64,000 nt of DNA from positions 1 through 64,000 of the forward strand of contig JAIDTL010000109.1 in the NCBI GenBank assembly GCA_029060725.1, read 5' to 3'. Positions 1 through 64,000 of the stretch are shown here, one piece after another (position 1 is the first letter of the stretch; every line of letters begins with the position of its first letter). Both the position numbers and the translations under genes were made by a program. This DNA comes from Muribaculaceae bacterium (GTDB lineage: Bacteria > Bacteroidota > Bacteroidia > Bacteroidales > Muribaculaceae). The notes below the pieces were generated by a model, which was given only the letters and a program-made list of their open reading frames with translations, was not told the origin of the DNA and did no database searches.

Positions 1-177
1 TTGATAAAAAGAATTGATCCTTTCATATTATTTTGATATTTTTTATATTCGTAAATAAGTCGAAACAACTTCAATAATTTTAGTATATGATTGGTGTTTG
101 TTAGAACTTTATAAGCGTGTGTTTGTTGTGAAGGTATAGAGATTTAATTCCATTATAAACACACAAATTCAAAAATT

Positions 178-825
178 ATGAAAAAAATCTATCTGACTCT
201 TATTCTTGCCCTAATTGGTATTTTCAATTCCACTGCCCAGTATTATAATATTGTGAATCAAGCAGCCAATATGCTTCAGACAGCAGTGATGGGTGGTTTC
301 ATGTATCGAGGATATGTGGATGTCTCCTATACAGGAGGTGTAGGTAATCTACAAGCGAACTTTGCCGGAGTGAGCACAGTGCAAGGTCTCCAATATGCCA
401 ATTGGCTTTTTATGGGAGCCGGTCTGGGTGTTGACTTAGTGACATCAAAGACGAGCGATAGAGCAAATCCATGGAATTATGACAGGCAGACAAGCACCAG
501 TGGAGTAATGATACCGTTGTTTACAGATTTCAGATTCAACATAGGGGGGAGCACAAGTCCTTCTTTCTTCATAGACATAAAGGCAGGTGGATCATTTTTG
601 GTAGGAAAGAATTATCTCGCAATAGAAAACGGCTATATCAATGGTTCGGAATACTTTATGCTGAAACCTTCAATAGGACTGAGAATCCCAACAAATAAAA
701 GTGGAAAACGGTCGGTGAACATTGGCGTGACATATCAATTATTGACATGCAACTATTGGTGGTACAATAATAATAATTCCGGTACGTTAAATTCTATAGG
801 TGCTACCTTATCTTATCAATGGTAG
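178..825 (+). CDS. Putative outer-membrane beta-barrel protein, function unknown
   Basis: The 215-residue product starts with a clear signal peptide (residues 1-20, hydrophobic core LTLILALIGIFN, cleavage after STA). The rest alternates short polar and aromatic segments rich in Gly, Asn and Tyr and ends in ...SYQW. A terminal aromatic residue is typical of outer-membrane barrels, so I infer a small barrel in the outer membrane. No enzymatic motif is visible and I do not recognise the family. It lies 61 bp upstream of the M6 peptidase on the same strand and could be co-transcribed with it. The 177 bases before it are AT-rich with no consensus TAnnTTTG promoter that I can point to. Confidence 0.6.
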   Translation: MKKIYLTLILALIGIFNSTAQYYNIVNQAANMLQTAVMGGFMYRGYVDVSYTGGVGNLQANFAGVSTVQGLQYANWLFMGAGLGVDLVTSKTSDRANPWNYDRQTSTSGVMIPLFTDFRFNIGGSTSPSFFIDIKAGGSFLVGKNYLAIENGYINGSEYFMLKPSIGLRIPTNKSGKRSVNIGVTYQLLTCNYWWYNNNNSGTLNSIGATLSYQW

Positions 826-886
826 TGACCGGACGGAATTTGCCTAAGTGGTGATGTTAATAGAATTTTAACGGTAACTTTAACGG

Positions 887-2623
887 ATGAAACGCATATT
901 ATCAACAATATTTTCAAGCGGACTATGTATGTTCGCTATGGCAATCCCGGCAAAGCCGGGTTTTGTCGCATATACCCAGCCTGACGGGAGTGTAATCAAT
1001 GTCAAGATTGTAGGTGATGAACATGGACACATGATCTATTCTGCAGAAGGGAATCTCCTGATTGAGTCAGATGGACGCCTGGAGTATGCTCGGTTTGATG
1101 CCAAAGGATTTCCAACTGCTTCCGGAATTGTAGCTACTAAAGAGAATGATTCCAAAATAGCATCTATGCAAATTCAGCCCAAAGAGAATGTCGACAAGTG
1201 GGCCTCAATGATGACTGCAAACAGGGATTCTCGACTCGAAAAATTGTATTCCAAATCTGCCATTAAAAAGGCATCAACTCGGGCTGAAGAATCTGAAAAT
1301 CGACTTGTCCCATATAATTTCGGTCGCTGTGATGTGACTTATCCCGTACTTGGCGAGCAAAAAGGATTGGTGATCTTAGTGTCATATCAAGACTTGGATT
1401 TTAAGTATGGCGATTATGATTATTTCAATAGAATGCTCAATGAGGAGGGATTTTCCGATTATGGCTCACTTGGCTCTGCAAGAGACTGGTTTGTCTATAA
1501 CTCAAATGGACAGTTCCTGCCGGATTTCGATGTTTATGGACCTGTAGTATTGCCCAACGACAGAGAGTATTATGGAGGCAACGACGCATACGGCAATGAC
1601 AATAGGCCGGAAGAAATGGCAATAGATGCTTGCAGACTGCTCGACGATGAAATAGATTTCACAAAATACGACAGAGACGGAGATGGAGTAGTCGATAATG
1701 TCTTTATCTTCTATGCCGGAAAAGGGGAGCATGACAGTGGAATTAAAAATACAGTGTGGCCACACTCGTGGGATCTATCTTTAGCTCGTCCTGACGAGGA
1801 GTATGTCTTCGATGGAGTAAAGCTTGATCACTATGCATGCACATGTGAATATCCGAGTGGTTATAAGCGTCCTGACGGAATTGGCACATTTGTGCATGAA
1901 TTCAGCCACGTCATGGGATTGCCCGATTTATATGTGACCACATATACGACCGGTTTCACACCGGGTGAATGGAGTGTAATGGATCAGGGACCATATAATA
2001 ATGACCGCCTTACTCCTCCCAACTATTCTTCGTATGAAAAATGCGCGCTTGGATGGCTTGAATTTAAACCCTTTGAAAAAGGGAGAATGGAATTGACAGA
2101 TTTGTCGACAACCAATGTGGCGTATGCGTTGCCAACAGATAGTGAGAATGAATTTTATTTCTTCGAAAATAGACAGCAACATGGGAATGATGAATTTCTA
2201 CCGGGACATGGAATGCTCGTTTGGCATGTAGATTTCGATGAGGAAATGTGGCGACTGAATGTTGTAAATAATATAGCTACACATCAATATGTAGATTTAA
2301 TTGAGGCAGATAATATTAAGACTAAAACTACGAGAAATGCGGATGCCTTTCCAGGTCCGAAAAATGTCACATCCTTTGGATTTGAGACTAAGCCCCAGCT
2401 TTCAAGCTGGTCGAAGGCACGCCTTTCCTACGACTTAGAGAATATTGCCGAATCGGAAGACGGCATAATCAGCTTCGATGCTTTGACTTCAGGGGAAAAT
2501 GCATTAGTTGGTGTAGAGGCAGCCGATGACAGTGACAATATTTATTATGATTTGTCAGGACGCAGAGTCATAAATCCCGGAAAGGGTATTTATATCAAGA
2601 ATGGGAAAAAGGTAGTCTTCTAA
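887..2623 (+). CDS. Secreted M6 family metalloprotease with T9SS-like C-terminus
   Basis: This 578-residue protein has a short signal peptide (residues 1-20) and a propeptide-like N-terminal region. The zinc motif HEFSHVMGLPD gives H337, E338, H341 and probably D347 as third ligand, the HExxHxxGxxD pattern of M6 (immune inhibitor A-like) peptidases. An acidic calcium-loop-like segment (YDRDGDGVVDN, about residues 261-271) precedes it. The last ~30 residues (DLSGRRV...KGIYIKNGKKVV) resemble the type A sorting domain of Bacteroidetes type IX secretion. I infer a secreted or surface-anchored endopeptidase acting on host or dietary protein; the substrate is unknown. A strong bidirectional terminator follows the stop codon. 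Confidence 0.85.
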   Translation: MKRILSTIFSSGLCMFAMAIPAKPGFVAYTQPDGSVINVKIVGDEHGHMIYSAEGNLLIESDGRLEYARFDAKGFPTASGIVATKENDSKIASMQIQPKENVDKWASMMTANRDSRLEKLYSKSAIKKASTRAEESENRLVPYNFGRCDVTYPVLGEQKGLVILVSYQDLDFKYGDYDYFNRMLNEEGFSDYGSLGSARDWFVYNSNGQFLPDFDVYGPVVLPNDREYYGGNDAYGNDNRPEEMAIDACRLLDDEIDFTKYDRDGDGVVDNVFIFYAGKGEHDSGIKNTVWPHSWDLSLARPDEEYVFDGVKLDHYACTCEYPSGYKRPDGIGTFVHEFSHVMGLPDLYVTTYTTGFTPGEWSVMDQGPYNNDRLTPPNYSSYEKCALGWLEFKPFEKGRMELTDLSTTNVAYALPTDSENEFYFFENRQQHGNDEFLPGHGMLVWHVDFDEEMWRLNVVNNIATHQYVDLIEADNIKTKTTRNADAFPGPKNVTSFGFETKPQLSSWSKARLSYDLENIAESEDGIISFDALTSGENALVGVEAADDSDNIYYDLSGRRVINPGKGIYIKNGKKVVF

Positions 2624-2640
2624 TAAATTTGAATATTATA

Positions 2641-2680
2641 AAGAATGCCCCGGCAATCGATTGATTGTCGGGGCATTCTT
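2641..2680. terminator. Bidirectional rho-independent terminator between the M6 gene and dnaJ
   Basis: A 12-bp perfect stem (AAGAATGCCCCG at 2641-2652 and CGGGGCATTCTT at 2669-2680) lies between two convergent genes. The 16-base loop can pair further (CAATC/GATTG). It most likely ends transcripts from both sides. Confidence 0.8.
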
Positions 2681-2721
2681 CATTATTATCCTTTATCGTC
2701 AGTAGTCGTTTTTTTTTTGAT

Positions 2722-3957
2722 TTATTCTCCGCGGTTTTCCTTATTAAAGATATGGCGGAGCCTTGAGAAGATTCTCTTTGAAGTAGATTCTGTCGGGACA
2801 ACGTTGCTGCTGTCCTTGAGGCTTTCGATAGCACTCTTCTCAGCATCAGAGAGATTTTCCGGCACGTATACCATAACATTGACCAAGATGTCGCCGCGTA
2901 CATGTTCATTCTGGAATGCAGGCAGACCTTTTCCACGCAACCTGAGCACCTTGCCCGGTTGTGTTCCCGGGGCAATCTTTACTCGAGCTTTTCCGTCGAT
3001 AAGAGGTATTTCAGCGCTACCGCCAAGGGCTGCAGTCGGGAAGTCAAGCATGAGGTTGTAGATCAGATCTTGGTCGTCGCGAATAAGTTCGGAATTCTTT
3101 TCCTCTTGGATCACGATTAGAAGGTCACCGTTTACGCCGCCATGACGCGGAGCATTGCCTTCTCCTTTAAGCACGAGTGTCTGGCCATCTTGCACTCCTG
3201 CTGGAATATGGAATTCAACGATTGTATCCTTTTTCTCGACTCCTGTGCCATGACAATATGTGCACTCTTCAGATATGACTTTACCTTCGCCGTTACATTC
3301 AGGACAAACCGATTGCACTTGCTGAGCTCCAAGGAAAGTCTGGCGCATCTGAGTGACATAGCCTGTGCCACCGCAACGCTGACAAGTGTGGAAAGCTGTT
3401 CCATCTTTTGCTCCGGTACCGTTGCAATGAGAGCAAGCCACAAATTTTGGAATCTTGAGTTTCTTATCGACTCCATTGGCAATGTCTTTCAGGCTTACCT
3501 TAACAGTGATACGAAGGTCAGTGCCCTTATTCACAGGTTTGCGTGCGCGTCCGCCTCCACCGCTTGAATATCCACGATAGGATCCTGCTCCAGCGAATGC
3601 ATCGCCAAAGATGTCTCCAAAGTTTGCGAAGATGTCTTCCATAGAGAAGCCACCGCCACCAAATCCGCTGAAACCGCCGTAGCTTCCGCCTCCGGCGCCA
3701 CCACCGAATCCTTTAGGACCCATATCGTGTCCGTAAGCGTCATATAGCTGGCGTTTTTTGTCATCGCTAAGCACATCGTAAGCTTCAGCTGCCTCCTTAA
3801 ATTTCTCTTCAGCAGCCTTTTGTTCTGCTTCAGGCTTGTCAGAATACTTATCCGGGTGATATTGGATAGCCTTCTTCCTATAAGCCTTTTTTATTTCGTC
3901 GGCTGTGGCGTTTTTGCCGACGCCCAGCACTTCATAATAATCTCTTTTCTCTGCCAT
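2722..3957 (-). CDS. dnaJ: Chaperone protein DnaJ (Hsp40)
   Basis: The 411-residue product is the co-chaperone that stimulates DnaK ATPase and hands over unfolded clients in the cytoplasm. All class I parts are in order: J domain at residues 1-70 with the HPD motif (YHPDKY), a Gly/Phe-rich linker to about residue 135, four CxxCxGxG zinc-finger repeats ([32 protein letters not shown]), and the C-terminal substrate domain. It carries a ~20-residue basic C-terminal tail (...[17 protein letters not shown]), slightly longer than the usual 375-390 residues. It lies 35 bp after grpE in the same direction; dnaK is not in this window. Confidence 0.97.
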
Positions 3958-3992
3958 GATAGTGGATCTTTATAGGTGATGTCTTCCGGTTC

Positions 3993-4655
3993 TTACTGAG
4001 CAACCGCTACTTTAGCGTGACGGAGCACTTTGTCGTTGAGGATATATCCCTTTTGTACAGTATCGAGCACTTTGCCCTTCATGTCTTCAGATGGAGCCGG
4101 AACTTGAGCGATAGCTTCGTGGAGATCTGAATTGAACACTTCTCCAGTGGAAACCATTTCCTTAACTCCCATGCTTTCAAGATATTTAATAAGCTTGTTG
4201 TAGATGAGGGTCATGCCCTCAAGCACAGATTTCGCATCAGAGTCAGACTCGGCTGCTTTCAGTCCTCTTTCGAAGTCGTCGACGATTGGAAGAAGCCCCT
4301 TCAGCACATTTTCTCCACCGTTTTTAATTATTTCAGCTTTCTCTTTTAGTGTGCGTTTACGGTAGTTGTCAAACTCTGCGGCAAGGAAAAGGTATTCTTT
4401 TTTTTCTTTTTCAACTTGTGCTTGAAGATCGACGAGTTGGTTTTCGAGAGTGTTGACTTCCTGCTCAGCTTGAGTGTCTTCAGAATCTCCGGCATAATCG
4501 CCGTCGATCACTACATTTTCTTTGATATTGGAGTCATCTACAGACTCCTGATCGTTTTCTTTATATTCTTTATTTTCGTCCATAGTCTTTTTGTTATTTT
4601 TATAATAAGGATTGAATCCTCTTCTGCGGTTATTTCTATTGTTTCTGTAGTTCAT
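3993..4655 (-). CDS. grpE: Nucleotide exchange factor GrpE
   Basis: This is the 220-residue exchange factor that releases ADP from DnaK. A charged N-terminal tail is followed by a long coiled coil (about residues 65-125, LENQLVDLQAQVEKEKKEYL) and the beta-wing head near the C-terminus (GEVFNSDLHEAIAQ and VLDTVQKGYILNDKVLRHAKV). The basic N-terminus (MNYRNNRNNRRRGFN) is unusual. A second in-frame Met at residue 25 (MDENKEY) is an alternative start. A TAnnTTTG-like box with one mismatch (AATATTTG, 4661-4668 on the minus strand) sits only 5 bases before the first Met, which favours the longer form. It forms an operon with dnaJ. Confidence 0.95.
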   Translation of the reverse strand: MNYRNNRNNRRRGFNPYYKNNKKTMDENKEYKENDQESVDDSNIKENVVIDGDYAGDSEDTQAEQEVNTLENQLVDLQAQVEKEKKEYLFLAAEFDNYRKRTLKEKAEIIKNGGENVLKGLLPIVDDFERGLKAAESDSDAKSVLEGMTLIYNKLIKYLESMGVKEMVSTGEVFNSDLHEAIAQVPAPSEDMKGKVLDTVQKGYILNDKVLRHAKVAVAQ

Positions 4656-4784
4656 AGTATCAAATATTGTGCCAATAAACGTTAAAATCGCTATTGGGCC
4701 GGGTTATACATTTCAATTCAATAGTCTAACGTTTTGACAGGTCATGAGGTTCATTAATTTATTTCGTGAAAGTTGAATAAAAAA

Positions 4785-4815
4785 TTGCAGATATAAAATA
4801 TTTTCACTACCTTTG
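4785..4815 (+). promoter_or_regulatory. Bacteroidetes-type promoter of aldA
   Basis: TTG (4785-4787), a 20-base spacer and TACCTTTG (4808-4815) match the Bacteroidetes sigma-ABfr consensus TTG-N19/20-TAnnTTTG. Transcription would begin near 4820. This excludes the upstream in-frame ATG at 4813 and supports the start of aldA at 4852. Confidence 0.8.
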
Positions 4816-4851
4816 TTTTTCAATAAACCAACTATTAAATTAACCATACAC

Positions 4852-6285
4852 ATGAAGGACTTGAAAATGTATATCGACGGCAAGTTCGTCGACAGCACAT
4901 CCGGCAAATGGATCGATGTGCTCAATCCCTCTACAGAGGAAGTAATCGCACGTCAGCCTGAAGGAACTAAAGAAGACATAGAAGCTGCTCTTGATGCGGC
5001 CCGCAAGGCTCAGAAAGAATGGGAGAAGACTCCGGCTATCGAACGCGCTCAATATCTCTTGAAGATGGCACAGGGCATACGCGACCGTCGCAATGAATTT
5101 ATCGAAATCATAATGGAAGAGCAGGGTAAGACCAGAAATTGGGCTACCATCGAAGTTGATGCTACTATCGGCTATTTTGAATATATGGCTACATTTGCAC
5201 GCCATATCGAAGGCGAGATAATTCCGAGCGATAACAGAGGCGAGACAATCCTTCTCACAAAGAAACCAATAGGAGTGGTAGCAGGAATCCTGCCATGGAA
5301 CTTCCCGTTCTTCCTTATTGCACGCAAGGCAGGCGCTGCTCTCATCGCAGGATGCTCCATCGTGCTGAAGCCGTCTCAGCTTACACCGATCAATTGCTGT
5401 GTGTTTGCAGAAGTTGTAGCAGAGAGTGGTCTTCCGGCAGGACTTTTCAACGTTGTGACAGGCAAGGGAAGTGTCGTAGGGCATGAACTTGCTGCAAGTC
5501 CGAAGATTGATATTGTTAGTGTCACAGGTTCAGTTGGTGCAGGCGAAAGCATTATGAAGGATGCTGCTACTAATATTACTAAGGTGTCGCTTGAACTTGG
5601 AGGCAAGGCTCCGGTGATTGTATTCCCCGATGCCGACCTCGAGCTCGCAGCTCAGGCTGTACTCGACAGCCGTATCGGCAACAATGGCCAGATATGCAAC
5701 AATGCAGAGCGTCTTTACGTACACAAAGATATCAAGGATGAATTCACAAAGATACTCCTTGCAAAATTCGAGGCTGTGAAAGTAGCCGATCCATTCTCAG
5801 CAGATGATGTAGACATGGGTCCTCTTGTAGAAAAACGTGCTCTCGAAAGTGTTGAGGCTAAGGTAGAGAAAGCTATAGCTCAAGGTGCAAAAGTGCTGTG
5901 TGGCGGTCACCGCGTAGGCGAAAAAGGGTATTTCTACGCAGCTACATTGCTCGATGATTGCCGTCAGGATATGGACATCATCCATGAAGAGACATTCGGT
6001 CCGGTGCTTCCTATTGTAGTGTGGGACAATCTTGACCAAGTCATAGCTTGGGCAAATGATTGTGAATACGGTTTAGCCTCTTCTATATTCACCAACGACA
6101 TCAATAGCGCAGCACGTTGCATCCGCGAACTTGAATTCGGCGAGACATACGTCAATCGTTTCCACTTCGAGGCTATCCAGGGCTTCCATGCCGGAGTTAA
6201 GAAGAGCGGTATCGGCGGTGCCGACGGCAAGCATGGCGTAGAAGAATATCTGCGCACACATGTCACTTATTTGCAGACTCGTTGA
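4852..6285 (+). CDS. aldA: Lactaldehyde/aldehyde dehydrogenase (AldA-like)
   Basis: The 477-residue enzyme oxidises aldehydes with NAD+; the AldA group uses L-lactaldehyde and glycolaldehyde. Visible landmarks are the NAD-binding region with PWNFPFF, the glutamate motif LELGGKAP, the catalytic-cysteine motif as NNGQICNNAERLYV, and HEETFGPVLP. The C-terminus (FEAIQGFHAGVKKSGIGGADGKHG...YLRTHVTYLQTR) is very close to E. coli AldA as I recall it. I chose the start at MKDLKMYIDGKFV because the promoter box ends just before it and homologues begin here. It is followed by lutABC on the same strand, suggesting that lactaldehyde from fucose or rhamnose is oxidised to L-lactate and then to pyruvate. 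Confidence 0.92.
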   Translation: MKDLKMYIDGKFVDSTSGKWIDVLNPSTEEVIARQPEGTKEDIEAALDAARKAQKEWEKTPAIERAQYLLKMAQGIRDRRNEFIEIIMEEQGKTRNWATIEVDATIGYFEYMATFARHIEGEIIPSDNRGETILLTKKPIGVVAGILPWNFPFFLIARKAGAALIAGCSIVLKPSQLTPINCCVFAEVVAESGLPAGLFNVVTGKGSVVGHELAASPKIDIVSVTGSVGAGESIMKDAATNITKVSLELGGKAPVIVFPDADLELAAQAVLDSRIGNNGQICNNAERLYVHKDIKDEFTKILLAKFEAVKVADPFSADDVDMGPLVEKRALESVEAKVEKAIAQGAKVLCGGHRVGEKGYFYAATLLDDCRQDMDIIHEETFGPVLPIVVWDNLDQVIAWANDCEYGLASSIFTNDINSAARCIRELEFGETYVNRFHFEAIQGFHAGVKKSGIGGADGKHGVEEYLRTHVTYLQTR

Positions 6286-6360
6286 TTTCTCAATTGAATT
6301 TTTAATACAAAAGTATAATGTCATAAATGCATTTTCGCGTGAATACTTAAGTCGTAAGAT

Positions 6361-6393
6361 TATGCATTATGCATTATGAATTATGCATTAAAT
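6361..6393 (+). repeat. ATTATGCATTATG word repeat abutting the lutA start
   Basis: Overlapping copies of TATGCATTATG/GAATTATGCATTA fill the bases before lutA. A 23-base stretch (6371-6393) recurs exactly at 60185-60207 upstream of the RND pump gene. In this copy the lutA ATG (6392-6394) overlaps the end of the repeat. Confidence 0.8.
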
Positions 6394-7123
6394 GAAAGTA
6401 GGACTTTTTATACCTTGTTATGTAGATGCCCTGTACCCTGAGGTCGGGGTATCTACATATAAATTATTACGCAGCTTGGGGTTGGATGTATATTATCCTG
6501 AAAAGCAAACTTGTTGCGGGCAACCGATGGGAAATGCCGGATTCCAAGGCAAAGCAGAGAAACTCGTAAAAAGTTTTGATGAGCTTTTCAAAGGTTTTGA
6601 CCATGTCGTGGCTCCATCAGCAAGTTGCGCAGCATACGTAAAGATTTTCCATCCAAAGATCGTGGGGCACGAATGCGAAGCAGCCGGGAAGACAGTAGAT
6701 CTCGTTGAATTTCTTCATGATATAATCAAAGTGAAATCCCTTCCGGCAAAGTTTCCTCATAAAGTGAGCCTTCACAACAGTTGCCACGGAGTTAGGGAAC
6801 TCGGTCTTTCGTCACCTACTGAACGCAACATCCCCCAATATAATAAGATCAAGGATCTGCTGCAATTGGTAGAAGGAATCACAGTATTCGAACCGGAACG
6901 TCCCGATGAATGCTGTGGCTTCGGAGGTATGTTCTCAATCGAAGAGACCGGAGTTTCCACTAAGATGGGAACAGACAAGGTGCATCGCCATATCGCGACT
7001 GGTGCAGAATATATCACAGGTCCGGATTCTTCGTGCCTGATGCACATGCAAGGGATAGCTGCCAAGCAGAATCTTCCGATCAAATTTATCCATGTAGCAC
7101 AAATTTTATCAGCCGGCTTATGA
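6392..7123 (+). CDS. lutA: L-lactate oxidation complex subunit LutA (CCG-domain Fe-S protein)
   Basis: The 243-residue protein carries two cysteine-rich CCG domains, seen as TCCGQPMGNAG near residue 40 and ECCGFGGMFS near residue 175, each with an upstream partner Cys. This is the LutA/YkgE/GlpC-C-terminal family. With LutB and LutC it forms the flavin-independent iron-sulfur L-lactate dehydrogenase that yields pyruvate. Its stop codon overlaps the lutB start in an ATGA arrangement (7120-7123), so translation is probably coupled. The gap to aldA is 106 bp and holds a short repeat but no obvious promoter or terminator. Confidence 0.93.
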   Translation: MKVGLFIPCYVDALYPEVGVSTYKLLRSLGLDVYYPEKQTCCGQPMGNAGFQGKAEKLVKSFDELFKGFDHVVAPSASCAAYVKIFHPKIVGHECEAAGKTVDLVEFLHDIIKVKSLPAKFPHKVSLHNSCHGVRELGLSSPTERNIPQYNKIKDLLQLVEGITVFEPERPDECCGFGGMFSIEETGVSTKMGTDKVHRHIATGAEYITGPDSSCLMHMQGIAAKQNLPIKFIHVAQILSAGL

Positions 7124-8547
7124 GTACAATACATGCCAAAAGAGCGAATGAATTCGTAAAAGACACTGAGAAAGTAGATAGGCATGATGCTACATTCTGG
7201 TCAGTGCGTGTAAAAAGGGATAAGATGGCACATGAAGTGCCCGAATGGGAACACCTTCGCGAGGCAGCTAACCAAATAAAGAAGCATACAGTCACACACC
7301 TTGCAGATTATCTTGAAAAATTTGCTTCAAATGCTGAGAGCAACGGCGTTTATATGCATTGGGCAAAAGATGCAGATGAATATAATGCCATTGTGCTTCA
7401 GATACTCGGCGAGCATGGTGTGAAAAAGGTAGTTAAGAGTAAATCAATGCTTACTGAGGAATGCGGACTCAATGACAGCCTCATCAAACACGGGATCGAC
7501 GTCGTAGAGACCGACCTTGGAGAGCGAATATTGCAGTTGATGGGTGTCCCACCGAGCCATATAGTTATGCCCGCAATCCATATCACCCGTCAGCAAGTAT
7601 ATGAATGCTTTGACGAAAAAGGAATCATAGACCAGGAGGGGCAAAAGGCGGCAGACAGCATGAATGGCGACCTGAAAGTGCTTGAAGCTGAAGCTGACCC
7701 GACATTCTTGACTCGTTGCGCTCGGTTCCATCTCCGTGAAAATTTCATGACTGCAGATTGCGGAATGACCGGTGCTAATTTCGGCATTGCTGAGACCGGA
7801 GAGGTTGTGGTGTGCACAAATGAAGGAAATGCCGACATGTCCACCTCTATTCCGCCATTACACATCGTCTCGATGGGTATCGAAAAACTCATTCCTGACT
7901 ATGAGTGCATGGCTGTATTCCAGCGTCTGTTGGCACGCAATGGGACCGGACAGCCTACTACAGTCTACACTTCACATTTCCGCAAACCTCGTCCCGGACA
8001 AGAAATGCACATCATTCTTGTAGACAATGGCAGGAGCGACATATTAGGGAATGAAGATCATTGGCAGACGTTGAAATGCATGCGTTGTGGTGCTTGCATG
8101 AATACGTGTCCTGTCTATCGCCGCTCCGGTGGATATTCCTATACATATTTCATTCCGGGTCCGATTGGTATTAACCTTGGTATGCTAAAAAATCCGGATG
8201 TCAACTTCAATAATTGTTCTGCATGTTCGCTCTGCTGCTCATGTGATAATGTCTGTCCTGTGAAAGTGGACCTTTCCACACAAATATACAAGTGGCGTCA
8301 GCAACTCGACAGTATGCATCATGCAGATCCGATGAAGAAAACAATGTCGGAAGGAATGAAGGTGATGTTTGACAACCCGGGGCTTTATACTACGACTTTA
8401 AAGATGGCTCCCGCAGCCAACTATCTTCCTTCTTGGATTACAAACATAGCTCTTGGCCCATGGTGTGAAGGACACACTATGCCTGTCTTTGCTAAGAAAT
8501 CTTTCCATCAGCTGTGGAAGAAATGGCTTGCCGACGATGAAAAATGA
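7120..8547 (+). CDS. lutB: L-lactate oxidation complex subunit LutB (4Fe-4S protein)
   Basis: This 475-residue subunit has an N-terminal LUD domain and two 4Fe-4S clusters near residues 320 and 365-380 (CMRCGACMNTCPVYRRSGG and CSACSLCCSCDNVCPVKVD), the LutB/YkgF layout. I place the start at the ATG overlapping the lutA stop (ATGA). An in-frame ATG further upstream (7033) would begin deep inside lutA, and the family N-terminus is MST...AxxF. The product passes electrons from lactate oxidation to an unidentified acceptor, probably the quinone pool. It overlaps lutC by 4 bases. Confidence 0.94.
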   Translation: MSTIHAKRANEFVKDTEKVDRHDATFWSVRVKRDKMAHEVPEWEHLREAANQIKKHTVTHLADYLEKFASNAESNGVYMHWAKDADEYNAIVLQILGEHGVKKVVKSKSMLTEECGLNDSLIKHGIDVVETDLGERILQLMGVPPSHIVMPAIHITRQQVYECFDEKGIIDQEGQKAADSMNGDLKVLEAEADPTFLTRCARFHLRENFMTADCGMTGANFGIAETGEVVVCTNEGNADMSTSIPPLHIVSMGIEKLIPDYECMAVFQRLLARNGTGQPTTVYTSHFRKPRPGQEMHIILVDNGRSDILGNEDHWQTLKCMRCGACMNTCPVYRRSGGYSYTYFIPGPIGINLGMLKNPDVNFNNCSACSLCCSCDNVCPVKVDLSTQIYKWRQQLDSMHHADPMKKTMSEGMKVMFDNPGLYTTTLKMAPAANYLPSWITNIALGPWCEGHTMPVFAKKSFHQLWKKWLADDEK

Positions 8548-9131
8548 TAATTATGGCAACAAAGGAAACAATATTAAGCAATCTACGCAAGAATGTGCGT
8601 GAGAAATATGAAAAGCCTGACCTCTCATTTGCAAAACTGAAATTCGATGATCCGGTAGCGCAGTTCATCAAGACCGCAACCACATCAGCAGGAGCATCGG
8701 TAGTTGAGATGAAAGATGGGGAGAATATAAATGATTTGATCCGTCGTGCTTATCCTAATGCGAAAGTCATCACGAGCAATGTGCCGGGTGTGAAGGCTGA
8801 CCGTAATCCGGATGAGACAGAAAAGCCACAAGCTCTCGATGGCACAGATGTTACGGTAGTGGAAGGGACTATTGCTTGTGCTGAAAATGCCTGCGTATGG
8901 ATTCCTCAGACTATGAAGCAAAGAGCTGAAATCTTCATCTGTGAATATTTGGTGATAATAGTAGACAGAAAAAACATCGTCAGCAATATGCATGAAGCTT
9001 ACACTATGATAGAAATGCCTGAGATGGGTTTTGGAGCATTTATCTCCGGCCCTTCAAAGACGGCAGATATTGAGCAAGCTCTTGTATATGGTGCTCAGTC
9101 CTTTTGTGGAGTGACCATCATCCTGCGATGA
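8544..9131 (+). CDS. lutC: L-lactate oxidation complex subunit LutC (LUD domain)
   Basis: The 195-residue protein is a stand-alone LUD-domain subunit (LutC/YkgG). Diagnostic segments are VVEGTIACAENACVWIPQT, ISGPSKTADIEQALVYGAQ and the terminal GVTIILR. Two starts are possible: 8544 overlaps the lutB stop (ATGA), and 8553 begins MATKETILSNLRKNVR, which looks more like family N-termini. The difference is three residues. It closes the aldA-lutABC operon; a hairpin that could end the transcript lies 40 bases downstream. Confidence 0.92.
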   Translation: MIIMATKETILSNLRKNVREKYEKPDLSFAKLKFDDPVAQFIKTATTSAGASVVEMKDGENINDLIRRAYPNAKVITSNVPGVKADRNPDETEKPQALDGTDVTVVEGTIACAENACVWIPQTMKQRAEIFICEYLVIIVDRKNIVSNMHEAYTMIEMPEMGFGAFISGPSKTADIEQALVYGAQSFCGVTIILR

Positions 9132-9171
9132 CTAATTCCTTCTCTTTGTAGGGAAGTAGGAAGATACAATA

Positions 9172-9257
9172 AAAATGCAGCCACCTTCACAGGCAGCTGC
9201 ATTTTCAATTTTTTCCATAATTCAATTTTAACTAACCTAACATCATGAAACGATTTT
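9172..9257 (+). other. Hairpin plus conserved 28-nt core, copy 1 of a dispersed non-coding element
   Basis: A hairpin (AAAATGCAGC 9172-9181, 14-base loop, GCTGCATTTT 9196-9205) is followed by TTTTCCATAAT and, at 9230-9257, a 28-base core beginning AACTAACCTAACATCATG. The same core occurs on the other strand at 48127-48154, again next to TTTTCCATAAT and a hairpin with a 14-base loop. The hairpin may terminate lutC, and read on the minus strand it is followed by five T. The core contains ATGAAACGATTTT, which opens a 19-codon frame here (9244-9303) and only 7 codons in the other copy. Function unknown. Confidence 0.6.
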
Positions 9258-9293
9258 CTTACTTTCTGTGCACAAAAATTCATCTGAAATTCG

Positions 9294-9323
9294 TTGTTAA
9301 TTAAGCAAAATTCATTAATTTTG
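9294..9323 (+). promoter_or_regulatory. Promoter of the PAP2 phosphatase gene, probably leaderless
   Basis: TTG (9294-9296), a 19-base spacer and TAATTTTG (9316-9323) match the Bacteroidetes consensus. The box ends 4 bases before the ATG at 9328, so the predicted transcription start coincides with the start codon. Confidence 0.75.
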
Positions 9324-9327
9324 CAAT

Positions 9328-10158
9328 ATGAAACTTATTGCATTTATTTTTTGCCTCATTACTGTCTTTGACTCATGTCTGGCATATTCTGTCACTCCAG
9401 ATTCTATTCCTTCTGCTGAAGTAGTCGACATAGAGCAGGAAGAGTCTTTTTCTTTTTTTTATGAAGGGGATGAGGATAGCGATTATCCTACTGTATCCCG
9501 GACAATGTACACTTTCAAACCCACACAGTTGATCCTGCCCGGAGCACTCTTAGCTGCCGGCATTGTCGGGACTTATACCTTAGATAATTTGAAAAATTCG
9601 GTGCGTGACCATATTTCTGGATATAAAGCCGGACGTAAATTTAAAGCAGACGAGTATATTCAGTATTTGCCGGTTGCCGGCTATATTGGCATGGGATTCA
9701 TTCCAGGCATAAAGACCAGAAGCAACTTCAGACAACGGCTGATGGCAGGAGTCACTGCATACGCTGTCATGGCAGTGACAGTCAACGCTATGAAATATAC
9801 ATTCAAACATCCTCGGCCCGATTCCGGACAGCGTAATTCTTTCCCATCAGGGCACTCTGCCACTGCCTTTACGGGAGCTGAACTAATGCGTATTGAATAT
9901 GGTAACTATATTGGGTGCGCAGGATATGCCGTCGCATTGACCGTTGGAATGTTAAGAATTTACAACGACCGACATTGGATCACTGACGTTTTTGGAGGTG
10001 CAGCAATTGGCATTCTTAGCGCCAGAGTCGGATACTGGCTCATGCCGCTTGAACAAAAACTTTTCAAACTTGACAAAAACAACGAGCGAAACAAATCTCT
10101 TGCTATCCTACCTATGCTTGGCGAGACCAACGGAATGGCTCTCTCTTTTCAGTTTTAA
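9328..10158 (+). CDS. PAP2 family membrane phosphatase
   Basis: The 276-residue protein has a signal peptide (about residues 1-19), an acidic stretch, then several hydrophobic segments. The three phosphatase motifs are present from about residue 155: KxxxxxxRP as KYTFKHPRP, PSGHS as FPSGHSATAF, and RxxxxxHxxxD as RIYNDRHWITD. The family removes phosphate from lipid phosphates such as phosphatidic acid, undecaprenyl pyrophosphate or lipid A at the periplasmic face. The precise substrate cannot be told from sequence. It is a single gene with its own promoter. Confidence 0.85.
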   Translation: MKLIAFIFCLITVFDSCLAYSVTPDSIPSAEVVDIEQEESFSFFYEGDEDSDYPTVSRTMYTFKPTQLILPGALLAAGIVGTYTLDNLKNSVRDHISGYKAGRKFKADEYIQYLPVAGYIGMGFIPGIKTRSNFRQRLMAGVTAYAVMAVTVNAMKYTFKHPRPDSGQRNSFPSGHSATAFTGAELMRIEYGNYIGCAGYAVALTVGMLRIYNDRHWITDVFGGAAIGILSARVGYWLMPLEQKLFKLDKNNERNKSLAILPMLGETNGMALSFQF

Positions 10159-10199
10159 TTACCTAACAAATCACAAATTAAGTCCTCAAACATGAAATC

Positions 10200-10763
10200 T
10201 TAATTTTCGGAGAAGACTTCTTCAATTTTCTTCACTGCGTGGTGGTAACTTGCTTTAAGTGCTCCTACTGAAGTGCCAAGTATTTCAGAGATTTCCTCAT
10301 ACTTCATTTCATCGAAATAACGCATATTGAAGACAAGGCGCTGCTTTTCCGGCAATTTGGCAACTGCCTTAAGCAATTCTGCCTGCAATTCATCTCCATC
10401 AAAATATTCGTCGGCTTCTATATTATTAAGGAGGTAAGAATCATCCCCTTCATCCACTGTCAGTTGATTGCGTGTGCGCTCCTTATTGAGAAAATTGATC
10501 GATTCATTGATTGCTATCTTGAAGAGCCACGTAGAGAGCTTTGCATCTCCTCGGAAATTCTGAAGATTGTTCCATGCCTTGAGAAATACATTCTGCAGAA
10601 TGTCGTCAGCATCATCATGCTTCACTACAAGCTTACGGATCTGCCAATAGACCGGTTCTCCATACATGCGCATCAGATTGTCGAAGGCTGCAGAGGCTGT
10701 CTTCGGATTCTGGAGCTGCTCTATGAGCTTCTTCTCGTCTATGGGTATTGCAGAATTTGCCAT
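10200..10763 (-). CDS. ECF-type RNA polymerase sigma factor
   Basis: The 187-residue protein has sigma-70 region 2 (about residues 25-95, including DADDILQNVFLKAWNNLQNF and STWLFKIAINESINFLNKE) and region 4 (about residues 125-185, LPEKQRLVFNMRYFDEMKYEEISEILGTSVGALKASYHHAVKKI). It lacks region 3, as ECF factors do. It is transcribed divergently from a small membrane protein, a Spy-like protein and an alpha-2-macroglobulin. That context suggests an envelope-stress regulon, but the target promoters are unknown. A consensus promoter ends 7 bases before its ATG, so its mRNA should be close to leaderless. Confidence 0.93.
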   Translation of the reverse strand: MANSAIPIDEKKLIEQLQNPKTASAAFDNLMRMYGEPVYWQIRKLVVKHDDADDILQNVFLKAWNNLQNFRGDAKLSTWLFKIAINESINFLNKERTRNQLTVDEGDDSYLLNNIEADEYFDGDELQAELLKAVAKLPEKQRLVFNMRYFDEMKYEEISEILGTSVGALKASYHHAVKKIEEVFSEN

Positions 10764-10770
10764 TTGGACG

Positions 10771-10801
10771 CAAAATTAACACAAAATTTCTGATTTTACA
10801 A
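10771..10801 (-). promoter_or_regulatory. Promoter of the ECF sigma factor gene
   Basis: On the minus strand TTG (10799-10801), 20 bases and TAATTTTG (10771-10778) form a full consensus promoter. The start codon lies 7 bases further, implying a 5' leader of only a few bases. Confidence 0.75.
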
Positions 10802-10932
10802 TAGCATTTTTTATTTTTTAACGTTAAACCAACAAGGATGATTCTTGTCACATATTCAGAAGCAAAGCAAAATTGCCTCGTTTCTATTTATTATAATTTA
10901 TAATTCACACATTTATATTGATATAATTCTAC

Positions 10933-11343
10933 ATGAAAACTGAACACAACATCCTCGAAAAAGTAGATCGGAAGACCGGGTACACCGTTCCCGACAATTA
11001 TTTCGACAGTGTCAGGAGCAAAATATTGGAAAATCTTCCGGAATATCAGGAAAAGAAACCGGGGAAAATATCAATGTGGCGCAAGGTGCAACCATATATT
11101 TATATGGCGGCTATGTTTGCCGGCATCTGGTGTATGATGAAGATGTTCCACATGATGACGACTACCGATCTGAGCCTTGACAATCCCCCAGAATCCGTAG
11201 CACTTGCTATGGCAGATCCTGACCACGCTGATTGGTATGCACCTTCCGACAACTCTGATTTCTTCATCCTCGAAGAGGATATATGCTCGCAGTATTCTTC
11301 CATTGAAGATTTCAAAAATGATTTCGATAACCCCAACCTTTAA
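10933..11343 (+). CDS. Small single-pass membrane protein, possible anti-sigma partner
   Basis: The 136-residue product has a cytoplasmic-type N-terminus with the motif VPDNYFDSVRSKILENLPE, one membrane segment at about residues 55-72 (YIYMAAMFAGIWCMMKM) and an acidic C-terminal tail. I recognise the VPxNYF...pattern from Bacteroidales proteins encoded beside sigma-70 genes, but no anti-sigma fold can be proven from sequence. It lies head-to-head with the ECF sigma gene (169 bp apart) and 61 bp before the Spy-like gene. I infer it may sequester the sigma factor at the membrane; it could equally be a structural partner of its neighbours. Confidence 0.6.
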   Translation: MKTEHNILEKVDRKTGYTVPDNYFDSVRSKILENLPEYQEKKPGKISMWRKVQPYIYMAAMFAGIWCMMKMFHMMTTTDLSLDNPPESVALAMADPDHADWYAPSDNSDFFILEEDICSQYSSIEDFKNDFDNPNL

Positions 11344-11404
11344 ATTTTCCAATACCGTCGACAACGACGAAATAGTTGACAACGCTGATAACTAATAAAA
11401 AATC

Positions 11405-11962
11405 ATGAAAAAGCATCTTTTACTCCTCCTCATCACTTTTTTGACTCTCCCCTGCGCAATGGCTCAAGAAAAGAAAGACAAAGCTAAGATGATGGAGGAA
11501 CTGCAGCAATTCAAACTCGACTACCTCGCCAAGGAAATGCAGCTTTCTGAAAAGGAGAAGGCTGAGTTTGTACCCTTATACAAAGAGTACGATAAGGAGC
11601 GTCGGCAGGCTGGATCAGAAGCTTGGAAGTTTGAACGTGAACTCAAGAAGAAAAATAATGCTTCAGAAGCAGACTATAAAAAACTTTCCGAGCTGCAGCA
11701 GGCGGCTCGTGCTAAAGATAATGAAATAGTGAAGAAATACGATTCAAAGTTTGAATCAACCCTTTCTGCCAAGCAAATCTATACGATGCATCAAGCTGAA
11801 GAGAAATTCTTCGAAAAGATGAAGGATATGCGCAAGAAGAATCACAGTGAAAAACATCCTCACGATAAAAAGGGATCAAAAGCTCCCGGGAAAAAGCATA
11901 AAGACCATAACGATGGCTTTGATGCCCCTGAAGCATACCCTCATGCGCCATTAGAACTTTGA
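11405..11962 (+). CDS. Spy/CpxP-like periplasmic helical protein
   Basis: The 185-residue protein has a signal peptide (residues 1-20, cleavage after AMA) and a highly charged, almost wholly helical body rich in Lys and Glu. It contains LAKEMQLSEKEKAEFVPLYKEYDKER, which recalls the LTxxQ-type helices of Spy/CpxP-family periplasmic chaperones and stress sensors. The C-terminal 40 residues are His/Lys-rich (KKNHSEKHPHDKKGSK) and could bind metal. It sits 12 bp before the macroglobulin gene and 61 bp after the small membrane protein, so the three are probably one operon. A chaperone role is inferred only. Confidence 0.6.
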   Translation: MKKHLLLLLITFLTLPCAMAQEKKDKAKMMEELQQFKLDYLAKEMQLSEKEKAEFVPLYKEYDKERRQAGSEAWKFERELKKKNNASEADYKKLSELQQAARAKDNEIVKKYDSKFESTLSAKQIYTMHQAEEKFFEKMKDMRKKNHSEKHPHDKKGSKAPGKKHKDHNDGFDAPEAYPHAPLEL

Positions 11963-11974
11963 CATATTTGAATT

Positions 11975-14900
11975 ATGACAAGACATATATTCTCATTGCG
12001 TGCAGTTGCCTCTTTGGCAACTGTCGTGCTTTTTGGAGGTTTGCTTTTCTCAGCGAACGCTGCAAAAAAGATATCAACTAAAACAATGACAACTCCCGAC
12101 TTTGCTTATCCTAAAACAGTAGAGAAAAATGCCTCTGCCAATCTTGACAAAGCCATTGCTCATGGAGATTGGCCTTCAGCCGTAGAAGCGTTGATCCAAT
12201 CCGTTACTGCCAATAATATGGTCAGTTATAGCAATGCCGAAAATGGCATTGCAAAAATCGACAGTGTCGCTGCAATTGCCCCTGAGGTTTGGCGTCCTGC
12301 ATTTTTACTCATGAAAGTAGAAATCTATAATTCCATCTATAATTCCATCAGATGGAAAGCGGATCGCCGTGAGATTCCCTCCGACTCTATCCCTTCTGAC
12401 CCCAAAGAATGGAGCCGCGATATTTTCGCTCTCAAGAACTATGAGATTTGCAAATCAGCATTAGAGACTCCTATCCCTGATAATCTTTCTCTAAAAGACT
12501 GGGGCAAATTTCTCGAGAATGCGTCTGATGCATATTCACAAGGCATGACCGTAGAGGAATACGTTTGTAATCAATGTTTTAAAAATCTCAATATTTTTGC
12601 AGATGCATCTCAAGACATTATCCCATTCTTTTCCAATAAGACTGAAGCAGTGACTGCCACACAGAAATGTGCTGAACTTCGCGACAAAGCTATTGACCGC
12701 CTTATTGAATCAGCATCTTCAGGCAAAAGAATGATGATTCTTGCTAAAGCACTCTCTGACAAGGCCAACACCCTTTCGCATAGCGCGAGAATGACTTATC
12801 TTGTCTCTGCTCTCGAAAAGGTAAAGGGGTCGGAAGGGGAACAGTTGATACTCTCTGAAATGCGCGATTATGTTTCTGAAGATCAGTTACCCGGAATTGA
12901 ATCTCCTTTCCCTTATACTATAAAGGAGTATATCGAATTGTTGCGCAAATCCTTAGTCCAGTTTCCGAAAGGAATGTATGCCAATAATCTCACAAACATC
13001 CTCAACGATCTGACTCGTCCATTATCTGAAATAAGGTTCAAATCTCAATATCTATCATCTGAAGATATAGAAATGGATGTGAATCTGAAGAATTGTACAG
13101 AATCTTGGGTACTTGTATACGACTATTCTCCATTTACTAATGCAGTACAGTCGCCCAAGACTCGTGAGGTCGCTTCTAAATGTCGCCTTGTCAAGGCTAC
13201 AAAAGTTAAAGCATCAGGAGAAGTTCCTTTTTCAGCTAATGACAAAGCGTTTATAGGCAATCTTCCTAAGGGTTCTTACGTAGTGATTCCAAGTGCGACA
13301 CCCGACAGCAAAGGAATTTATAGCACCATACTAAACGACACTTGGCGCCAACCATTCTCCGTAAGCGACATCAGTGTCTTGACTCTTCAAGGTCCGGATG
13401 CTTCATCGCGACTGTTTGTAGTGGATGGCTCTAACGGAAAACCTATCGAAGGAGCAACCGTGAAGGTATTTACAAGAAAGAACTATTCATCTCCTCGAAC
13501 ATTGATTGACACTTTCACTACTGACAAGGAAGGCAGTGCAACTGTCAAGGCAGAGCGTTTCGATATTGAGGCAACTTTCAACGGTTCAAAATGGAGTTCT
13601 TCCTCACAGTATTATAACTCTTCATTCCGTAAAGACACAACGATAAGAAAATATGCCCAAATACTGACCGACCGCGCCATATTCCATCCGGGAGATAGCG
13701 TATCTGCTGCTGTAATAGCATATAGTAATCAGTATTTCAATAGATGGCTTGATAAAGGACAGCAACTGAAACTCGAACTTCGTGATGCCAATTACAATGT
13801 TGTTGCTGTTGACTCTATTGTAACTGATGGCTTCGGACGTGGCACCGCAAATTTTGTACTCCCATCACAAGGTCTTCTCGGGAATTGGCAACTTCTGGCT
13901 TACGATGAGAACAACCGTCGTATTGGCTACGCCTCTTTCCAGGTGGCTGACTATGTAGCTCCTACTTTCTTTATCACCTCCGACCACTCTGATGAAGATG
14001 TCGCTCCCGGCGACGTGATTCGTCTCAAAGGTCAGGTGCTGACATACTCCGGTATGCCGGTTTCCGGGGCTAAAGTGAAATATAATGTGAATTACCAACC
14101 CCCGATGAGATGGTATTCCTATAGTTCTGCTTCTTTTGATTCTTCAGTTACTGCGGATGCCGATGGCAAATACGAGATTGAGCTCCCTACTGCCAATCTG
14201 AAAGGTACACAGTTTGAACGAGGTATATTCATAGTAAATCTATCTGCCACGTCCCTCGCCGGAGAGACTCAATCCGGTCCTACCGAAAGGTTTGCTATTG
14301 GCAAGGAGTATCACATCCAATCTTCATTCTCCGACCTGAAGTTAGATATTTCTGACAGTATCCCGGATATGATCTACTATGTAAAGGATATGTTGGGCAG
14401 AAATGTCAAGAAGGAGCTCTCTTATAAATTGATAAACACTGTATCCAAAGCAACGGTGGCGGAGGGCAACTTCATGTCGCCTATACTATCTCTTCCTAAG
14501 AAAAATTATCCTTCGGCTCTTTATACTATCAAGGTGTGGATGAAGGAAGATTCTACTGTTCAAGCAGAGACTCCCATTACTTTCTGGCACAAATCAGATA
14601 AGGCAGCTCCGGAAGGCACTCATCTATGGGTCCCGGTAATGAGCGTCATCGCTGAAACCGGTCAAAACCAAGTAGATGTGACTGTGGGTAGCGGAATTTC
14701 CGACCGTTGGATTCCGGCAGTGATTTCTGCAAACGGTGAAATTTTGGACACGCAATGGCTACATGTCGAAAAAGATAATCTTTCAGTCCCTGTAAAAGTC
14801 CCGACAGGCGACCAAAACTATACGCTAAATCTCACTTATCTCTCAAATCTGAATCTAGAGATGACCAATGTGTCAATCTATCCGGCTTCGGCTAAAGATA

Positions 14901-17761
14901 AATTGAGTGTTGCAACAGAGGCGTTCCGTGACAAGATTTCTGCCGGCGACAAAGAAAAATGGTCGTTCAGATTCTACCGACCTTCCGGCAAAGTTTCAGA
15001 TATTCCGGCTATGGCTGTGATGACTGATGCCGCTTTGAATGCAATTACCCCCTTCTCATGGAGTTTCAATCCAAACAGCAACGGTCATCCTTCTTTCTAT
15101 CGGATGCGCGGTGACTTCAATGATCTTAGAAACTATAATTATTCCCTTAAGGATTCCAAATACCTGAGATATAAGTCGTTTTATTTCCCTAATTTCAACG
15201 ATTACGGACAAAGTTGGGGATTAAATGGAGGTAGATACAGTGACGGTGTTGCATATCTTACAGGAGCCGTAAATGAAATGGCTGTAATGCGCTCCGCAGC
15301 TCCGACATCCATGAAGTTGATGGCGAAACAAACTTCAGTTGTTAAAGAAGAGGCAGCTATGGCTGACCTCGCAATGGATGATGCCGTAGAAGCTGAAGCT
15401 GTAGAAGAGGAGGCTCAAGAATCTATTATGGTACGCGGCAATGGAGATGCCGGTGCTTCGGAATCTAACGATACTCCTGACCTTCGAGAGACTGAATATC
15501 CTCTGGCTTTCTTCTTGCCCTATCTTGTATCTGACAAGGAAGGTGTTGTCAACATCGACTTTACAGTACCTAACTTTAATACTACTTGGGCTTTCCAACT
15601 TTTGGGCTATGACAACTCACTTCAGGTAGCCAAGACCTCACTTGAGGCCATTGCTTCCAAACCTATTATGGTCTCCACTCACGCTCCTCGATTTGTGCGC
15701 ACCGGCGATGTCATCGAGTTGACTGCAACCGTATTCAATAATTCAGATGCTCCATGCTCTCCAAAATGCTGCATTGAACTTGTTGACCTCATCTCAGGCA
15801 AGACAATAGAAGTAAAAGATTTCAATCTCAACCAGATAGCAATTGCAGAAAACTCTCAAATCTCTATGCTATGGAGTGTGCCTTCCGATGTATCTTCTGT
15901 TGGGTTCAGAGCATACGCCGAGGCTGATGGTCATCGCGATGGCGAACAGGCACTTATTCCTGTGCTTCCGGCTTCTTCCCCCGTGGTGGAGTCTACTCCT
16001 TTCTGGATTGCTCCTGATGGCAGCGAAGTTGAAATTAAACTTCCAAAGTTTAAGGATACTGACCAAGTGACTTTACAATATTGCGACAATCCTGCATGGT
16101 ATTGCCTCACTGCTCTTCCCGACATTGTGGTGCCTGACTCTAAGAGTGTGACGTCGAAAATGAATGCACTATATGGAAATGCTATTGCCTACAATCTCAT
16201 TTCTTCCAATGCAAACTTGAAGAAAGGTCTTGAAATTCTCCTATCTGACCAAAATTCTCAGTTCTCTGCCCTGAAAAGCAACCTCGAAAAAGATGGAAAT
16301 CTTAAGATCACTCAATTAAATAATACCCCGTGGGTTAACAATGCTGAATCTGAGACTCTTCGTATGAGTCGTCTCGGTTCTCTACTCAATGAAGAGGAAG
16401 CTATAAAGGCTATCGAAAACATTGTCAGTGACATCCGTTCTCTTCAAGACCGCAGTGGAGGTTGGAGCTGGTGTCCTGAAATGCAACCATCCCCATATAT
16501 CACCCGCGACGTGCTAAGCAAGTTTGCGATGATCATGAAGGCTGGCGCAATGAAACAACTCGACGGAGCTGAAGGAATGGTGAAATCTGCTATCAGATAT
16601 GTGGATTCAGAGACAGTGAAAGACTATAAAAAATATCATAAAAAAGGGGAATCTCTGAGTTATCTCCTTGATTGGCTTTATGTGCGCAGTTCTTTCCCAT
16701 CCAATATGATGCCTAAAGATGCTACCGGATCTGAAATGAACTCAATTGCAAATAAAGCATATAAGGATATAGCAAAAGAATGGAAAGATCTTGGTATCGG
16801 TACTAAGGCTAAAGCAGCCACTTTGCTATGGCGAGCAGGCGATAATAAGACTGCAAACGAGATCCTTGAATCACTACGCCAATACTCGAGTGAATCTCCG
16901 GGAAAAGGTATGTGGTTTGATAATCTTAACTCAGGATGGGGCGGAATGAATACCATTCAGACCACTACCCTTGTGCTTGAAGCCTTTGCAGAGATTCAAC
17001 CACACAACAAGATTGTTGACTCTATACGTCAATGGCTCGTGCTCTGCCGTCAATATCAAGATTGGGGTAAGCGAACTTACACTGTTGAGACGGTGAACGC
17101 TATCCTTACGTCTGGTACAGATTGGACAGTCCAAGGCAATGATGCACCGAAATTCTACATTAAAGGTAAAAAACTCTCTATTCCTGAGACTGCCAAACTA
17201 ACCGGTTCATTCACTATGACACTCGCTGCCAAGGATGCCTCAAAGAAGACTCTGTATGTAGTAAGGGAAGGTAATTCGCCGGCTTGGGGCGGTGTTATAA
17301 ACCAGTATGAATCCCCAATTCTTGAAGTTGTGGCATCAGAAGTTCCTGAACTCTCAATCAGGAAGAGTATCGTGGCTCTTGTAGAAGGCGACAATGGAGA
17401 ACTCACACCCAAAGAAGGAATCACTCTTGAGAAGGGAATGAAAGTAAGAGTGACACTCTTCATAACAGCGGGACGCGATATGGACTATGTGGCAGTAACT
17501 GACGAACGCTGTGCATGCCTCGAACCAACGGTCCAACTATCAGGCTACACTTCCTCCGACGGAGTAGGCTTCTACAGGGAAGTCCGCGACACTCAGACCA
17601 ATCTTTTCTTTGGTTGGCTCCCCAAAGGACAGCATGTGATAAGCTACGATTGCACCGTAAGCCAAGAGGGCACATTCAGCTGCGGCATAGCCACCGCCCA
17701 ATCCCAATACTCTCCTTCTACCGTAGCCCACTCCGCAGGCTCAACAATACAAGTCAAATAA
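11975..17761 (+). CDS. Alpha-2-macroglobulin family protein, thioester-less
   Basis: This 1928-residue exported protein (signal peptide about 1-29) has the bacterial macroglobulin layout: a helical N-terminal region, a carboxypeptidase-regulatory-like fold near residue 481 (DGSNGKPIEGATVKVF), MG2 near 562 (DRAIFHPGDSVSAAVIAYS), more MG domains, and an acidic Ala/Met/Glu-rich linker near 1100-1165. The A2M domain follows near 1175-1215 (LRETEYPLAFFLPYL, FTVPNFNTTWAF), then an alpha-toroid domain near 1490 (DRSGGWSWCPEMQPSPYITRD) and a receptor-binding-like C-terminus. No CxEQ thioester motif is visible; QYCDNPAWYC stands near where the toroid begins. Such proteins are thought to trap proteases or guard the envelope. 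It ends an operon with the two preceding genes. Confidence 0.85.
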   Translation: MTRHIFSLRAVASLATVVLFGGLLFSANAAKKISTKTMTTPDFAYPKTVEKNASANLDKAIAHGDWPSAVEALIQSVTANNMVSYSNAENGIAKIDSVAAIAPEVWRPAFLLMKVEIYNSIYNSIRWKADRREIPSDSIPSDPKEWSRDIFALKNYEICKSALETPIPDNLSLKDWGKFLENASDAYSQGMTVEEYVCNQCFKNLNIFADASQDIIPFFSNKTEAVTATQKCAELRDKAIDRLIESASSGKRMMILAKALSDKANTLSHSARMTYLVSALEKVKGSEGEQLILSEMRDYVSEDQLPGIESPFPYTIKEYIELLRKSLVQFPKGMYANNLTNILNDLTRPLSEIRFKSQYLSSEDIEMDVNLKNCTESWVLVYDYSPFTNAVQSPKTREVASKCRLVKATKVKASGEVPFSANDKAFIGNLPKGSYVVIPSATPDSKGIYSTILNDTWRQPFSVSDISVLTLQGPDASSRLFVVDGSNGKPIEGATVKVFTRKNYSSPRTLIDTFTTDKEGSATVKAERFDIEATFNGSKWSSSSQYYNSSFRKDTTIRKYAQILTDRAIFHPGDSVSAAVIAYSNQYFNRWLDKGQQLKLELRDANYNVVAVDSIVTDGFGRGTANFVLPSQGLLGNWQLLAYDENNRRIGYASFQVADYVAPTFFITSDHSDEDVAPGDVIRLKGQVLTYSGMPVSGAKVKYNVNYQPPMRWYSYSSASFDSSVTADADGKYEIELPTANLKGTQFERGIFIVNLSATSLAGETQSGPTERFAIGKEYHIQSSFSDLKLDISDSIPDMIYYVKDMLGRNVKKELSYKLINTVSKATVAEGNFMSPILSLPKKNYPSALYTIKVWMKEDSTVQAETPITFWHKSDKAAPEGTHLWVPVMSVIAETGQNQVDVTVGSGISDRWIPAVISANGEILDTQWLHVEKDNLSVPVKVPTGDQNYTLNLTYLSNLNLEMTNVSIYPASAKDKLSVATEAFRDKISAGDKEKWSFRFYRPSGKVSDIPAMAVMTDAALNAITPFSWSFNPNSNGHPSFYRMRGDFNDLRNYNYSLKDSKYLRYKSFYFPNFNDYGQSWGLNGGRYSDGVAYLTGAVNEMAVMRSAAPTSMKLMAKQTSVVKEEAAMADLAMDDAVEAEAVEEEAQESIMVRGNGDAGASESNDTPDLRETEYPLAFFLPYLVSDKEGVVNIDFTVPNFNTTWAFQLLGYDNSLQVAKTSLEAIASKPIMVSTHAPRFVRTGDVIELTATVFNNSDAPCSPKCCIELVDLISGKTIEVKDFNLNQIAIAENSQISMLWSVPSDVSSVGFRAYAEADGHRDGEQALIPVLPASSPVVESTPFWIAPDGSEVEIKLPKFKDTDQVTLQYCDNPAWYCLTALPDIVVPDSKSVTSKMNALYGNAIAYNLISSNANLKKGLEILLSDQNSQFSALKSNLEKDGNLKITQLNNTPWVNNAESETLRMSRLGSLLNEEEAIKAIENIVSDIRSLQDRSGGWSWCPEMQPSPYITRDVLSKFAMIMKAGAMKQLDGAEGMVKSAIRYVDSETVKDYKKYHKKGESLSYLLDWLYVRSSFPSNMMPKDATGSEMNSIANKAYKDIAKEWKDLGIGTKAKAATLLWRAGDNKTANEILESLRQYSSESPGKGMWFDNLNSGWGGMNTIQTTTLVLEAFAEIQPHNKIVDSIRQWLVLCRQYQDWGKRTYTVETVNAILTSGTDWTVQGNDAPKFYIKGKKLSIPETAKLTGSFTMTLAAKDASKKTLYVVREGNSPAWGGVINQYESPILEVVASEVPELSIRKSIVALVEGDNGELTPKEGITLEKGMKVRVTLFITAGRDMDYVAVTDERCACLEPTVQLSGYTSSDGVGFYREVRDTQTNLFFGWLPKGQHVISYDCTVSQEGTFSCGIATAQSQYSPSTVAHSAGSTIQVK

Positions 17762-17791
17762 AAACATATTTCATATTGGACACTTGAGACA

Positions 17792-17818
17792 GGGCGCACA
17801 GCATGTGCGTCCTTTTTT
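17792..17818 (+). terminator. Rho-independent terminator after the macroglobulin gene
   Basis: A 9-bp stem with one G-T pair (17792-17800 with 17804-17812, loop GCA) is followed by six T. The rest of the gap to 18058 is AT-rich and holds only the promoter for the next operon. Confidence 0.85.
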
Positions 17819-17983
17819 CTATTCAATCATTCTCATTTTATTTTCTCCTTCGACTTGAATATGACTGGTGAATTCATAAAATTTTGTCAATAAGTTATGA
17901 AATCAAATTGTCAAACTCCCGATTAACGCGATATGCTCAGAATCTGTATATGCTGTAAAACATATTCTTTATCATTGAGAAAA

Positions 17984-18015
17984 TTTGCCAAATCTTAAAG
18001 AATGTATTACCTTTG
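17984..18015 (+). promoter_or_regulatory. Promoter of the RHS toxin locus
   Basis: TTTG (17984-17987), 20 bases and TACCTTTG (18008-18015) are a strong consensus match. It would drive the small T9SS-type protein and the RHS gene with a leader of about 40 bases. Confidence 0.8.
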
Positions 18016-18058
18016 CCATGGAATACAACCTTAAATTCAACTAAAAAATCAAGCCACC

Positions 18059-18493
18059 ATGAAACAACTCATTCCTTTCATCTTCCTGCTGATATTCCTC
18101 GGATATCCGAAAGTATCAGCTCAGAAAGTTACATATACCTACGACAATGCAGGCAATCGAATAAAAAGGGAGATCGTTCTTTCTCCTAAAGGCAAACCGG
18201 CATCTCAGGAAAATACTAATGAGATGCAGCCTATTTCTGATATGATAGCGGATAAAAACATCAGAATTCATCCTAATCCCACCACAGGCATGCTCAAAGT
18301 GGAAATCACAAATTACGAATCGGGCGACCTTGGAAACATTTATGTCTACAGCATCAATGGACACTCAATAATTCATTCGAAAATATCATCACCACTGACA
18401 GATATTGATATAAGCAGCAGTCCAAATGGAATCTACCTTCTTAACATTCAACTGAATGGAAACTCAACTACTTGGAGAGTTATCAAGCAATAA
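18059..18493 (+). CDS. Small secreted YD-repeat protein with T9SS type A sorting domain
   Basis: The 144-residue protein has a signal peptide (about residues 1-21), then a single YD/RHS-type repeat (VTYTYDNAGNRIKREI). A low-complexity spacer leads to a C-terminal domain starting IRIHPNPTTG (about residue 67) and running to the end (GIYLLNIQLNGNSTTWRVIKQ), which is a classical type IX secretion sorting domain. It lies 30 bp before the RHS gene, so the two are almost certainly co-transcribed. One idea is that it helps export or display the RHS protein, which has no visible sorting domain of its own. Equally it could be a relic of an older RHS protein. Confidence 0.8.
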   Translation: MKQLIPFIFLLIFLGYPKVSAQKVTYTYDNAGNRIKREIVLSPKGKPASQENTNEMQPISDMIADKNIRIHPNPTTGMLKVEITNYESGDLGNIYVYSINGHSIIHSKISSPLTDIDISSSPNGIYLLNIQLNGNSTTWRVIKQ

Positions 18494-18523
18494 TCACAAT
18501 CTAATAACATAACATAGACTTCC

Positions 18524-21500
18524 ATGAAACACAGACTCATAAATCTCCAAGCCATACTTGTGTGCTTGACTATCTTCGCAACTACATTCCAGATATTTTC
18601 ATATAATGATTTCAACCATAATGCGGATCTAAATGAAGCTTCTGAGGTTTATTTCGATTCCATTCTATCTACATTGCGACCATCTTTAAAGATAGTCAAA
18701 GAGGAGCTATCATCCACTAATGAAACCCAGATAACAAATAAAAAATTAGTTCCAGCAACAAGAGGGAGCAGCCATATTCCAAAGACTTTTGAAATAGATA
18801 GAACCAAAGAGGTCGGAGAAATTCCCTACAATTCCTCAACAACTAAAACCGGAGCCAAGACATACGAGGTTCCTATTGATGTATATCCTGGAATAAATGG
18901 ATTCCAGCCGGCACTTGCACTTTCATACAACAGCCAGAACGGAAATTCAATTACGGGTAAGGGATGGACACTGTCCGGAATAAGTTCTATCCGCAGGATC
19001 CCAAAAAACCTATATTATGATGGGATGGTTGATGGTGTGAATATGAGATGGGATGACTCATTCACACTTGATGGAGTTCACCTTATAAAGACTGACACAT
19101 CAGATAAATCTTGCATACTGTATGAATCAGAGTACGGACACATCAAAGTCAAAGGTTACAGTACAGGAAACGTGCAGACATATTTTGAGGTGTTCTATCC
19201 AAATGGAGAAAAAGGGATCTTCGGCTATAAAGACTCCAATGCGCAACAGATAGAATATCCCCTTACCACAATGACTGATCTTGACGGAAACAGAATAGAG
19301 TACAAATACGACCATGCGGAAGGACACTTCAGGATTACCAATATATCCTACAACGGATGTTCTGTGGAATTTTCATACATTGGTAGGGAAGATCCGATAC
19401 TGATGTATTGCGGAGGGACAAAAATTTCTGAATCCTCATTGCTTAAAAGAATAACTGCAAAACACGGTACATTTTCTATCGGTTCATACGACCTGTCATA
19501 TACGTACGTAAGTGGAACGGCTCTACTTTCAGACATTACATATTCTTTCGGAGCCAAAGCCCTTAATCCATTGAAGTTCTTTTATGACGATGATGCAGAC
19601 ATTACCGAAGGATTTGAGACATCTTCCACCAAACTGGGTATCTACTATGAAGAGCCTCCTCAAAGACTTAAATCATCCCGAGGTAGACTCAATTACGACA
19701 CGAATGAAGATGTTGTTATAGTGTATCCTAAAGCCAATCCATATTACAGATATGCAAGCTCTCAAAGCGGATATGACGTCTATTTTAACCAGTATCCTGA
19801 AGATGCGAAAATTTTGGTTTATTCTGATCTGAATGGAGAATACGATTTATCAAATGATCCTCTGATTACAGGAAACGGATTCATTGACATTCTGTGTGCA
19901 GATCTTGAAGGTAAGATGGAAGAGTCAATTGTCAAGATCAACAACTATGTATCAGGCAATAAGGATATTGTAGAGTTTTCCGTATATAAAATGGTTTTTG
20001 GCACCTTCCCCAACAAGGCGTACACAAGGACATTTGAGTGGGGTGCTGCACATAAAGACCGTACCGGTAGGTTCAGCGTATATCCAAAATTCTTCCATGC
20101 AGGTGACTTCAATGGAGATGGAAAGACGGAGATCCTGGTCATTTCAACACATCATCCTTTTGGTAATAACACTGATACTTCCACCTGTCAGGTTTTCGAC
20201 TTAGAGGCAAACAAATCCTTATACAAAGGATGTTTTCTTGACTATGCGTATTATTTTGAAGACAACCAGGGACACGATAAATATTGGGAGTTGTATAACT
20301 CAGATAGAGTGCTACCCATTGATTTTGATGGAGACGGCAAGACTGATTTATGTCACATCAACATCAACGGGACAGATTTGTATTCTTTTGAATCTGTTGA
20401 AACAGGGCTCGCTGTCAGTAAAAGGAGTACTGACAACAAATTAAAAAGAGGAACACAATTAAGAAACAGAGACTTGTTTATTACCGACCTTAATGGAGAC
20501 GGTTTGATGGACATCCTGCTTTCATGTACCAACGATGGCAATTGGCAAGATTGGGAAGTATTCAACTCCAAAGGAGACGGGACATTCGAACGAAAAGACT
20601 TCCAAGGACCTACATATCCATCCAAAGATAATGGAGGCTTCTTAATTCAGGACATAAATGGTGATGGGATTCCTGACATGATCAGATATGACAATAAAGG
20701 CTTTTCAACTTTCATTGCCAAAGATAATCAGTATGAAGCCAAACCCACAACAACCATCCAGACAGATAATTCAGTTCTTATTCCTACAAATATCAACAGC
20801 ACCAACAGACCCACGCAACTTATCGGCATATCTGACCGGACTGCAACTAAGTATTCCTATTATGATAATAACCGTACATCCACATTACTCAGAGGAATGA
20901 TCAACAGTCTGGGTGTTGTAGAAATCAATGATTATGGAATGCTTAACGATTCCGGAAGGTTATCTGATCTCTATACCAAAGGATATACTTCAGTATATCC
21001 ATACATAGATATTCTTGAACCATTCACAGTATTATCTTCCTCGGAAGTATATCTCAACGGAGAACTTACCGAACATCTCAAATACAAGTATTCAGAAGGA
21101 GTGTTTCACAAGCAAGGATTGGGATTCTGCGGCTTTAAGACAATTAACAGAACCAATAGGCGTGGTCTAATAGAGGAAGAAACCTACGACCCCTATAATT
21201 ATTCAATTCAGAAAAGCGTCATCGGTTCAGAATTTGAGGCCTCTTTTACATACAACATTATAATCCAACCTAACAAATTGGTATCTATAATACCAGTCTC
21301 AAAATCAGAGAAAGATCGTCTAAAGGGTTATTCCGCTACCACTACCTTTGTTTGCGACATATACGGCAATCCGACAAAAGAGACTGTTGAATATTCGGAC
21401 GGTACTATTATTACTCTCACAAACAATTACGTCTCTAACCCCACTGTCGGAGACGGATACCATCTTGACTGGAAATCCGGTTACGAAAAGAAGATTACCC

Positions 21501-24500
21501 GAAATGGATCGACATATACTGAAAAACTATCCACTCCCTCATATAAAAATAGAAGACCTCTGAAAGAAACACTTACCAAAAATGGATATACCGTACAGAA
21601 TATCACATATATCTATGACACTCATGGAAATCTAACATTACAGAGTGTAAAACCTTATCAGTCAACTGTCGGAAAAACAACAAAGTATACATACGACAGC
21701 AAAGGCAGGAAACTAACTGAAACAGATCATATTGGAAGAAAACAAAGCTATACTTACGATGATACCGGTCAACTGAAAAGTATTGTGGACCATAGAGGAG
21801 GACAAACTTCCTTCACTTATGACATGTACGGACGGGAGTCATCCATATCATATCCTGACACTACAGTAAGGCGAATTCAATATCTATTTAATCCAAATAG
21901 CTCTACCGAACTTTATTCAGTTTCCCAAACAAAGGATGGAGAGCCAATGGTAAGAAAATTTTATGATGCATTTAATCGTGAAGTCAGATCATCCGAGCAG
22001 GGACTGGGAGGAATCACAAAGTCGACTGAACGTAGATACGATTCCTATGGAAATCTGTGGATGGTATCTGAACCATTCACGGGCACTTCTCCGTCTTTAT
22101 GGAATGTTTACGAATATGACTGGTTTGGGAGAACTACCGTTGAGAAAAGAGCTTCTGGAAGCACTGTCAAATACACGTATGGGACCAATCCACATTCTAT
22201 TACTATTAATGACGGATCTGTTATTGTAACAAGAAAATATGATCCGTTCGGAAACCTCATCTCACTTTCAGACCCATCAGGAACAGTCACATACGAAGTG
22301 GCACCCGACGGGCTGCTCACATCCATCAACGCACATGACGGCATAAAGACTACCATACGCTATGACCTATACAGAAGAAGAAGCGGACTGACGGATCCAA
22401 GTCTCGGAAACCAAAGGTATTCATACGATTCTGCCGGAAATATTGTGTCAACGACAAATGCGAACAGTGAAACCATTCGTTATGAGTATGATTCTTTTCA
22501 ACGTATGATAAAAAAGAGCTCCAATGAATTCACAACAACGTATACCTACAATTCATACGGAGACATCGATTCCATTTGCAGCAGCAATGGCACTTCAAAG
22601 AAATATTCTTACGATAAAGTCGGCAGGATCGTCAGCTGCACCGAAACCGGGATGGACGGTATGTGGCTAAGAAAAGACTTTACATACTCAAAAGGCGTCA
22701 TAAGTGCAATATCATACACTTCCCAATACGGCTTTATCACAACTGAACGATATGCTTATTCCAATGGATGCCTGCAGGAAGTCAAACTTGACTATGGAAC
22801 AAGCATATTCAAGATAGAGCAGGAAAATGAATATGGTAATCCAACACTAATAAGGACAGGAGAAATCACACGAAAGTATGAATACACGCCTCAAGGATTC
22901 CCATCAAAACGGTCAGCCCATCATCTCACAATATCATATCAGGATGTCTCGTACGGTTTTGACTCCAAGACAGGGAACCTTCTATGGAGATCCGACAATA
23001 AACGTAATCTTAAGGAAACATTTGAATATGACCAATTCCAGCGTCTGACAGGATATGATGGCAACACTGCTACGTATGACAACATGGGTAATATCAACGG
23101 AAAAACCGATATCGGCTCTTTTGCGTATTCAAATGCTTTAAAGCCTTATGCTCTCACTGAGGCAAACCTTACTTCGGAATCGATCCCTTCACTAACACAA
23201 AACGTAACATACGCATCCTTCTCACGACCGAATACAATATCAGAGACTGACAACTCTTATACTTTTGACTACAACGAGGATTATGATAGAGTGAAGATGA
23301 CTGTAACCTCGGATAAAAAGATAATCTCTCAACGCCATTATCTCGGAGGATGCTATGAAATAGAAAAGACATCTAGATCCCCATTCTATACGGAAAGACT
23401 CTATCTCCTCGGAGACTATTATTCTTCTCCTATTGTATTACTGAAGTTATCATATCGTATAGAAAAGAACGACGCCTTGACATACGGCACTGTTACTGAC
23501 AGTCTTAGCATCCATAATTATTTGATGGATAATATATCGGATGTAAGCGACTCTTCAAGTTCTGTTCAAAGTCTGATGAATGATACCTATTTGTATTATA
23601 TCCTGCGGGATTACCTTGGAAGCATCACCCATGTCATATTTTTAGACGGAACACCCAAGCAGGAACTCAGCTATGACGCATGGGGAAGGCTTCGGGATCC
23701 TAAGACATGGGATACCTATTCTGCCGGAGAAGAGCCAGAGCCGTTTATCGGTAGAGGTTATACCGGCCACGAACATCTTGTAAAGGCAGGTCTGATCAAT
23801 ATGAACGCCCGACTTTATGATCCGGCATTAGGTCGATTCCTGTCTCCCGATCCGTATGTTCAAATACCGGACTGGAGCCAGAACTTTAACCGCTATACGT
23901 ATGCCCTTAATAATCCTCTTGTCTATATAGACGAGGATGGGCAGTTCTTCTGGTTTGCAGTAGGAGCAGCTGCTGTCATAGGGGGAACTTTAAATGTGCT
24001 TAGCAATTGGGATGCGATAACCTCTGCCGGAGTTTGGAACGGAGTATGGCAGGGTACAAAATATTTTATGGTAGGTGCTGCAGCCGGCGGCGTAAGTGCT
24101 GCAGTGGGTATAGGAGCAGCAGTTGGTTTTGGAAGTATGTTGGGTGTGACAGCTACCGGATTGGCGACTGCTTCAACAGGATTTGTTTCCGGGGCCCTCT
24201 CACGCGGAGCGGCTGGTGCAATAAATGGCTTTTTACTGGATACTTCAAATTCTCTGATCGAGGGTGAAAGTTTGGGGACATCATTGGGTAATGGACTTTA
24301 TGGTGCTCTCACAGAGAGTGTGGCTGGAGTAATATGTGGTGGTGTTGAAGGAGGCGTAAGGGCAGTAAATAATGGTAGATATTTCTTCTCAGGAAAATAT
24401 ACCAATCGCACATTAATTCAAAGATCTGCAACATTTGTTGACAATCTTATAGGTGGTTCTGGCCATGTGGCGGGGACTAAAAAACATAAAGCCGCAGAAA

Positions 24501-24736
24501 TATATTTGACGAGATATCAAAATTGGTATGAGAACAGATATTTGGATTTTAAAGGTTTTCGGAAGGATGAATTCGGAAGGAAATGGAAACCAGATATATT
24601 AGATCTCAAAAACAAAATTATATATGACTTTAAATTTGGATACCCTAATAAAACTCCATGGCAATTGAACCAAAGTCGACAAATGCGAATGTATCGAGAG
24701 TTGTGGGGATGGCCATCTGTAATCATAAAACCTTAA
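18524..24736 (+). CDS. RHS-repeat polymorphic toxin with PD-(D/E)XK-like C-terminal domain
   Basis: The 2070-residue protein begins with a signal peptide. An SpvB-like segment follows at about 106-162 (LALSYNSQNGNSITGKGWTL), then FG-GAP/VCBS calcium-type repeats (DFNGDGKTE, DFDGDGKTD, DLNGDGLMD, DINGDGIPD at about 527-720), then many YD repeats (about 1040-1620). The RHS core (NARLYDPALGRFLSPDPY) is near 1760, ending YIDEDG near 1806, followed by a Gly/Ala-rich hydrophobic stretch. The last ~110 residues carry H1988-KAA-E1992 and D2024-x10-D2035-F-K2037, the spacing of a PD-(D/E)XK nuclease. I infer a DNase-type toxin tip inside an RHS shell, used against competing bacteria. The nuclease call rests on motif spacing only. 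Confidence 0.85.
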   Translation: MKHRLINLQAILVCLTIFATTFQIFSYNDFNHNADLNEASEVYFDSILSTLRPSLKIVKEELSSTNETQITNKKLVPATRGSSHIPKTFEIDRTKEVGEIPYNSSTTKTGAKTYEVPIDVYPGINGFQPALALSYNSQNGNSITGKGWTLSGISSIRRIPKNLYYDGMVDGVNMRWDDSFTLDGVHLIKTDTSDKSCILYESEYGHIKVKGYSTGNVQTYFEVFYPNGEKGIFGYKDSNAQQIEYPLTTMTDLDGNRIEYKYDHAEGHFRITNISYNGCSVEFSYIGREDPILMYCGGTKISESSLLKRITAKHGTFSIGSYDLSYTYVSGTALLSDITYSFGAKALNPLKFFYDDDADITEGFETSSTKLGIYYEEPPQRLKSSRGRLNYDTNEDVVIVYPKANPYYRYASSQSGYDVYFNQYPEDAKILVYSDLNGEYDLSNDPLITGNGFIDILCADLEGKMEESIVKINNYVSGNKDIVEFSVYKMVFGTFPNKAYTRTFEWGAAHKDRTGRFSVYPKFFHAGDFNGDGKTEILVISTHHPFGNNTDTSTCQVFDLEANKSLYKGCFLDYAYYFEDNQGHDKYWELYNSDRVLPIDFDGDGKTDLCHININGTDLYSFESVETGLAVSKRSTDNKLKRGTQLRNRDLFITDLNGDGLMDILLSCTNDGNWQDWEVFNSKGDGTFERKDFQGPTYPSKDNGGFLIQDINGDGIPDMIRYDNKGFSTFIAKDNQYEAKPTTTIQTDNSVLIPTNINSTNRPTQLIGISDRTATKYSYYDNNRTSTLLRGMINSLGVVEINDYGMLNDSGRLSDLYTKGYTSVYPYIDILEPFTVLSSSEVYLNGELTEHLKYKYSEGVFHKQGLGFCGFKTINRTNRRGLIEEETYDPYNYSIQKSVIGSEFEASFTYNIIIQPNKLVSIIPVSKSEKDRLKGYSATTTFVCDIYGNPTKETVEYSDGTIITLTNNYVSNPTVGDGYHLDWKSGYEKKITRNGSTYTEKLSTPSYKNRRPLKETLTKNGYTVQNITYIYDTHGNLTLQSVKPYQSTVGKTTKYTYDSKGRKLTETDHIGRKQSYTYDDTGQLKSIVDHRGGQTSFTYDMYGRESSISYPDTTVRRIQYLFNPNSSTELYSVSQTKDGEPMVRKFYDAFNREVRSSEQGLGGITKSTERRYDSYGNLWMVSEPFTGTSPSLWNVYEYDWFGRTTVEKRASGSTVKYTYGTNPHSITINDGSVIVTRKYDPFGNLISLSDPSGTVTYEVAPDGLLTSINAHDGIKTTIRYDLYRRRSGLTDPSLGNQRYSYDSAGNIVSTTNANSETIRYEYDSFQRMIKKSSNEFTTTYTYNSYGDIDSICSSNGTSKKYSYDKVGRIVSCTETGMDGMWLRKDFTYSKGVISAISYTSQYGFITTERYAYSNGCLQEVKLDYGTSIFKIEQENEYGNPTLIRTGEITRKYEYTPQGFPSKRSAHHLTISYQDVSYGFDSKTGNLLWRSDNKRNLKETFEYDQFQRLTGYDGNTATYDNMGNINGKTDIGSFAYSNALKPYALTEANLTSESIPSLTQNVTYASFSRPNTISETDNSYTFDYNEDYDRVKMTVTSDKKIISQRHYLGGCYEIEKTSRSPFYTERLYLLGDYYSSPIVLLKLSYRIEKNDALTYGTVTDSLSIHNYLMDNISDVSDSSSSVQSLMNDTYLYYILRDYLGSITHVIFLDGTPKQELSYDAWGRLRDPKTWDTYSAGEEPEPFIGRGYTGHEHLVKAGLINMNARLYDPALGRFLSPDPYVQIPDWSQNFNRYTYALNNPLVYIDEDGQFFWFAVGAAAVIGGTLNVLSNWDAITSAGVWNGVWQGTKYFMVGAAAGGVSAAVGIGAAVGFGSMLGVTATGLATASTGFVSGALSRGAAGAINGFLLDTSNSLIEGESLGTSLGNGLYGALTESVAGVICGGVEGGVRAVNNGRYFFSGKYTNRTLIQRSATFVDNLIGGSGHVAGTKKHKAAEIYLTRYQNWYENRYLDFKGFRKDEFGRKWKPDILDLKNKIIYDFKFGYPNKTPWQLNQSRQMRMYRELWGWPSVIIKP

Positions 24737-24800
24737 TTTTAATAATAACCATCATTTTTAATATTCATCTGATACTATTGCGAGTCCATATTATACAAAA

Positions 24801-24952
24801 AAGTTGTTTAAACTTATTTTTATAAAGATTTCGTCAGATCTTCGAGCGGATTTTTCTTCATGAAGAAGGAGCGATGTGGGCGTCGTAACTGATAAATGAA
24901 GGAAAATACGCCGAAATGATGGCGGAAGATTAATAATAAGTTTAAACAACTT
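24801..24952. repeat. 152-bp MITE-like element with 18-bp perfect terminal inverted repeats
   Basis: AAGTTGTTTAAACTTATT at 24801-24818 is the exact reverse complement of 24935-24952. The interior is an imperfect continuation of the same hairpin (for example CGGATTTTTCTTCAT against the complement of ATGAAGGAAAATACG). It has no coding capacity. It lies between the end of the RHS toxin (24736) and the first putative immunity gene (25006). It may be a non-autonomous mobile element or a large RNA hairpin. No clear target-site duplication is visible. Confidence 0.7.
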
Positions 24953-25005
24953 CAAATTATCAAAATTGTGTTAGTGGTGAGTATTATCGAAAAAATGTAA
25001 CATTT

Positions 25006-25821
25006 ATGGAATTTAAAGATATTGTAAAGGAGTGGTATGAACAGTTTCCAATATTATCTAAGTATACTCCTACTACATTGTTTGCTAAGGCCGGCATTGT
25101 TTTGATAGGGCTAAGACTGGAGAGAGACCATTATGACTATAGAGTCTTTCTGGAAATTCTTCCTTTGTGGGTACCAAAGGAAAAAATCATCATTCCAGTT
25201 TTCGAACAAGAGACTCGTAATGAAAAGGGATTACAAGTCTTTATTGACATTAAGCTGCACGATCCATTGCTCCTTGACTATGTAGAAGCGCAGACGAAGC
25301 GCGGAGCTGAGATCGACCTCATGAAATTTGAGATTCAGAGATCGACACGAAGAAAGATTATAGATCACGCTATGGAATGCGTGCATAAGCAGTTCGATGC
25401 TATTTTGCAGGAGTATGTTAGTCTTGGCGATATATTTCGCTTAATCAACAATCATACTTCCTCCATAGTCTTTGACAGAAATAACCCTTTGGATTGGTAC
25501 CGTTTATTTGAATTGAAGTTAGCTTTAGCATATCATTTCAATCGGGAAGATCTAATACTGAAAGTAAAACGAGAGATAGAAAAAGAAGTGAGAAATTGGA
25601 CTCAAGAGAGGTTCAATGTACTTTTCAGAGTATCAAAAGAGGAATGGAAAGCTGAACTATATCGGAGAATGGAGAATAGGGACGCGTTCATGAGACAGGT
25701 TGAGCTGAATCTCAGCCTCAAGAAAATATCCAAATTGAAACAAATCCATATTCACGATGATATGGAGCGGGGCAATTCTCTTCTCCAAAAATTCGGGAAT
25801 TTCCTTCGATCAAACAAATAG
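25006..25821 (+). CDS. Hypothetical protein next to RHS toxin, possible immunity protein
   Basis: The 271-residue protein is soluble, with no signal peptide or membrane segment. It has a mixed alpha/beta first half (PTTLFAKAGIVLIGLRLERDHYDYRVFLEILPLW) and a long charged helical second half (residues ~100-230). The tail is basic (QVELNLSLKKISKLKQIHIHDDMERG). I do not recognise the family. Position directly downstream of an RHS toxin suggests a role in immunity or toxin handling. A decayed second copy of its N-middle and C-terminal parts lies at 26641-26832, so the gene has been duplicated, as happens in immunity arrays. No consensus promoter is visible before it. Confidence 0.6.
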   Translation: MEFKDIVKEWYEQFPILSKYTPTTLFAKAGIVLIGLRLERDHYDYRVFLEILPLWVPKEKIIIPVFEQETRNEKGLQVFIDIKLHDPLLLDYVEAQTKRGAEIDLMKFEIQRSTRRKIIDHAMECVHKQFDAILQEYVSLGDIFRLINNHTSSIVFDRNNPLDWYRLFELKLALAYHFNREDLILKVKREIEKEVRNWTQERFNVLFRVSKEEWKAELYRRMENRDAFMRQVELNLSLKKISKLKQIHIHDDMERGNSLLQKFGNFLRSNK

Positions 25822-25868
25822 GGTAAGCTATCGATATGTCAACCTAACCTCAGGAAAAGAAATGAACT

Positions 25869-26630
25869 ATGGCAAAAAGAATTGTGACAAAGATTGGTGA
25901 TGTCTTCTGTGTGGAAGTGGACAATGCCTACAAGAGGTATTTCCAGTACTTCTGCAATGATATGACGCAACTTAATAGCAGTGTAATACGTGTCTTCAAG
26001 AAAAGATATCAGATGGATTATAAGCCGAAACCGGAAGACATCGTTAAGGATGAAGTGGATTTCTATGCGCATACCATACTGCGTAATGGAATTGAAGATG
26101 GATTGTGGTATAAAGTGGGAAAGGCAAAAGGTGAGTTTGAAGAAGAAAAGAACAAACCCTTATTCGGCATGTGTGATGATATTGAATATGTAAACGGAGA
26201 TATTATTAAAGTTGATCCTGATAATAAATGGTATATATGGAAAATCAATTGTCCTTTTAAATCGATAGGTAAATTACCCGAGAAATACAGAGACTTAGTA
26301 GATTGGGGGCCTGTAAAAGCTGACGTAGATATTGTCAATCGGATCAAGTATGGATATTATATGTGGAACTCTCCCGCGCATAATCTTCTGCGGAGGCGAC
26401 CTTACCCATACGTTGACAGCTATATTCGGAAGGAACTGGATAATAAGACCATCTATCTGCACTTTAAAGGTGAATACGTAATCCAGAAATTAGTAATTGA
26501 TAATAACGGTCTTTCTACTGCCGAAGAAGGCGATCCGCTTCATCTGCCGTTATTCTGGGAGACGAATTGGGATGTAGATGAATTTATCACGGCGGAGGAA
26601 TTCAATGAGGCATGGGACAAATATGCATGA
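25869..26630 (+). CDS. Putative Imm26-like immunity protein
   Basis: The 253-residue cytoplasmic protein opens with KIGDVFCVEVDNAYKRYFQY and NDMTQLNSSVIRVFKKRY, which resemble Imm26-type immunity proteins of Bacteroides as I remember them. The remainder (VDFYAHTILRNGIEDGLWYKVG, NKWYIWKINCPFKSIG) fits that comparison; the C-terminal ~90 residues are not covered by it. It lies 47 bp after the 271-residue gene on the same strand. I infer it neutralises a toxin, either the current RHS tip or one carried earlier. Family assignment is from memory and should be treated as tentative. Confidence 0.6.
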   Translation: MAKRIVTKIGDVFCVEVDNAYKRYFQYFCNDMTQLNSSVIRVFKKRYQMDYKPKPEDIVKDEVDFYAHTILRNGIEDGLWYKVGKAKGEFEEEKNKPLFGMCDDIEYVNGDIIKVDPDNKWYIWKINCPFKSIGKLPEKYRDLVDWGPVKADVDIVNRIKYGYYMWNSPAHNLLRRRPYPYVDSYIRKELDNKTIYLHFKGEYVIQKLVIDNNGLSTAEEGDPLHLPLFWETNWDVDEFITAEEFNEAWDKYA

Positions 26631-26640
26631 TGGTCTGTAT

Positions 26641-26832
26641 GGAAATTCGAGCTGCAGAGGACGACGCGCCGCACGATGAATGGAGGATCGGAAAGCGTTC
26701 ATGAGGCAGGTCGAGATGAATCTCAGTCTCAAGAAAATATCAAAATTGAAGCAAATCCATATTCACGATGATATGGAGCGTGGCAAAACTCTTCTCCAAA
26801 AATTAGGAAATTTTCTCCGTCCAAACAAATAG
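26641..26832 (+). pseudogene. Remnant of a second copy of the 271-residue immunity-region gene
   Basis: Bases 26643-26680 correspond to 25324-25360 of the intact gene (KFELQRTTRR against KFEIQRSTRR). Bases from about 26682 to 26832 correspond to about 25671-25821 (EDRKAFMRQVEMNLSLKK against ENRDAFMRQVELNLSLKK, through the shared ending ...NK and stop). The alignment offset changes from 1319 to 1011, so about 308 bp are missing between the two parts. Because 308 is not a multiple of three, the two parts are in different frames. The copy has diverged at many positions, so it is an old duplicate or a recombined foreign allele. Confidence 0.8.
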
Positions 26833-27014
26833 TCGGAGCAAGCTCTATGCCTTACCACCCTTGTGTCATTCGTTGTGATGGAGTAATTCAAAAAAATGCA
26901 AAAAAATTATTGGAATTTTAAGAATTTTTAAGTACCTTTGCACTTGCTTAGTGGACACCTATTGCCCAAAAGCACCTTAACATCTGAATAAATTATTAAA
27001 ACATAAACTATTAT
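26833..27014 (+). promoter_or_regulatory. Leader and promoter of the nuo-atp-nuo operon
   Basis: TTG (26910-26912), 20 bases and TACCTTTG (26933-26940) form a consensus promoter, giving a leader of about 70 bases before nuoA. The leader has no Shine-Dalgarno sequence. The bases between the pseudogene end (26832) and the promoter show nothing else I can name. Confidence 0.8.
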
Positions 27015-27386
27015 ATGAATTTACTGTTGGAAATCAGCAACGGAGATTTGGCGATTACCGCCGCCCTCACCGGTATGGCTCTGGTGTTTGCGGCTTATTG
27101 GATCGCTCGACTGATAGGACCAAAATCCTATTCAGTAAAAAAAGGAGAGACTTACGAATGCGGTATCCCTACAAGAGGCGAATCAATGATTCAATTCAAG
27201 ACCGGATACTACATCTTCGCTATCCTGTTTCTCATTTTCGATGTCGAGACCATCTTCCTCTACCCTTGGGCGACTATCATGCGTAGCCTCGGTCCTTCCG
27301 GTCTCCTCTGCATCGCTATCTTCATGTTCATTCTTATTTTAGGCCTTGCTTACGCTTGGCGGAAAGGAGCTCTCAAATGGCAGTAA
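27015..27386 (+). CDS. nuoA: NADH-quinone oxidoreductase subunit A
   Basis: This 123-residue membrane subunit of complex I has three hydrophobic helices (about 12-34, 64-84, 90-112). It carries the conserved loop [20 protein letters not shown] and the segment [16 protein letters not shown]. It helps form the junction between the hydrophilic arm and the membrane arm near the quinone site. It is the first gene of the operon, 75 bases after the predicted -7 box, and overlaps nuoB by 10 bases. Confidence 0.97.
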
Positions 27387-28000
27387 CTATTGATGATGTC
27401 AAAATCAAGTCGATGAAGACAGAAGACTTCAAAGACAATGAATACATCGAAAAACTCGTAGAAGAACTCAACGCTACCGGTGCCAACGTAGCTGTCGGCA
27501 AGCTCGACCAGCTTATCAACTGGGGTATATCTAACTCTCTGTGGCCTCTTTGCTTCGGCACAAGCTGCTGCGCTATCGAGTTTATGTGTCTCGGAGCTGC
27601 CCGCTATGATATGGCTCGTTTCGGTTTTGAGGTGGCTCGTAACTCTCCACGTCAGGCGGACTATATTATGGTGCAGGGTACTATCGTCCACAAGATGGCT
27701 CCAGCGCTTGTCCGTCTATACGACCAGCTTGCCGAGCCCAAGTATGTCATCGCCTGTGGCGGTTGCGCTGTCAGCGGCGGTCCATTCAAGAAATCTTATT
27801 GCGTTGTTGATGGCGTCGACAAGATTCTTCCAGTCGACGTTTACATCCCCGGTTGCCCTCCTCGTCCGGAAGCAATGTTCTACGGCTTGATGCAGCTCCA
27901 ACGCAAGATCAAAATCCAGAAGTTCTTCGGCGGCGTCAACCGTAAAGAGAAGATCAAAGACTTCTTCCGCAAGCATCCTGAAGATGCAGGCGAGTATTAA
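27377..28000 (+). CDS. nuoB: NADH-quinone oxidoreductase subunit B
   Basis: The 207-residue subunit binds cluster N2, the last 4Fe-4S centre before quinone. The ligands are visible as C64 and C65 (SCCAIEF), C130 (GGCAVSGG) and C160 (PGCPPRPE). I start it at 27377 (MAVTIDDVK) because a GGAG lies 7 bases upstream, a rare Shine-Dalgarno-like sequence in this genome. The further-upstream in-frame ATG at 27356 would extend it into nuoA. The C-terminal ~30 residues are basic. Confidence 0.96.
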
Positions 28001-28033
28001 TCAAATATTTGTCAACAATACACAACCTATAAA

Positions 28034-29659
28034 ATGAGCGTTAAAGACAAAATAAGCAAGATTTGCCCGTCTGCCACATTTGAAGAAGGAGATGTCCTTC
28101 TCGTCAATGTGCCTGCAAAGGATTGGCGTGCGCTTGCAGAAGCACTCAAGCATGATCCGGAACTCAATTTTGATGTCCTTACCGCAGTGGTCGGAATGGA
28201 CTGGAAAGAGACTCTCGGTGTCATGTATTATTTCACTGCTACAAGCCGCAATTGGGAGATGCTGTCAGTGAAAGTAGCTGTTGCTGATCGTGAAAATCCT
28301 TATATCCACACAATTTCCGATCTTTGGAAAGTTGCAAACTTCCAGGAACGTGAGGTATATGATTTCTACGGCATCAAGTTTATCAACCATCCAGACATGC
28401 GCCGCTTCTTCTTGCGCAACGACTGGAAGGGATACCCTCTTCGCAAAGACTATGACAAAGATCCAAAACTCAATCCTATACCGGAAAACGACGAGAAAAA
28501 CGAGGATAACACCGTTTCATACGTAGAAGATCCTAACGGAGTGATCAAACCGATTCCTTCTAAGGTGTTCGAAATGCACGATTATGTGATGAACATTGGT
28601 CCTCAGCACCCATCTACTCACGGCGTAATGCGTTTCCGCGTAGCCCTCAACGGTGAGGAAGTGAAGAAAATCGACGTCGTGTCCGGTTATATCCACCGTG
28701 GAATAGAAAAATTGTGTGAAGAACTCGGTTATCCTCAGATCCTTCACTTCACAGACCGTATGGACTATATGAGTGCACACCAGAATCGTCATTGTCTCTG
28801 CATGTGCATCGAAAAGGCTCTTGGCCTTCAGGTTCCCGATCGTGCAGTCGTAATCCGCACAATGATGGATGAGCTGATGCGTATTTCAAGCCACCTGCTT
28901 GCTTTCGGATGTACAGCTATGGATATGGGTGCGACTACCGCATTCTTCTATGGTTTCCGCGAACGTGAAATGGTGCTTGATATTTTCGAGAAGACTTGCG
29001 GTGCGCGTATGTCGATGAACTATAACGTGATCGGCGGTGTGATGGCTGACCTTCACCCTGATTTTGTAAAAGACGTCAAGGCTCTACTCGCTATCATGCC
29101 GGAACGCCTGAAGGAGTATCATACAGTATTCTCTGGCAACCTCATTGCCAAGAATCGTCTCCATGTAGGTCATCTCTCTAAAGAAGATGCTATCAATTAT
29201 TGCATCACCGGTCCTTCAGGACGTGGCTCAAACTGGAGCTGCGACTGCCGCAAGAAACATCCATACGCTGCTTACGACAGAGTAGAATTTGATGAGGTTC
29301 TCCTTGACGGTTGCGACTCATACGCCCGCTACATGGTACGTATGAAAGAAATCGAACAGAGTTGCCGCATACTTGAGCAACTTGTAGACCGCATACCCGA
29401 AGGCGATATACGTGCCCAAGTGCCAAAGATTGTCAAGCTCCCCGTAGGACATTGGTATACTCAGGTGGAGGCTTCACGCGGCACTTTCGGTGTCTATATT
29501 GAAAGCGACGGTTCGAAGAACCCATATCGCGTACACTTCCAGAGTCCTTGCTTCAACCTCGTAGGGGTTATGGATCTCTGCTGCAAAGGCCACATGATCG
29601 CCGACGTCATAACAATCGGCGCAGCACTCGACTTCGTGATTCCAGATATTGACCGCTAA
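28034..29659 (+). CDS. nuoCD: NADH-quinone oxidoreductase fused subunits C and D
   Basis: The 541-residue protein joins NuoC (about residues 1-145, with REVYDFYGIKFINHPDMRR and GYPLRKDY) to NuoD (from about residue 180, with GPQHPSTHGVMRFRV, SGYIHRGIEKL and the terminal DFVIPDIDR). An acidic linker (ENDEKNEDNTVSYVEDPNG) separates them. The fusion is known in Bacteroidetes and enterobacteria. NuoD forms the quinone pocket with NuoB. It follows nuoB by 33 bases. Confidence 0.97.
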   Translation: MSVKDKISKICPSATFEEGDVLLVNVPAKDWRALAEALKHDPELNFDVLTAVVGMDWKETLGVMYYFTATSRNWEMLSVKVAVADRENPYIHTISDLWKVANFQEREVYDFYGIKFINHPDMRRFFLRNDWKGYPLRKDYDKDPKLNPIPENDEKNEDNTVSYVEDPNGVIKPIPSKVFEMHDYVMNIGPQHPSTHGVMRFRVALNGEEVKKIDVVSGYIHRGIEKLCEELGYPQILHFTDRMDYMSAHQNRHCLCMCIEKALGLQVPDRAVVIRTMMDELMRISSHLLAFGCTAMDMGATTAFFYGFREREMVLDIFEKTCGARMSMNYNVIGGVMADLHPDFVKDVKALLAIMPERLKEYHTVFSGNLIAKNRLHVGHLSKEDAINYCITGPSGRGSNWSCDCRKKHPYAAYDRVEFDEVLLDGCDSYARYMVRMKEIEQSCRILEQLVDRIPEGDIRAQVPKIVKLPVGHWYTQVEASRGTFGVYIESDGSKNPYRVHFQSPCFNLVGVMDLCCKGHMIADVITIGAALDFVIPDIDR

Positions 29660-29679
29660 CCAAAACGATAGAAAACGAC

Positions 29680-32344
<2,665 letters not shown>

Positions 32345-32363
32345 TCAATAGCACAATTCGATA

Positions 32364-32600
32364 ATGACTTTAGAAATCATATCCCCACAGGATGTCGTTT
32401 TCAAAGGCGACGCAGAGTCCGTAACTCTTCCGGGTGAACTTGGAAAGTTTACGGTATTGAAAAACCATGCGCCTCTGATTTCTGTGCTTGTTGAGGGTTC
32501 TATTGCCTACAGGACTCCGGGCGGTGAAGAACATTCTTACCCCATCAAAGGGGGGCTGGCAGACGTAGACAACAATGTAATATCGGTGTGCATCTATTAA
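32364..32600 (+). CDS. atpC: ATP synthase F1 subunit epsilon
   Basis: The 78-residue product consists of the N-terminal beta-sandwich of the epsilon subunit (MTLEIISPQDVVFKGDAESVTLPGELGKF, then VLKNHAPLISVL). It lacks the C-terminal helical hairpin that in E. coli inhibits ATP hydrolysis; usual length elsewhere is 130-140 residues. Short epsilon subunits are usual in Bacteroidetes. It links gamma to the c-ring in the rotor. It lies 20 bases after atpD and 11 before atpB. Confidence 0.93.
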   Translation: MTLEIISPQDVVFKGDAESVTLPGELGKFTVLKNHAPLISVLVEGSIAYRTPGGEEHSYPIKGGLADVDNNVISVCIY

Positions 32601-32610
32601 CAGAACTGTA

Positions 32611-33885
32611 ATGAGAAAGAATTTAGCCATACTGTTTTTGCTCATATCTATTATTGCCCTCCCCTTCTCCGCTAAAGCGAATGAAGAGGAGAAAGGTAAG
32701 GTAGACGTGAAAGAAAACATATTCCATCACCTTCTTGACGGATACGGTTGGGAAGTACCTTTCAGCCACTCCTACCGAATTCCGCTACCCGTCATAGTGA
32801 GAGCGGAAGACGGAAGCTGGCATTGCTTCTCTTCAGGTCGCCTCATTATGCACGAGGATGTTGTGGATCCAGCTACCGGTAAGACTCATGTAGTAAGTGA
32901 ACCTCAAATTGTCTATATCGAAAAAGATGGCAATCCCGAGGCTTATCAGTTTTTACTTGCCCATGTCAGCAAACACAAGGACAAGGTGATCCAAATCCTT
33001 CCTACTTCCGCCAAAGAGGAAGAAGAGGCTGCCGGAATCGCTGCTGCCCAGAATGATGAAGTCGTAGATGGCTTTGTCAAATATGATGGTAAATACTACA
33101 AAGAGTATCGCCCATTCGACATTTCCATCACAAAGAATGTCCTCGCTCTTTTCATAGCTGCTATCATCGTGACCTGGATGGTGATGGGTCTCGTGAGATT
33201 TTATACTCGCAACGGATACAAGGCTCCACGCAAGGGCATGGGATTTCTCGAACTTTGCATCGACTTTATATATAGCGGTGTGATCAAGAGCACTCTTGGG
33301 GATAAGGCTCCAAAATTTGCACCTTATCTTCTGACTGTATTCTTCTTCATCCTTGTGATGAACCTACTTGGGCTGATAGTTATCTTCCCTGGAGGAGCCA
33401 ATCTTACAGGCAACATCGCCATCACTCTTGTGCTTGCCGTGATGACCTTCGTGATCACAAACATAAATGGCAACAAGCATTATTGGAAAGAAATATTCTG
33501 GCCTGATGTGCCTTTGTTCCTGAAATTTCCGATTCCTATCATGCAGATCATTGAGGTTTTCGGTATCTTCACAAAGCCGGCTGCACTCTGTGTGCGTCTC
33601 TTTGCCAACATGATGGGCGGACACATGATTGTAATCACCCTTACTCTCCTTATCTTCATCTTTGCGGCTTACGGCGCAGCTGTAGCAGGAGCTACGACTG
33701 TAGTATCTCTCTTCTTCTCCATCTTCATGCTACTGCTTGACACTTTGGTCAGCTTCATTCAGGCTTACGTCTTCACCCTACTCTCGACTATCTTTATCTC
33801 GATGGCAGTCCATGAAGAACATGACTCCCACCATGAAGCCCATGATGCAGAAGCAACTACAGCCCCAAAAGCCCAATTAAACTAA
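32611..33885 (+). CDS. atpB: ATP synthase Fo subunit a, with long periplasmic N-terminal extension
   Basis: The 424-residue protein is much longer than the ~270-residue E. coli subunit. Residues 1-23 form a signal-like hydrophobic segment and residues ~24-170 a soluble extension (ENIFHHLLDGYGWEVPFSHSY, with a repeated-Glu stretch). The usual five or six membrane helices follow. The essential arginine lies in CVRLFANMMGGHM near residue 328. It forms the proton half-channels against the c-ring. The C-terminus is His/Asp/Glu-rich (HEEHDSHHEAHDAE). The stop codon overlaps the first units of a 9-bp tandem repeat. Confidence 0.95.
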   Translation: MRKNLAILFLLISIIALPFSAKANEEEKGKVDVKENIFHHLLDGYGWEVPFSHSYRIPLPVIVRAEDGSWHCFSSGRLIMHEDVVDPATGKTHVVSEPQIVYIEKDGNPEAYQFLLAHVSKHKDKVIQILPTSAKEEEEAAGIAAAQNDEVVDGFVKYDGKYYKEYRPFDISITKNVLALFIAAIIVTWMVMGLVRFYTRNGYKAPRKGMGFLELCIDFIYSGVIKSTLGDKAPKFAPYLLTVFFFILVMNLLGLIVIFPGGANLTGNIAITLVLAVMTFVITNINGNKHYWKEIFWPDVPLFLKFPIPIMQIIEVFGIFTKPAALCVRLFANMMGGHMIVITLTLLIFIFAAYGAAVAGATTVVSLFFSIFMLLLDTLVSFIQAYVFTLLSTIFISMAVHEEHDSHHEAHDAEATTAPKAQLN

Positions 33886-33982
33886 TTAGAATAATTAGAC
33901 CAATTTAACTAATTTAGCTAATTTGACCAATTTGACCAATTAGACCAATTTGGCTAATTTGGCTAATTTGACTAATTTGACC
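33875..33982 (+). repeat. Twelve-unit 9-bp tandem repeat between atpB and atpE
   Basis: Twelve consecutive 9-base units fit the pattern AATT(T/A)(G/A)(A/G)C(C/T), for example AATTTGACC, AATTTGGCT and AATTAGACC, from the last codons of atpB to 33982, with no spacers. A poly-A stretch and the atpE start follow. The region is non-coding apart from the first unit. Slippage could change copy number and so the atpB-atpE spacing or mRNA structure. Confidence 0.85.
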
Positions 33983-34030
33983 AATAAAAAAAAGAATTAA
34001 ACAATAATAACTCTAAAAAACCAAAAGACT

Positions 34031-34273
34031 ATGTTTTCAATGATTTTAGTAGCCGAAGCACTCGCATCTTTCGGCGCTGCTTTCGGAGCAGGCCTCTCAG
34101 CAATCGGCGCAGGTATCGGTATCGGTAAGATCGGTAGCAGCGCAATGGAAGCAATCGCTCGTCAGCCGGAAAGCGCAGGCGACATCCGTTCTAACATGAT
34201 CGTGATCGCTGCCCTCATCGAAGGTGTTGCTCTTTTCGCCGTGATCGTTTCTGCACTCGCACTCTTCATCTAA
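34031..34273 (+). CDS. atpE: ATP synthase Fo subunit c
   Basis: The 80-residue hairpin protein has two glycine/alanine-rich membrane helices joined by the polar loop ARQPESAGDIRS. The ion-binding carboxylate is E64 in ALIEGVALF. The Gly after it, and the absence of the Gln and Ser/Thr ligands seen in sodium-binding c subunits, point to proton coupling. High expression relative to other subunits is usually needed; the repeat-rich 145-base gap upstream may contribute to that. Confidence 0.96.
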   Translation: MFSMILVAEALASFGAAFGAGLSAIGAGIGIGKIGSSAMEAIARQPESAGDIRSNMIVIAALIEGVALFAVIVSALALFI

Positions 34274-34303
34274 TAGGCTTCAGCCATATAATTTCTTAAA
34301 ATA

Positions 34304-34798
34304 ATGGAATTATTCACGCCCGATTTTGGACTGGTGTTCTGGATGTTCGTCGCGTTCATCCTCCTCTTCATCGTGCTTGCGAAGTGGGGATGGCCCGTCA
34401 TCATCAAGCAGATGGAAGGGCGTGCTGACACTATCGACAAAGGTGTGGAATACGCACGCGAAGCCAAGCAGCAGCTTGACAACGCGAAGGAATCTGCACA
34501 GCAGGTCATAGGTGAAGCTCAGGCCAAACAAGCTGAAATGCTTCGTGAGGCTGCTAAAATGAAAAGCCAAATCATAGAGGAAGCAAAGAAAGAAGCTTCC
34601 GAAGAGGCTCGTAAGGTGATGGAGCAGGCTAAAGTCTCTATCGAGCAGTCACGTAAAGAAGCAGAACTCCAGTTCAGAAATGAAGTAAGCAAGTTCTCTA
34701 TCAACATCGCCGAGAAGATGGTGCGCAACCAACTCAAAAACGATGAAGAACAGCAGAAACTTGTGAATAAGATGTTGGACGAAATAGAGAAGAACTGA
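34304..34798 (+). CDS. atpF: ATP synthase Fo subunit b
   Basis: The 164-residue stator subunit has one N-terminal membrane helix (about residues 8-28, GLVFWMFVAFILLFIVLAKW) followed by a long charged coiled coil (YAREAKQQLDNAKESAQQVIGEAQAKQ). It forms the peripheral stalk holding F1 against rotation. It follows atpE by 30 bases and is 4 bases from atpH. Confidence 0.96.
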   Translation: MELFTPDFGLVFWMFVAFILLFIVLAKWGWPVIIKQMEGRADTIDKGVEYAREAKQQLDNAKESAQQVIGEAQAKQAEMLREAAKMKSQIIEEAKKEASEEARKVMEQAKVSIEQSRKEAELQFRNEVSKFSINIAEKMVRNQLKNDEEQQKLVNKMLDEIEKN

Positions 34799-34802
34799 GG
34801 CA

Positions 34803-35348
34803 ATGAACGAGGGACTTATACCCCAGCGCTACGCTAAAGCGCTCTATAAACTCTCCGTCGAAAGAGGGAATTCCGATAAGGTATACCTCGAGATGAAGAC
34901 GGTGGCTAATTCGTTTGCACAGAATCCCGGTCTTCAGAAGGTGCTTTCAAATCCCTACGTGAAACGTGAGGATAAAGCAAAACTCCTTCTTAGTGCAGCC
35001 GGAGACTTGGTGGAAGACGACTATCGTTCATTTGTCGAGCTCATTCTTGACAGGAAAAGGGCTTCATACGCCCATCTTATGGCTCTTGCATATTGTGATA
35101 TCTACAGGAAAGAGCATAAAATAGCCCGAGTCAAAATAATCACAGCCTCTCAACTCAGCGATGAGATGATGCAAAAGCTGCGTGATGTCGTGACAAAGGC
35201 TTATCCAGGAATGACTCTTGAATTCTCTTACGATGTGGATCCCGATCTCATTGGAGGTTTCGTAATAGACGTTGATGGTAAACGCCTCGACGCTTCGATC
35301 AGCAATGAGATTGAACAATTACGTTTAAAACTTTTAAGAAGCAATTAA
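34803..35348 (+). CDS. atpH: ATP synthase F1 subunit delta
   Basis: The 181-residue stator protein starts with the typical helical N-domain ([20 protein letters not shown]) and ends with the beta/alpha C-domain ([35 protein letters not shown]). It joins the b-subunit stalk to the top of the alpha3beta3 head. The gaps to its neighbours are 4 and 2 bases, implying coupled translation. Confidence 0.95.
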
Positions 35349-35350
35349 CA

Positions 35351-36925
35351 ATGCTTAACCCAAGCGAAATTTCAGATATTCTAAAGCAACAACTCGAGAA
35401 CGTTAACTCTCAGGTCAAGTTTGAAGAGACCGGAACCGTGCTAAGCGTCGGCGACGGCGTAGCTCACGTCTACGGTCTTGAGAATGTGGAAGCCAGCGAG
35501 CTTGTTGTCTTTGAAAACGGCTCTACCGGTGTCGCACTCAACCTTGAGGAGAGCAACGTCGGTGTTGTGCTTCTTGACGATGTCAATGCAGTGACAGAAA
35601 ACATGACGGTTCGTCGCACGGGTGAGATTGCCTCTATTCCGGTCGGCGAAGGTCTCTTCGGTCGCGTAATCAACATTCTCGGCGAACCGATTGACGGCAA
35701 CGGCCCAATAGAAGGCGAGTTGCTTCGCATGCCTCTCGAGAGAAAAGCTCCCGGTGTTATCTTCCGTCAGCCTGTTAAGCAGCCTCTACAGACTGGTCTG
35801 AAGGCTGTCGACTCTATGATTCCTATTGGCCGCGGTCAGCGCGAGCTTATCATTGGCGACCGTCAGATCGGTAAGACTGCCATTGCTATCGATACAATAA
35901 TCAACCAGCGTCAAAACTACCTCGACGGCAAACCCGTATATTGTATCTACGTTGCAATCGGACAGAAAGCATCTACTGTGGCTTCTATAGTGCAGACTCT
36001 CAAAAAGCATGGAGCTATGGACTACACTGTTGTGGTTTCAGCTACTGCTTCCGATTCTGCTGCCATGCGCTACTTTGCTCCTTTTGCAGGCGTGGCAATC
36101 GGCGAATATATACGCGACACTGGCCGCGATGCTCTCATCGTATATGATGACTTGTCAAAGCAGGCAGTTGCATATCGTGAGATATCACTTATCCTTAAGC
36201 GTCCTTCCGGCCGAGAGGCTTATCCGGGTGATATTTTCTATCTCCACTCTCGCCTTCTCGAACGCGCAGCCAAGATCATCGACAACCAGCAAGTGGCTTC
36301 AAATATGAACGACCTTCCGGAAGTGCTAAAGCCAATTGTGAAAGGTGGCGGCTCACTGACGGCTCTTCCTATCATCGAAACTCAGGCTGGCGACGTGTCT
36401 GCATATATCCCTACCAATGTGATCTCTATCACAGACGGACAGATCTTCCTTGAGACTGCACTTTTCAACCAGGGTATTCGCCCTGCAGTCAATGTAGGTA
36501 TCTCTGTATCCCGTGTAGGTGGTAACGCTCAGATCAAACCAATGAAGAAGGTGGCAGGTACTCTAAAGATTGCACAAGCACAATATCGTGAGCTCGAATC
36601 ATTCACCAAGTTTGGTGGCGACATCGACCCGGTAACTGCAAAGGTGATCGATACCGGACGTAAAAACCAACAGCTTCTCATCCAGCCACAGTATCAGCCT
36701 TGGCCCGTAGAAAACCAAGTCGCTGTAATTTATTGCGGTGTCAATGGTCTGTTGGAGAATGTTCCTCTTGATAAGGTGCATGAGTTTGAATCTCTTTTCA
36801 TCCAACTCCTTGAAGCTAAATATCGTAAGGAAGTGCTTGATGAAATAAAAGCCGGCAATCTTTCTGACGATGTACAAGCTAAACTTCGCGAATGTGCTAC
36901 AGAAATTAGCGCTCGCTACAAATAA
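35351..36925 (+). CDS. atpA: ATP synthase F1 subunit alpha
   Basis: The 524-residue non-catalytic nucleotide-binding subunit contains the P-loop [15 protein letters not shown] near residue 169, [19 protein letters not shown], and the signature [13 protein letters not shown]. The length matches the family. It is 2 bases after atpH and 104 bases before atpG; that gap contains two hairpins. Confidence 0.98.
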
Positions 36926-36935
36926 TTGACTCATA

Positions 36936-37016
36936 GGTATGCGCCGCTTGAACCCGACGCATACCCCCATTAGTATTAAAAACCATAAACATTAAGTTGA
37001 GCAAAGCGAGACTTAA
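36936..37016 (+). promoter_or_regulatory. Two consecutive hairpins between atpA and atpG
   Basis: GGTATGCG (36936-36943) pairs with CGCATACC (36958-36965), and TTAAGT (36992-36997) pairs with ACTTAA (37011-37016). Neither is followed by a T-run. They may lower or stabilise the distal part of the mRNA so that gamma is made at lower stoichiometry than alpha, which is inference. Confidence 0.5.
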
Positions 37017-37029
37017 ATATTAAAACGAC

Positions 37030-37920
37030 ATGGCAACCCTAAGGGAACTAAAGACACGAATAGGCTCTGTAGCATCAAGCGAAAAGATCACTGGCGCTAT
37101 GAAGATGATTTCTTCTGCCAAGGTGCATAAGTTTGAGGCGTCTCTCAAGCAGTTGGTGCCTTATCGCAGTAAGATTAAGGCTATCATGGCCCATATCATA
37201 CAGTCAGGCTCCGATTTCAGCAGCCCGCTGATCGAAAGCCGCCACGAGGTCAATAAGATTGCTTTCGTAGTCTTCGGAAGCGACGATGGCCTTTGCGGTG
37301 CATATAATATCAATATCTTCAAGGCAGCTCTCGGAGAGCTCAAAGGACTACAGGCTAAATATGGACCTTCAGTAGAAATCGACATCTACCCTATCGGTCA
37401 GAAAATGGCAAAAGCTGTCAATAAGATAGCCGGACCGCATATTCATGTGGTCAGATTGGATGGAGTCGACTCTAAGATGGAGGCTGACAAGGTAAATGAA
37501 TTCACTCATAGCCTCAGAGACAAATTTTCTTCCGGAGAATATGACCTTGTCTGTGTAGAATACATGAAGTTCTATTCAATGAGCCGCCAACGTCCACTTC
37601 TGGAGACTATCTTCCCGATATCCGGACAAACTCTCCTTGAAGGTGCGGACGATGAAGTATCTACCGGCTTATGCATCTTCGAACCTGATGCCAATAGCAT
37701 CTTCAATGCCGTGCTACCGATGTTTGTGCTTTCTACAATGCAGGAAATCACAATCGAAAACAAGGCATCAGAGCAAGCAGCGCGTGTGATGGCAATGCAA
37801 AGTGCCAACGACAATGCCAAGAAACTCCTCGAAGGCCTACAACTTGAGTATAATAAACTGCGTCAGGAAGGAATTACAACCGAACTTCTCGATATACTCG
37901 GAGGCCAAGTAGAACGCTAA
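37030..37920 (+). CDS. atpG: ATP synthase F1 subunit gamma
   Basis: The 296-residue rotor shaft subunit has the N-terminal coiled-coil helix (ELKTRIGSVASSEKITGAMKMISSAKVHKF), the Rossmann-like middle (FVVFGSDDGLCGAYNINIF) and the C-terminal helix (NDNAKKLLEGLQLEYNKLRQEGITTELLDILGG). It rotates inside the alpha3beta3 ring. It is the last ATP synthase gene; nuoI follows after 42 bases with no terminator. Confidence 0.97.
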   Translation: MATLRELKTRIGSVASSEKITGAMKMISSAKVHKFEASLKQLVPYRSKIKAIMAHIIQSGSDFSSPLIESRHEVNKIAFVVFGSDDGLCGAYNINIFKAALGELKGLQAKYGPSVEIDIYPIGQKMAKAVNKIAGPHIHVVRLDGVDSKMEADKVNEFTHSLRDKFSSGEYDLVCVEYMKFYSMSRQRPLLETIFPISGQTLLEGADDEVSTGLCIFEPDANSIFNAVLPMFVLSTMQEITIENKASEQAARVMAMQSANDNAKKLLEGLQLEYNKLRQEGITTELLDILGGQVER

Positions 37921-37962
37921 ATCAAAAATTTGACAACTTGACAACATAAAATAACACATTAT

Positions 37963-38595
37963 ATGAGTAGTATTAAGGAATATTTTTCGTCGGTAGGACA
38001 AGGCATCGTGAGTCTGGCGAAGGGTATGGCCGTGACAGGAAAGGAGCTTGTGACTCCTAAGATCACGGAACAATATCCCGAAAACCGTAAGACACTCAAG
38101 ATTGCTGACCGTTTCCGTGCGGAACTTACACTGATTGGCGATGACGCTACCCCGGCTTACAATAAGTGTATTGCCTGCGGCATCTGCCAGATGAACTGCC
38201 CCAACAGCTCAATCGAACTCAAGACAAGATTCGTAGAGCTTCCAGACGGCAAAAAGAAAAAAGTGCTCGACAAGTATTACTACGACCTCGGAAGCTGCAC
38301 ATTCTGCATGCTTTGCGTGACTACTTGCCCGCAGGATGCTCTTGAATTCTCTAACGAATTCGAACAGGCAGTTTTCACTCGAGACAAACTCGTCAAGGTG
38401 CTCAACGCGCATTCTGAAATGACAGATGCACAAGTGATCGCTGAAGCATCCAAGCCTAAACCAAAACCGGCTATGGATCCGGAGCAACTCGCCAAGATCA
38501 AAGCTGAAGCCCTCGCAAAAGCAGCTGCTAAAAAGGCTGCCCAGGAAGCGGCTAAGAACGCAGAGAATCAATCTTCCGAGACTCCACAATCTTGA
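37963..38595 (+). CDS. nuoI: NADH-quinone oxidoreductase subunit I
   Basis: The 210-residue ferredoxin-like subunit carries two 4Fe-4S clusters, CIACGICQMNCP (about residues 66-77) and CTFCMLCVTTCP (about 111-122), corresponding to N6a and N6b. The C-terminal ~60 residues form a Lys/Ala/Pro-rich tail (KPKPKPAMDPEQLAKIKAEA...) not found in E. coli NuoI. Because nuoEFG are missing from this operon, NuoI may be the docking point for an external electron donor such as ferredoxin. It resumes the nuo genes after the atp block. Confidence 0.96.
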   Translation: MSSIKEYFSSVGQGIVSLAKGMAVTGKELVTPKITEQYPENRKTLKIADRFRAELTLIGDDATPAYNKCIACGICQMNCPNSSIELKTRFVELPDGKKKKVLDKYYYDLGSCTFCMLCVTTCPQDALEFSNEFEQAVFTRDKLVKVLNAHSEMTDAQVIAEASKPKPKPAMDPEQLAKIKAEALAKAAAKKAAQEAAKNAENQSSETPQS

Positions 38596-38643
38596 CAATT
38601 TGACATCCATACAACTTGACAACTCGAAAACTAAAATAACAAC

Positions 38644-39174
38644 ATGGATTCAGTAGGAAACATAGTACTCTACTTCGTAGTCGCCATTGTAATGGTGATT
38701 TCAGCCTTTATGGCTGTCACTACGACCAAAATCCTCCGTGCTGCTACTTATCTTCTTTTCTCGCTCATTGGCACTGCCGTATTCTATTTCCAGATGGGAT
38801 ATCAGTTCCTTGGTGCTGTGCAGATAGCAGTCTATGCCGGAGGTATTATGGTGCTGTTTGTGTTTGCAATTATTCTTACCCATAAGCCCAACGATAAGAC
38901 CGCTCCTTTAGCGGCTCATCGTCAGATTGTCGGCATCTCGGCTTCTGTGATTGGCGCTGTCCTTTTGATATTGGCTCTTTTCAAGATGCCTCTCGTAAAA
39001 GGAGTGTCACTATCTCAGGCTATTGCTTATGGCGGACCTCAAATCACAATGCACGACATTGGCACCGCACTTGTAGGATCAGAAAAATTCCAGTATCTTC
39101 TTCCTTTCGAGGCCATCAGCTTGCTGCTGCTTGCCTGCATCATCGGAGGAGTGGTAATCGCTCGTAAAAAATAA
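38644..39174 (+). CDS. nuoJ: NADH-quinone oxidoreductase subunit J
   Basis: The 176-residue membrane protein has five helices, with the conserved YFQMGYQFLGAVQIAVYAGGIMVLFVF segment around residues 48-74, which forms the pi-bulge helix region of NuoJ/ND6. The gap before it repeats the words TTGACAA/CTTGACAACT, which also occur before nuoI. Confidence 0.96.
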   Translation: MDSVGNIVLYFVVAIVMVISAFMAVTTTKILRAATYLLFSLIGTAVFYFQMGYQFLGAVQIAVYAGGIMVLFVFAIILTHKPNDKTAPLAAHRQIVGISASVIGAVLLILALFKMPLVKGVSLSQAIAYGGPQITMHDIGTALVGSEKFQYLLPFEAISLLLLACIIGGVVIARKK

Positions 39175-39194
39175 TCCCAAAATAGTTTTATATT

Positions 39195-39506
39195 ATGGAT
39201 ATAAGCATTTTATGGTATTTAGTGCCGAGCATTCTACTCTTTGTTTGTGGTGTCTACGGCTTCATTACTCGAAAAAATATGATCGCTATGCTGATATCTC
39301 TTGAGCTTATGCTCAATTCAGCCGATCTCAATTTTGTGATTTTCAACCGTTATCTTTTCCCCGGCTCAATGGAAGGCATGATCTTCTCTCTCTTTGCCAT
39401 AGCAATTGCAGCAGCTGAGACAGCTATCGCTATCGCGCTGATCATCAACATCTATCGCGCTATCGGGAATACAAATGTGACGGATATTAAAGAAATGAAA
39501 TTCTAA
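39195..39506 (+). CDS. nuoK: NADH-quinone oxidoreductase subunit K
   Basis: The 103-residue three-helix subunit contains MLISLELMLNSADLNFV with the key glutamate of the proton path, and AIAAAETAIAIALIINIYR with the second conserved glutamate. Length and motifs match NuoK/ND4L. It is 20 bases after nuoJ and 14 before nuoL. Confidence 0.97.
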   Translation: MDISILWYLVPSILLFVCGVYGFITRKNMIAMLISLELMLNSADLNFVIFNRYLFPGSMEGMIFSLFAIAIAAAETAIAIALIINIYRAIGNTNVTDIKEMKF

Positions 39507-39520
39507 ACTATTCCTAAGAT

Positions 39521-41473
39521 ATGGACATAACACTTCCAATTTTAATCCTTGCGATCCCAATTGCGATGTTCCTCATCTTGGGAATCGGAGGCGTTGTGAT
39601 GCCACGCAAAGTAGCCGGTGTGCTCGGCATTCTTGGCATGGGCACTTGTGCAGTGCTTGCCTACACAGTGGCTTTCACATACTTCTTCAGTGGTGCGCCC
39701 GACTTCATCACTGATCTTGGTCAGCGTCTGCAATATCAGGTATTCGATGTCACCTGGCTTGCTTTTACTGAGAAACTCGTTGTGAAAATCGGTTTCCTTC
39801 TTGATCCGATTTCTGCAATGATGCTGATTGTGATCACTACAATCTCATTCTTCGTACACCTCTATTCATGGGGATACATGGAGCATGAACCGGGCTTCCA
39901 ACGCTACTACGCTTTCCTCAGCCTATTCTCGTTCTCTATGCTCGGCCTCGTAGTGGCTACCAACATTTTCCAGATGTATATTTTCTGGGAGCTCGTAGGT
40001 GTCAGCTCTTATCTGCTTATCGGATTCTTCTATAAGCTTCCGTCGGCAGTGTCTGCATCTAAGAAGGCATTTATCGTAACTCGTTTCGCCGACCTCGGAT
40101 TTCTTATCGGTATCTTACTTCTCTCCTACTATACTGATACGTTCAACTTCCAGGCTCTCACTTCCAATCCGGAACTCGTGATGGCAGAATGTGGCGGCGC
40201 TACATTCATGGGAGCTTCCGTGATGACTTGGGCAATGGTGCTCATCTTCATGGGTGGTATGGGTAAGTCTGCAATGATGCCTCTCCATATATGGCTTCCA
40301 GACGCAATGGAAGGTCCGACTCCGGTATCTGCCCTTATCCACGCTGCCACAATGGTCGTTGCCGGTGTGTATCTCGTTGCCCGTATGTTCCCCTGCTACT
40401 GTCAGGTTCCGGCTTCTATGGATTTTGTAGGTGTCGTAGGTGCTATCACTGCTTTCTACGCTGCCGTAGTAGCTTGTACTCAGATCGACATCAAACGTGT
40501 GCTTGCTTTCTCTACAATCTCTCAGATTGCATTCATGATGGTATCACTCGCTGTGGCTCGCGACTATGTTCCGGTTGGTGAACATTGGCATGCTCCGGGT
40601 CTCGGCTACATGGCTTCCATGTTCCACCTCTTCACTCACGCAATGTTCAAGGCCCTCCTCTTCCTTGGAGCAGGATGCCTTATACATGCTGTCCACTCAA
40701 ACGACTACACAAAAATGGGTGGCCTACGCAAATATATGCCTATAACTCACTGGACATTCCTCATCGGCTGTCTCGCCATTGCCGGTATACCTCCATTCTC
40801 TGGCTTCTTCTCAAAGGATGAAATGCTGGCAGCAATGTATCAGAACTCTTTCTTCTGGGGTGCATGGATGTCGATGGTAGCAGGTCTGACTGCTTTCTAT
40901 ATGTTCCGTCTCTATTATCTCATCTTCTGGTGGGAAGAGAATCCTCACTACAAAGAGCACAAGCCCCACGATGCTCCTTGGCAGATGTCGCTCCCGCTTA
41001 TCATCCTTGCTCTCGTGAGCTGCGTCGCCGGCTTCATTCCATTCGGTGAGTTCGTCACTTACAACGGAGAACCTTACCACATCCATCTTGAAGCAGCAGT
41101 TGCATTGACAAGCGTTGCGATTGCCGTCATCGCAATCGCATTGGCAACTTGGCTTTATGCTAAGAAAAACGATCGTCCTGCCAAGATGCGCGCAGCGCTC
41201 CCAACTCTTTGGGAAGCAGCCCACCGTCGCTTCTACTGGGATGAGATCTATCAATTCATCACTCACAAGATTATCTTCGGTATCATTTGCAACAGCATAG
41301 CATGGTTTGACCGTCACGTCATTGACGCCACGATGGATGGCTTTGCAAAGATCACTCAGAAAGGAAGCTATGCTATCCGCGGCATGCAGAACGGACATAT
41401 TCAGGCTTACGTGGCTTGGTATTTCTTCGGAGCCCTCGCTCTTGCTGCCGTAGTTTGGCTGTGCCTCGTTTGA
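39521..41473 (+). CDS. nuoL: NADH-quinone oxidoreductase subunit L
   Basis: The 650-residue antiporter-like subunit has about 16 membrane helices and the lateral helix near its C-terminus. Key features are FWELVGVSSYLLIGF with the conserved glutamate, GKSAMMPLHIWLPDAMEGPTPVSALIHAATMV with the pump lysine and histidines, and FSTISQIAFMM. It is the distal proton pump of complex I. The length is slightly above the E. coli protein (613). Confidence 0.97.
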   Translation: MDITLPILILAIPIAMFLILGIGGVVMPRKVAGVLGILGMGTCAVLAYTVAFTYFFSGAPDFITDLGQRLQYQVFDVTWLAFTEKLVVKIGFLLDPISAMMLIVITTISFFVHLYSWGYMEHEPGFQRYYAFLSLFSFSMLGLVVATNIFQMYIFWELVGVSSYLLIGFFYKLPSAVSASKKAFIVTRFADLGFLIGILLLSYYTDTFNFQALTSNPELVMAECGGATFMGASVMTWAMVLIFMGGMGKSAMMPLHIWLPDAMEGPTPVSALIHAATMVVAGVYLVARMFPCYCQVPASMDFVGVVGAITAFYAAVVACTQIDIKRVLAFSTISQIAFMMVSLAVARDYVPVGEHWHAPGLGYMASMFHLFTHAMFKALLFLGAGCLIHAVHSNDYTKMGGLRKYMPITHWTFLIGCLAIAGIPPFSGFFSKDEMLAAMYQNSFFWGAWMSMVAGLTAFYMFRLYYLIFWWEENPHYKEHKPHDAPWQMSLPLIILALVSCVAGFIPFGEFVTYNGEPYHIHLEAAVALTSVAIAVIAIALATWLYAKKNDRPAKMRAALPTLWEAAHRRFYWDEIYQFITHKIIFGIICNSIAWFDRHVIDATMDGFAKITQKGSYAIRGMQNGHIQAYVAWYFFGALALAAVVWLCLV

Positions 41474-41505
41474 TAAGTTATTCATATTGCTAAAAATATA
41501 AGACA

Positions 41506-43023
41506 ATGTTTGGAAATATTTTAATTTGGTTTGTAGTCATCCCCATCCTGATGATGGCGGGACTCGGCTTCTGCCGCAACAGCAGTATGAATGCCATCCG
41601 CGCGGTGATGACTATAGGTAGCACTGCTCTGATGGTGCTTGGCATCTGGCTTACCGTAGACTTCCTCAGCCTCCGCGCTGCCGGAAACACTGAAGAAATG
41701 CTTTACATGGGAAGCTGGCTCTGGTATGCTCCTCTTAATATTCATCTTGCAGTTGGCGTCGACGGAATCTCCGTCCTCATGCTTCTCCTAAGCTGCGTGA
41801 TTGTATTCGCCGGAACATTCGCTTCTTGGAAAATCAACCCACTTCCAAAGAATTTCTTCCTTTGGTTCTGCCTCCTCAGCACAGGAGTATTCGGATTCTT
41901 CATCTCAATCGACATGTTTACAATGTTCATGTTCTATGAGGTGGCACTTATCCCGATGTACCTTCTTATCGGTGTCTGGGGTACAGGTCGCAAGGAATAT
42001 AGCGCAATGAAGCTTACTCTTATGCTTATGGGCGGCTCAGCATTCCTTATGCTTGGTCTTCTCGGTATCTTCTGGCACTCAGCTCCGGATCTTGCAAATT
42101 GCACTTGGAATATCCTTGAAATTTCTCACAATTCAAGCATCGACCCAAGCTGGCAGCGTCTTCTCTTCTGCTTCACATTCGTTGGCTTTGGCGTTCTTGG
42201 CGCTATGTTCCCATTCCACACATGGAGTCCTGATGGTCACGCTTGTGCACCGACTGCAGTGTCAATGCTCCACGCAGGTGTGCTTATGAAGCTTGGTGGT
42301 TACGGCTGCTTCCGCATCGCTATCTTCCTTCTTCCACAGGCTGCCAACGAACTCGCTTGGATCTTTATCGTGCTCACCGGTATTTCAATTGTATATGGTG
42401 CATTTTCAGCTTGTGTACAGACCGACCTCAAATATATCAATGCCTACTCTTCAGTGTCACACTGCGGCATGGTGCTCTTCGCAATCTTGATGCTTAACAC
42501 CACTGCAATGACCGGTGCAATCATGCAGATGCTTTCTCACGGCTTAATGACAGCACTCTTCTTTGCTCTTATCGGTATGATTTACGGAAGGACTCACACA
42601 CGCGACATCCGTCAGATGGGTGGCTTGATGAAGATAATGCCTTACCTCGGTGTCTGCTACATGATCGCCGGTTTTGCATCTCTCGGTCTCCCGGGTCTTT
42701 CAGGCTTCGTTGCTGAGATGACAATCTTCTTCGGTTCATTCCAGGATGCTGACACTTTCCACAGAGTATTTGTGATTGCAGCTACTTGCTCAATTGTGAT
42801 CACTGCAGTCTACATCCTTCGTGTTGTCGGAAAGCTCCTTCTTGGCCCGGTTCAGGATGAACATCACCTTGCGCTGACAGATGCATCTTGGTTTGAGCGT
42901 CTGAGCACAGTGACCCTCATCCTTTGCATTGCAGGCATAGGTTGCTTCCCCAACTGGATCAATGAGACTATTCAGCATTCATTCCATCCGATTATAGCAG
43001 CAATACAAGCTGCCGCTCTCTAA
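41506..43023 (+). CDS. nuoM: NADH-quinone oxidoreductase subunit M
   Basis: The 505-residue antiporter-like subunit shows FYEVALIPMYLLIGVWG with the conserved glutamate, FPFHTWSPDGHACAPTAVSMLHAGVLMKLGGYG, and YSSVSHCGMVLFA. It is the middle proton pump. Residues 1-40 and the C-terminal ~25 residues are variable. It follows nuoL after 32 bases. Confidence 0.97.
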   Translation: MFGNILIWFVVIPILMMAGLGFCRNSSMNAIRAVMTIGSTALMVLGIWLTVDFLSLRAAGNTEEMLYMGSWLWYAPLNIHLAVGVDGISVLMLLLSCVIVFAGTFASWKINPLPKNFFLWFCLLSTGVFGFFISIDMFTMFMFYEVALIPMYLLIGVWGTGRKEYSAMKLTLMLMGGSAFLMLGLLGIFWHSAPDLANCTWNILEISHNSSIDPSWQRLLFCFTFVGFGVLGAMFPFHTWSPDGHACAPTAVSMLHAGVLMKLGGYGCFRIAIFLLPQAANELAWIFIVLTGISIVYGAFSACVQTDLKYINAYSSVSHCGMVLFAILMLNTTAMTGAIMQMLSHGLMTALFFALIGMIYGRTHTRDIRQMGGLMKIMPYLGVCYMIAGFASLGLPGLSGFVAEMTIFFGSFQDADTFHRVFVIAATCSIVITAVYILRVVGKLLLGPVQDEHHLALTDASWFERLSTVTLILCIAGIGCFPNWINETIQHSFHPIIAAIQAAAL

Positions 43024-43056
43024 TCTAAATCTTTACCTTTCAAACAAACAAAAACA

Positions 43057-44535
43057 ATGGACTATTCACAATTTGGGACAATGCTTCCCGAACTGATTGT
43101 ATTGGGAATCTTCCTCATTGTGTTCTTTATGGACACATTCGGAGGAGAGGGGGTAAAGAAGATTCTGACCCCATTCACTGCAGTACTCTTCCTTCTCGGT
43201 ACAGTAGCCATCTGGCTTGCTCCGAGCAGCCCGGAAGGAATCTTCGGAGGCATGTATGTCAATGACACTGCATGCAAAGCCATGAAGTGCATTCTAAACA
43301 TAGGCGTATTTCTTGTGCTGCTTCAGTCTTTCAAATGGGCTGACAGCGAGGAAATGACCTTAAGAAAGGGTGAGTTCTATGAGCTACTTCTCGTCACTCT
43401 CTTCGGCATGTATCTTATGGTTTCGGCTCGCCACTTCCTTCTTTTCATTATCGGACTCGAATCAGCATCTCTCCCGCTTGCGGCGATGATCGCATTCGAC
43501 AAATACCGCTACGAAAGCCACGAAGCAGGCATTAAGTATATTCTTACTGCCGTCTTCAGTTCTGCAATTTTGATGATGGGTCTTAGCTTCGTCTACGCAT
43601 TCTCAATGGGAAGCCTCTACTTCTCTGATCTCTCGATGGCTATTGCCCAGGGAGAGATGAGCGGACTGCTGCTCTTCGCTCTCGCATTCGTGATGGCTGG
43701 TATCGGATTCAAGCTTTCGCTCGTTCCATTCCATCTCTGGACAGCCGACGTATATCAAGGAGCTCCGACTCCGGTGACTTCTTATCTTTCTGTCATCTCC
43801 AAGGGTTCTGCAGCATTCGCTTTCTTCATCATCTTCACACAGTGCTTCGGTCAGGTATACAGCGATGCATGGGAATGGATGCTCTACGCACTCATTATCC
43901 TCACTATCACTGTCGGCAACCTCTTCGCACTCCGCCAGAAGAACATGAAGCGATTCATGGCATTCTCTTCTGTATCACAGGCAGGATACATAATGCTTGG
44001 TGTAATAGCCGCAAACGCTCTCGGATTAGCATCTTTGATGTTCTACATCATCGTCTATGTAGTGAGCAACCTTGGTGCTTTCGCAGTAATCCAGACTATT
44101 GAAGACAATACAGGCAAACTCAATATGGACGACTACAACGGTCTCCATAAGACAAATCCTTGGCTCAGCGTGGCAATGACACTTGCGATGTTCTCTCTTG
44201 CAGGTATTCCTCCATTTGCAGGATTCTTTAGCAAAATACTCATCTTCACAAGCGTTTGCTCCACAAATTCAATGGCACTCTATATGCTCGTGCTCATCGC
44301 CCTCATCAACACTGTGATATCCCTCTACTACTATCTCTGCGTTGTGAAGGCAATGTGGATTTCAAATGAAGAGCCTGTCATTGGATCGTTCAACAGCACA
44401 TGCGTAGCCAAAGTCGGACTTGGACTCTGCCTTATCGGCATCCTCTTCTTCGGTCTCGTAAGCCCAATCTACCAATGGCTCGTCAACTCTGTAGAACTCT
44501 CGATGTGGGAGCCACTCGCCCTCCTCGGACTCTGA
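43057..44535 (+). CDS. nuoN: NADH-quinone oxidoreductase subunit N
   Basis: The 492-residue proximal antiporter-like subunit has IIGLESASLPLAAMIAFDK with the conserved glutamate, FKLSLVPFHLWTADVYQGAPTPVTSYLSVISKG with the pump lysine, and FSSVSQAGYIMLG. It is the last gene of the operon. A strong terminator follows 55 bases after the stop codon. Confidence 0.97.
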   Translation: MDYSQFGTMLPELIVLGIFLIVFFMDTFGGEGVKKILTPFTAVLFLLGTVAIWLAPSSPEGIFGGMYVNDTACKAMKCILNIGVFLVLLQSFKWADSEEMTLRKGEFYELLLVTLFGMYLMVSARHFLLFIIGLESASLPLAAMIAFDKYRYESHEAGIKYILTAVFSSAILMMGLSFVYAFSMGSLYFSDLSMAIAQGEMSGLLLFALAFVMAGIGFKLSLVPFHLWTADVYQGAPTPVTSYLSVISKGSAAFAFFIIFTQCFGQVYSDAWEWMLYALIILTITVGNLFALRQKNMKRFMAFSSVSQAGYIMLGVIAANALGLASLMFYIIVYVVSNLGAFAVIQTIEDNTGKLNMDDYNGLHKTNPWLSVAMTLAMFSLAGIPPFAGFFSKILIFTSVCSTNSMALYMLVLIALINTVISLYYYLCVVKAMWISNEEPVIGSFNSTCVAKVGLGLCLIGILFFGLVSPIYQWLVNSVELSMWEPLALLGL

Positions 44536-44590
44536 TAAATTGCATACAAAAATCTATCAGATAGAAATAACATTCAAATATAAATTCTGA

Positions 44591-44627
44591 AAGGCTGTCG
44601 CTCCCCGCGACAGCCTTTTTCCTTTTT
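44591..44627 (+). terminator. Rho-independent terminator of the nuo-atp-nuo operon
   Basis: AAGGCTGTCG (44591-44600) pairs with CGACAGCCTT (44608-44617) and is followed by TTT CC TTTTTT. It is the first convincing terminator after the promoter at 26910, 17.7 kb upstream. Confidence 0.9.
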
Positions 44628-44639
44628 TCTGAAAAAATG

Positions 44640-44671
44640 TTTGTTTTTAAATTCTTTTTTTTATAACTTTG
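44640..44671 (+). promoter_or_regulatory. Promoter of the C10 peptidase gene
   Basis: TTTG (44640-44643), 20 bases and TAACTTTG (44664-44671) match the consensus exactly. The leader to the ATG at 44750 would be about 70 bases. Confidence 0.8.
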
Positions 44672-44749
44672 TACATTATTTCACTAAAATAATTCAACTA
44701 TTGAATAATTAGCTTAGAATCGCTTATAAAAATATCAAACATAAATTTT

Positions 44750-46771
44750 ATGAAACATTCACCATTAGCCAAAGCTCTTTGCTGCTCTATAATCGCAGCC
44801 TCACCATTACTTGGAGCGTATGCCAGACACATGAGTCCTGACGAAGCAATAGCTCGCCTACTAAACAATGAATCTCAGAGACGAATGGCAGGTTCAGAAG
44901 AACTTAAACTCGCTTACGTAGAATCAGCAGAAAATCAAGATTTCGTCTATATTTTCAACAAGAAATCAAATGGATTTATTGTAGTTTCTGCAGATGATTC
45001 GATGCCTGCACTTCTCGGCTATTCCAATAATGGAAGTTTTAATCCAGAGAAAGTCGCCCCATCACTCAAATGGTGGCTGTCGCAATACGCAGAGGAAGCA
45101 GCTTTCTCAATTTCTTCTTCTGATCTCAAAGTGGAATCTAACTCTCATCCCAGACTCGCTCCTGAAGTAGAAAAAGAAGAAATCCCATATCTTATCAAAA
45201 CTCAATGGGGACAGAGAAATCCATATAATCTTAAATGCCCGGAGCTTAACAATAATAATTGTGTTACGGGATGCGTTGCTACTGCCATGGCTCAAATACT
45301 CAAATTCCATGAGTATCCAGCTACAGGATTTGATGAAAATTCTTATCAATGGAACGACACCACTCTTTCATTCGATTTTGGTGCAACTGAATTCCGATTC
45401 AACGATATGTTGGATAATTATAAGGATGATTCCGATGAATCTCAGGACAGCGCTGTAGCCGAACTCATGTATGCTTGTGGAGTCTCCGTAAATATGCTTT
45501 ACGGAGCTAAAGAAAGTGGTGCTTCAGATATTTATATTCCATACGCTCTTCGTCACTTTTTCAAATACGACAATGAAGTAAAACTCCTAAAACGCTCATT
45601 CTTCTCTTCAGAAGAATGGATAGACCTTGTTTATTCAGAACTCGAGCAACAGCATCCCGTCATTATGGGAGGACAAGCTCCTTCGGGTGGACATCAGTTC
45701 ATTTGCGATGGGTATGATGGCGACGGATTTTTCCATATCAATTGGGGATGGGAAGGTATGAGTGATGGTTACTACCTCCTCTCTGCCCTCAATCCTGAAG
45801 AGCAAGGCACAGGAGGACATAATGGTGGGTATAATTCTAACCAAACAATTGTCTGTGGCATCAAGCCTGCTAAAGAGGATTCTGCAATATGGTATCCTAT
45901 TTATGCAAACAGTGGAATGGGATTCTCTAATTACACCAATTCAAATATCAATATAGTTTTTGAGCAAGGTGGAATCTTAAATGAATCACCGGAGGGAGTC
46001 ACTGTCACTATGTTAGTCCAAGCTGAATCAGAAGATGGAAAGACCTACATTTCCGACCAAGGCTCTACTTTAAAGTTCCCCGGAGCTGAAAATCTTCAAA
46101 GTAAAGGATTTCGTTCTTTCAGTGCCGGACTTCCAACCGATATGCCTGCCGGAAAATATAAAGCATATATCGTTTTCAAGACTCCGGAAGGAAATATACA
46201 GAAATTGCTTTTCCCCTATACTTCCATTTCTTTCTTCTATATCGATGTCGATGCTTCCGGAAAAATCACTTGCACCATTGGCGAACCATCTGCAAGAGCA
46301 GAAATTCGTGTACTTGAGTTCGAGCCTTTAGAGCAAATTATATCCAATGAAGTATGCATGATGAAGATAGTGTTAGAAAATATAGGAGAATACGATTATG
46401 ATGATTTTATCAAATATATTGTCTATCCTCATGATTCAGACGAAGCACTATACACTACCTATCTTGCATTCAATTCCATCGCACCTCAAAAGAAAATTAA
46501 CTCATCTATTCCCTCTGTCTTTGATCTTAAGGCCGGGCTCTATGATATAGTCTTCTTCGATCAATACGGCGACATAATCAGCGAGAAATTCACAATTTCT
46601 GTTGATGCATCGGGCGTTGCATCGATTGTAGATACTGATCTGCCGCTGGATATTTATTCTGCAAGAGGAATTCTTATCAAGAAGAATGCTGATTCTGACT
46701 ATGTATCTTCTCTTCCGAAGGGAATCTACATCATCAAATCAAAAGACAACACTTTCAAAATAATCAAATAA
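44750..46771 (+). CDS. Secreted C10 family (streptopain-like) cysteine protease
   Basis: The 673-residue protein has a signal peptide (about 1-25) and a propeptide of the streptopain-inhibitor type (about 27-130, including GFIVVSADDSMPALLGYS). The catalytic domain has the nucleophile C175 in VTGCVATAMAQILKFHEYP, H315 in SGGHQFICDGYDGDG and the helper motif INWGWEG at 330-336. Further beta-rich domains follow, and the C-terminus (SSLPKGIYIIKSKDNTFKIIK) looks like a type IX sorting signal. It resembles SpeB and the Bacteroides C10 peptidases, probably matured by cleavage outside the cell. Substrates are unknown. Confidence 0.88.
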   Translation: MKHSPLAKALCCSIIAASPLLGAYARHMSPDEAIARLLNNESQRRMAGSEELKLAYVESAENQDFVYIFNKKSNGFIVVSADDSMPALLGYSNNGSFNPEKVAPSLKWWLSQYAEEAAFSISSSDLKVESNSHPRLAPEVEKEEIPYLIKTQWGQRNPYNLKCPELNNNNCVTGCVATAMAQILKFHEYPATGFDENSYQWNDTTLSFDFGATEFRFNDMLDNYKDDSDESQDSAVAELMYACGVSVNMLYGAKESGASDIYIPYALRHFFKYDNEVKLLKRSFFSSEEWIDLVYSELEQQHPVIMGGQAPSGGHQFICDGYDGDGFFHINWGWEGMSDGYYLLSALNPEEQGTGGHNGGYNSNQTIVCGIKPAKEDSAIWYPIYANSGMGFSNYTNSNINIVFEQGGILNESPEGVTVTMLVQAESEDGKTYISDQGSTLKFPGAENLQSKGFRSFSAGLPTDMPAGKYKAYIVFKTPEGNIQKLLFPYTSISFFYIDVDASGKITCTIGEPSARAEIRVLEFEPLEQIISNEVCMMKIVLENIGEYDYDDFIKYIVYPHDSDEALYTTYLAFNSIAPQKKINSSIPSVFDLKAGLYDIVFFDQYGDIISEKFTISVDASGVASIVDTDLPLDIYSARGILIKKNADSDYVSSLPKGIYIIKSKDNTFKIIK

Positions 46772-46790
46772 GATTACACTTATTAATAAA

Positions 46791-46824
46791 TTGAAGAGGC
46801 TCGCCAATCGACGAGCCTCTTCAA
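46791..46824. terminator. Bidirectional terminator between the C10 gene and a convergent small gene
   Basis: TTGAAGAGGCTCG (46791-46803) pairs perfectly with CGAGCCTCTTCAA (46812-46824) around an 8-base loop, flanked by AT-rich tails on both sides. Confidence 0.85.
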
Positions 46825-46862
46825 TATTTATATTATATTTATTAGTCTATCTTCAATTTTAT

Positions 46863-47201
46863 TTATTGTTCATGGCTATGATCTCCATAACATACTGGAT
46901 TGAAACAGTTGTCGTAACGGATATGAAGTCCGTCTCCAAGATCTACCACGTATGTAACACCTTCTCGCGTAATTTCATATACTGTCGAACCCGGGAAGCG
47001 AAGAGCCAAATGCTCAGATATCGCCTGAGGTATTTCGATGCTGCTTGATGCCGGAACCGGTGCCGGCGACGGAGCTGCTACCGGTGCTGGACTTGCCTTT
47101 GCTTCGGGTGATGCATCAGGATATGCACTGCTTTCTGCCATAGCGTTGAAACCTACGATTGAGAGAGAGATAGCGACGATAGAGGAAAATAACTTTTTCA
47201 T
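46863..47201 (-). CDS. Small secreted protein with Pro/Ala linker and PepSY-like end
   Basis: The 112-residue product has a signal peptide (1-22, cleavage after AMA), a Pro/Ala/Ser linker (about 28-53, SPAPVAAPSPAPVPASSS) and a ~55-residue globular end. That end (HLALRFPGSTVYEITREGVTYVVDLGDGLHIRYD) has the FPG-x-x-V ... DG-x-x-IxxD pattern of PepSY-like/BLIP-like repeats of Bacteroidetes periplasmic proteins. Two Cys (FNPVCYGD and DNC) close the domain. Function unknown; binding of a peptide or an envelope component is possible. It is convergent with the C10 protease, so it could be an inhibitor, but that is speculation. Confidence 0.6.
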   Translation of the reverse strand: MKKLFSSIVAISLSIVGFNAMAESSAYPDASPEAKASPAPVAAPSPAPVPASSSIEIPQAISEHLALRFPGSTVYEITREGVTYVVDLGDGLHIRYDNCFNPVCYGDHSHEQ

Positions 47202-47320
47202 AGTTGTAAAGATTAAGTGTGTGAATATTAAGTTGTGTTCTCGTGCGTGTTTTTCATTTTATTAAATCAAGTTTATTTTTGATTTTTATACATTCTAAAC
47301 ATTATTTAAACCTTATTGGT

Positions 47321-48055
47321 TCATTTTCTGTATGTTACAATATTATTAAACATTTGCCATGATTTTGAAACATTATAGGCATCTCTTGAATTTTCAGGCA
47401 CTTTAAGCACACATCTTTTATATGATTCCGCATCGTAGGGGTCAAAAATATAGCTATCGCAATCGAACTTTGGCGCTTTTACCGACGGAGCTACTATCTC
47501 CACGAGCTTAGGACAGCAGTTCATCATCAACTCTCCCAATAGTCTATCATTGGCTGGAAGCCTTACTTTCATCAGAGAATCACAATCTGAAAATGCATAC
47601 GACTCTATCTCCTCAATACTATCGGGGAGAATTGCCTCCTTCAAAGAAGAGCAAAAAGAAAATGCATTGTGTCCGATATGCTTTAGTCCAAATGGAAATA
47701 CCAATCCATCCAGACTTTTACAATAAGCAAACGAATTGCTCCCTATATCCTCAAGTGAAGAAGGGAAATTTATTGACTCCAATACTGAACATTCACTGAA
47801 AGCTTGAAATCCTATCTTTTTCAAACCCTCTGGCAATGTCACTTTTTTTAAAGACGTACACCCTAAAAACGCATAGTCGGGTATTTCCTTAATTCCCTTT
47901 CCGGGTTGTACTATAACTTCGGTTATATCAGCACGATCAATATACTGACCCTCCTGAATGGGAGAAGATATGATTAGAGTTTCTGAAAATGCATTGATGG
48001 TCCACCCATGAGTCATCAATACAATCAACATTATTATAAATGATTTACGCTTCAT
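47321..48055 (-). CDS. Secreted BspA-type leucine-rich-repeat protein
   Basis: The 244-residue protein has a signal peptide (about 1-24) followed by five LRR_5/BspA-type repeats of about 23 residues between residues 40 and 170 (for example LKKVTLPEGLKKIGFQAFSECSVLESINFPSSLEDIG). A short C-terminal part contains APKFDCDSYIFDPYDAESYKRCVLKVP. The family comprises surface or secreted proteins thought to bind host matrix or other cells. No anchor or sorting domain is seen at the C-terminus, unlike larger BspA proteins. The 119 bases before the next small gene are AT-rich and empty. Confidence 0.8.
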   Translation of the reverse strand: MKRKSFIIMLIVLMTHGWTINAFSETLIISSPIQEGQYIDRADITEVIVQPGKGIKEIPDYAFLGCTSLKKVTLPEGLKKIGFQAFSECSVLESINFPSSLEDIGSNSFAYCKSLDGLVFPFGLKHIGHNAFSFCSSLKEAILPDSIEEIESYAFSDCDSLMKVRLPANDRLLGELMMNCCPKLVEIVAPSVKAPKFDCDSYIFDPYDAESYKRCVLKVPENSRDAYNVSKSWQMFNNIVTYRK

Positions 48056-48126
48056 ATATATTTTTTCTAAAAAAAATTTTTAGCTTAATCAAAACAATTT
48101 ACATTCTCTGTTGTTTTATTGGTATA

Positions 48127-48208
48127 AAAATCGTTTCATGATGTTAGGTTAGTTCGAAAGTATTATGGAAAACTTTCAAGAAACAGCGGCTTGAGAAAGT
48201 AGCTGTTT
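48127..48208 (-). other. Hairpin plus conserved 28-nt core, copy 2 of a dispersed non-coding element
   Basis: On the minus strand a hairpin (AAACAGC, 14-base loop, GCTGTTT; 48181-48208) is followed by TTTTCCATAAT and the 28-base core at 48127-48154, identical to 9230-9257. The inner loop pairing is CTT/AAG here and CCT/AGG in copy 1, a compensated change. Read on the plus strand the hairpin is followed by seven T, so it could be the terminator of a small plus-strand RNA, or a terminator of ispE if read on the minus strand. No TAnnTTTG promoter is visible on either side. Confidence 0.6.
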
Positions 48209-48264
48209 TTTTATTTTTCCTCATGCATATAAGTAGTTGGGCAGAGAACGCGTGAGGGTATGTA

Positions 48265-49116
48265 TTAGAGAAGACATAGAGTGACATAGTGGTCGCTGAA
48301 AATATGACGTGCCTTTTCTGCATCTTCTTTAGTACGGAAAAGTCCGAACACTGTCGATCCTGAACCTGACATTGAAGCATAAACCGCCCCATTTTCAAGC
48401 ATCTTTTCTTTAATATCCTTAAGTACTGAATGATTGGGAAACAAAGACCCTTCAAAGTCATTGACCATCTTTCCTTGCCAATCCTCCGGAGACAGCATTA
48501 TAGTCTCTCTAAGTGAAAAATCAGGTTTATACGGGGTCACTCCGGCAAAAGCCTCTTTCGTCGATATCGACACCTCAGGCTTAACGAGCAAGCTCCACCA
48601 ACCGGATAGATCAAGACATATAGGTTTAATCCTCTCCCCTACTCCCTCTGCATAGCATGGACAATTGTATATGAAGAAAGGGCAATCGGCACCAAGCTTC
48701 AAGGCAATCTTTGCTAACTCTTCCTTGCTGAAAGGTTCTCCACTAAGTTCATTTAGCATACATAGCACTCCGGAAGCATCTGCACTTCCACCCCCAAGTC
48801 CTGCTCCATCCGGCAGATGCTTCTCAAGAGTAATCAAATAATCACCAAGTTCAGGATATGCCTCCTTAAATACCATCCAAGCCTTATAGACTAAATTCTT
48901 CTCAAGCGGACAATCAACATTCCTACCTACAAAACGAAACTCAGTCTTTTCGGCAGGTGTTATCTCAAGAATATCACAGAATGGTTCCGGATTTTGAGGC
49001 AATCCATTATACAAACCTACAGGATAAAACACTGTCTCAAGATCATGATATCCATCCTCTCTCTTTCTCACTATATTAAGCCCAAGATTAAACTTGGCAT
49101 TTACAAACTTTATCAT
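48265..49116 (-). CDS. ispE: 4-diphosphocytidyl-2-C-methyl-D-erythritol kinase
   Basis: The 283-residue GHMP kinase phosphorylates CDP-methylerythritol with ATP in the non-mevalonate isoprenoid pathway. The glycine-rich ATP site is LPDGAGLGGGSADASG (about 101-116). K8 in NAKFNLGLN and the GADCPFFIYNCPCYAEGVGE segment complete the substrate site, and SMSGSGSTVFGLF is the third motif. Length is normal. It lies 73 bases after a MATE transporter gene on the same strand, with short direct repeats of GAATTTAGAATTTAG in the gap. Confidence 0.95.
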   Translation of the reverse strand: MIKFVNAKFNLGLNIVRKREDGYHDLETVFYPVGLYNGLPQNPEPFCDILEITPAEKTEFRFVGRNVDCPLEKNLVYKAWMVFKEAYPELGDYLITLEKHLPDGAGLGGGSADASGVLCMLNELSGEPFSKEELAKIALKLGADCPFFIYNCPCYAEGVGERIKPICLDLSGWWSLLVKPEVSISTKEAFAGVTPYKPDFSLRETIMLSPEDWQGKMVNDFEGSLFPNHSVLKDIKEKMLENGAVYASMSGSGSTVFGLFRTKEDAEKARHIFSDHYVTLCLL

Positions 49117-49189
49117 CTTAATAATTTATAATTTTGAATTTAGAATTTAGAATTAAATATATATTTTGAATCATGAATTGATGGAGTAT

Positions 49190-50530
49190 TCAGACTTGAC
49201 TATACTGATTAGTTTTCATCTTATTATATGGATACATCAGCATCAGCACACAAGACCTCAACCCCAAATAGCAAGTAAATGACATCCACAGCATCCATTG
49301 CGTATGGCTCAATGTATGGATGAGAATAGCAAAAAGCCCAACGCCACACAATGTTGATATAAGCATAGGGCGAGTCTTGGTAAGTCCTATATAGAAGCCA
49401 TCATAGATGAATGCCATAGCTCCGGCTACCGGCAGCAATGAAACCCACAAGCGACATTCACCCACACTATACGCAACTGCTTCCGAATCGCTTAGTAAGC
49501 TTACTATTGGTGAGAGCGCTATACTATATACACCTACAAAAACAGCAGTGACTCCAACTGTCCATTTCAGTAGAGCCTTCATCGAATTCTTAAGCATTGT
49601 ATAGTCATTAGATCCATTATAGCGCCCTATCAAAGCCTCCCCTGTGAAAGCAAATCCATCCATAAAATAAGAGAAAAAGAGAAACAGTTGATTTATCACT
49701 GCATTAGAACTTACTTCCACATCTCCGAGCCGGGCGCTATATGCATAGAGCATCATTGTAAGAGCTATCAGGCAAGCCGATCGGAAGAATAGATTTGAAT
49801 TGACATTCAACATCTGTTTCCATTCCTTTGAGTCCAAGAAAATACGGTTGGTCGCAATGCTTATACCATTCTTTTTGCACATGCGCCATGCAAACCACAA
49901 AGCGGGTATCAGTATCAGCCATTGTGACGTTACGGTGCCAATGGCAATACCTTTATATCCCATTCCGAAGCCATACACAAGAGTGAGTGTAGCTATCACA
50001 TTAAGCACACTCATACCAATGTTGACAGCCATAGCTGTTGCAGTCGACTGCATGCCTATAAACCATCCGCTCAAAGCAGTCAGCAACATCATCGGCACCG
50101 CACCTTGAATGCATACGGAAAAATATTCTCCAGACAATTCGGTGGCTTCAGGAGTGGCTCCCATAAGTTTCTGTAAGAGTACAAGTATATGAGAATGAAT
50201 CGCCATAAGAAGAATTCCTATGACGATAGCTACCGACATAGAGTTCCTTAGGCTGATTTTCATTCCTTCCTTATTTCCTGCTCCATAATGAGTCGCAGTC
50301 AGACCGGAAGTGCCAGCCCTAAGAAAACTGAAAAGCCAATACATCGTAGTCACCATCACCGATCCTATAGCCATCCCTGCCAAATATCTCTCTTCTCCCA
50401 TGTGTCCGGCTACTGCCGTATCGCATATACCGAGCAATGGCACAGAAATATTACTGACAATGGTTGGCACCGTCATCCGCACAATTTTCCTATTTAAAGA
50501 CTCTTCCACAGAAGTTTTCTCGCGATTCAT
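49190..50530 (-). CDS. MATE family efflux transporter
   Basis: The 446-residue membrane protein has about 12 hydrophobic helices in two halves. It contains the MATE features PTIVSNISVPLLGICDTAVAGHMG near the start and AGTSGLTATHYGAGNKEG. The family (DinF-like branch) exports cationic compounds in exchange for H+ or Na+. I place the start at MNREKTSVEESLNRK (50530) because a promoter box ends 4 bases before it; an earlier in-frame Met (50671) would run into the divergent DUF3822 gene. It shares its short divergent promoter region with that gene. Confidence 0.9.
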   Translation of the reverse strand: MNREKTSVEESLNRKIVRMTVPTIVSNISVPLLGICDTAVAGHMGEERYLAGMAIGSVMVTTMYWLFSFLRAGTSGLTATHYGAGNKEGMKISLRNSMSVAIVIGILLMAIHSHILVLLQKLMGATPEATELSGEYFSVCIQGAVPMMLLTALSGWFIGMQSTATAMAVNIGMSVLNVIATLTLVYGFGMGYKGIAIGTVTSQWLILIPALWFAWRMCKKNGISIATNRIFLDSKEWKQMLNVNSNLFFRSACLIALTMMLYAYSARLGDVEVSSNAVINQLFLFFSYFMDGFAFTGEALIGRYNGSNDYTMLKNSMKALLKWTVGVTAVFVGVYSIALSPIVSLLSDSEAVAYSVGECRLWVSLLPVAGAMAFIYDGFYIGLTKTRPMLISTLCGVGLFAILIHTLSHTQWMLWMSFTCYLGLRSCVLMLMYPYNKMKTNQYSQV

Positions 50531-50534
50531 ACTA

Positions 50535-50565
50535 CAAAGTTCAAAAAAAAATGCGAAACTTACAA
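50535..50565 (-). promoter_or_regulatory. Promoter of the MATE gene, near-leaderless
   Basis: On the minus strand TTG (50563-50565), 20 bases and GAACTTTG (50535-50542) match the consensus with one change. The ATG starts 4 bases after the box. Confidence 0.65.
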
Positions 50566-50573
50566 GAAATAAG

Positions 50574-50604
50574 TTGTTTTTAGTTGAAATTATTGCTAAT
50601 TTTG
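50574..50604 (+). promoter_or_regulatory. Promoter of DUF3822-rsmD-ribBA, near-leaderless
   Basis: TTG (50574-50576), 20 bases and TAATTTTG (50597-50604) are a full consensus. The ATG at 50609 starts 4 bases after the box. Its upstream element lies 8 bases from that of the divergent MATE promoter. Confidence 0.78.
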
Positions 50605-50608
50605 CACT

Positions 50609-51439
50609 ATGACTGAAAATATATCCCATATCGGCAGCCACCCTGACTTCCTTGACAACGGGCAGTGGCATCTCGCCGTAGACATATCAAGGCACGGTTT
50701 CGGCGCTTGGCTACTCCCTGACGAGTCGCTTAATGCTGCGCCTCGTATGATCTCACGAATGTCGTGGCACCCATCTGATGAAGGACTGCTTCAAAGAATA
50801 GAAGACACTGTATATGATAATCCTACAGTGCTCGATGATTATTCAGCTGACATCATATTGGAGTCAGACCGACAACTTTGGCTTCCAGCCTCTTTATACC
50901 CTACTGATGAGGATTGCGCTGATGCATACGTATCGGTCTATGGGGGAGATATCCTTGATGTAATGGTCAATGACCTGCGCAATGAGAAGTGTGCATTTAT
51001 GCTGACCCCGGGACTCAAGTCATTTATGCAGCGATCATTCCCCGGCGCCCGAATTTGGAGCCAGCAAGCTCTCCTATTGGAAGCATCGTCTCAACCCCAC
51101 GAGTCGTTTAAAGGTCTTCTCGATATCCGCCAGTCTTCTTTCGACTTAATACTTTTTAGGCGAGGAGAACTGCTTAGTGCATCAACACATCTATGGAAGA
51201 CAGACACCGACATAGCTTATATTCTTCTTAATATTCTCCAGACATACGATGCTCCATCGCCCGAGACAGAAATTGTATTCAGTGGAATCCGCGACGTGCG
51301 ACAGTCTCTTGGCAAGACATTGCAACCTTATTTTAAGACAATCAGCCAGAAAAACCATGACTTAGATGGTAAGGAAATCCCGACTGCCGTCTACCTGGCT
51401 ATCAATAGAAAGAAAAAATATGCGTATCATACGAGGTAA
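50609..51439 (+). CDS. DUF3822 family protein
   Basis: The 276-residue protein belongs to DUF3822, a Bacteroidetes family with an actin/hexokinase-like (ASKHA) look. Features are LAVDISRHGFGAWLLPDE at residues 22-39, a central region resembling FtsA/PilM-like folds (FDLILFRRGELLSASTHLWKTDTDIAYILLNIL), and EIVFSGIRDVRQSL. It overlaps rsmD by 20 bases, and the pair is commonly adjacent in Bacteroidetes as far as I recall. The function is unknown; a link to ribosome assembly is only suggested by position. Confidence 0.82.
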   Translation: MTENISHIGSHPDFLDNGQWHLAVDISRHGFGAWLLPDESLNAAPRMISRMSWHPSDEGLLQRIEDTVYDNPTVLDDYSADIILESDRQLWLPASLYPTDEDCADAYVSVYGGDILDVMVNDLRNEKCAFMLTPGLKSFMQRSFPGARIWSQQALLLEASSQPHESFKGLLDIRQSSFDLILFRRGELLSASTHLWKTDTDIAYILLNILQTYDAPSPETEIVFSGIRDVRQSLGKTLQPYFKTISQKNHDLDGKEIPTAVYLAINRKKKYAYHTR

Positions 51440-51959
51440 ATATGGGAAGCGGCGTTTTGACGTGCCTCATAATATTACGGCGCGGCCTACCACCGACTTT
51501 GCAAAAGAAAACATTTTCAATGTCATCGAAAATATTGAAGACATCGAAGGGAAAGACGTTCTTGATCTCTTTGCCGGCACCGGTGCGATCAGTCTTGAAT
51601 TTCTTTCAAGAGGAGCAAAATCGGTGACATCGGTAGAAATGGCTGCGACTCAAGCTAATTTCATAAGAAGCGTAAAAGAAAAACTCGGTGATGAAGCCCT
51701 TCGTGTGATCCGAGGAGATGTCTTCAAATTCATTGCATCGGCTAAAAAGCACTATGACATAGTCTTCGCCGACCCTCCTTACGACCATCCGAGATTTGAT
51801 GAAATCCCGGAGATAATTCTCAATTCTACTCTTGTAAAGCCCGGCTCTCTCGTGATAATAGAACATAGCGACAAGCACGACTTCTCCTCTTTACCTCACT
51901 TTGAACAGCACCGAGCATACGGCTCTGTCAATTTTTCACTCTTCCGCCTCCCTGACTAA
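51420..51959 (+). CDS. rsmD: 16S rRNA guanine(966)-N2 methyltransferase RsmD
   Basis: The 179-residue enzyme methylates G966 of 16S rRNA using S-adenosylmethionine. Motif I is DLFAGTGAISLEFLSRGA and the catalytic motif IV is FADPPYDHP. I chose the start at MRIIRGKYGKRRF, which matches the family N-terminus (MRIIxGxxxGRxL). A longer in-frame start at 51366 would add 18 residues from the DUF3822 region. It overlaps DUF3822 by 20 bases. Confidence 0.94.
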   Translation: MRIIRGKYGKRRFDVPHNITARPTTDFAKENIFNVIENIEDIEGKDVLDLFAGTGAISLEFLSRGAKSVTSVEMAATQANFIRSVKEKLGDEALRVIRGDVFKFIASAKKHYDIVFADPPYDHPRFDEIPEIILNSTLVKPGSLVIIEHSDKHDFSSLPHFEQHRAYGSVNFSLFRLPD

Positions 51960-52010
51960 TACTCCCAGTTAGTCAGATTAAACAAATTAGCCTGATATAA
52001 TTCATCAATC

Positions 52011-53225
52011 ATGGATACAAACATTAAATTAGATACTATAGAAGAAGCTATTCAAGACTTTAAGAACGGGAAATTTGTAATTGTAGTCGATGACGAAGAC
52101 CGAGAAAATGAAGGCGACCTCATCATTGCTGCTGAGAAAATTACTCCCGAGCAAGTCAACTTCATGCTCCGGAATGCAAGAGGAGTGCTTTGTGCTCCAC
52201 TCACTATGAAGCGTTGCAAGGAACTTGATCTTGGATTCCAAGTGCAAGAAAACACCTCGATGCTCGGCACTCCTTTTACTATAACTGTTGATAAGCTTGA
52301 AGGCTGCACCACCGGAGTCAGTGCCAACGATCGTGCAGCCACACTTAATGCTCTCGCCGACCCAAAATCAACACCCTCTACTTTTGGAAGACCGGGGCAT
52401 ATCAACCCTCTATATGCTCAAGACAGAGGTGTACTTGAAAGAGCAGGGCATACGGAAGCTGCCGTAGACCTTGCACGCTTGGCAGGGCTCGAACCAGCCG
52501 GCGTTCTTATGGAAATCATGAATGAAGATGGTTCTATGGCTCGTCTTCCTGAATTGAGAAGACTTGCAGATGAATGGGGAATGAAATTAATAAGTATACG
52601 CGATCTCATCTCATATCGCCTTCAAAACGACAATCTCCTTGAAAAGGGAGAAGAAGTGGATATGCCTACCGCATACGGTCACTTCAGGCTCATTCCATTC
52701 CGCGACAAAGTCAATGGGCTGGAACATATAGCTCTCATAAAGGGTGATGTGGCAGACGGAGAGCCTGTCCTTGTCAGAGTACACAGCAGTTGCGCGACGG
52801 GCGACATATTCGGATCCAAGCGATGCGAATGTGGCGAACAACTTCACAAAGCAATGGAACTTATCGAGAAAGAAGGGCGCGGCGCTATTGTATATCTCAA
52901 TCAAGAAGGACGTGGCATTGGCCTGATGGATAAGATAAAGGCGTATAAACTTCAGGAAGAAGGTCTCGACACAGTAGATGCCAACCTTCACCTCGGGCAC
53001 AAAGCCGACGAACGAAACTATGGTGTAGGTGCATCTATACTCCATGCTCTTGGCATCAAAAAGATGCGTCTTATGAGCAATAATCCTATGAAGCGCATCG
53101 GTCTTGAAGGCTTCGGAATTGAGACTGTAGAAAATGTCCCTCTCGAAGTCTTGCCAAATAAATACAATAGCTTCTATATGCACACTAAAAAGGAGCGCAT
53201 GGGTCATAACCTTAAATTAAGCTAA
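52011..53225 (+). CDS. ribBA: Bifunctional 3,4-DHBP synthase / GTP cyclohydrolase II
   Basis: The 404-residue protein joins RibB (residues ~1-200, with [18 protein letters not shown] at 27-44, and [14 protein letters not shown]) to RibA (~205-404, with [18 protein letters not shown] binding zinc, then [13 protein letters not shown]). RibB makes dihydroxybutanone phosphate from ribulose 5-phosphate; RibA opens GTP. Together they supply both branches of riboflavin synthesis. No FMN riboswitch fold is recognisable in the 51 bases before it. It is 3 bases upstream of the S9 peptidase gene. Confidence 0.96.
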
Positions 53226-53228
53226 TTT

Positions 53229-56102
53229 ATGGAAGGTAGGAAAAATCTGTTTCTCATTCCATTTCTCTCTCTTTCAATCCCCTTTTCTATAGAATCTGAA
53301 GCCAAGAAACCACTCGACCATACTTGTTTTGACAATTGGAAGAAAGTGACCAATCATTGTCTCAGCAACGATGGCAAGTGGGCTGCATACAGCGTAAACC
53401 CGCAGGAAGGTGATGGAGTTCTTACGCTCAGGAATACCGTTAATGGCAAGGAAGTGAATATCTCACGAGGATCCGGCGTAGCTTTCACAGCAGACAGTCG
53501 TTGGGCAATTGCCAATATCAAACCTTTGTTCAAGGATACACGTCAAGCAAAAATTGACAAGAAGAAAAATTATGAAATGCCTCAAGATTCTTTGGCCATC
53601 ATTGACCTAAAGAATATCACAGTAACTAAAATTCCTCTTGTCAAGGGTTTTAAAATCGGAGAAAAAGGTGGGGAATGGGTCGCTTACAGCAGTTGTGACA
53701 CTACTGTCACCAAAGATATGAAACTCGCTAATAAAGATGCCGGACTACCTATGGTAGTCAGAAATCTATCCACCGGAGAATCAAAGGTGTACCCATATAT
53801 TGGAAATTATTCTTTCAGCGAGGACGGAAAGAAACTTGTGGCTGTCAGCAGATCGGCTGAAGATGACTCTATATTCTCAAATGCCATAACCGTCTTGTAT
53901 CTTCCTGAAGGAAAAGATTTCCGTATTGATGAAGGCAAGAAATATTATGGCAATCCTATATTCTCTACCGATGGATTGAAGCTTGCATACACTTCAACTA
54001 ACGACAGCAACGAGACCGGAACACGACGTATGAAGCTCTGGATGTCGAAACTTGATTCAAAACCCTCAGAACCTGCCACTTTTGACTTGAATGTAAAAAC
54101 CGGCAACAAGGGTCCTCAACTTCAGCCTCCACATGCTTCCGACCCGGAATTGCAAGAAAAACTCATGAAAGAATGGAAGGAGAAAATGGCTAAGACTGCT
54201 CCATCCGAACTTTTCATCAATCAATACTCTAAGCCAATATTCAGCCATAATGGTAAGCGTCTTGTAATTGGAGTAGCTCCGGAGGTAGCCCCGGATGACA
54301 CCACACTTGTCAGCTTCGAACTTCCCGAACTTGATATATGGCGTTGGGATGCTCCATACACTCCGCCTCAGGAGAAGAATAATCTTGATGAAATCAAAGA
54401 ATTGACATTCCCTGTTGTAATCAATCTTGAAAGTGGCGACTATCGCCTTCTATGTTCCAATCCTTTAGCAACGGTGAAGGCGCCTGACAGATGGGATGGA
54501 GACTGGGCTCTTATATGCGATCCGAGTAAGGAAATAGTAAGCCAGCAATGGAACTATTATGCGCCCGAAGAGATAAGCGTGATAAATGTCAATGACGGCA
54601 CTCGCAAAGAAATCACTACTGTCTATGAAGGCTCTGCTAAACTTTCGCCGGAAGCTCGATATGTCTTCTGGTTTAAGGATGGGAATTGGTATACATACGA
54701 TATTTCAACGGGCAATATTGTAAATGCAACTCAAAATATTCCTTTCCCTGTTTGGGATGAGACTGACGATCACCCAAGTGTACGTCAAGATTATGGCTAT
54801 GCATCGTGGACCGAAGGAGATTCGCGACTTCTCGTCTACGACCGCTATGATATCTGGAGCGTTGACCCAACGGGAAAGGCTATCCCGGAATGTCTCACTA
54901 AAGGATATGGACGAGACAACGACCTGATGATACGATATGTCAACACTCACGGCAATGAGCGACGATTTCTTAAGAATGGCGATCTGATGACGCTTTCTTT
55001 ATTCAATTATATTGACAAGCGCAATGGGCTTGCATCAATGAGGTATGGAGCGCCGGCAAAGCCGGACAACGTGTATATCGACACACTGAGTTTCACTCAG
55101 ATCAAACAAGCGCTGAATGCACCGGCATTCTCATACGTGGAAGCAAATTTCTCCGTTATGCCTAATGTCTGGATTGCCCCTAAAGGAGTTTTTGCAAAGG
55201 GTGTTCAGGCAAGCGATTCAAATCCACAGGTAAAAGACTATTACTGGGGCACTGCACGCCTCGTAAGATGGAATGCTTACGATGGAACTCCTTCCGACGG
55301 TGTCCTATATGTTCCTGAAGACTTTGACCCCTCAAAGAAATATCCTATGCTCTGTGTCTTCTATGAGACCGGCTCTGAAAAACTTTATAATCATTTCAAT
55401 ATGGAGCCATCATGGAGTTGGGTCAACTATCCATTCTACGTTAGCCGAGGATATGTAATATTCGTACCCGATATACACTATAAGGCAGGAATCCCCGGAG
55501 AATGCGCTTGGAATTTTGTCTGCTCAGGAGCAGAAGCCATGTGTGATCGTTATCCCTGGATCGATCGAAATAGAATCGGAATTGACGGACAAAGTTGGGG
55601 AGGATATCAGACTGCTTACCTCGTCACTCGAACTAATATGTTTGCTTGTGCCGGAAGCGGGGCTCCGGTATCTAATATGACTTCTGCATTTGGTGGAATA
55701 CGTTGGGAAAGTGGCGACTCACGTCAAGCCCAATATGAGATGGGACAAAGCCGAATAGGCAGAAATCTATGGGAAGCACCGGAACTATACATTGCAAATT
55801 CGCCGGTATTCCATGCTAATCGTGTTGAGACTCCACTGCTTATAATGCATAATGATGCCGATGGAGCAGTGCCATGGTATCAAGGGATTGAAATGTTTAT
55901 GGCTCTCCGTCGCTTACAGAAACCTGTATGGATGCTTCAATACAATGGAGAAGCCCACAACTTGAAGGAACGCCGCAACCGTAAAGACATTACAGTGCGT
56001 CTTCAGCAATTTTTCGACCACTACCTGAAGGGCGACCCAATGCCGGAATGGATGAAAAATGGCATTCCAATCACCCGCAAGGGCCAAGAACTCGGCTATT
56101 AA
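53229..56102 (+). CDS. Secreted S9 family prolyl-oligopeptidase-like serine peptidase
   Basis: The 957-residue protein has a signal-like N-terminus (about 5-25), a large WD/beta-propeller region (about 50-640) and a C-terminal alpha/beta hydrolase domain. The catalytic triad is visible: S789 in GIDGQSWGGYQT, D876 in HNDADGAVPW and H910 in GEAHNLK. It is most like the Bacteroidetes DPP/acylaminoacyl-peptidase group and probably trims peptides in the periplasm. It directly follows ribBA, ending an operon with a strong hairpin terminator that overlaps its stop codon. Confidence 0.9.
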   Translation: MEGRKNLFLIPFLSLSIPFSIESEAKKPLDHTCFDNWKKVTNHCLSNDGKWAAYSVNPQEGDGVLTLRNTVNGKEVNISRGSGVAFTADSRWAIANIKPLFKDTRQAKIDKKKNYEMPQDSLAIIDLKNITVTKIPLVKGFKIGEKGGEWVAYSSCDTTVTKDMKLANKDAGLPMVVRNLSTGESKVYPYIGNYSFSEDGKKLVAVSRSAEDDSIFSNAITVLYLPEGKDFRIDEGKKYYGNPIFSTDGLKLAYTSTNDSNETGTRRMKLWMSKLDSKPSEPATFDLNVKTGNKGPQLQPPHASDPELQEKLMKEWKEKMAKTAPSELFINQYSKPIFSHNGKRLVIGVAPEVAPDDTTLVSFELPELDIWRWDAPYTPPQEKNNLDEIKELTFPVVINLESGDYRLLCSNPLATVKAPDRWDGDWALICDPSKEIVSQQWNYYAPEEISVINVNDGTRKEITTVYEGSAKLSPEARYVFWFKDGNWYTYDISTGNIVNATQNIPFPVWDETDDHPSVRQDYGYASWTEGDSRLLVYDRYDIWSVDPTGKAIPECLTKGYGRDNDLMIRYVNTHGNERRFLKNGDLMTLSLFNYIDKRNGLASMRYGAPAKPDNVYIDTLSFTQIKQALNAPAFSYVEANFSVMPNVWIAPKGVFAKGVQASDSNPQVKDYYWGTARLVRWNAYDGTPSDGVLYVPEDFDPSKKYPMLCVFYETGSEKLYNHFNMEPSWSWVNYPFYVSRGYVIFVPDIHYKAGIPGECAWNFVCSGAEAMCDRYPWIDRNRIGIDGQSWGGYQTAYLVTRTNMFACAGSGAPVSNMTSAFGGIRWESGDSRQAQYEMGQSRIGRNLWEAPELYIANSPVFHANRVETPLLIMHNDADGAVPWYQGIEMFMALRRLQKPVWMLQYNGEAHNLKERRNRKDITVRLQQFFDHYLKGDPMPEWMKNGIPITRKGQELGY

Positions 56103-56138
56103 AAAAGAATCCACGATCCAAATCGTGGATTCTTTTTT
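56101..56138. terminator. Bidirectional terminator between the S9 gene and ansA
   Basis: A ~17-bp near-perfect stem (AAAAAGAATCCACGAT and its complement) with A-run and T-run on its two sides starts within the TAA stop of the S9 gene. The bases to 56185 contain degenerate GCATCA words. Confidence 0.88.
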
Positions 56139-56185
56139 TATCATTCCCTCGCTCAACGCATCACGCATCATGCACCACGCATCAC

Positions 56186-57223
56186 TCACTCCGTCAACTC
56201 ACCATGCAGATTCTTCTCCATATATTTACCTGCAAGTTGAGCAGTGGCTCCAATACCAAATAGATACATCATCTTGGTTATGGCTGCCTCTGAGGTCAAG
56301 TCATGTCCGGATATCGTCCCGGCATTAGCAAGGCCGACGCCGGCTGAATACTTCATTGGAGAAACCATTCCATTCGAACACTGAGAAATGTTTACTACAA
56401 GTAATCCTTTCGCAACGGCATCCCTAATGCACTCAATTAGCCAAGGGCTGCTTGGGCCATTACCTACCCCAAATGTCTTTATGACTACACCCTTCAAGCC
56501 CGGAATATTGAATGTAGCTTTTACTACACTTTCCTGTATACCCGGGAAAAGATCAAGGTATGCCACATTTGTATCCATAATGTATTCAGCTTTGAATTCC
56601 TTTCCTTGGGTCGGGCGAAGCAAAGCATCCTTATTGTATGTGATATCAAGACCTATATGGGCAAGTGCCGGATAATTGCTCGATTGAAATGCATCAAAAT
56701 TATCAGCGGAGAATTTTGTGCTTCTGTTTCCACGCAGCAACGAATCTTGAAACAGGATAGCGACCTCCCTAACCATTGGTCCGCCATCAGTATCTTTAGC
56801 AGCCGCCACTTGAAGAGCTGTAATCAAATTTTCTTCCCCGTCAGTACGCACTTCACCGATTGGCAACTGAGAACCCGTGATTATTACCGGCTTTGTCAGA
56901 TTATTAAGCATAAAACTTAATGCCGAAGCAGTGTAAGCCATTGTGTCGGTGCCATGGAGAATTACGAAGCCATCATATTCATTATAGTTATCTTCAATGA
57001 CTTTGGCCATTTGTCCCCAGTGCGAAGGATTCATATCAGCAGAATCGATCGGCACATCAAACTGAAAATTATCAATTTCAAAATCAAGCATCTTAATTTT
57101 TGGCACATTGTCAAGAAGATGATTGAAATCGAAAGGTTCCAACGCTTTTGTATCAGGATTTTCTATCATTCCGATAGTTCCTCCGGTATATATAAGCAGT
57201 ATTTTCGGTTTTTTTATAGACAT
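56186..57223 (-). CDS. ansA: Type I (cytosolic) L-asparaginase
   Basis: The 345-residue enzyme hydrolyses L-asparagine to aspartate and ammonia. The nucleophile threonine is T13 in IYTGGTIGM and the second catalytic segment is LHGTDTMAYTASAL near residues 86-99. There is no signal peptide, which places it in the cytosolic class. I start at MSIKKPKILLIYTGGTIG because the promoter box lies 21 bases before it; the next Met upstream would fall inside or just after the promoter. A single-gene unit. Confidence 0.93.
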   Translation of the reverse strand: MSIKKPKILLIYTGGTIGMIENPDTKALEPFDFNHLLDNVPKIKMLDFEIDNFQFDVPIDSADMNPSHWGQMAKVIEDNYNEYDGFVILHGTDTMAYTASALSFMLNNLTKPVIITGSQLPIGEVRTDGEENLITALQVAAAKDTDGGPMVREVAILFQDSLLRGNRSTKFSADNFDAFQSSNYPALAHIGLDITYNKDALLRPTQGKEFKAEYIMDTNVAYLDLFPGIQESVVKATFNIPGLKGVVIKTFGVGNGPSSPWLIECIRDAVAKGLLVVNISQCSNGMVSPMKYSAGVGLANAGTISGHDLTSEAAITKMMYLFGIGATAQLAGKYMEKNLHGELTE

Positions 57224-57244
57224 GTGATAATTATTTTCAAAGCG

Positions 57245-57275
57245 CAAAGATAACAAAAAAAAACATACACTGCAA
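57245..57275 (-). promoter_or_regulatory. Promoter of ansA
   Basis: On the minus strand TTG (57273-57275), 20 bases and TATCTTTG (57245-57252) match the consensus. The leader would be about 15-18 bases. Confidence 0.75.
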
Positions 57276-57449
57276 CACTTTTCTATATTTTTATTAAGAC
57301 ATCACCAAAAAGATCAGACCAAATCAATCAAAATGTCACAATTCACTAAGTGCAAAAGATAGATTTCATACTTTCGGCGATGAATCCTGAAATGAACATT
57401 TTCTCAAAAAATACGTTAACATTTCAAAGGACTTTTAACACTTCCCACT

Positions 57450-58856
57450 ATGAAAACACCTCTAAAATTCGCCTTATTTACAATCACCCTTTCAGGAGCC
57501 ATATTCCAATCTAAAGCCGACGATACTCGCCAATGGCTGCTCGACTCCATTCCTCAACAATGGAATTATCAATCCGCCTACTCTCAAAAACTTCCTACCG
57601 ATGACGCATGGTGGAAAACTTTTGGTGATCCTACCCTCGACTCCCTAATAAACATAGCGGAAAAAGAAAACTATAATCTTTCGGCAGCTCTCGCAAGGAT
57701 AGAAATGGCAAAGAAGACTCTCGACGTGGCTAAATCCGCATATTTTCCTACTATAAATCTATCTGCCGGTTGGTCAAAAGGTCAATCTTCCGGAGCATCC
57801 GGTCCGGTGGTTGCAAAATCATCTCCATACGACTATTTTTCACTTGGAGCGTCGATGCAATGGGAAATAGATCTTTTCAGCAAAATCACACAGAATGTAA
57901 AAGCTAACAAAGCTGCCTATAATGCAACAAGAGCGGAATATGACGGAGTAATGGTAAGCCTGGCTGCAAATGTGGCAAAAGCATATATTAATCTCCGCAC
58001 ATATCAAAATGAACTACGAGTGGCTAAAAGTCATCTTGAAGAGCAGGAAAAGGTGTTGAAAATAGTGGAAGCTCGATTTCACGCCGGACTTGCAAGCATG
58101 CTCGAAGTGTCTCAATCACGCACTGTTGTAGCCTCTACAAAAGCATCTATTCCATCACTTGAAGCGATGATTGAATCTACAATTAATTCAATCGGTCTTC
58201 TCACGGCAAAGTATCCTGAGGAAATAAGCTCTTGGCTCTCAACGCCGGCTCCAATGCCCAATGTCGTATACGGTGCCAATCTCGGAGTCCCCGCCGACCT
58301 GCTTCGCAGACGCCCCGACATAGTCCAAGCAGAATATCAGCTTGCACAATATGCAGCCCAGGTGGGTATTGCGAAAAAAGATTTTCTCCCCACGCTCTCA
58401 TTGACCGGTTCGATTGGAACGCAAGCACACGACGCTAAGAATCTCTTCGGCCAACATAGTATGTATTGGGAAGTAAATCCGACTTTGAGCTGGACACTCT
58501 TCGATGGGCTCGCCCGCAATTACAAGACAGCTGAAGCCAAAGCAGCTCTTGAAGCCGCTATAGATTCCTACAATTACACGGTAATGAATGCTGTAATAGA
58601 AGTCTCAAACGCCACTACCACTTTCAAATCGACTATGAAAGCCATCGAACTGACAGAAGATGTAATCACCAACAGCAAGGAATCTCTCGATCTCGCAATG
58701 GATCGCTATAAAAAGGGACTCTCACCATTCAATAATGTAGTAGATGCCCAGATAAGCTATCTAAGCAACCAGGACTCAAAGATCACAGCGCAAGGCAAAG
58801 CCCTAACTGCCGTAGTCAATCTTTACGAAGCCCTCGGAGGCGGATGGAATAATTAA
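57450..58856 (+). CDS. RND efflux outer-membrane factor (TolC/OprM family)
   Basis: The 468-residue protein has a signal peptide (1-23) and the duplicated outer-membrane efflux protein domain (helices such as YNLSAALARIEMAKKTLDVAKSAYFPTINLSAGWSKG near residue 75). It contains LGVPADLLRRRPDIVQAEYQLAQYAAQVGIAKKDFLPTLSL near residues 275-315, typical of the NodT/OprM group. It lacks the lipobox cysteine that many NodT proteins have. It forms the exit duct for the adaptor and pump encoded next. The usual RND order is adaptor-pump-duct; here the duct comes first. The only promoter-like box before it, TACTTTCG near 57378-57385, is imperfect. Confidence 0.9.
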   Translation: MKTPLKFALFTITLSGAIFQSKADDTRQWLLDSIPQQWNYQSAYSQKLPTDDAWWKTFGDPTLDSLINIAEKENYNLSAALARIEMAKKTLDVAKSAYFPTINLSAGWSKGQSSGASGPVVAKSSPYDYFSLGASMQWEIDLFSKITQNVKANKAAYNATRAEYDGVMVSLAANVAKAYINLRTYQNELRVAKSHLEEQEKVLKIVEARFHAGLASMLEVSQSRTVVASTKASIPSLEAMIESTINSIGLLTAKYPEEISSWLSTPAPMPNVVYGANLGVPADLLRRRPDIVQAEYQLAQYAAQVGIAKKDFLPTLSLTGSIGTQAHDAKNLFGQHSMYWEVNPTLSWTLFDGLARNYKTAEAKAALEAAIDSYNYTVMNAVIEVSNATTTFKSTMKAIELTEDVITNSKESLDLAMDRYKKGLSPFNNVVDAQISYLSNQDSKITAQGKALTAVVNLYEALGGGWNN

Positions 58857-58883
58857 AAATTGAAATAGCTAAACTATAGCTCT

Positions 58884-58973
58884 TCAGGTCGGAGACCTGA
58901 ATATAATGTGCTAACCCCAGACTTCAGTCTGGGGTTGCCCAAGCAAAAGCTCAGTAGCCTCGGAGAGGCGCTT
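58884..58973 (+). repeat. 90-nt three-hairpin intergenic repeat, copy A
   Basis: Three hairpins follow one another: TCAGGTCGGAGACCTGA (58884-58900), CCCCAGACTTCAGTCTGGGG (58915-58934) and AAGC..GCCTCGGAGAGGC..GCTT (58947-58973). The second copy at 63911-64000 has the same length, the same second hairpin and the same third hairpin, and in the first hairpin a G-C pair is swapped to C-G. It lies in the 175-base gap between the outer-membrane factor and adaptor genes. Confidence 0.8.
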
Positions 58974-59031
58974 TATGGTAAAGATTAACTCTTATTATCT
59001 ATAATAATTATGTTCTCAAAATATTAGAATT

Positions 59032-60150
59032 ATGAAAAACTTATATCTCATACTTTCAGCCGGCTGCATTCTCATTTCTTCTGTTTCTTGCAAGAAATCC
59101 GATAAGAAAGACACGACATCAGACGTCCCTGAAATATCAGTAGCAACCCCTGTCGTTGATTCAATCGTGCTACACAAGACATATCCTGGTCTGCTTGGAG
59201 CATCTGATCATGCAGATATTGTCGCAAGGGTAAATGGCACACTCCAGGCTGTCAACTACCAAGGCGGATCATACGTAAAAAAGGGCACTGTGCTTTTCAC
59301 GATTGAATCCACTAAATACCGCGACGCTGTACAACAAGCACAAGCTTCCCTCGCGACAGCTAAAAGCCAACTTGAATATGCAACAAAAAACTATCAAGCA
59401 CTAAGTGAAGCTTTAAAAAGCGATGCAGTATCGCAAATTGAAGTGATTCAAGCAAAAGCTTCCATGGAGCAGGCTGCCGCGTCTGTCAAGAATGCAGAAG
59501 CCGCCCTAAGCCAAGCTAATCTAAACCTCTCATATTGCACTGTCAGGGCACCGATTGACGGTTACGTTGCTTCCAACTTAGTCAACGTAGGTGAATATAT
59601 CAGTGGTGAAGGTGCGCCTGTACAGCTTAGTCACATATATGACAATAAAAAGATGACCGCGGTATTTAATATTGAAGACGCGCAATATGAAGAAATGATC
59701 GGTCAAAACGGAGGTATGGAACATTCTCTTTATAGAAACGTACCAATTAAATTCGCACAACCTTTACCCCATTCATATACTGCCGACCTGACCTACCAGT
59801 CTCCCTCTATCAATTCCTCTACCGGTACTCTTCAATTGAAGGGATCTATCACAAATATCGACAATGAATTGAAAGATGGAATGTATATCACCGTAGAACT
59901 TCCATACGGAGTTAACCCTAAAGCTATTTTGATCAAAGATGCTTCAATAGGCACTGACCAGCTGGGCAAATACGTTTATGTAGTCAACGACTCAAACAAA
60001 GTCGTCTACACACCAATTAAGATCGGCGAACTTTACCAAGATTCCCTCAGGGTTGTCAACGAGGGTCTTAACCCTTCTGACCGCTACGTCACCGAAGCCC
60101 TCCTCTCTGTCCGCAACGGTATGACCGTCAAACCCAACCCCACAAAATAG
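59032..60150 (+). CDS. RND efflux periplasmic adaptor lipoprotein
   Basis: The 372-residue membrane-fusion protein begins with a lipoprotein signal (lipobox SSVSC, C20). Features of the HlyD/AcrA family follow: a lipoyl half-motif near 60-90 (ARVNGTLQAVNYQGGSYVKKGTVLF), a coiled-coil hairpin (about 100-160, VQQAQASLATAKSQLEYATKN), the second lipoyl half (CTVRAPIDGYVAS) and beta-barrel domains. It bridges the pump and the outer-membrane duct. It is 66 bases before the pump gene, a gap that holds the ATTATGCATTATG repeat. Confidence 0.92.
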   Translation: MKNLYLILSAGCILISSVSCKKSDKKDTTSDVPEISVATPVVDSIVLHKTYPGLLGASDHADIVARVNGTLQAVNYQGGSYVKKGTVLFTIESTKYRDAVQQAQASLATAKSQLEYATKNYQALSEALKSDAVSQIEVIQAKASMEQAAASVKNAEAALSQANLNLSYCTVRAPIDGYVASNLVNVGEYISGEGAPVQLSHIYDNKKMTAVFNIEDAQYEEMIGQNGGMEHSLYRNVPIKFAQPLPHSYTADLTYQSPSINSSTGTLQLKGSITNIDNELKDGMYITVELPYGVNPKAILIKDASIGTDQLGKYVYVVNDSNKVVYTPIKIGELYQDSLRVVNEGLNPSDRYVTEALLSVRNGMTVKPNPTK

Positions 60151-60184
60151 CGAGAGACTTTGCCAAGTGTAAATTATGAATTAT

Positions 60185-60207
60185 GCATTATGAATTATGC
60201 ATTAAAT
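60185..60207 (+). repeat. ATTATGCATTATG word repeat before the RND pump gene
   Basis: This 23-base sequence (GCATTATGAATTATGCATTA plus AAT) is identical to 6371-6393 before lutA. It ends 9 bases before the pump start codon, again close to a translation start. Confidence 0.8.
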
Positions 60208-60216
60208 AGATAGATT

Positions 60217-63200
60217 ATGTTCTCAAAATTCTTCATAGACCGCCCAATTTTTGCTACCGTCATAGCCGTCTTGATGGTACTCGCCGGCGCGATGTGCTAC
60301 TTTACCCTTCCAGTGGCACAATATCCTGATATCACACCACCCACAGTGATGGTCAGTGCAAATTATCCCGGAGCCTCTGCATCCACAGTAGCTCAGACTG
60401 TCGGTGTTCCTATCGAGCAGCAAGTCAACGGAGTAGAAGGGATGCTTTACATGAGCAGCAACTCCGGATCCGATGGAAGCTACAGCCTTACCATCACTTT
60501 TGAAAACGGTACAGATCTCGACCAAGCAGCCGTAGAGGTTCAGAACCGCATCTCCATGATCAGTGCTACGCTTCCTTCAGAAGTAGCACAGCAAGGGGTA
60601 AGCGTCAATAAGGAATCAAGCAATCAGCTGATGTTCGTTTCTCTTACAGCCGATGATTCCAAGAGATACGACGCCCTGTATCTGACCAATTATGCCCAAT
60701 TGAACCTTGTGAATCCTCTTAGCCGCATTGATGGCGTCGGTGGTGTTCAGGCTTTCGGTGGAGGTGAATATAGCATGCGTATATGGCTCGATCCGGAGGC
60801 ACTTCGTATCAGGGATCTGACCCCTGCCGATGTCTCAAGCGCCATTCAATCGCAGAATATGGAAGTCAGTGCCGGCTCCATAGGGCAACCTCCTCTCAAC
60901 GAAAACAACGCATTTGAATATACTCTCGTCAGCAAAGGACGTCTGACCACTCCGGAAGAGTTTGGGAATATAGTGATAAAGACCGATGGCACGAATATGC
61001 TCCGTCTGCGCGATGTGGCTAAGATCGACTTGGGTTCTGAAAGCTACTCCAATACCTCCACAATCAATGGTAAACCGGCTTGCGCCATAGGCATTAATCA
61101 GCTTCCTGGTGCCAATGCTCTTGATGTGGCAAAAGCTGTGACTGCAGAACTCAATAGACTGCAGCAATATCTCCCCGATGGCGTTCACCTCAATGTCATC
61201 ATGAATCAAACTACATACGTGAAGGAATCGGTAGACGATCTCTTTATAACGTTCCTCCTTACGTCTCTCATTGTGATGGTAGTGATCCTCATTTTCCTGC
61301 AAAACTGGCGCGCGGTGGTAATCCCAATGATTACAATCCCAGTCTCCTTGATAGCCACGTTTGCTGTTATGAAACTGATGGGATTCTCTCTTAATACTCT
61401 ATCGCTTTTCGGACTCGTGCTGGCTATCGCGATTGTGGTCGACGACGCCATTGTAGTTGTAGAAGACTGTTCACGTCTTGTCGATACAGGAGAAATGACA
61501 CGTCATCAAGCCGCGACTAAGGCAATGCAGGAACTGACCGGTCCTGTTGTCGGCGAAGTGCTTGTACTCCTTTCGGTATTCATACCTACTGCTTTTGTTT
61601 CCGGTATCACTGGTCAGCTTTATAAGCAATTTGCCCTTACCATTGCGGTATCTACAGCTTTCTCCGGTTTCAATGCCCTTACACTTACTCCCGCTCTTTG
61701 CGCTCTTTTCCTTACTCCAAGAAAACAATCGAATTTCTTTATCTACCGCTGGTTTAATGCTGGATGGACTAAGGTCGAAAACCTCTATAACAAAATAGTA
61801 GGAAAAATGCTCAACCATGCCGCTGCTTCCCTTCTTGCATTCCTTGTGCTTGCAGGACTCGCTTTCTGGGGATTCGTGAAATGGCCTACCAGCTATATCC
61901 CCTCAGAAGATATGGGTTACTTCATGACCTCAGTCCAACTTCCGACCAGCGCTTCTCTTGAAAGAACGGAGAAAATCACAAATGCCCTTGCAGCTGACAT
62001 TAAGGAGTTGCCGCAAGTGAAAGATGTAATGACTATCTCCGGATTCTCTATGATGGGTGGAGGAGCAGCTTCAAACGGTGCAACCATTATGGTCATGCTC
62101 GAGCCGTGGAAAGAACGTGGAAAGAAAGGTTCCGTTGATAAGGTAATGGCAAAGGTCGACGAAATATCAGCAAAATATCAAGGCGCAATGATATTCTCGG
62201 TCAATCCTCCTGCAATCCCGGGCCTCGGAATGTCGTCTGGCCTTGAAATGAATCTTCTCGACATAAACTCTCTTGGTCCTACAGAAATGCTAAAGGCTAT
62301 AGATGCACTCCGCGAGGCAGTCGACAAAGACCCGCGTTTTGCTTCTCTCACCTCAATGTATCAAGGAGTTGTACCTCAATATCAGCTAAATATTGACCGC
62401 GATAAAGCTAAAACTCAAGGTTTGGTGATGTCTGATATCTTCAGCACATTAAGTGGATACCTTGGAGGCAACTATGTGAATGATTTCGTAGAGTTCGACC
62501 GCGTCTTCCAGGTCCGTATGCAAGGCGATCAGGCAGCGCGTGACAACATCAATGATGTGCTTCGTCTTTCTGTAAGAAATTCCCAAGGTGAGATGGTGCC
62601 ATTCTCTTCTTTCACGACTATCGAACCCGTAATGGGACAGTCTTCGATCAACCGATATAATATGTATCAGTCTGCATCCGTGACAGTCACCCCGGCTAAG
62701 GGAGTCTCATCTTCTGAAGGTATTGAAGCAATGGAGCAACTCGTGCAGTCTACTCTTGGCAAAAACTATTCATACGCTTGGACAGGCATAGCATATCAGG
62801 AAACTCAATCCGGAACCACCATCACATTCGTATTCATATTCGCAATCATCATGACTATCCTCGTGCTTGCAGCGCAATATGAAAGCTGGACCGACCCTAT
62901 AGCTGTGATCCTTGCTACTCCGATAGCAATTCTTGGTACGATCCTTGGATGTATCTGTATGAGTCAGTCAATCAGCGTATACACCCAAATTGGTTTGATA
63001 TTGTTGATAGGCATGTCGGCTAAAAATGCCATCTTGATTGTGGAATATGCTATGGACTTCCGTAAGAGTGGGAAATCCATCAAGCAGTCAGCCCACGATG
63101 CCGGAGTGATCCGATTCCGTCCTATCATGATGACAGCCCTCGCATTTGTCTTCGGTGTTATGCCTATGATGTTTGCTACCGGAGCTGGAGCCAACAGCCG

Positions 63201-63381
63201 AATTGAACTCGGCACAGCCGTAGTCTTCGGCATGGCGATGAATGCCTTCATAGGTACCCTCTTCGTTCCCAACTTCTGGGAATTCATGCAGCGTATCAAT
63301 GAAAAGTACCTTTCGGGTCTCTTCAAAGATCCTGCTCCTACCACAAAGCAGGCCGACAGCAACACGTCGGATATTGTCTGA
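60217..63381 (+). CDS. RND efflux pump permease (HAE1/AcrB family)
   Basis: The 1054-residue inner-membrane transporter has twelve membrane helices and two large periplasmic loops. The proton-relay aspartates are D409 and D410 in AIAIVVDDAIVVVED, and K936 in GMSAKNAILIVEYA lies in the matching helix. Other landmarks are VPIEQQVNGVEGMLYMSSNS and the C-terminal FVFGVMPMMFATGAGANSR. It exports drugs, bile salts or similar amphiphiles using the proton gradient. It ends the efflux operon with a strong terminator. Confidence 0.95.
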   Translation: MFSKFFIDRPIFATVIAVLMVLAGAMCYFTLPVAQYPDITPPTVMVSANYPGASASTVAQTVGVPIEQQVNGVEGMLYMSSNSGSDGSYSLTITFENGTDLDQAAVEVQNRISMISATLPSEVAQQGVSVNKESSNQLMFVSLTADDSKRYDALYLTNYAQLNLVNPLSRIDGVGGVQAFGGGEYSMRIWLDPEALRIRDLTPADVSSAIQSQNMEVSAGSIGQPPLNENNAFEYTLVSKGRLTTPEEFGNIVIKTDGTNMLRLRDVAKIDLGSESYSNTSTINGKPACAIGINQLPGANALDVAKAVTAELNRLQQYLPDGVHLNVIMNQTTYVKESVDDLFITFLLTSLIVMVVILIFLQNWRAVVIPMITIPVSLIATFAVMKLMGFSLNTLSLFGLVLAIAIVVDDAIVVVEDCSRLVDTGEMTRHQAATKAMQELTGPVVGEVLVLLSVFIPTAFVSGITGQLYKQFALTIAVSTAFSGFNALTLTPALCALFLTPRKQSNFFIYRWFNAGWTKVENLYNKIVGKMLNHAAASLLAFLVLAGLAFWGFVKWPTSYIPSEDMGYFMTSVQLPTSASLERTEKITNALAADIKELPQVKDVMTISGFSMMGGGAASNGATIMVMLEPWKERGKKGSVDKVMAKVDEISAKYQGAMIFSVNPPAIPGLGMSSGLEMNLLDINSLGPTEMLKAIDALREAVDKDPRFASLTSMYQGVVPQYQLNIDRDKAKTQGLVMSDIFSTLSGYLGGNYVNDFVEFDRVFQVRMQGDQAARDNINDVLRLSVRNSQGEMVPFSSFTTIEPVMGQSSINRYNMYQSASVTVTPAKGVSSSEGIEAMEQLVQSTLGKNYSYAWTGIAYQETQSGTTITFVFIFAIIMTILVLAAQYESWTDPIAVILATPIAILGTILGCICMSQSISVYTQIGLILLIGMSAKNAILIVEYAMDFRKSGKSIKQSAHDAGVIRFRPIMMTALAFVFGVMPMMFATGAGANSRIELGTAVVFGMAMNAFIGTLFVPNFWEFMQRINEKYLSGLFKDPAPTTKQADSNTSDIV

Positions 63382-63400
63382 TTATCTCGAAAACGTATGA

Positions 63401-63434
63401 AAAGGAGGATGTTCTTTTGAGAGCATCCTCCTTT
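63401..63434 (+). terminator. Rho-independent terminator of the RND operon
   Basis: AAAGGAGGATG (63401-63411) pairs with CATCCTCCTTT (63424-63434) around a 12-base loop. It lies between two convergent genes and may act in both directions. Confidence 0.82.
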
Positions 63435-63478
63435 ATATATAAAGTAGTATGCGCACTCCGTGCGCATCCCGGCGCGTC

Positions 63479-63862
63479 TTATTTATTCCCCGTGGGCATA
63501 AACACAAAAAACACTGCCCCTACAAGGCAAAGAAACGCAGCTACATGATTCCAATGAAGCTTTTCCCCAGACAAGAAAAAAACAGATATAATGGTAAATA
63601 CAGTCAGTGTGATCACCTCCTGAACAACCTTCAGCTGCATCATCGAGAATGGACCTCCATTCTCAACATATCCCATCCTGTTGGCAGGAATCATAAAACA
63701 GTATTCAAGCAAGGCAATACCCCAAGAAAGAAGAATTACAGCAAAAAGAGGCCAGCTCTTTGTCCAGCCAAGCGATTGCATCTTCAGATGGCCATACCAT
63801 GCCATGGTCATGAAAACATTGGAAATAATAAGTAATCCTACTGTCAATAAAGTCGTTTTCAT
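63479..63862 (-). CDS. DMT-superfamily small membrane protein (DUF486)
   Basis: The 127-residue protein has four hydrophobic helices (about 4-22, 38-56, 72-98, 105-123) and the DUF486 features TMAWYGHLK, LLSWGIALLEYCFMIPANRMGY and QEVITLTVFTIISVFFLSGEKL. DUF486 is a small branch of the drug/metabolite transporter superfamily; the substrate is unknown. The reading frame is complete and ends in ...FMPTGNK. Confidence 0.88.
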   Translation of the reverse strand: MKTTLLTVGLLIISNVFMTMAWYGHLKMQSLGWTKSWPLFAVILLSWGIALLEYCFMIPANRMGYVENGGPFSMMQLKVVQEVITLTVFTIISVFFLSGEKLHWNHVAAFLCLVGAVFFVFMPTGNK

Positions 63863-63910
63863 TTTCTATCCTGATATTTGACTATTATATTAAATTATAC
63901 TTATATTTTG

Positions 63911-64000
63911 TCAGCTCGGAGAGCTGATAATTATACAAAAACCCCAGACTTCAGTCTGGGGCATTTCATACTGAAGCTCAGTAGCCTCGGAGAGGCGCTT
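63911..64000 (+). repeat. 90-nt three-hairpin intergenic repeat, copy B
   Basis: The hairpins are TCAGCTCGGAGAGCTGA (63911-63927), CCCCAGACTTCAGTCTGGGG (63942-63961) and AAGC..GCCTCGGAGAGGC..GCTT (63974-64000), in the same order and overall length as copy A. It may continue past the window edge. Confidence 0.8.

Follow-up and report, generated by a model that had tools for sequence, protein, structure and literature searches.

Does the F-type ATP synthase operon that lies inside the complex I operon of the 64,000-nt stretch of DNA analyzed here (the window), which comes from a gut member of the Muribaculaceae, belong there, and if it does, are the two sets of genes read as one unit? The answer bears on how a proton pump and the enzyme presumed to be driven by it would be kept in step.

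Genes of the locus

The 18 genes between 27015 and 44535 all lie on the + strand and all were identified with Pfam at scores over the curated cut-offs, so the gene order given in the initial annotation holds throughout. The first complex I block consists of nuoA (27015-27386; PF00507), nuoB (open reading frame 27356-28000, with an in-frame ATG at 27377; PF01058), nuoCD (28034-29659; PF00346 and PF00329), and nuoH (29680-30756; PF00146, E = 1.1e-116). Eight ATP synthase genes follow before nuoI: atpD (30845-32344), atpC (32364-32600), atpB (32611-33885, which gives the genome's only AtpB match), atpE (34031-34273), atpF (34304-34798), atpH (34803-35348), atpA (35351-36925), and atpG (37030-37920; PF00231). 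The second complex I block begins with nuoI (37963-38595), assigned by its 4Fe-4S domains plus its position, and continues with nuoJ (38644-39174), nuoK (39195-39506), nuoL (39521-41473), nuoM (41506-43023), and nuoN (43057-44535), the last three being told apart by order and length.

Because Pfam detected no nuoE, nuoF, or nuoG in the cluster, which encodes 11 complex I subunits (A, B, CD, H, and I to N), and because a search of the window's own genome (86.6% complete) found no protein of the NuoF type (PF01512), this complex I is unlikely to be an ordinary proton pump driven by NADH. On the ATP synthase side, no V-type a subunit was found in the window's genome. The Na+ ligands of the c subunit are a Gln in helix 1 and a Ser or Thr after the Glu; the c subunit encoded here reads ...GIGIGKIG... 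and ...LIEGVALF..., with neither Gln nor Ser/Thr at the ligand positions, and the enzyme may be coupled to protons.

Although the initial annotation knew of no description of this arrangement, it is already known: the integration of ATP synthase genes within the complex I locus was stated in 2016 for S24-7 ("Ca. Homeothermaceae," now Muribaculaceae), with 11 of 14 complex I subunits and without NuoEFG (Ormerod et al. 2016, PMC4936053). As far as the accessible part of that account goes, its locus matches that of the window in host family, in the 11-subunit complex I, and in the integrated F-type atp genes, whereas the present analysis adds the gene order, the promoter, the origin, and the presence of the arrangement in six other family-level groups. 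The nuo operon of Bacteroides fragilis likewise encodes 11 subunits without nuoEFG, and NADH oxidation by its complex was not detected (PMC7002350); atp genes go unmentioned in the accessible description of that operon, and in the Bacteroidaceae-type loci of the present analysis nuoH is followed by nuoI, in contrast to the window. The internal order D-C-B-E-F-H-A-G is that of the Bacteroidetes "minor complete transcription unit" (beta-epsilon-a-c-b-delta-alpha-gamma) known from Bacteroides and Prevotella (PMC5709465), which in the accessible text is an ATP synthase unit with no mention of insertion into nuo, as opposed to the nuo-embedded unit of the window. In the literature searched, where subscription journals are thinly covered, a statement of nuo/atp integration was found only in PMC4936053, and not in the accessible parts of PMC7002350, PMC6560451, or PMC5709465.

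Conservation and origin of the embedded arrangement

The embedded order is genuine, ancient, and conserved: atpD follows nuoH, at a median distance of 45.5 nt, in 96 further fetched loci whose nuoH sequences all differ, and 80 of these loci also read across the atpG-nuoI junction. All 118 family genomes sampled (at least 90% complete and drawn from the larger family, plus the window's own) fit the embedded arrangement, and each has one AtpB match. In 110 of them the nuoH and atpB matches share a contig and a strand, with nuoH 2178 to 2849 bp upstream; 22 of the 110 (the window, L056, L063, L068, L313-L322, and L324-L331) also read across atpG-nuoI, and the other 88 are counted by the nuoH-atpB pairing. 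In the remaining eight a contig ends within the locus, and at least one of the two junctions, nuoH-atpD or atpG-nuoI, is read. That two operons lie side by side by chance or were wrongly joined might be suspected because the window belongs to a draft genome of 170 contigs, but this is excluded by the 96 further nuoH-atpD loci, each with its own nuoH sequence, and by the 118 concordant family genomes, one of which is a single-contig assembly (G364). The same family-wide conservation excludes a recent or strain-specific insertion. Two irregular loci were seen: in a metagenome-assembled genome (L112) nuoH and atpD are separated by an insertion of 2.4 kb, and in L063 nuoJ to nuoN were not found 3' of nuoI, where there is a run of N.

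Comparison of nuo and atp order across Bacteroidales, which the initial annotation had proposed as a check, shows that embedding recurs in the window's family and in six further family-level groups, Barnesiellaceae among them. The order sample held 139 fetched nuoH loci (the listed NuoH matches above 299 bits minus G058:C783 and the window's own, with some genomes contributing two); atpD came next in 21, which represent seven families with three genomes each, nuoI came next in 115, and 3 were unresolved, so that among these listed matches embedding was found in none of the 115 other resolved loci. Among named genomes (the best 80 of 587 relatives, a set hence weighted to close kin) atpD follows nuoH in 75, including Muribaculaceae and Barnesiella and with one insertion ahead of atpD; nuoI follows in three, and two loci end after nuoH.

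Two quick trees, both without bootstrap, bear on the origin of the arrangement. In a NuoH tree (60 fetched loci, 16 of the 80 named loci, and the window) and in a four-protein tree (40 loci and the window), the window groups with named Muribaculaceae, among which the rows coded as family f1 also fall. The NuoH-only tree places Bacteroidaceae-type rows, with atp genes outside, within the embedded group, requiring two changes, and so hints at two independent insertions or at one followed by a loss; we rejected these histories because the four-protein tree unites the 24 embedded rows in one clade against the 17 others (SH-aLRT 99), which supports a single origin. The route was probably the insertion, at the nuoH-nuoI junction, of a ready-assembled atpDCBEFHAG operon. 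The relocation would have run in that direction in a common ancestor of Muribaculaceae and the allied families, with an 11-subunit complex I operon lacking NuoEFG as the recipient, and the product would have been inherited vertically afterwards.

Promoters and the proposed transcription unit

As the initial annotation had stated, a consensus promoter precedes the cluster and a strong terminator closes it. The promoter, TTG-N20-TANNTTTG (26910-26940, + strand), conforms to what we take to be the Bacteroidetes consensus (TTG-N20-TAccTTTG). No other full match occurs on the + strand between 26500 and the 3' end of nuoN; one at 44641 follows, 3' of the terminator, and a first-order Markov model predicts 0.48 full matches by chance in 26500-45500. 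The terminator (44589-44629, + strand) has a stem of 13 pairs (44589-44619) followed by a T-rich tail; among 13 terminator-like sites, a number not in excess of that in shuffled sequence (mean 15.2), no other comes close to it in strength. The further claim that no convincing internal signal intervenes stands for full promoters, and needs the addition of a hairpin that lacks a T tract in the nuoH-atpD gap and of another hairpin in the atpA-atpG gap. No known RNA family reached the Rfam gathering scores in 26500-45000.

The same promoter pattern is seen in relatives, judged by this one presumed sigma-factor consensus. Within 200 nt of the start, the full motif was found upstream of nuoA in only 37 of 91 embedded loci (1.7 expected), and its core in 71 of 91 (13.0 expected); the full motif was found in 1 of 96 before embedded atpD (1.0 expected) and in 1 of 80 before nuoI (0.1 expected). 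Free-standing atpD genes, which were matched in 27 of 30 genomes (28 loci, 26 used after two partial ones were set aside and 25 after one was dropped for a short upstream region), carried the full motif in 6 of 25 (0.47 expected). Enrichment of the motif is thus seen ahead of nuoA and of free-standing atpD, and not ahead of embedded atpD or nuoI, a pattern that supports one long transcription unit. A new detail of this analysis is that the embedded atp genes now seem to have no promoter of their own, so that the whole unit would most likely be read from the nuoA promoter.

Alternatively, the two operons could share a position and nothing else, a frozen accident in which the atp genes are transcribed mainly from a promoter of an unseen type and nuoI to nuoN from another. 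A sigma-70-like sequence (TTAACA-16-AAAAAT, 30819-30846) does lie at the start of atpD, and the poor expression of B. fragilis nuo in rich medium, noted in the accessible part of PMC7002350, raises the point that ATP synthase might be needed more widely than complex I. However, that sequence overlaps the atpD start codon itself, and the region's total of 35 sigma-70-like sites is at chance level (28.7 expected, SD 5.5). Moreover, the 88-nt junction (30757-30844) contains no Bacteroidetes promoter motif, the core of that motif precedes 21 of 25 free-standing atpD genes (3.9 expected) as against 5 of 96 embedded ones (below the 9.4 expected by chance), and 95 of the 96 nuoH-atpD gaps are 150 nt or shorter. 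We therefore consider separate control improbable.

Under the reading that we prefer, transcription would begin at the nuoA promoter, pass through all 18 genes (about 17.6 kb), and stop at the terminator that follows nuoN; the sole F-type ATP synthase detected and the headless complex I would then share their transcriptional control. We think it likely that Muribaculaceae and allied families normally carry their energy genes in this form, which arose by ancestral atp insertion and vertical descent, with loss of the atp promoter, a single nuoA-driven unit, and dosage set post-transcriptionally. With somewhat less assurance, we favor the fuller view of a respiratory superoperon, in which one ancient relocation cost the atp genes their promoter, the only F-ATPase detected in seven families depends on transcripts that start at the promoter of a NuoEFG-less complex I operon and read through into atp, and hairpins, above all that between atpA and atpG, restore unequal dosage. 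If co-transcription is shown, the locus would be a clean natural case of an operon that lost its promoter and was taken over by a second respiratory operon, an arrangement retained across seven family-level groups, common gut bacteria among them, and ATP synthase expression would be tied to that of a complex I lacking NuoEFG. By the same logic, a polar insertion early in nuo would be expected to affect ATP synthase as well, which calls for care when transposon screens of Muribaculaceae are interpreted.

Hairpins between genes

The initial annotation had also supposed that a shared message would set pump and synthase at a fixed ratio. F-ATPase subunits are required in unequal numbers, and a shared message alone therefore cannot set protein ratios; a fixed pump-to-synthase ratio does not follow from it. 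Relative amounts would instead be set post-transcriptionally, both at translation initiation and through hairpins like that between atpA and atpG.

Two such hairpins occur on the + strand of the window. The nuoH-atpD gap has one of 30 nt (30782-30811), whose 8-bp stem encloses a 14-nt loop and is not followed by a T tract (minimum free energy z = -3.23 against base shuffles), and the atpA-atpG gap has the other (36936-36965; 8-bp stem, z = -3.71). Their loops, at 30790 and 36944, agree at 11 of 14 bases, and a genome-wide search for the exact loop pattern, with three positions left free, finds these two places and no others, which excludes a dispersed repeat as their source. The reversed control pattern occurs once in the same genome; the count alone is thus not beyond chance, and what stands out is the common location of the two hairpins. 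Locus L045 has the same loop pattern twice, without matching arms.

In relatives, hairpins recur in several atp gaps and most commonly between atpA and atpG. Among gaps of 30 to 400 nt, that gap is structured (z < -2) in 7 of 8 measured genus relatives, a set that overlaps the named loci (L092 and L314 have identical gaps, as do L099 and L320). The nuoH-atpD gaps are mostly unstructured (z < -2 in 5 of 85), so a conserved attenuator there was rejected. For the atpG-nuoI gap (gaps of 20 to 400 nt), stems of at least 7 were counted in 7 of 66 measured loci; in two loci, L041 and L105, a T run lies 3' of the stem, and partial termination before nuoI is possible in these.

The locus and its earlier description

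Consistent with the initial annotation, a Pfam scan identified the 18 ORFs from 27015 to 44535, all on the + strand, as nuoA, nuoB, nuoCD and nuoH, followed by atpD, atpC, atpB, atpE, atpF, atpH, atpA and atpG, and downstream of atpG by nuoI, nuoJ, nuoK, nuoL, nuoM and nuoN. The flanking signals it had claimed were also recovered on this strand: a predicted Bacteroidetes-type promoter, by motif match, at 26910-26940, and a strong predicted terminator after nuoN at 44589-44619. The listed nuoB frame opens with a TTG (27356), but an in-frame ATG at 27377 makes a ten-base overlap with nuoA probable. The scan found no nuoE, nuoF or nuoG within the 27015-44535 cluster, and no NuoF-type protein was found in the window's own genome (86.6% complete). 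An AT-rich tandem repeat (33873-33985; ~9-base unit, 11.7 copies) covers the end of atpB and the atpB-atpE gap.

The initial annotation knew of no description of this arrangement, but a statement in Ormerod et al. (PMC4936053) already places an F-type ATP synthase inside the complex I locus of S24-7, the former name of Muribaculaceae; the same source notes one genome, H5, lacking both complex I and ATP synthase. The window genome is Muribaculaceae by its placement in the tree, since rows of its coded family (f1) lie among named Muribaculaceae. Among the best 80 of 587 relatives, the NuoH closest to the window's (80% identity) is that of L092, from a genome labelled Porphyromonadaceae that clusters with Muribaculaceae rows; another coded family, f109, clusters with Barnesiella sp. 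An22. The observation is confirmed and already published for Muribaculaceae; what we add is that it occurs in seven family-level groups, that a single origin is supported, that the atp unit was probably pre-assembled and that a promoter motif has apparently been lost.

Distribution and origin of the embedded arrangement

The gene-order comparison proposed initially covered an order sample of 295 genomes, from which 139 nuoH loci were fetched from among the matches listed. The gene after nuoH was nuoI in 115, atpD in 21 and none recognised in 3, the 21 coming from seven families with three genomes apiece. In the named loci (the best 80 of 587 relatives), atpD followed nuoH in 75 (in one, L112, behind an insertion) and nuoI in 3, while 2 ended right after nuoH. 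The resulting 96 embedded loci carry 96 distinct nuoH sequences, and 80 also span the atpG-nuoI junction. In one locus, L063, nuoI is followed by a run of N and the 17.4 kb fetched yielded no nuoJ-N, which may reflect a scaffold gap, a withheld stretch or gene loss.

Within the window's family, a search of 118 genomes matched AtpB once in every genome and NuoH in 117. The arrangement fits in all 118, because the two matches lie on one contig and strand, 2178 to 2849 bases apart, in 110, and in the remaining 8, where a contig ends within the locus, nuoH-atpD, atpG-nuoI or both are spanned. In the sole genome without a NuoH match (G326), the contig stops inside atpD and atpG adjoins nuoI.

A tree of NuoH only (77 rows) requires two changes of the embedded label, with Bacteroidaceae-type rows within the embedded group; in a tree of NuoB, NuoCD, NuoH and NuoI (41 rows), the 24 embedded rows make up a single clade (SH-aLRT 99), whose neighbors are the Bacteroidaceae-type rows and the families f24 and f106. 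The four-protein tree supports a single origin. We also fetched 15 atp loci from genomes whose nuoH-nuoI junction is intact. In ten, the order is D-C-B-E-F-H-A-G over the part that the stretch covers, and another has B-E-F-H-A-G-D-C; in the last four, the only other atp gene detected next to atpD in the stretch was atpC (in 3 of 4). Because f106, f24 and Bacteroidaceae-type families are among the ten, assembly of the atp operon most likely preceded its insertion. The layout in G106, a genome of a nearby family whose atp and nuo operons are convergent and ~11 kb apart on contig C8 (L279, L294), may hint at the state before insertion.

Promoter motifs and hairpins

The Bacteroidetes promoter consensus is TTG-N18-22-TANNTTTG. 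Using this consensus, we counted the strict motif and the -7 core alone within 200 nt upstream of gene starts. Before nuoA, the strict motif occurred in 37 of 91 embedded loci (1.7 expected) and the core in 71 (13.0 expected). Before embedded atpD the counts were 1/96 (1.0 expected) and 5/96 (9.4 expected), and before nuoI 1/80 (0.1 expected) and 3/80 (3.3 expected). The remaining genes were near chance save for two small excesses, the core before nuoL (17/79 versus 5.2, strict 0) and the strict motif before nuoN (2/60 versus 0.6). Free-standing atpD of relatives, which served as a positive control, carried the strict motif in 6 of 25 (0.47 expected) and the core in 21 (3.9 expected). Because free atpD is enriched and embedded atpD is not, these counts indicate that a promoter motif present in most sampled free relatives has been lost upstream of embedded atpD.

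Both junctions are short. The nuoH-atpD gap has a median of 45.5 nt (96 loci) with one outlier, L112, where a 2.4-kb insertion (gap of 2377 nt) contains a 716-aa ORF and would break the superoperon in that MAG; by eye, the ORF resembles a surface protein rich in repeats, with a dockerin-like terminus. The atpG-nuoI gap has a median of 56 nt (73 loci) and exceeds 200 nt in 4. Transcription of all 18 genes as one unit, from the nuoA promoter to the terminator after nuoN, is thus likely but unproven.

Two hairpins with 8-bp stems and no T tract lie in the nuoH-atpD (30782-30811) and atpA-atpG (36936-36965) gaps. Their loops match in 11 of 14 bases and their stems differ; in the window's genome the exact loop pattern is confined to these two sites (a reversed control pattern occurs once), and none of the relatives' operons read had it with matching arms. 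Taking an MFE z below -2 against base shuffles as structured, the atpA-atpG gap was structured in 7/8 measured genus relatives, 2/7 other family members, 15/27 wider embedded loci and 2/3 measured free atp operons, and perfect stems of at least 7 occurred in 12 of 43 such gaps (0.6 expected). This hairpin is not peculiar to the embedded state. The F-ATPase contains three copies of alpha and one of gamma, a ratio that the hairpin may tune. Hairpins of unrelated sequence occupy this gap in L092, L094, L097, L103, L142, L313, L319 and other loci. In the wider embedded set, atpE-atpF was structured in 10/22 (stems in 5/37) and atpG-nuoI in 19/63 (stems in 7/66); nuoH-atpD was mostly unstructured among relatives (5/85). 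The atpG-nuoI gaps of L041 and L105 hold hairpins with T runs behind them, which could cause partial termination before nuoI.

Energy coupling and neighboring genes

The genome's single AtpB match is the embedded copy, and a search of that genome yielded no V-type a subunit. Since the c subunit lacks the Na+ ligands, the synthase may be proton-coupled. One NqrB/RnfD-type protein is encoded in the genome, in line with NADH oxidation elsewhere than at complex I, as a passage in PMC4936053 proposes for S24-7; in B. fragilis such oxidation was measured, according to a passage in PMC7002350.

Upstream of nuoA lie a 2070-aa RHS-repeat/FG-GAP protein with an SpvB-like match (18524-24736) and an ORF with a sub-threshold Imm26 match (25869-26630). 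Directly past the terminator, a second Bacteroidetes-type promoter match (44641-44671) precedes a C10-family peptidase with an inhibitor-like domain (44750-46771), and a 244-aa ORF on the - strand (47321-48055) matches BspA-type leucine-rich repeats.
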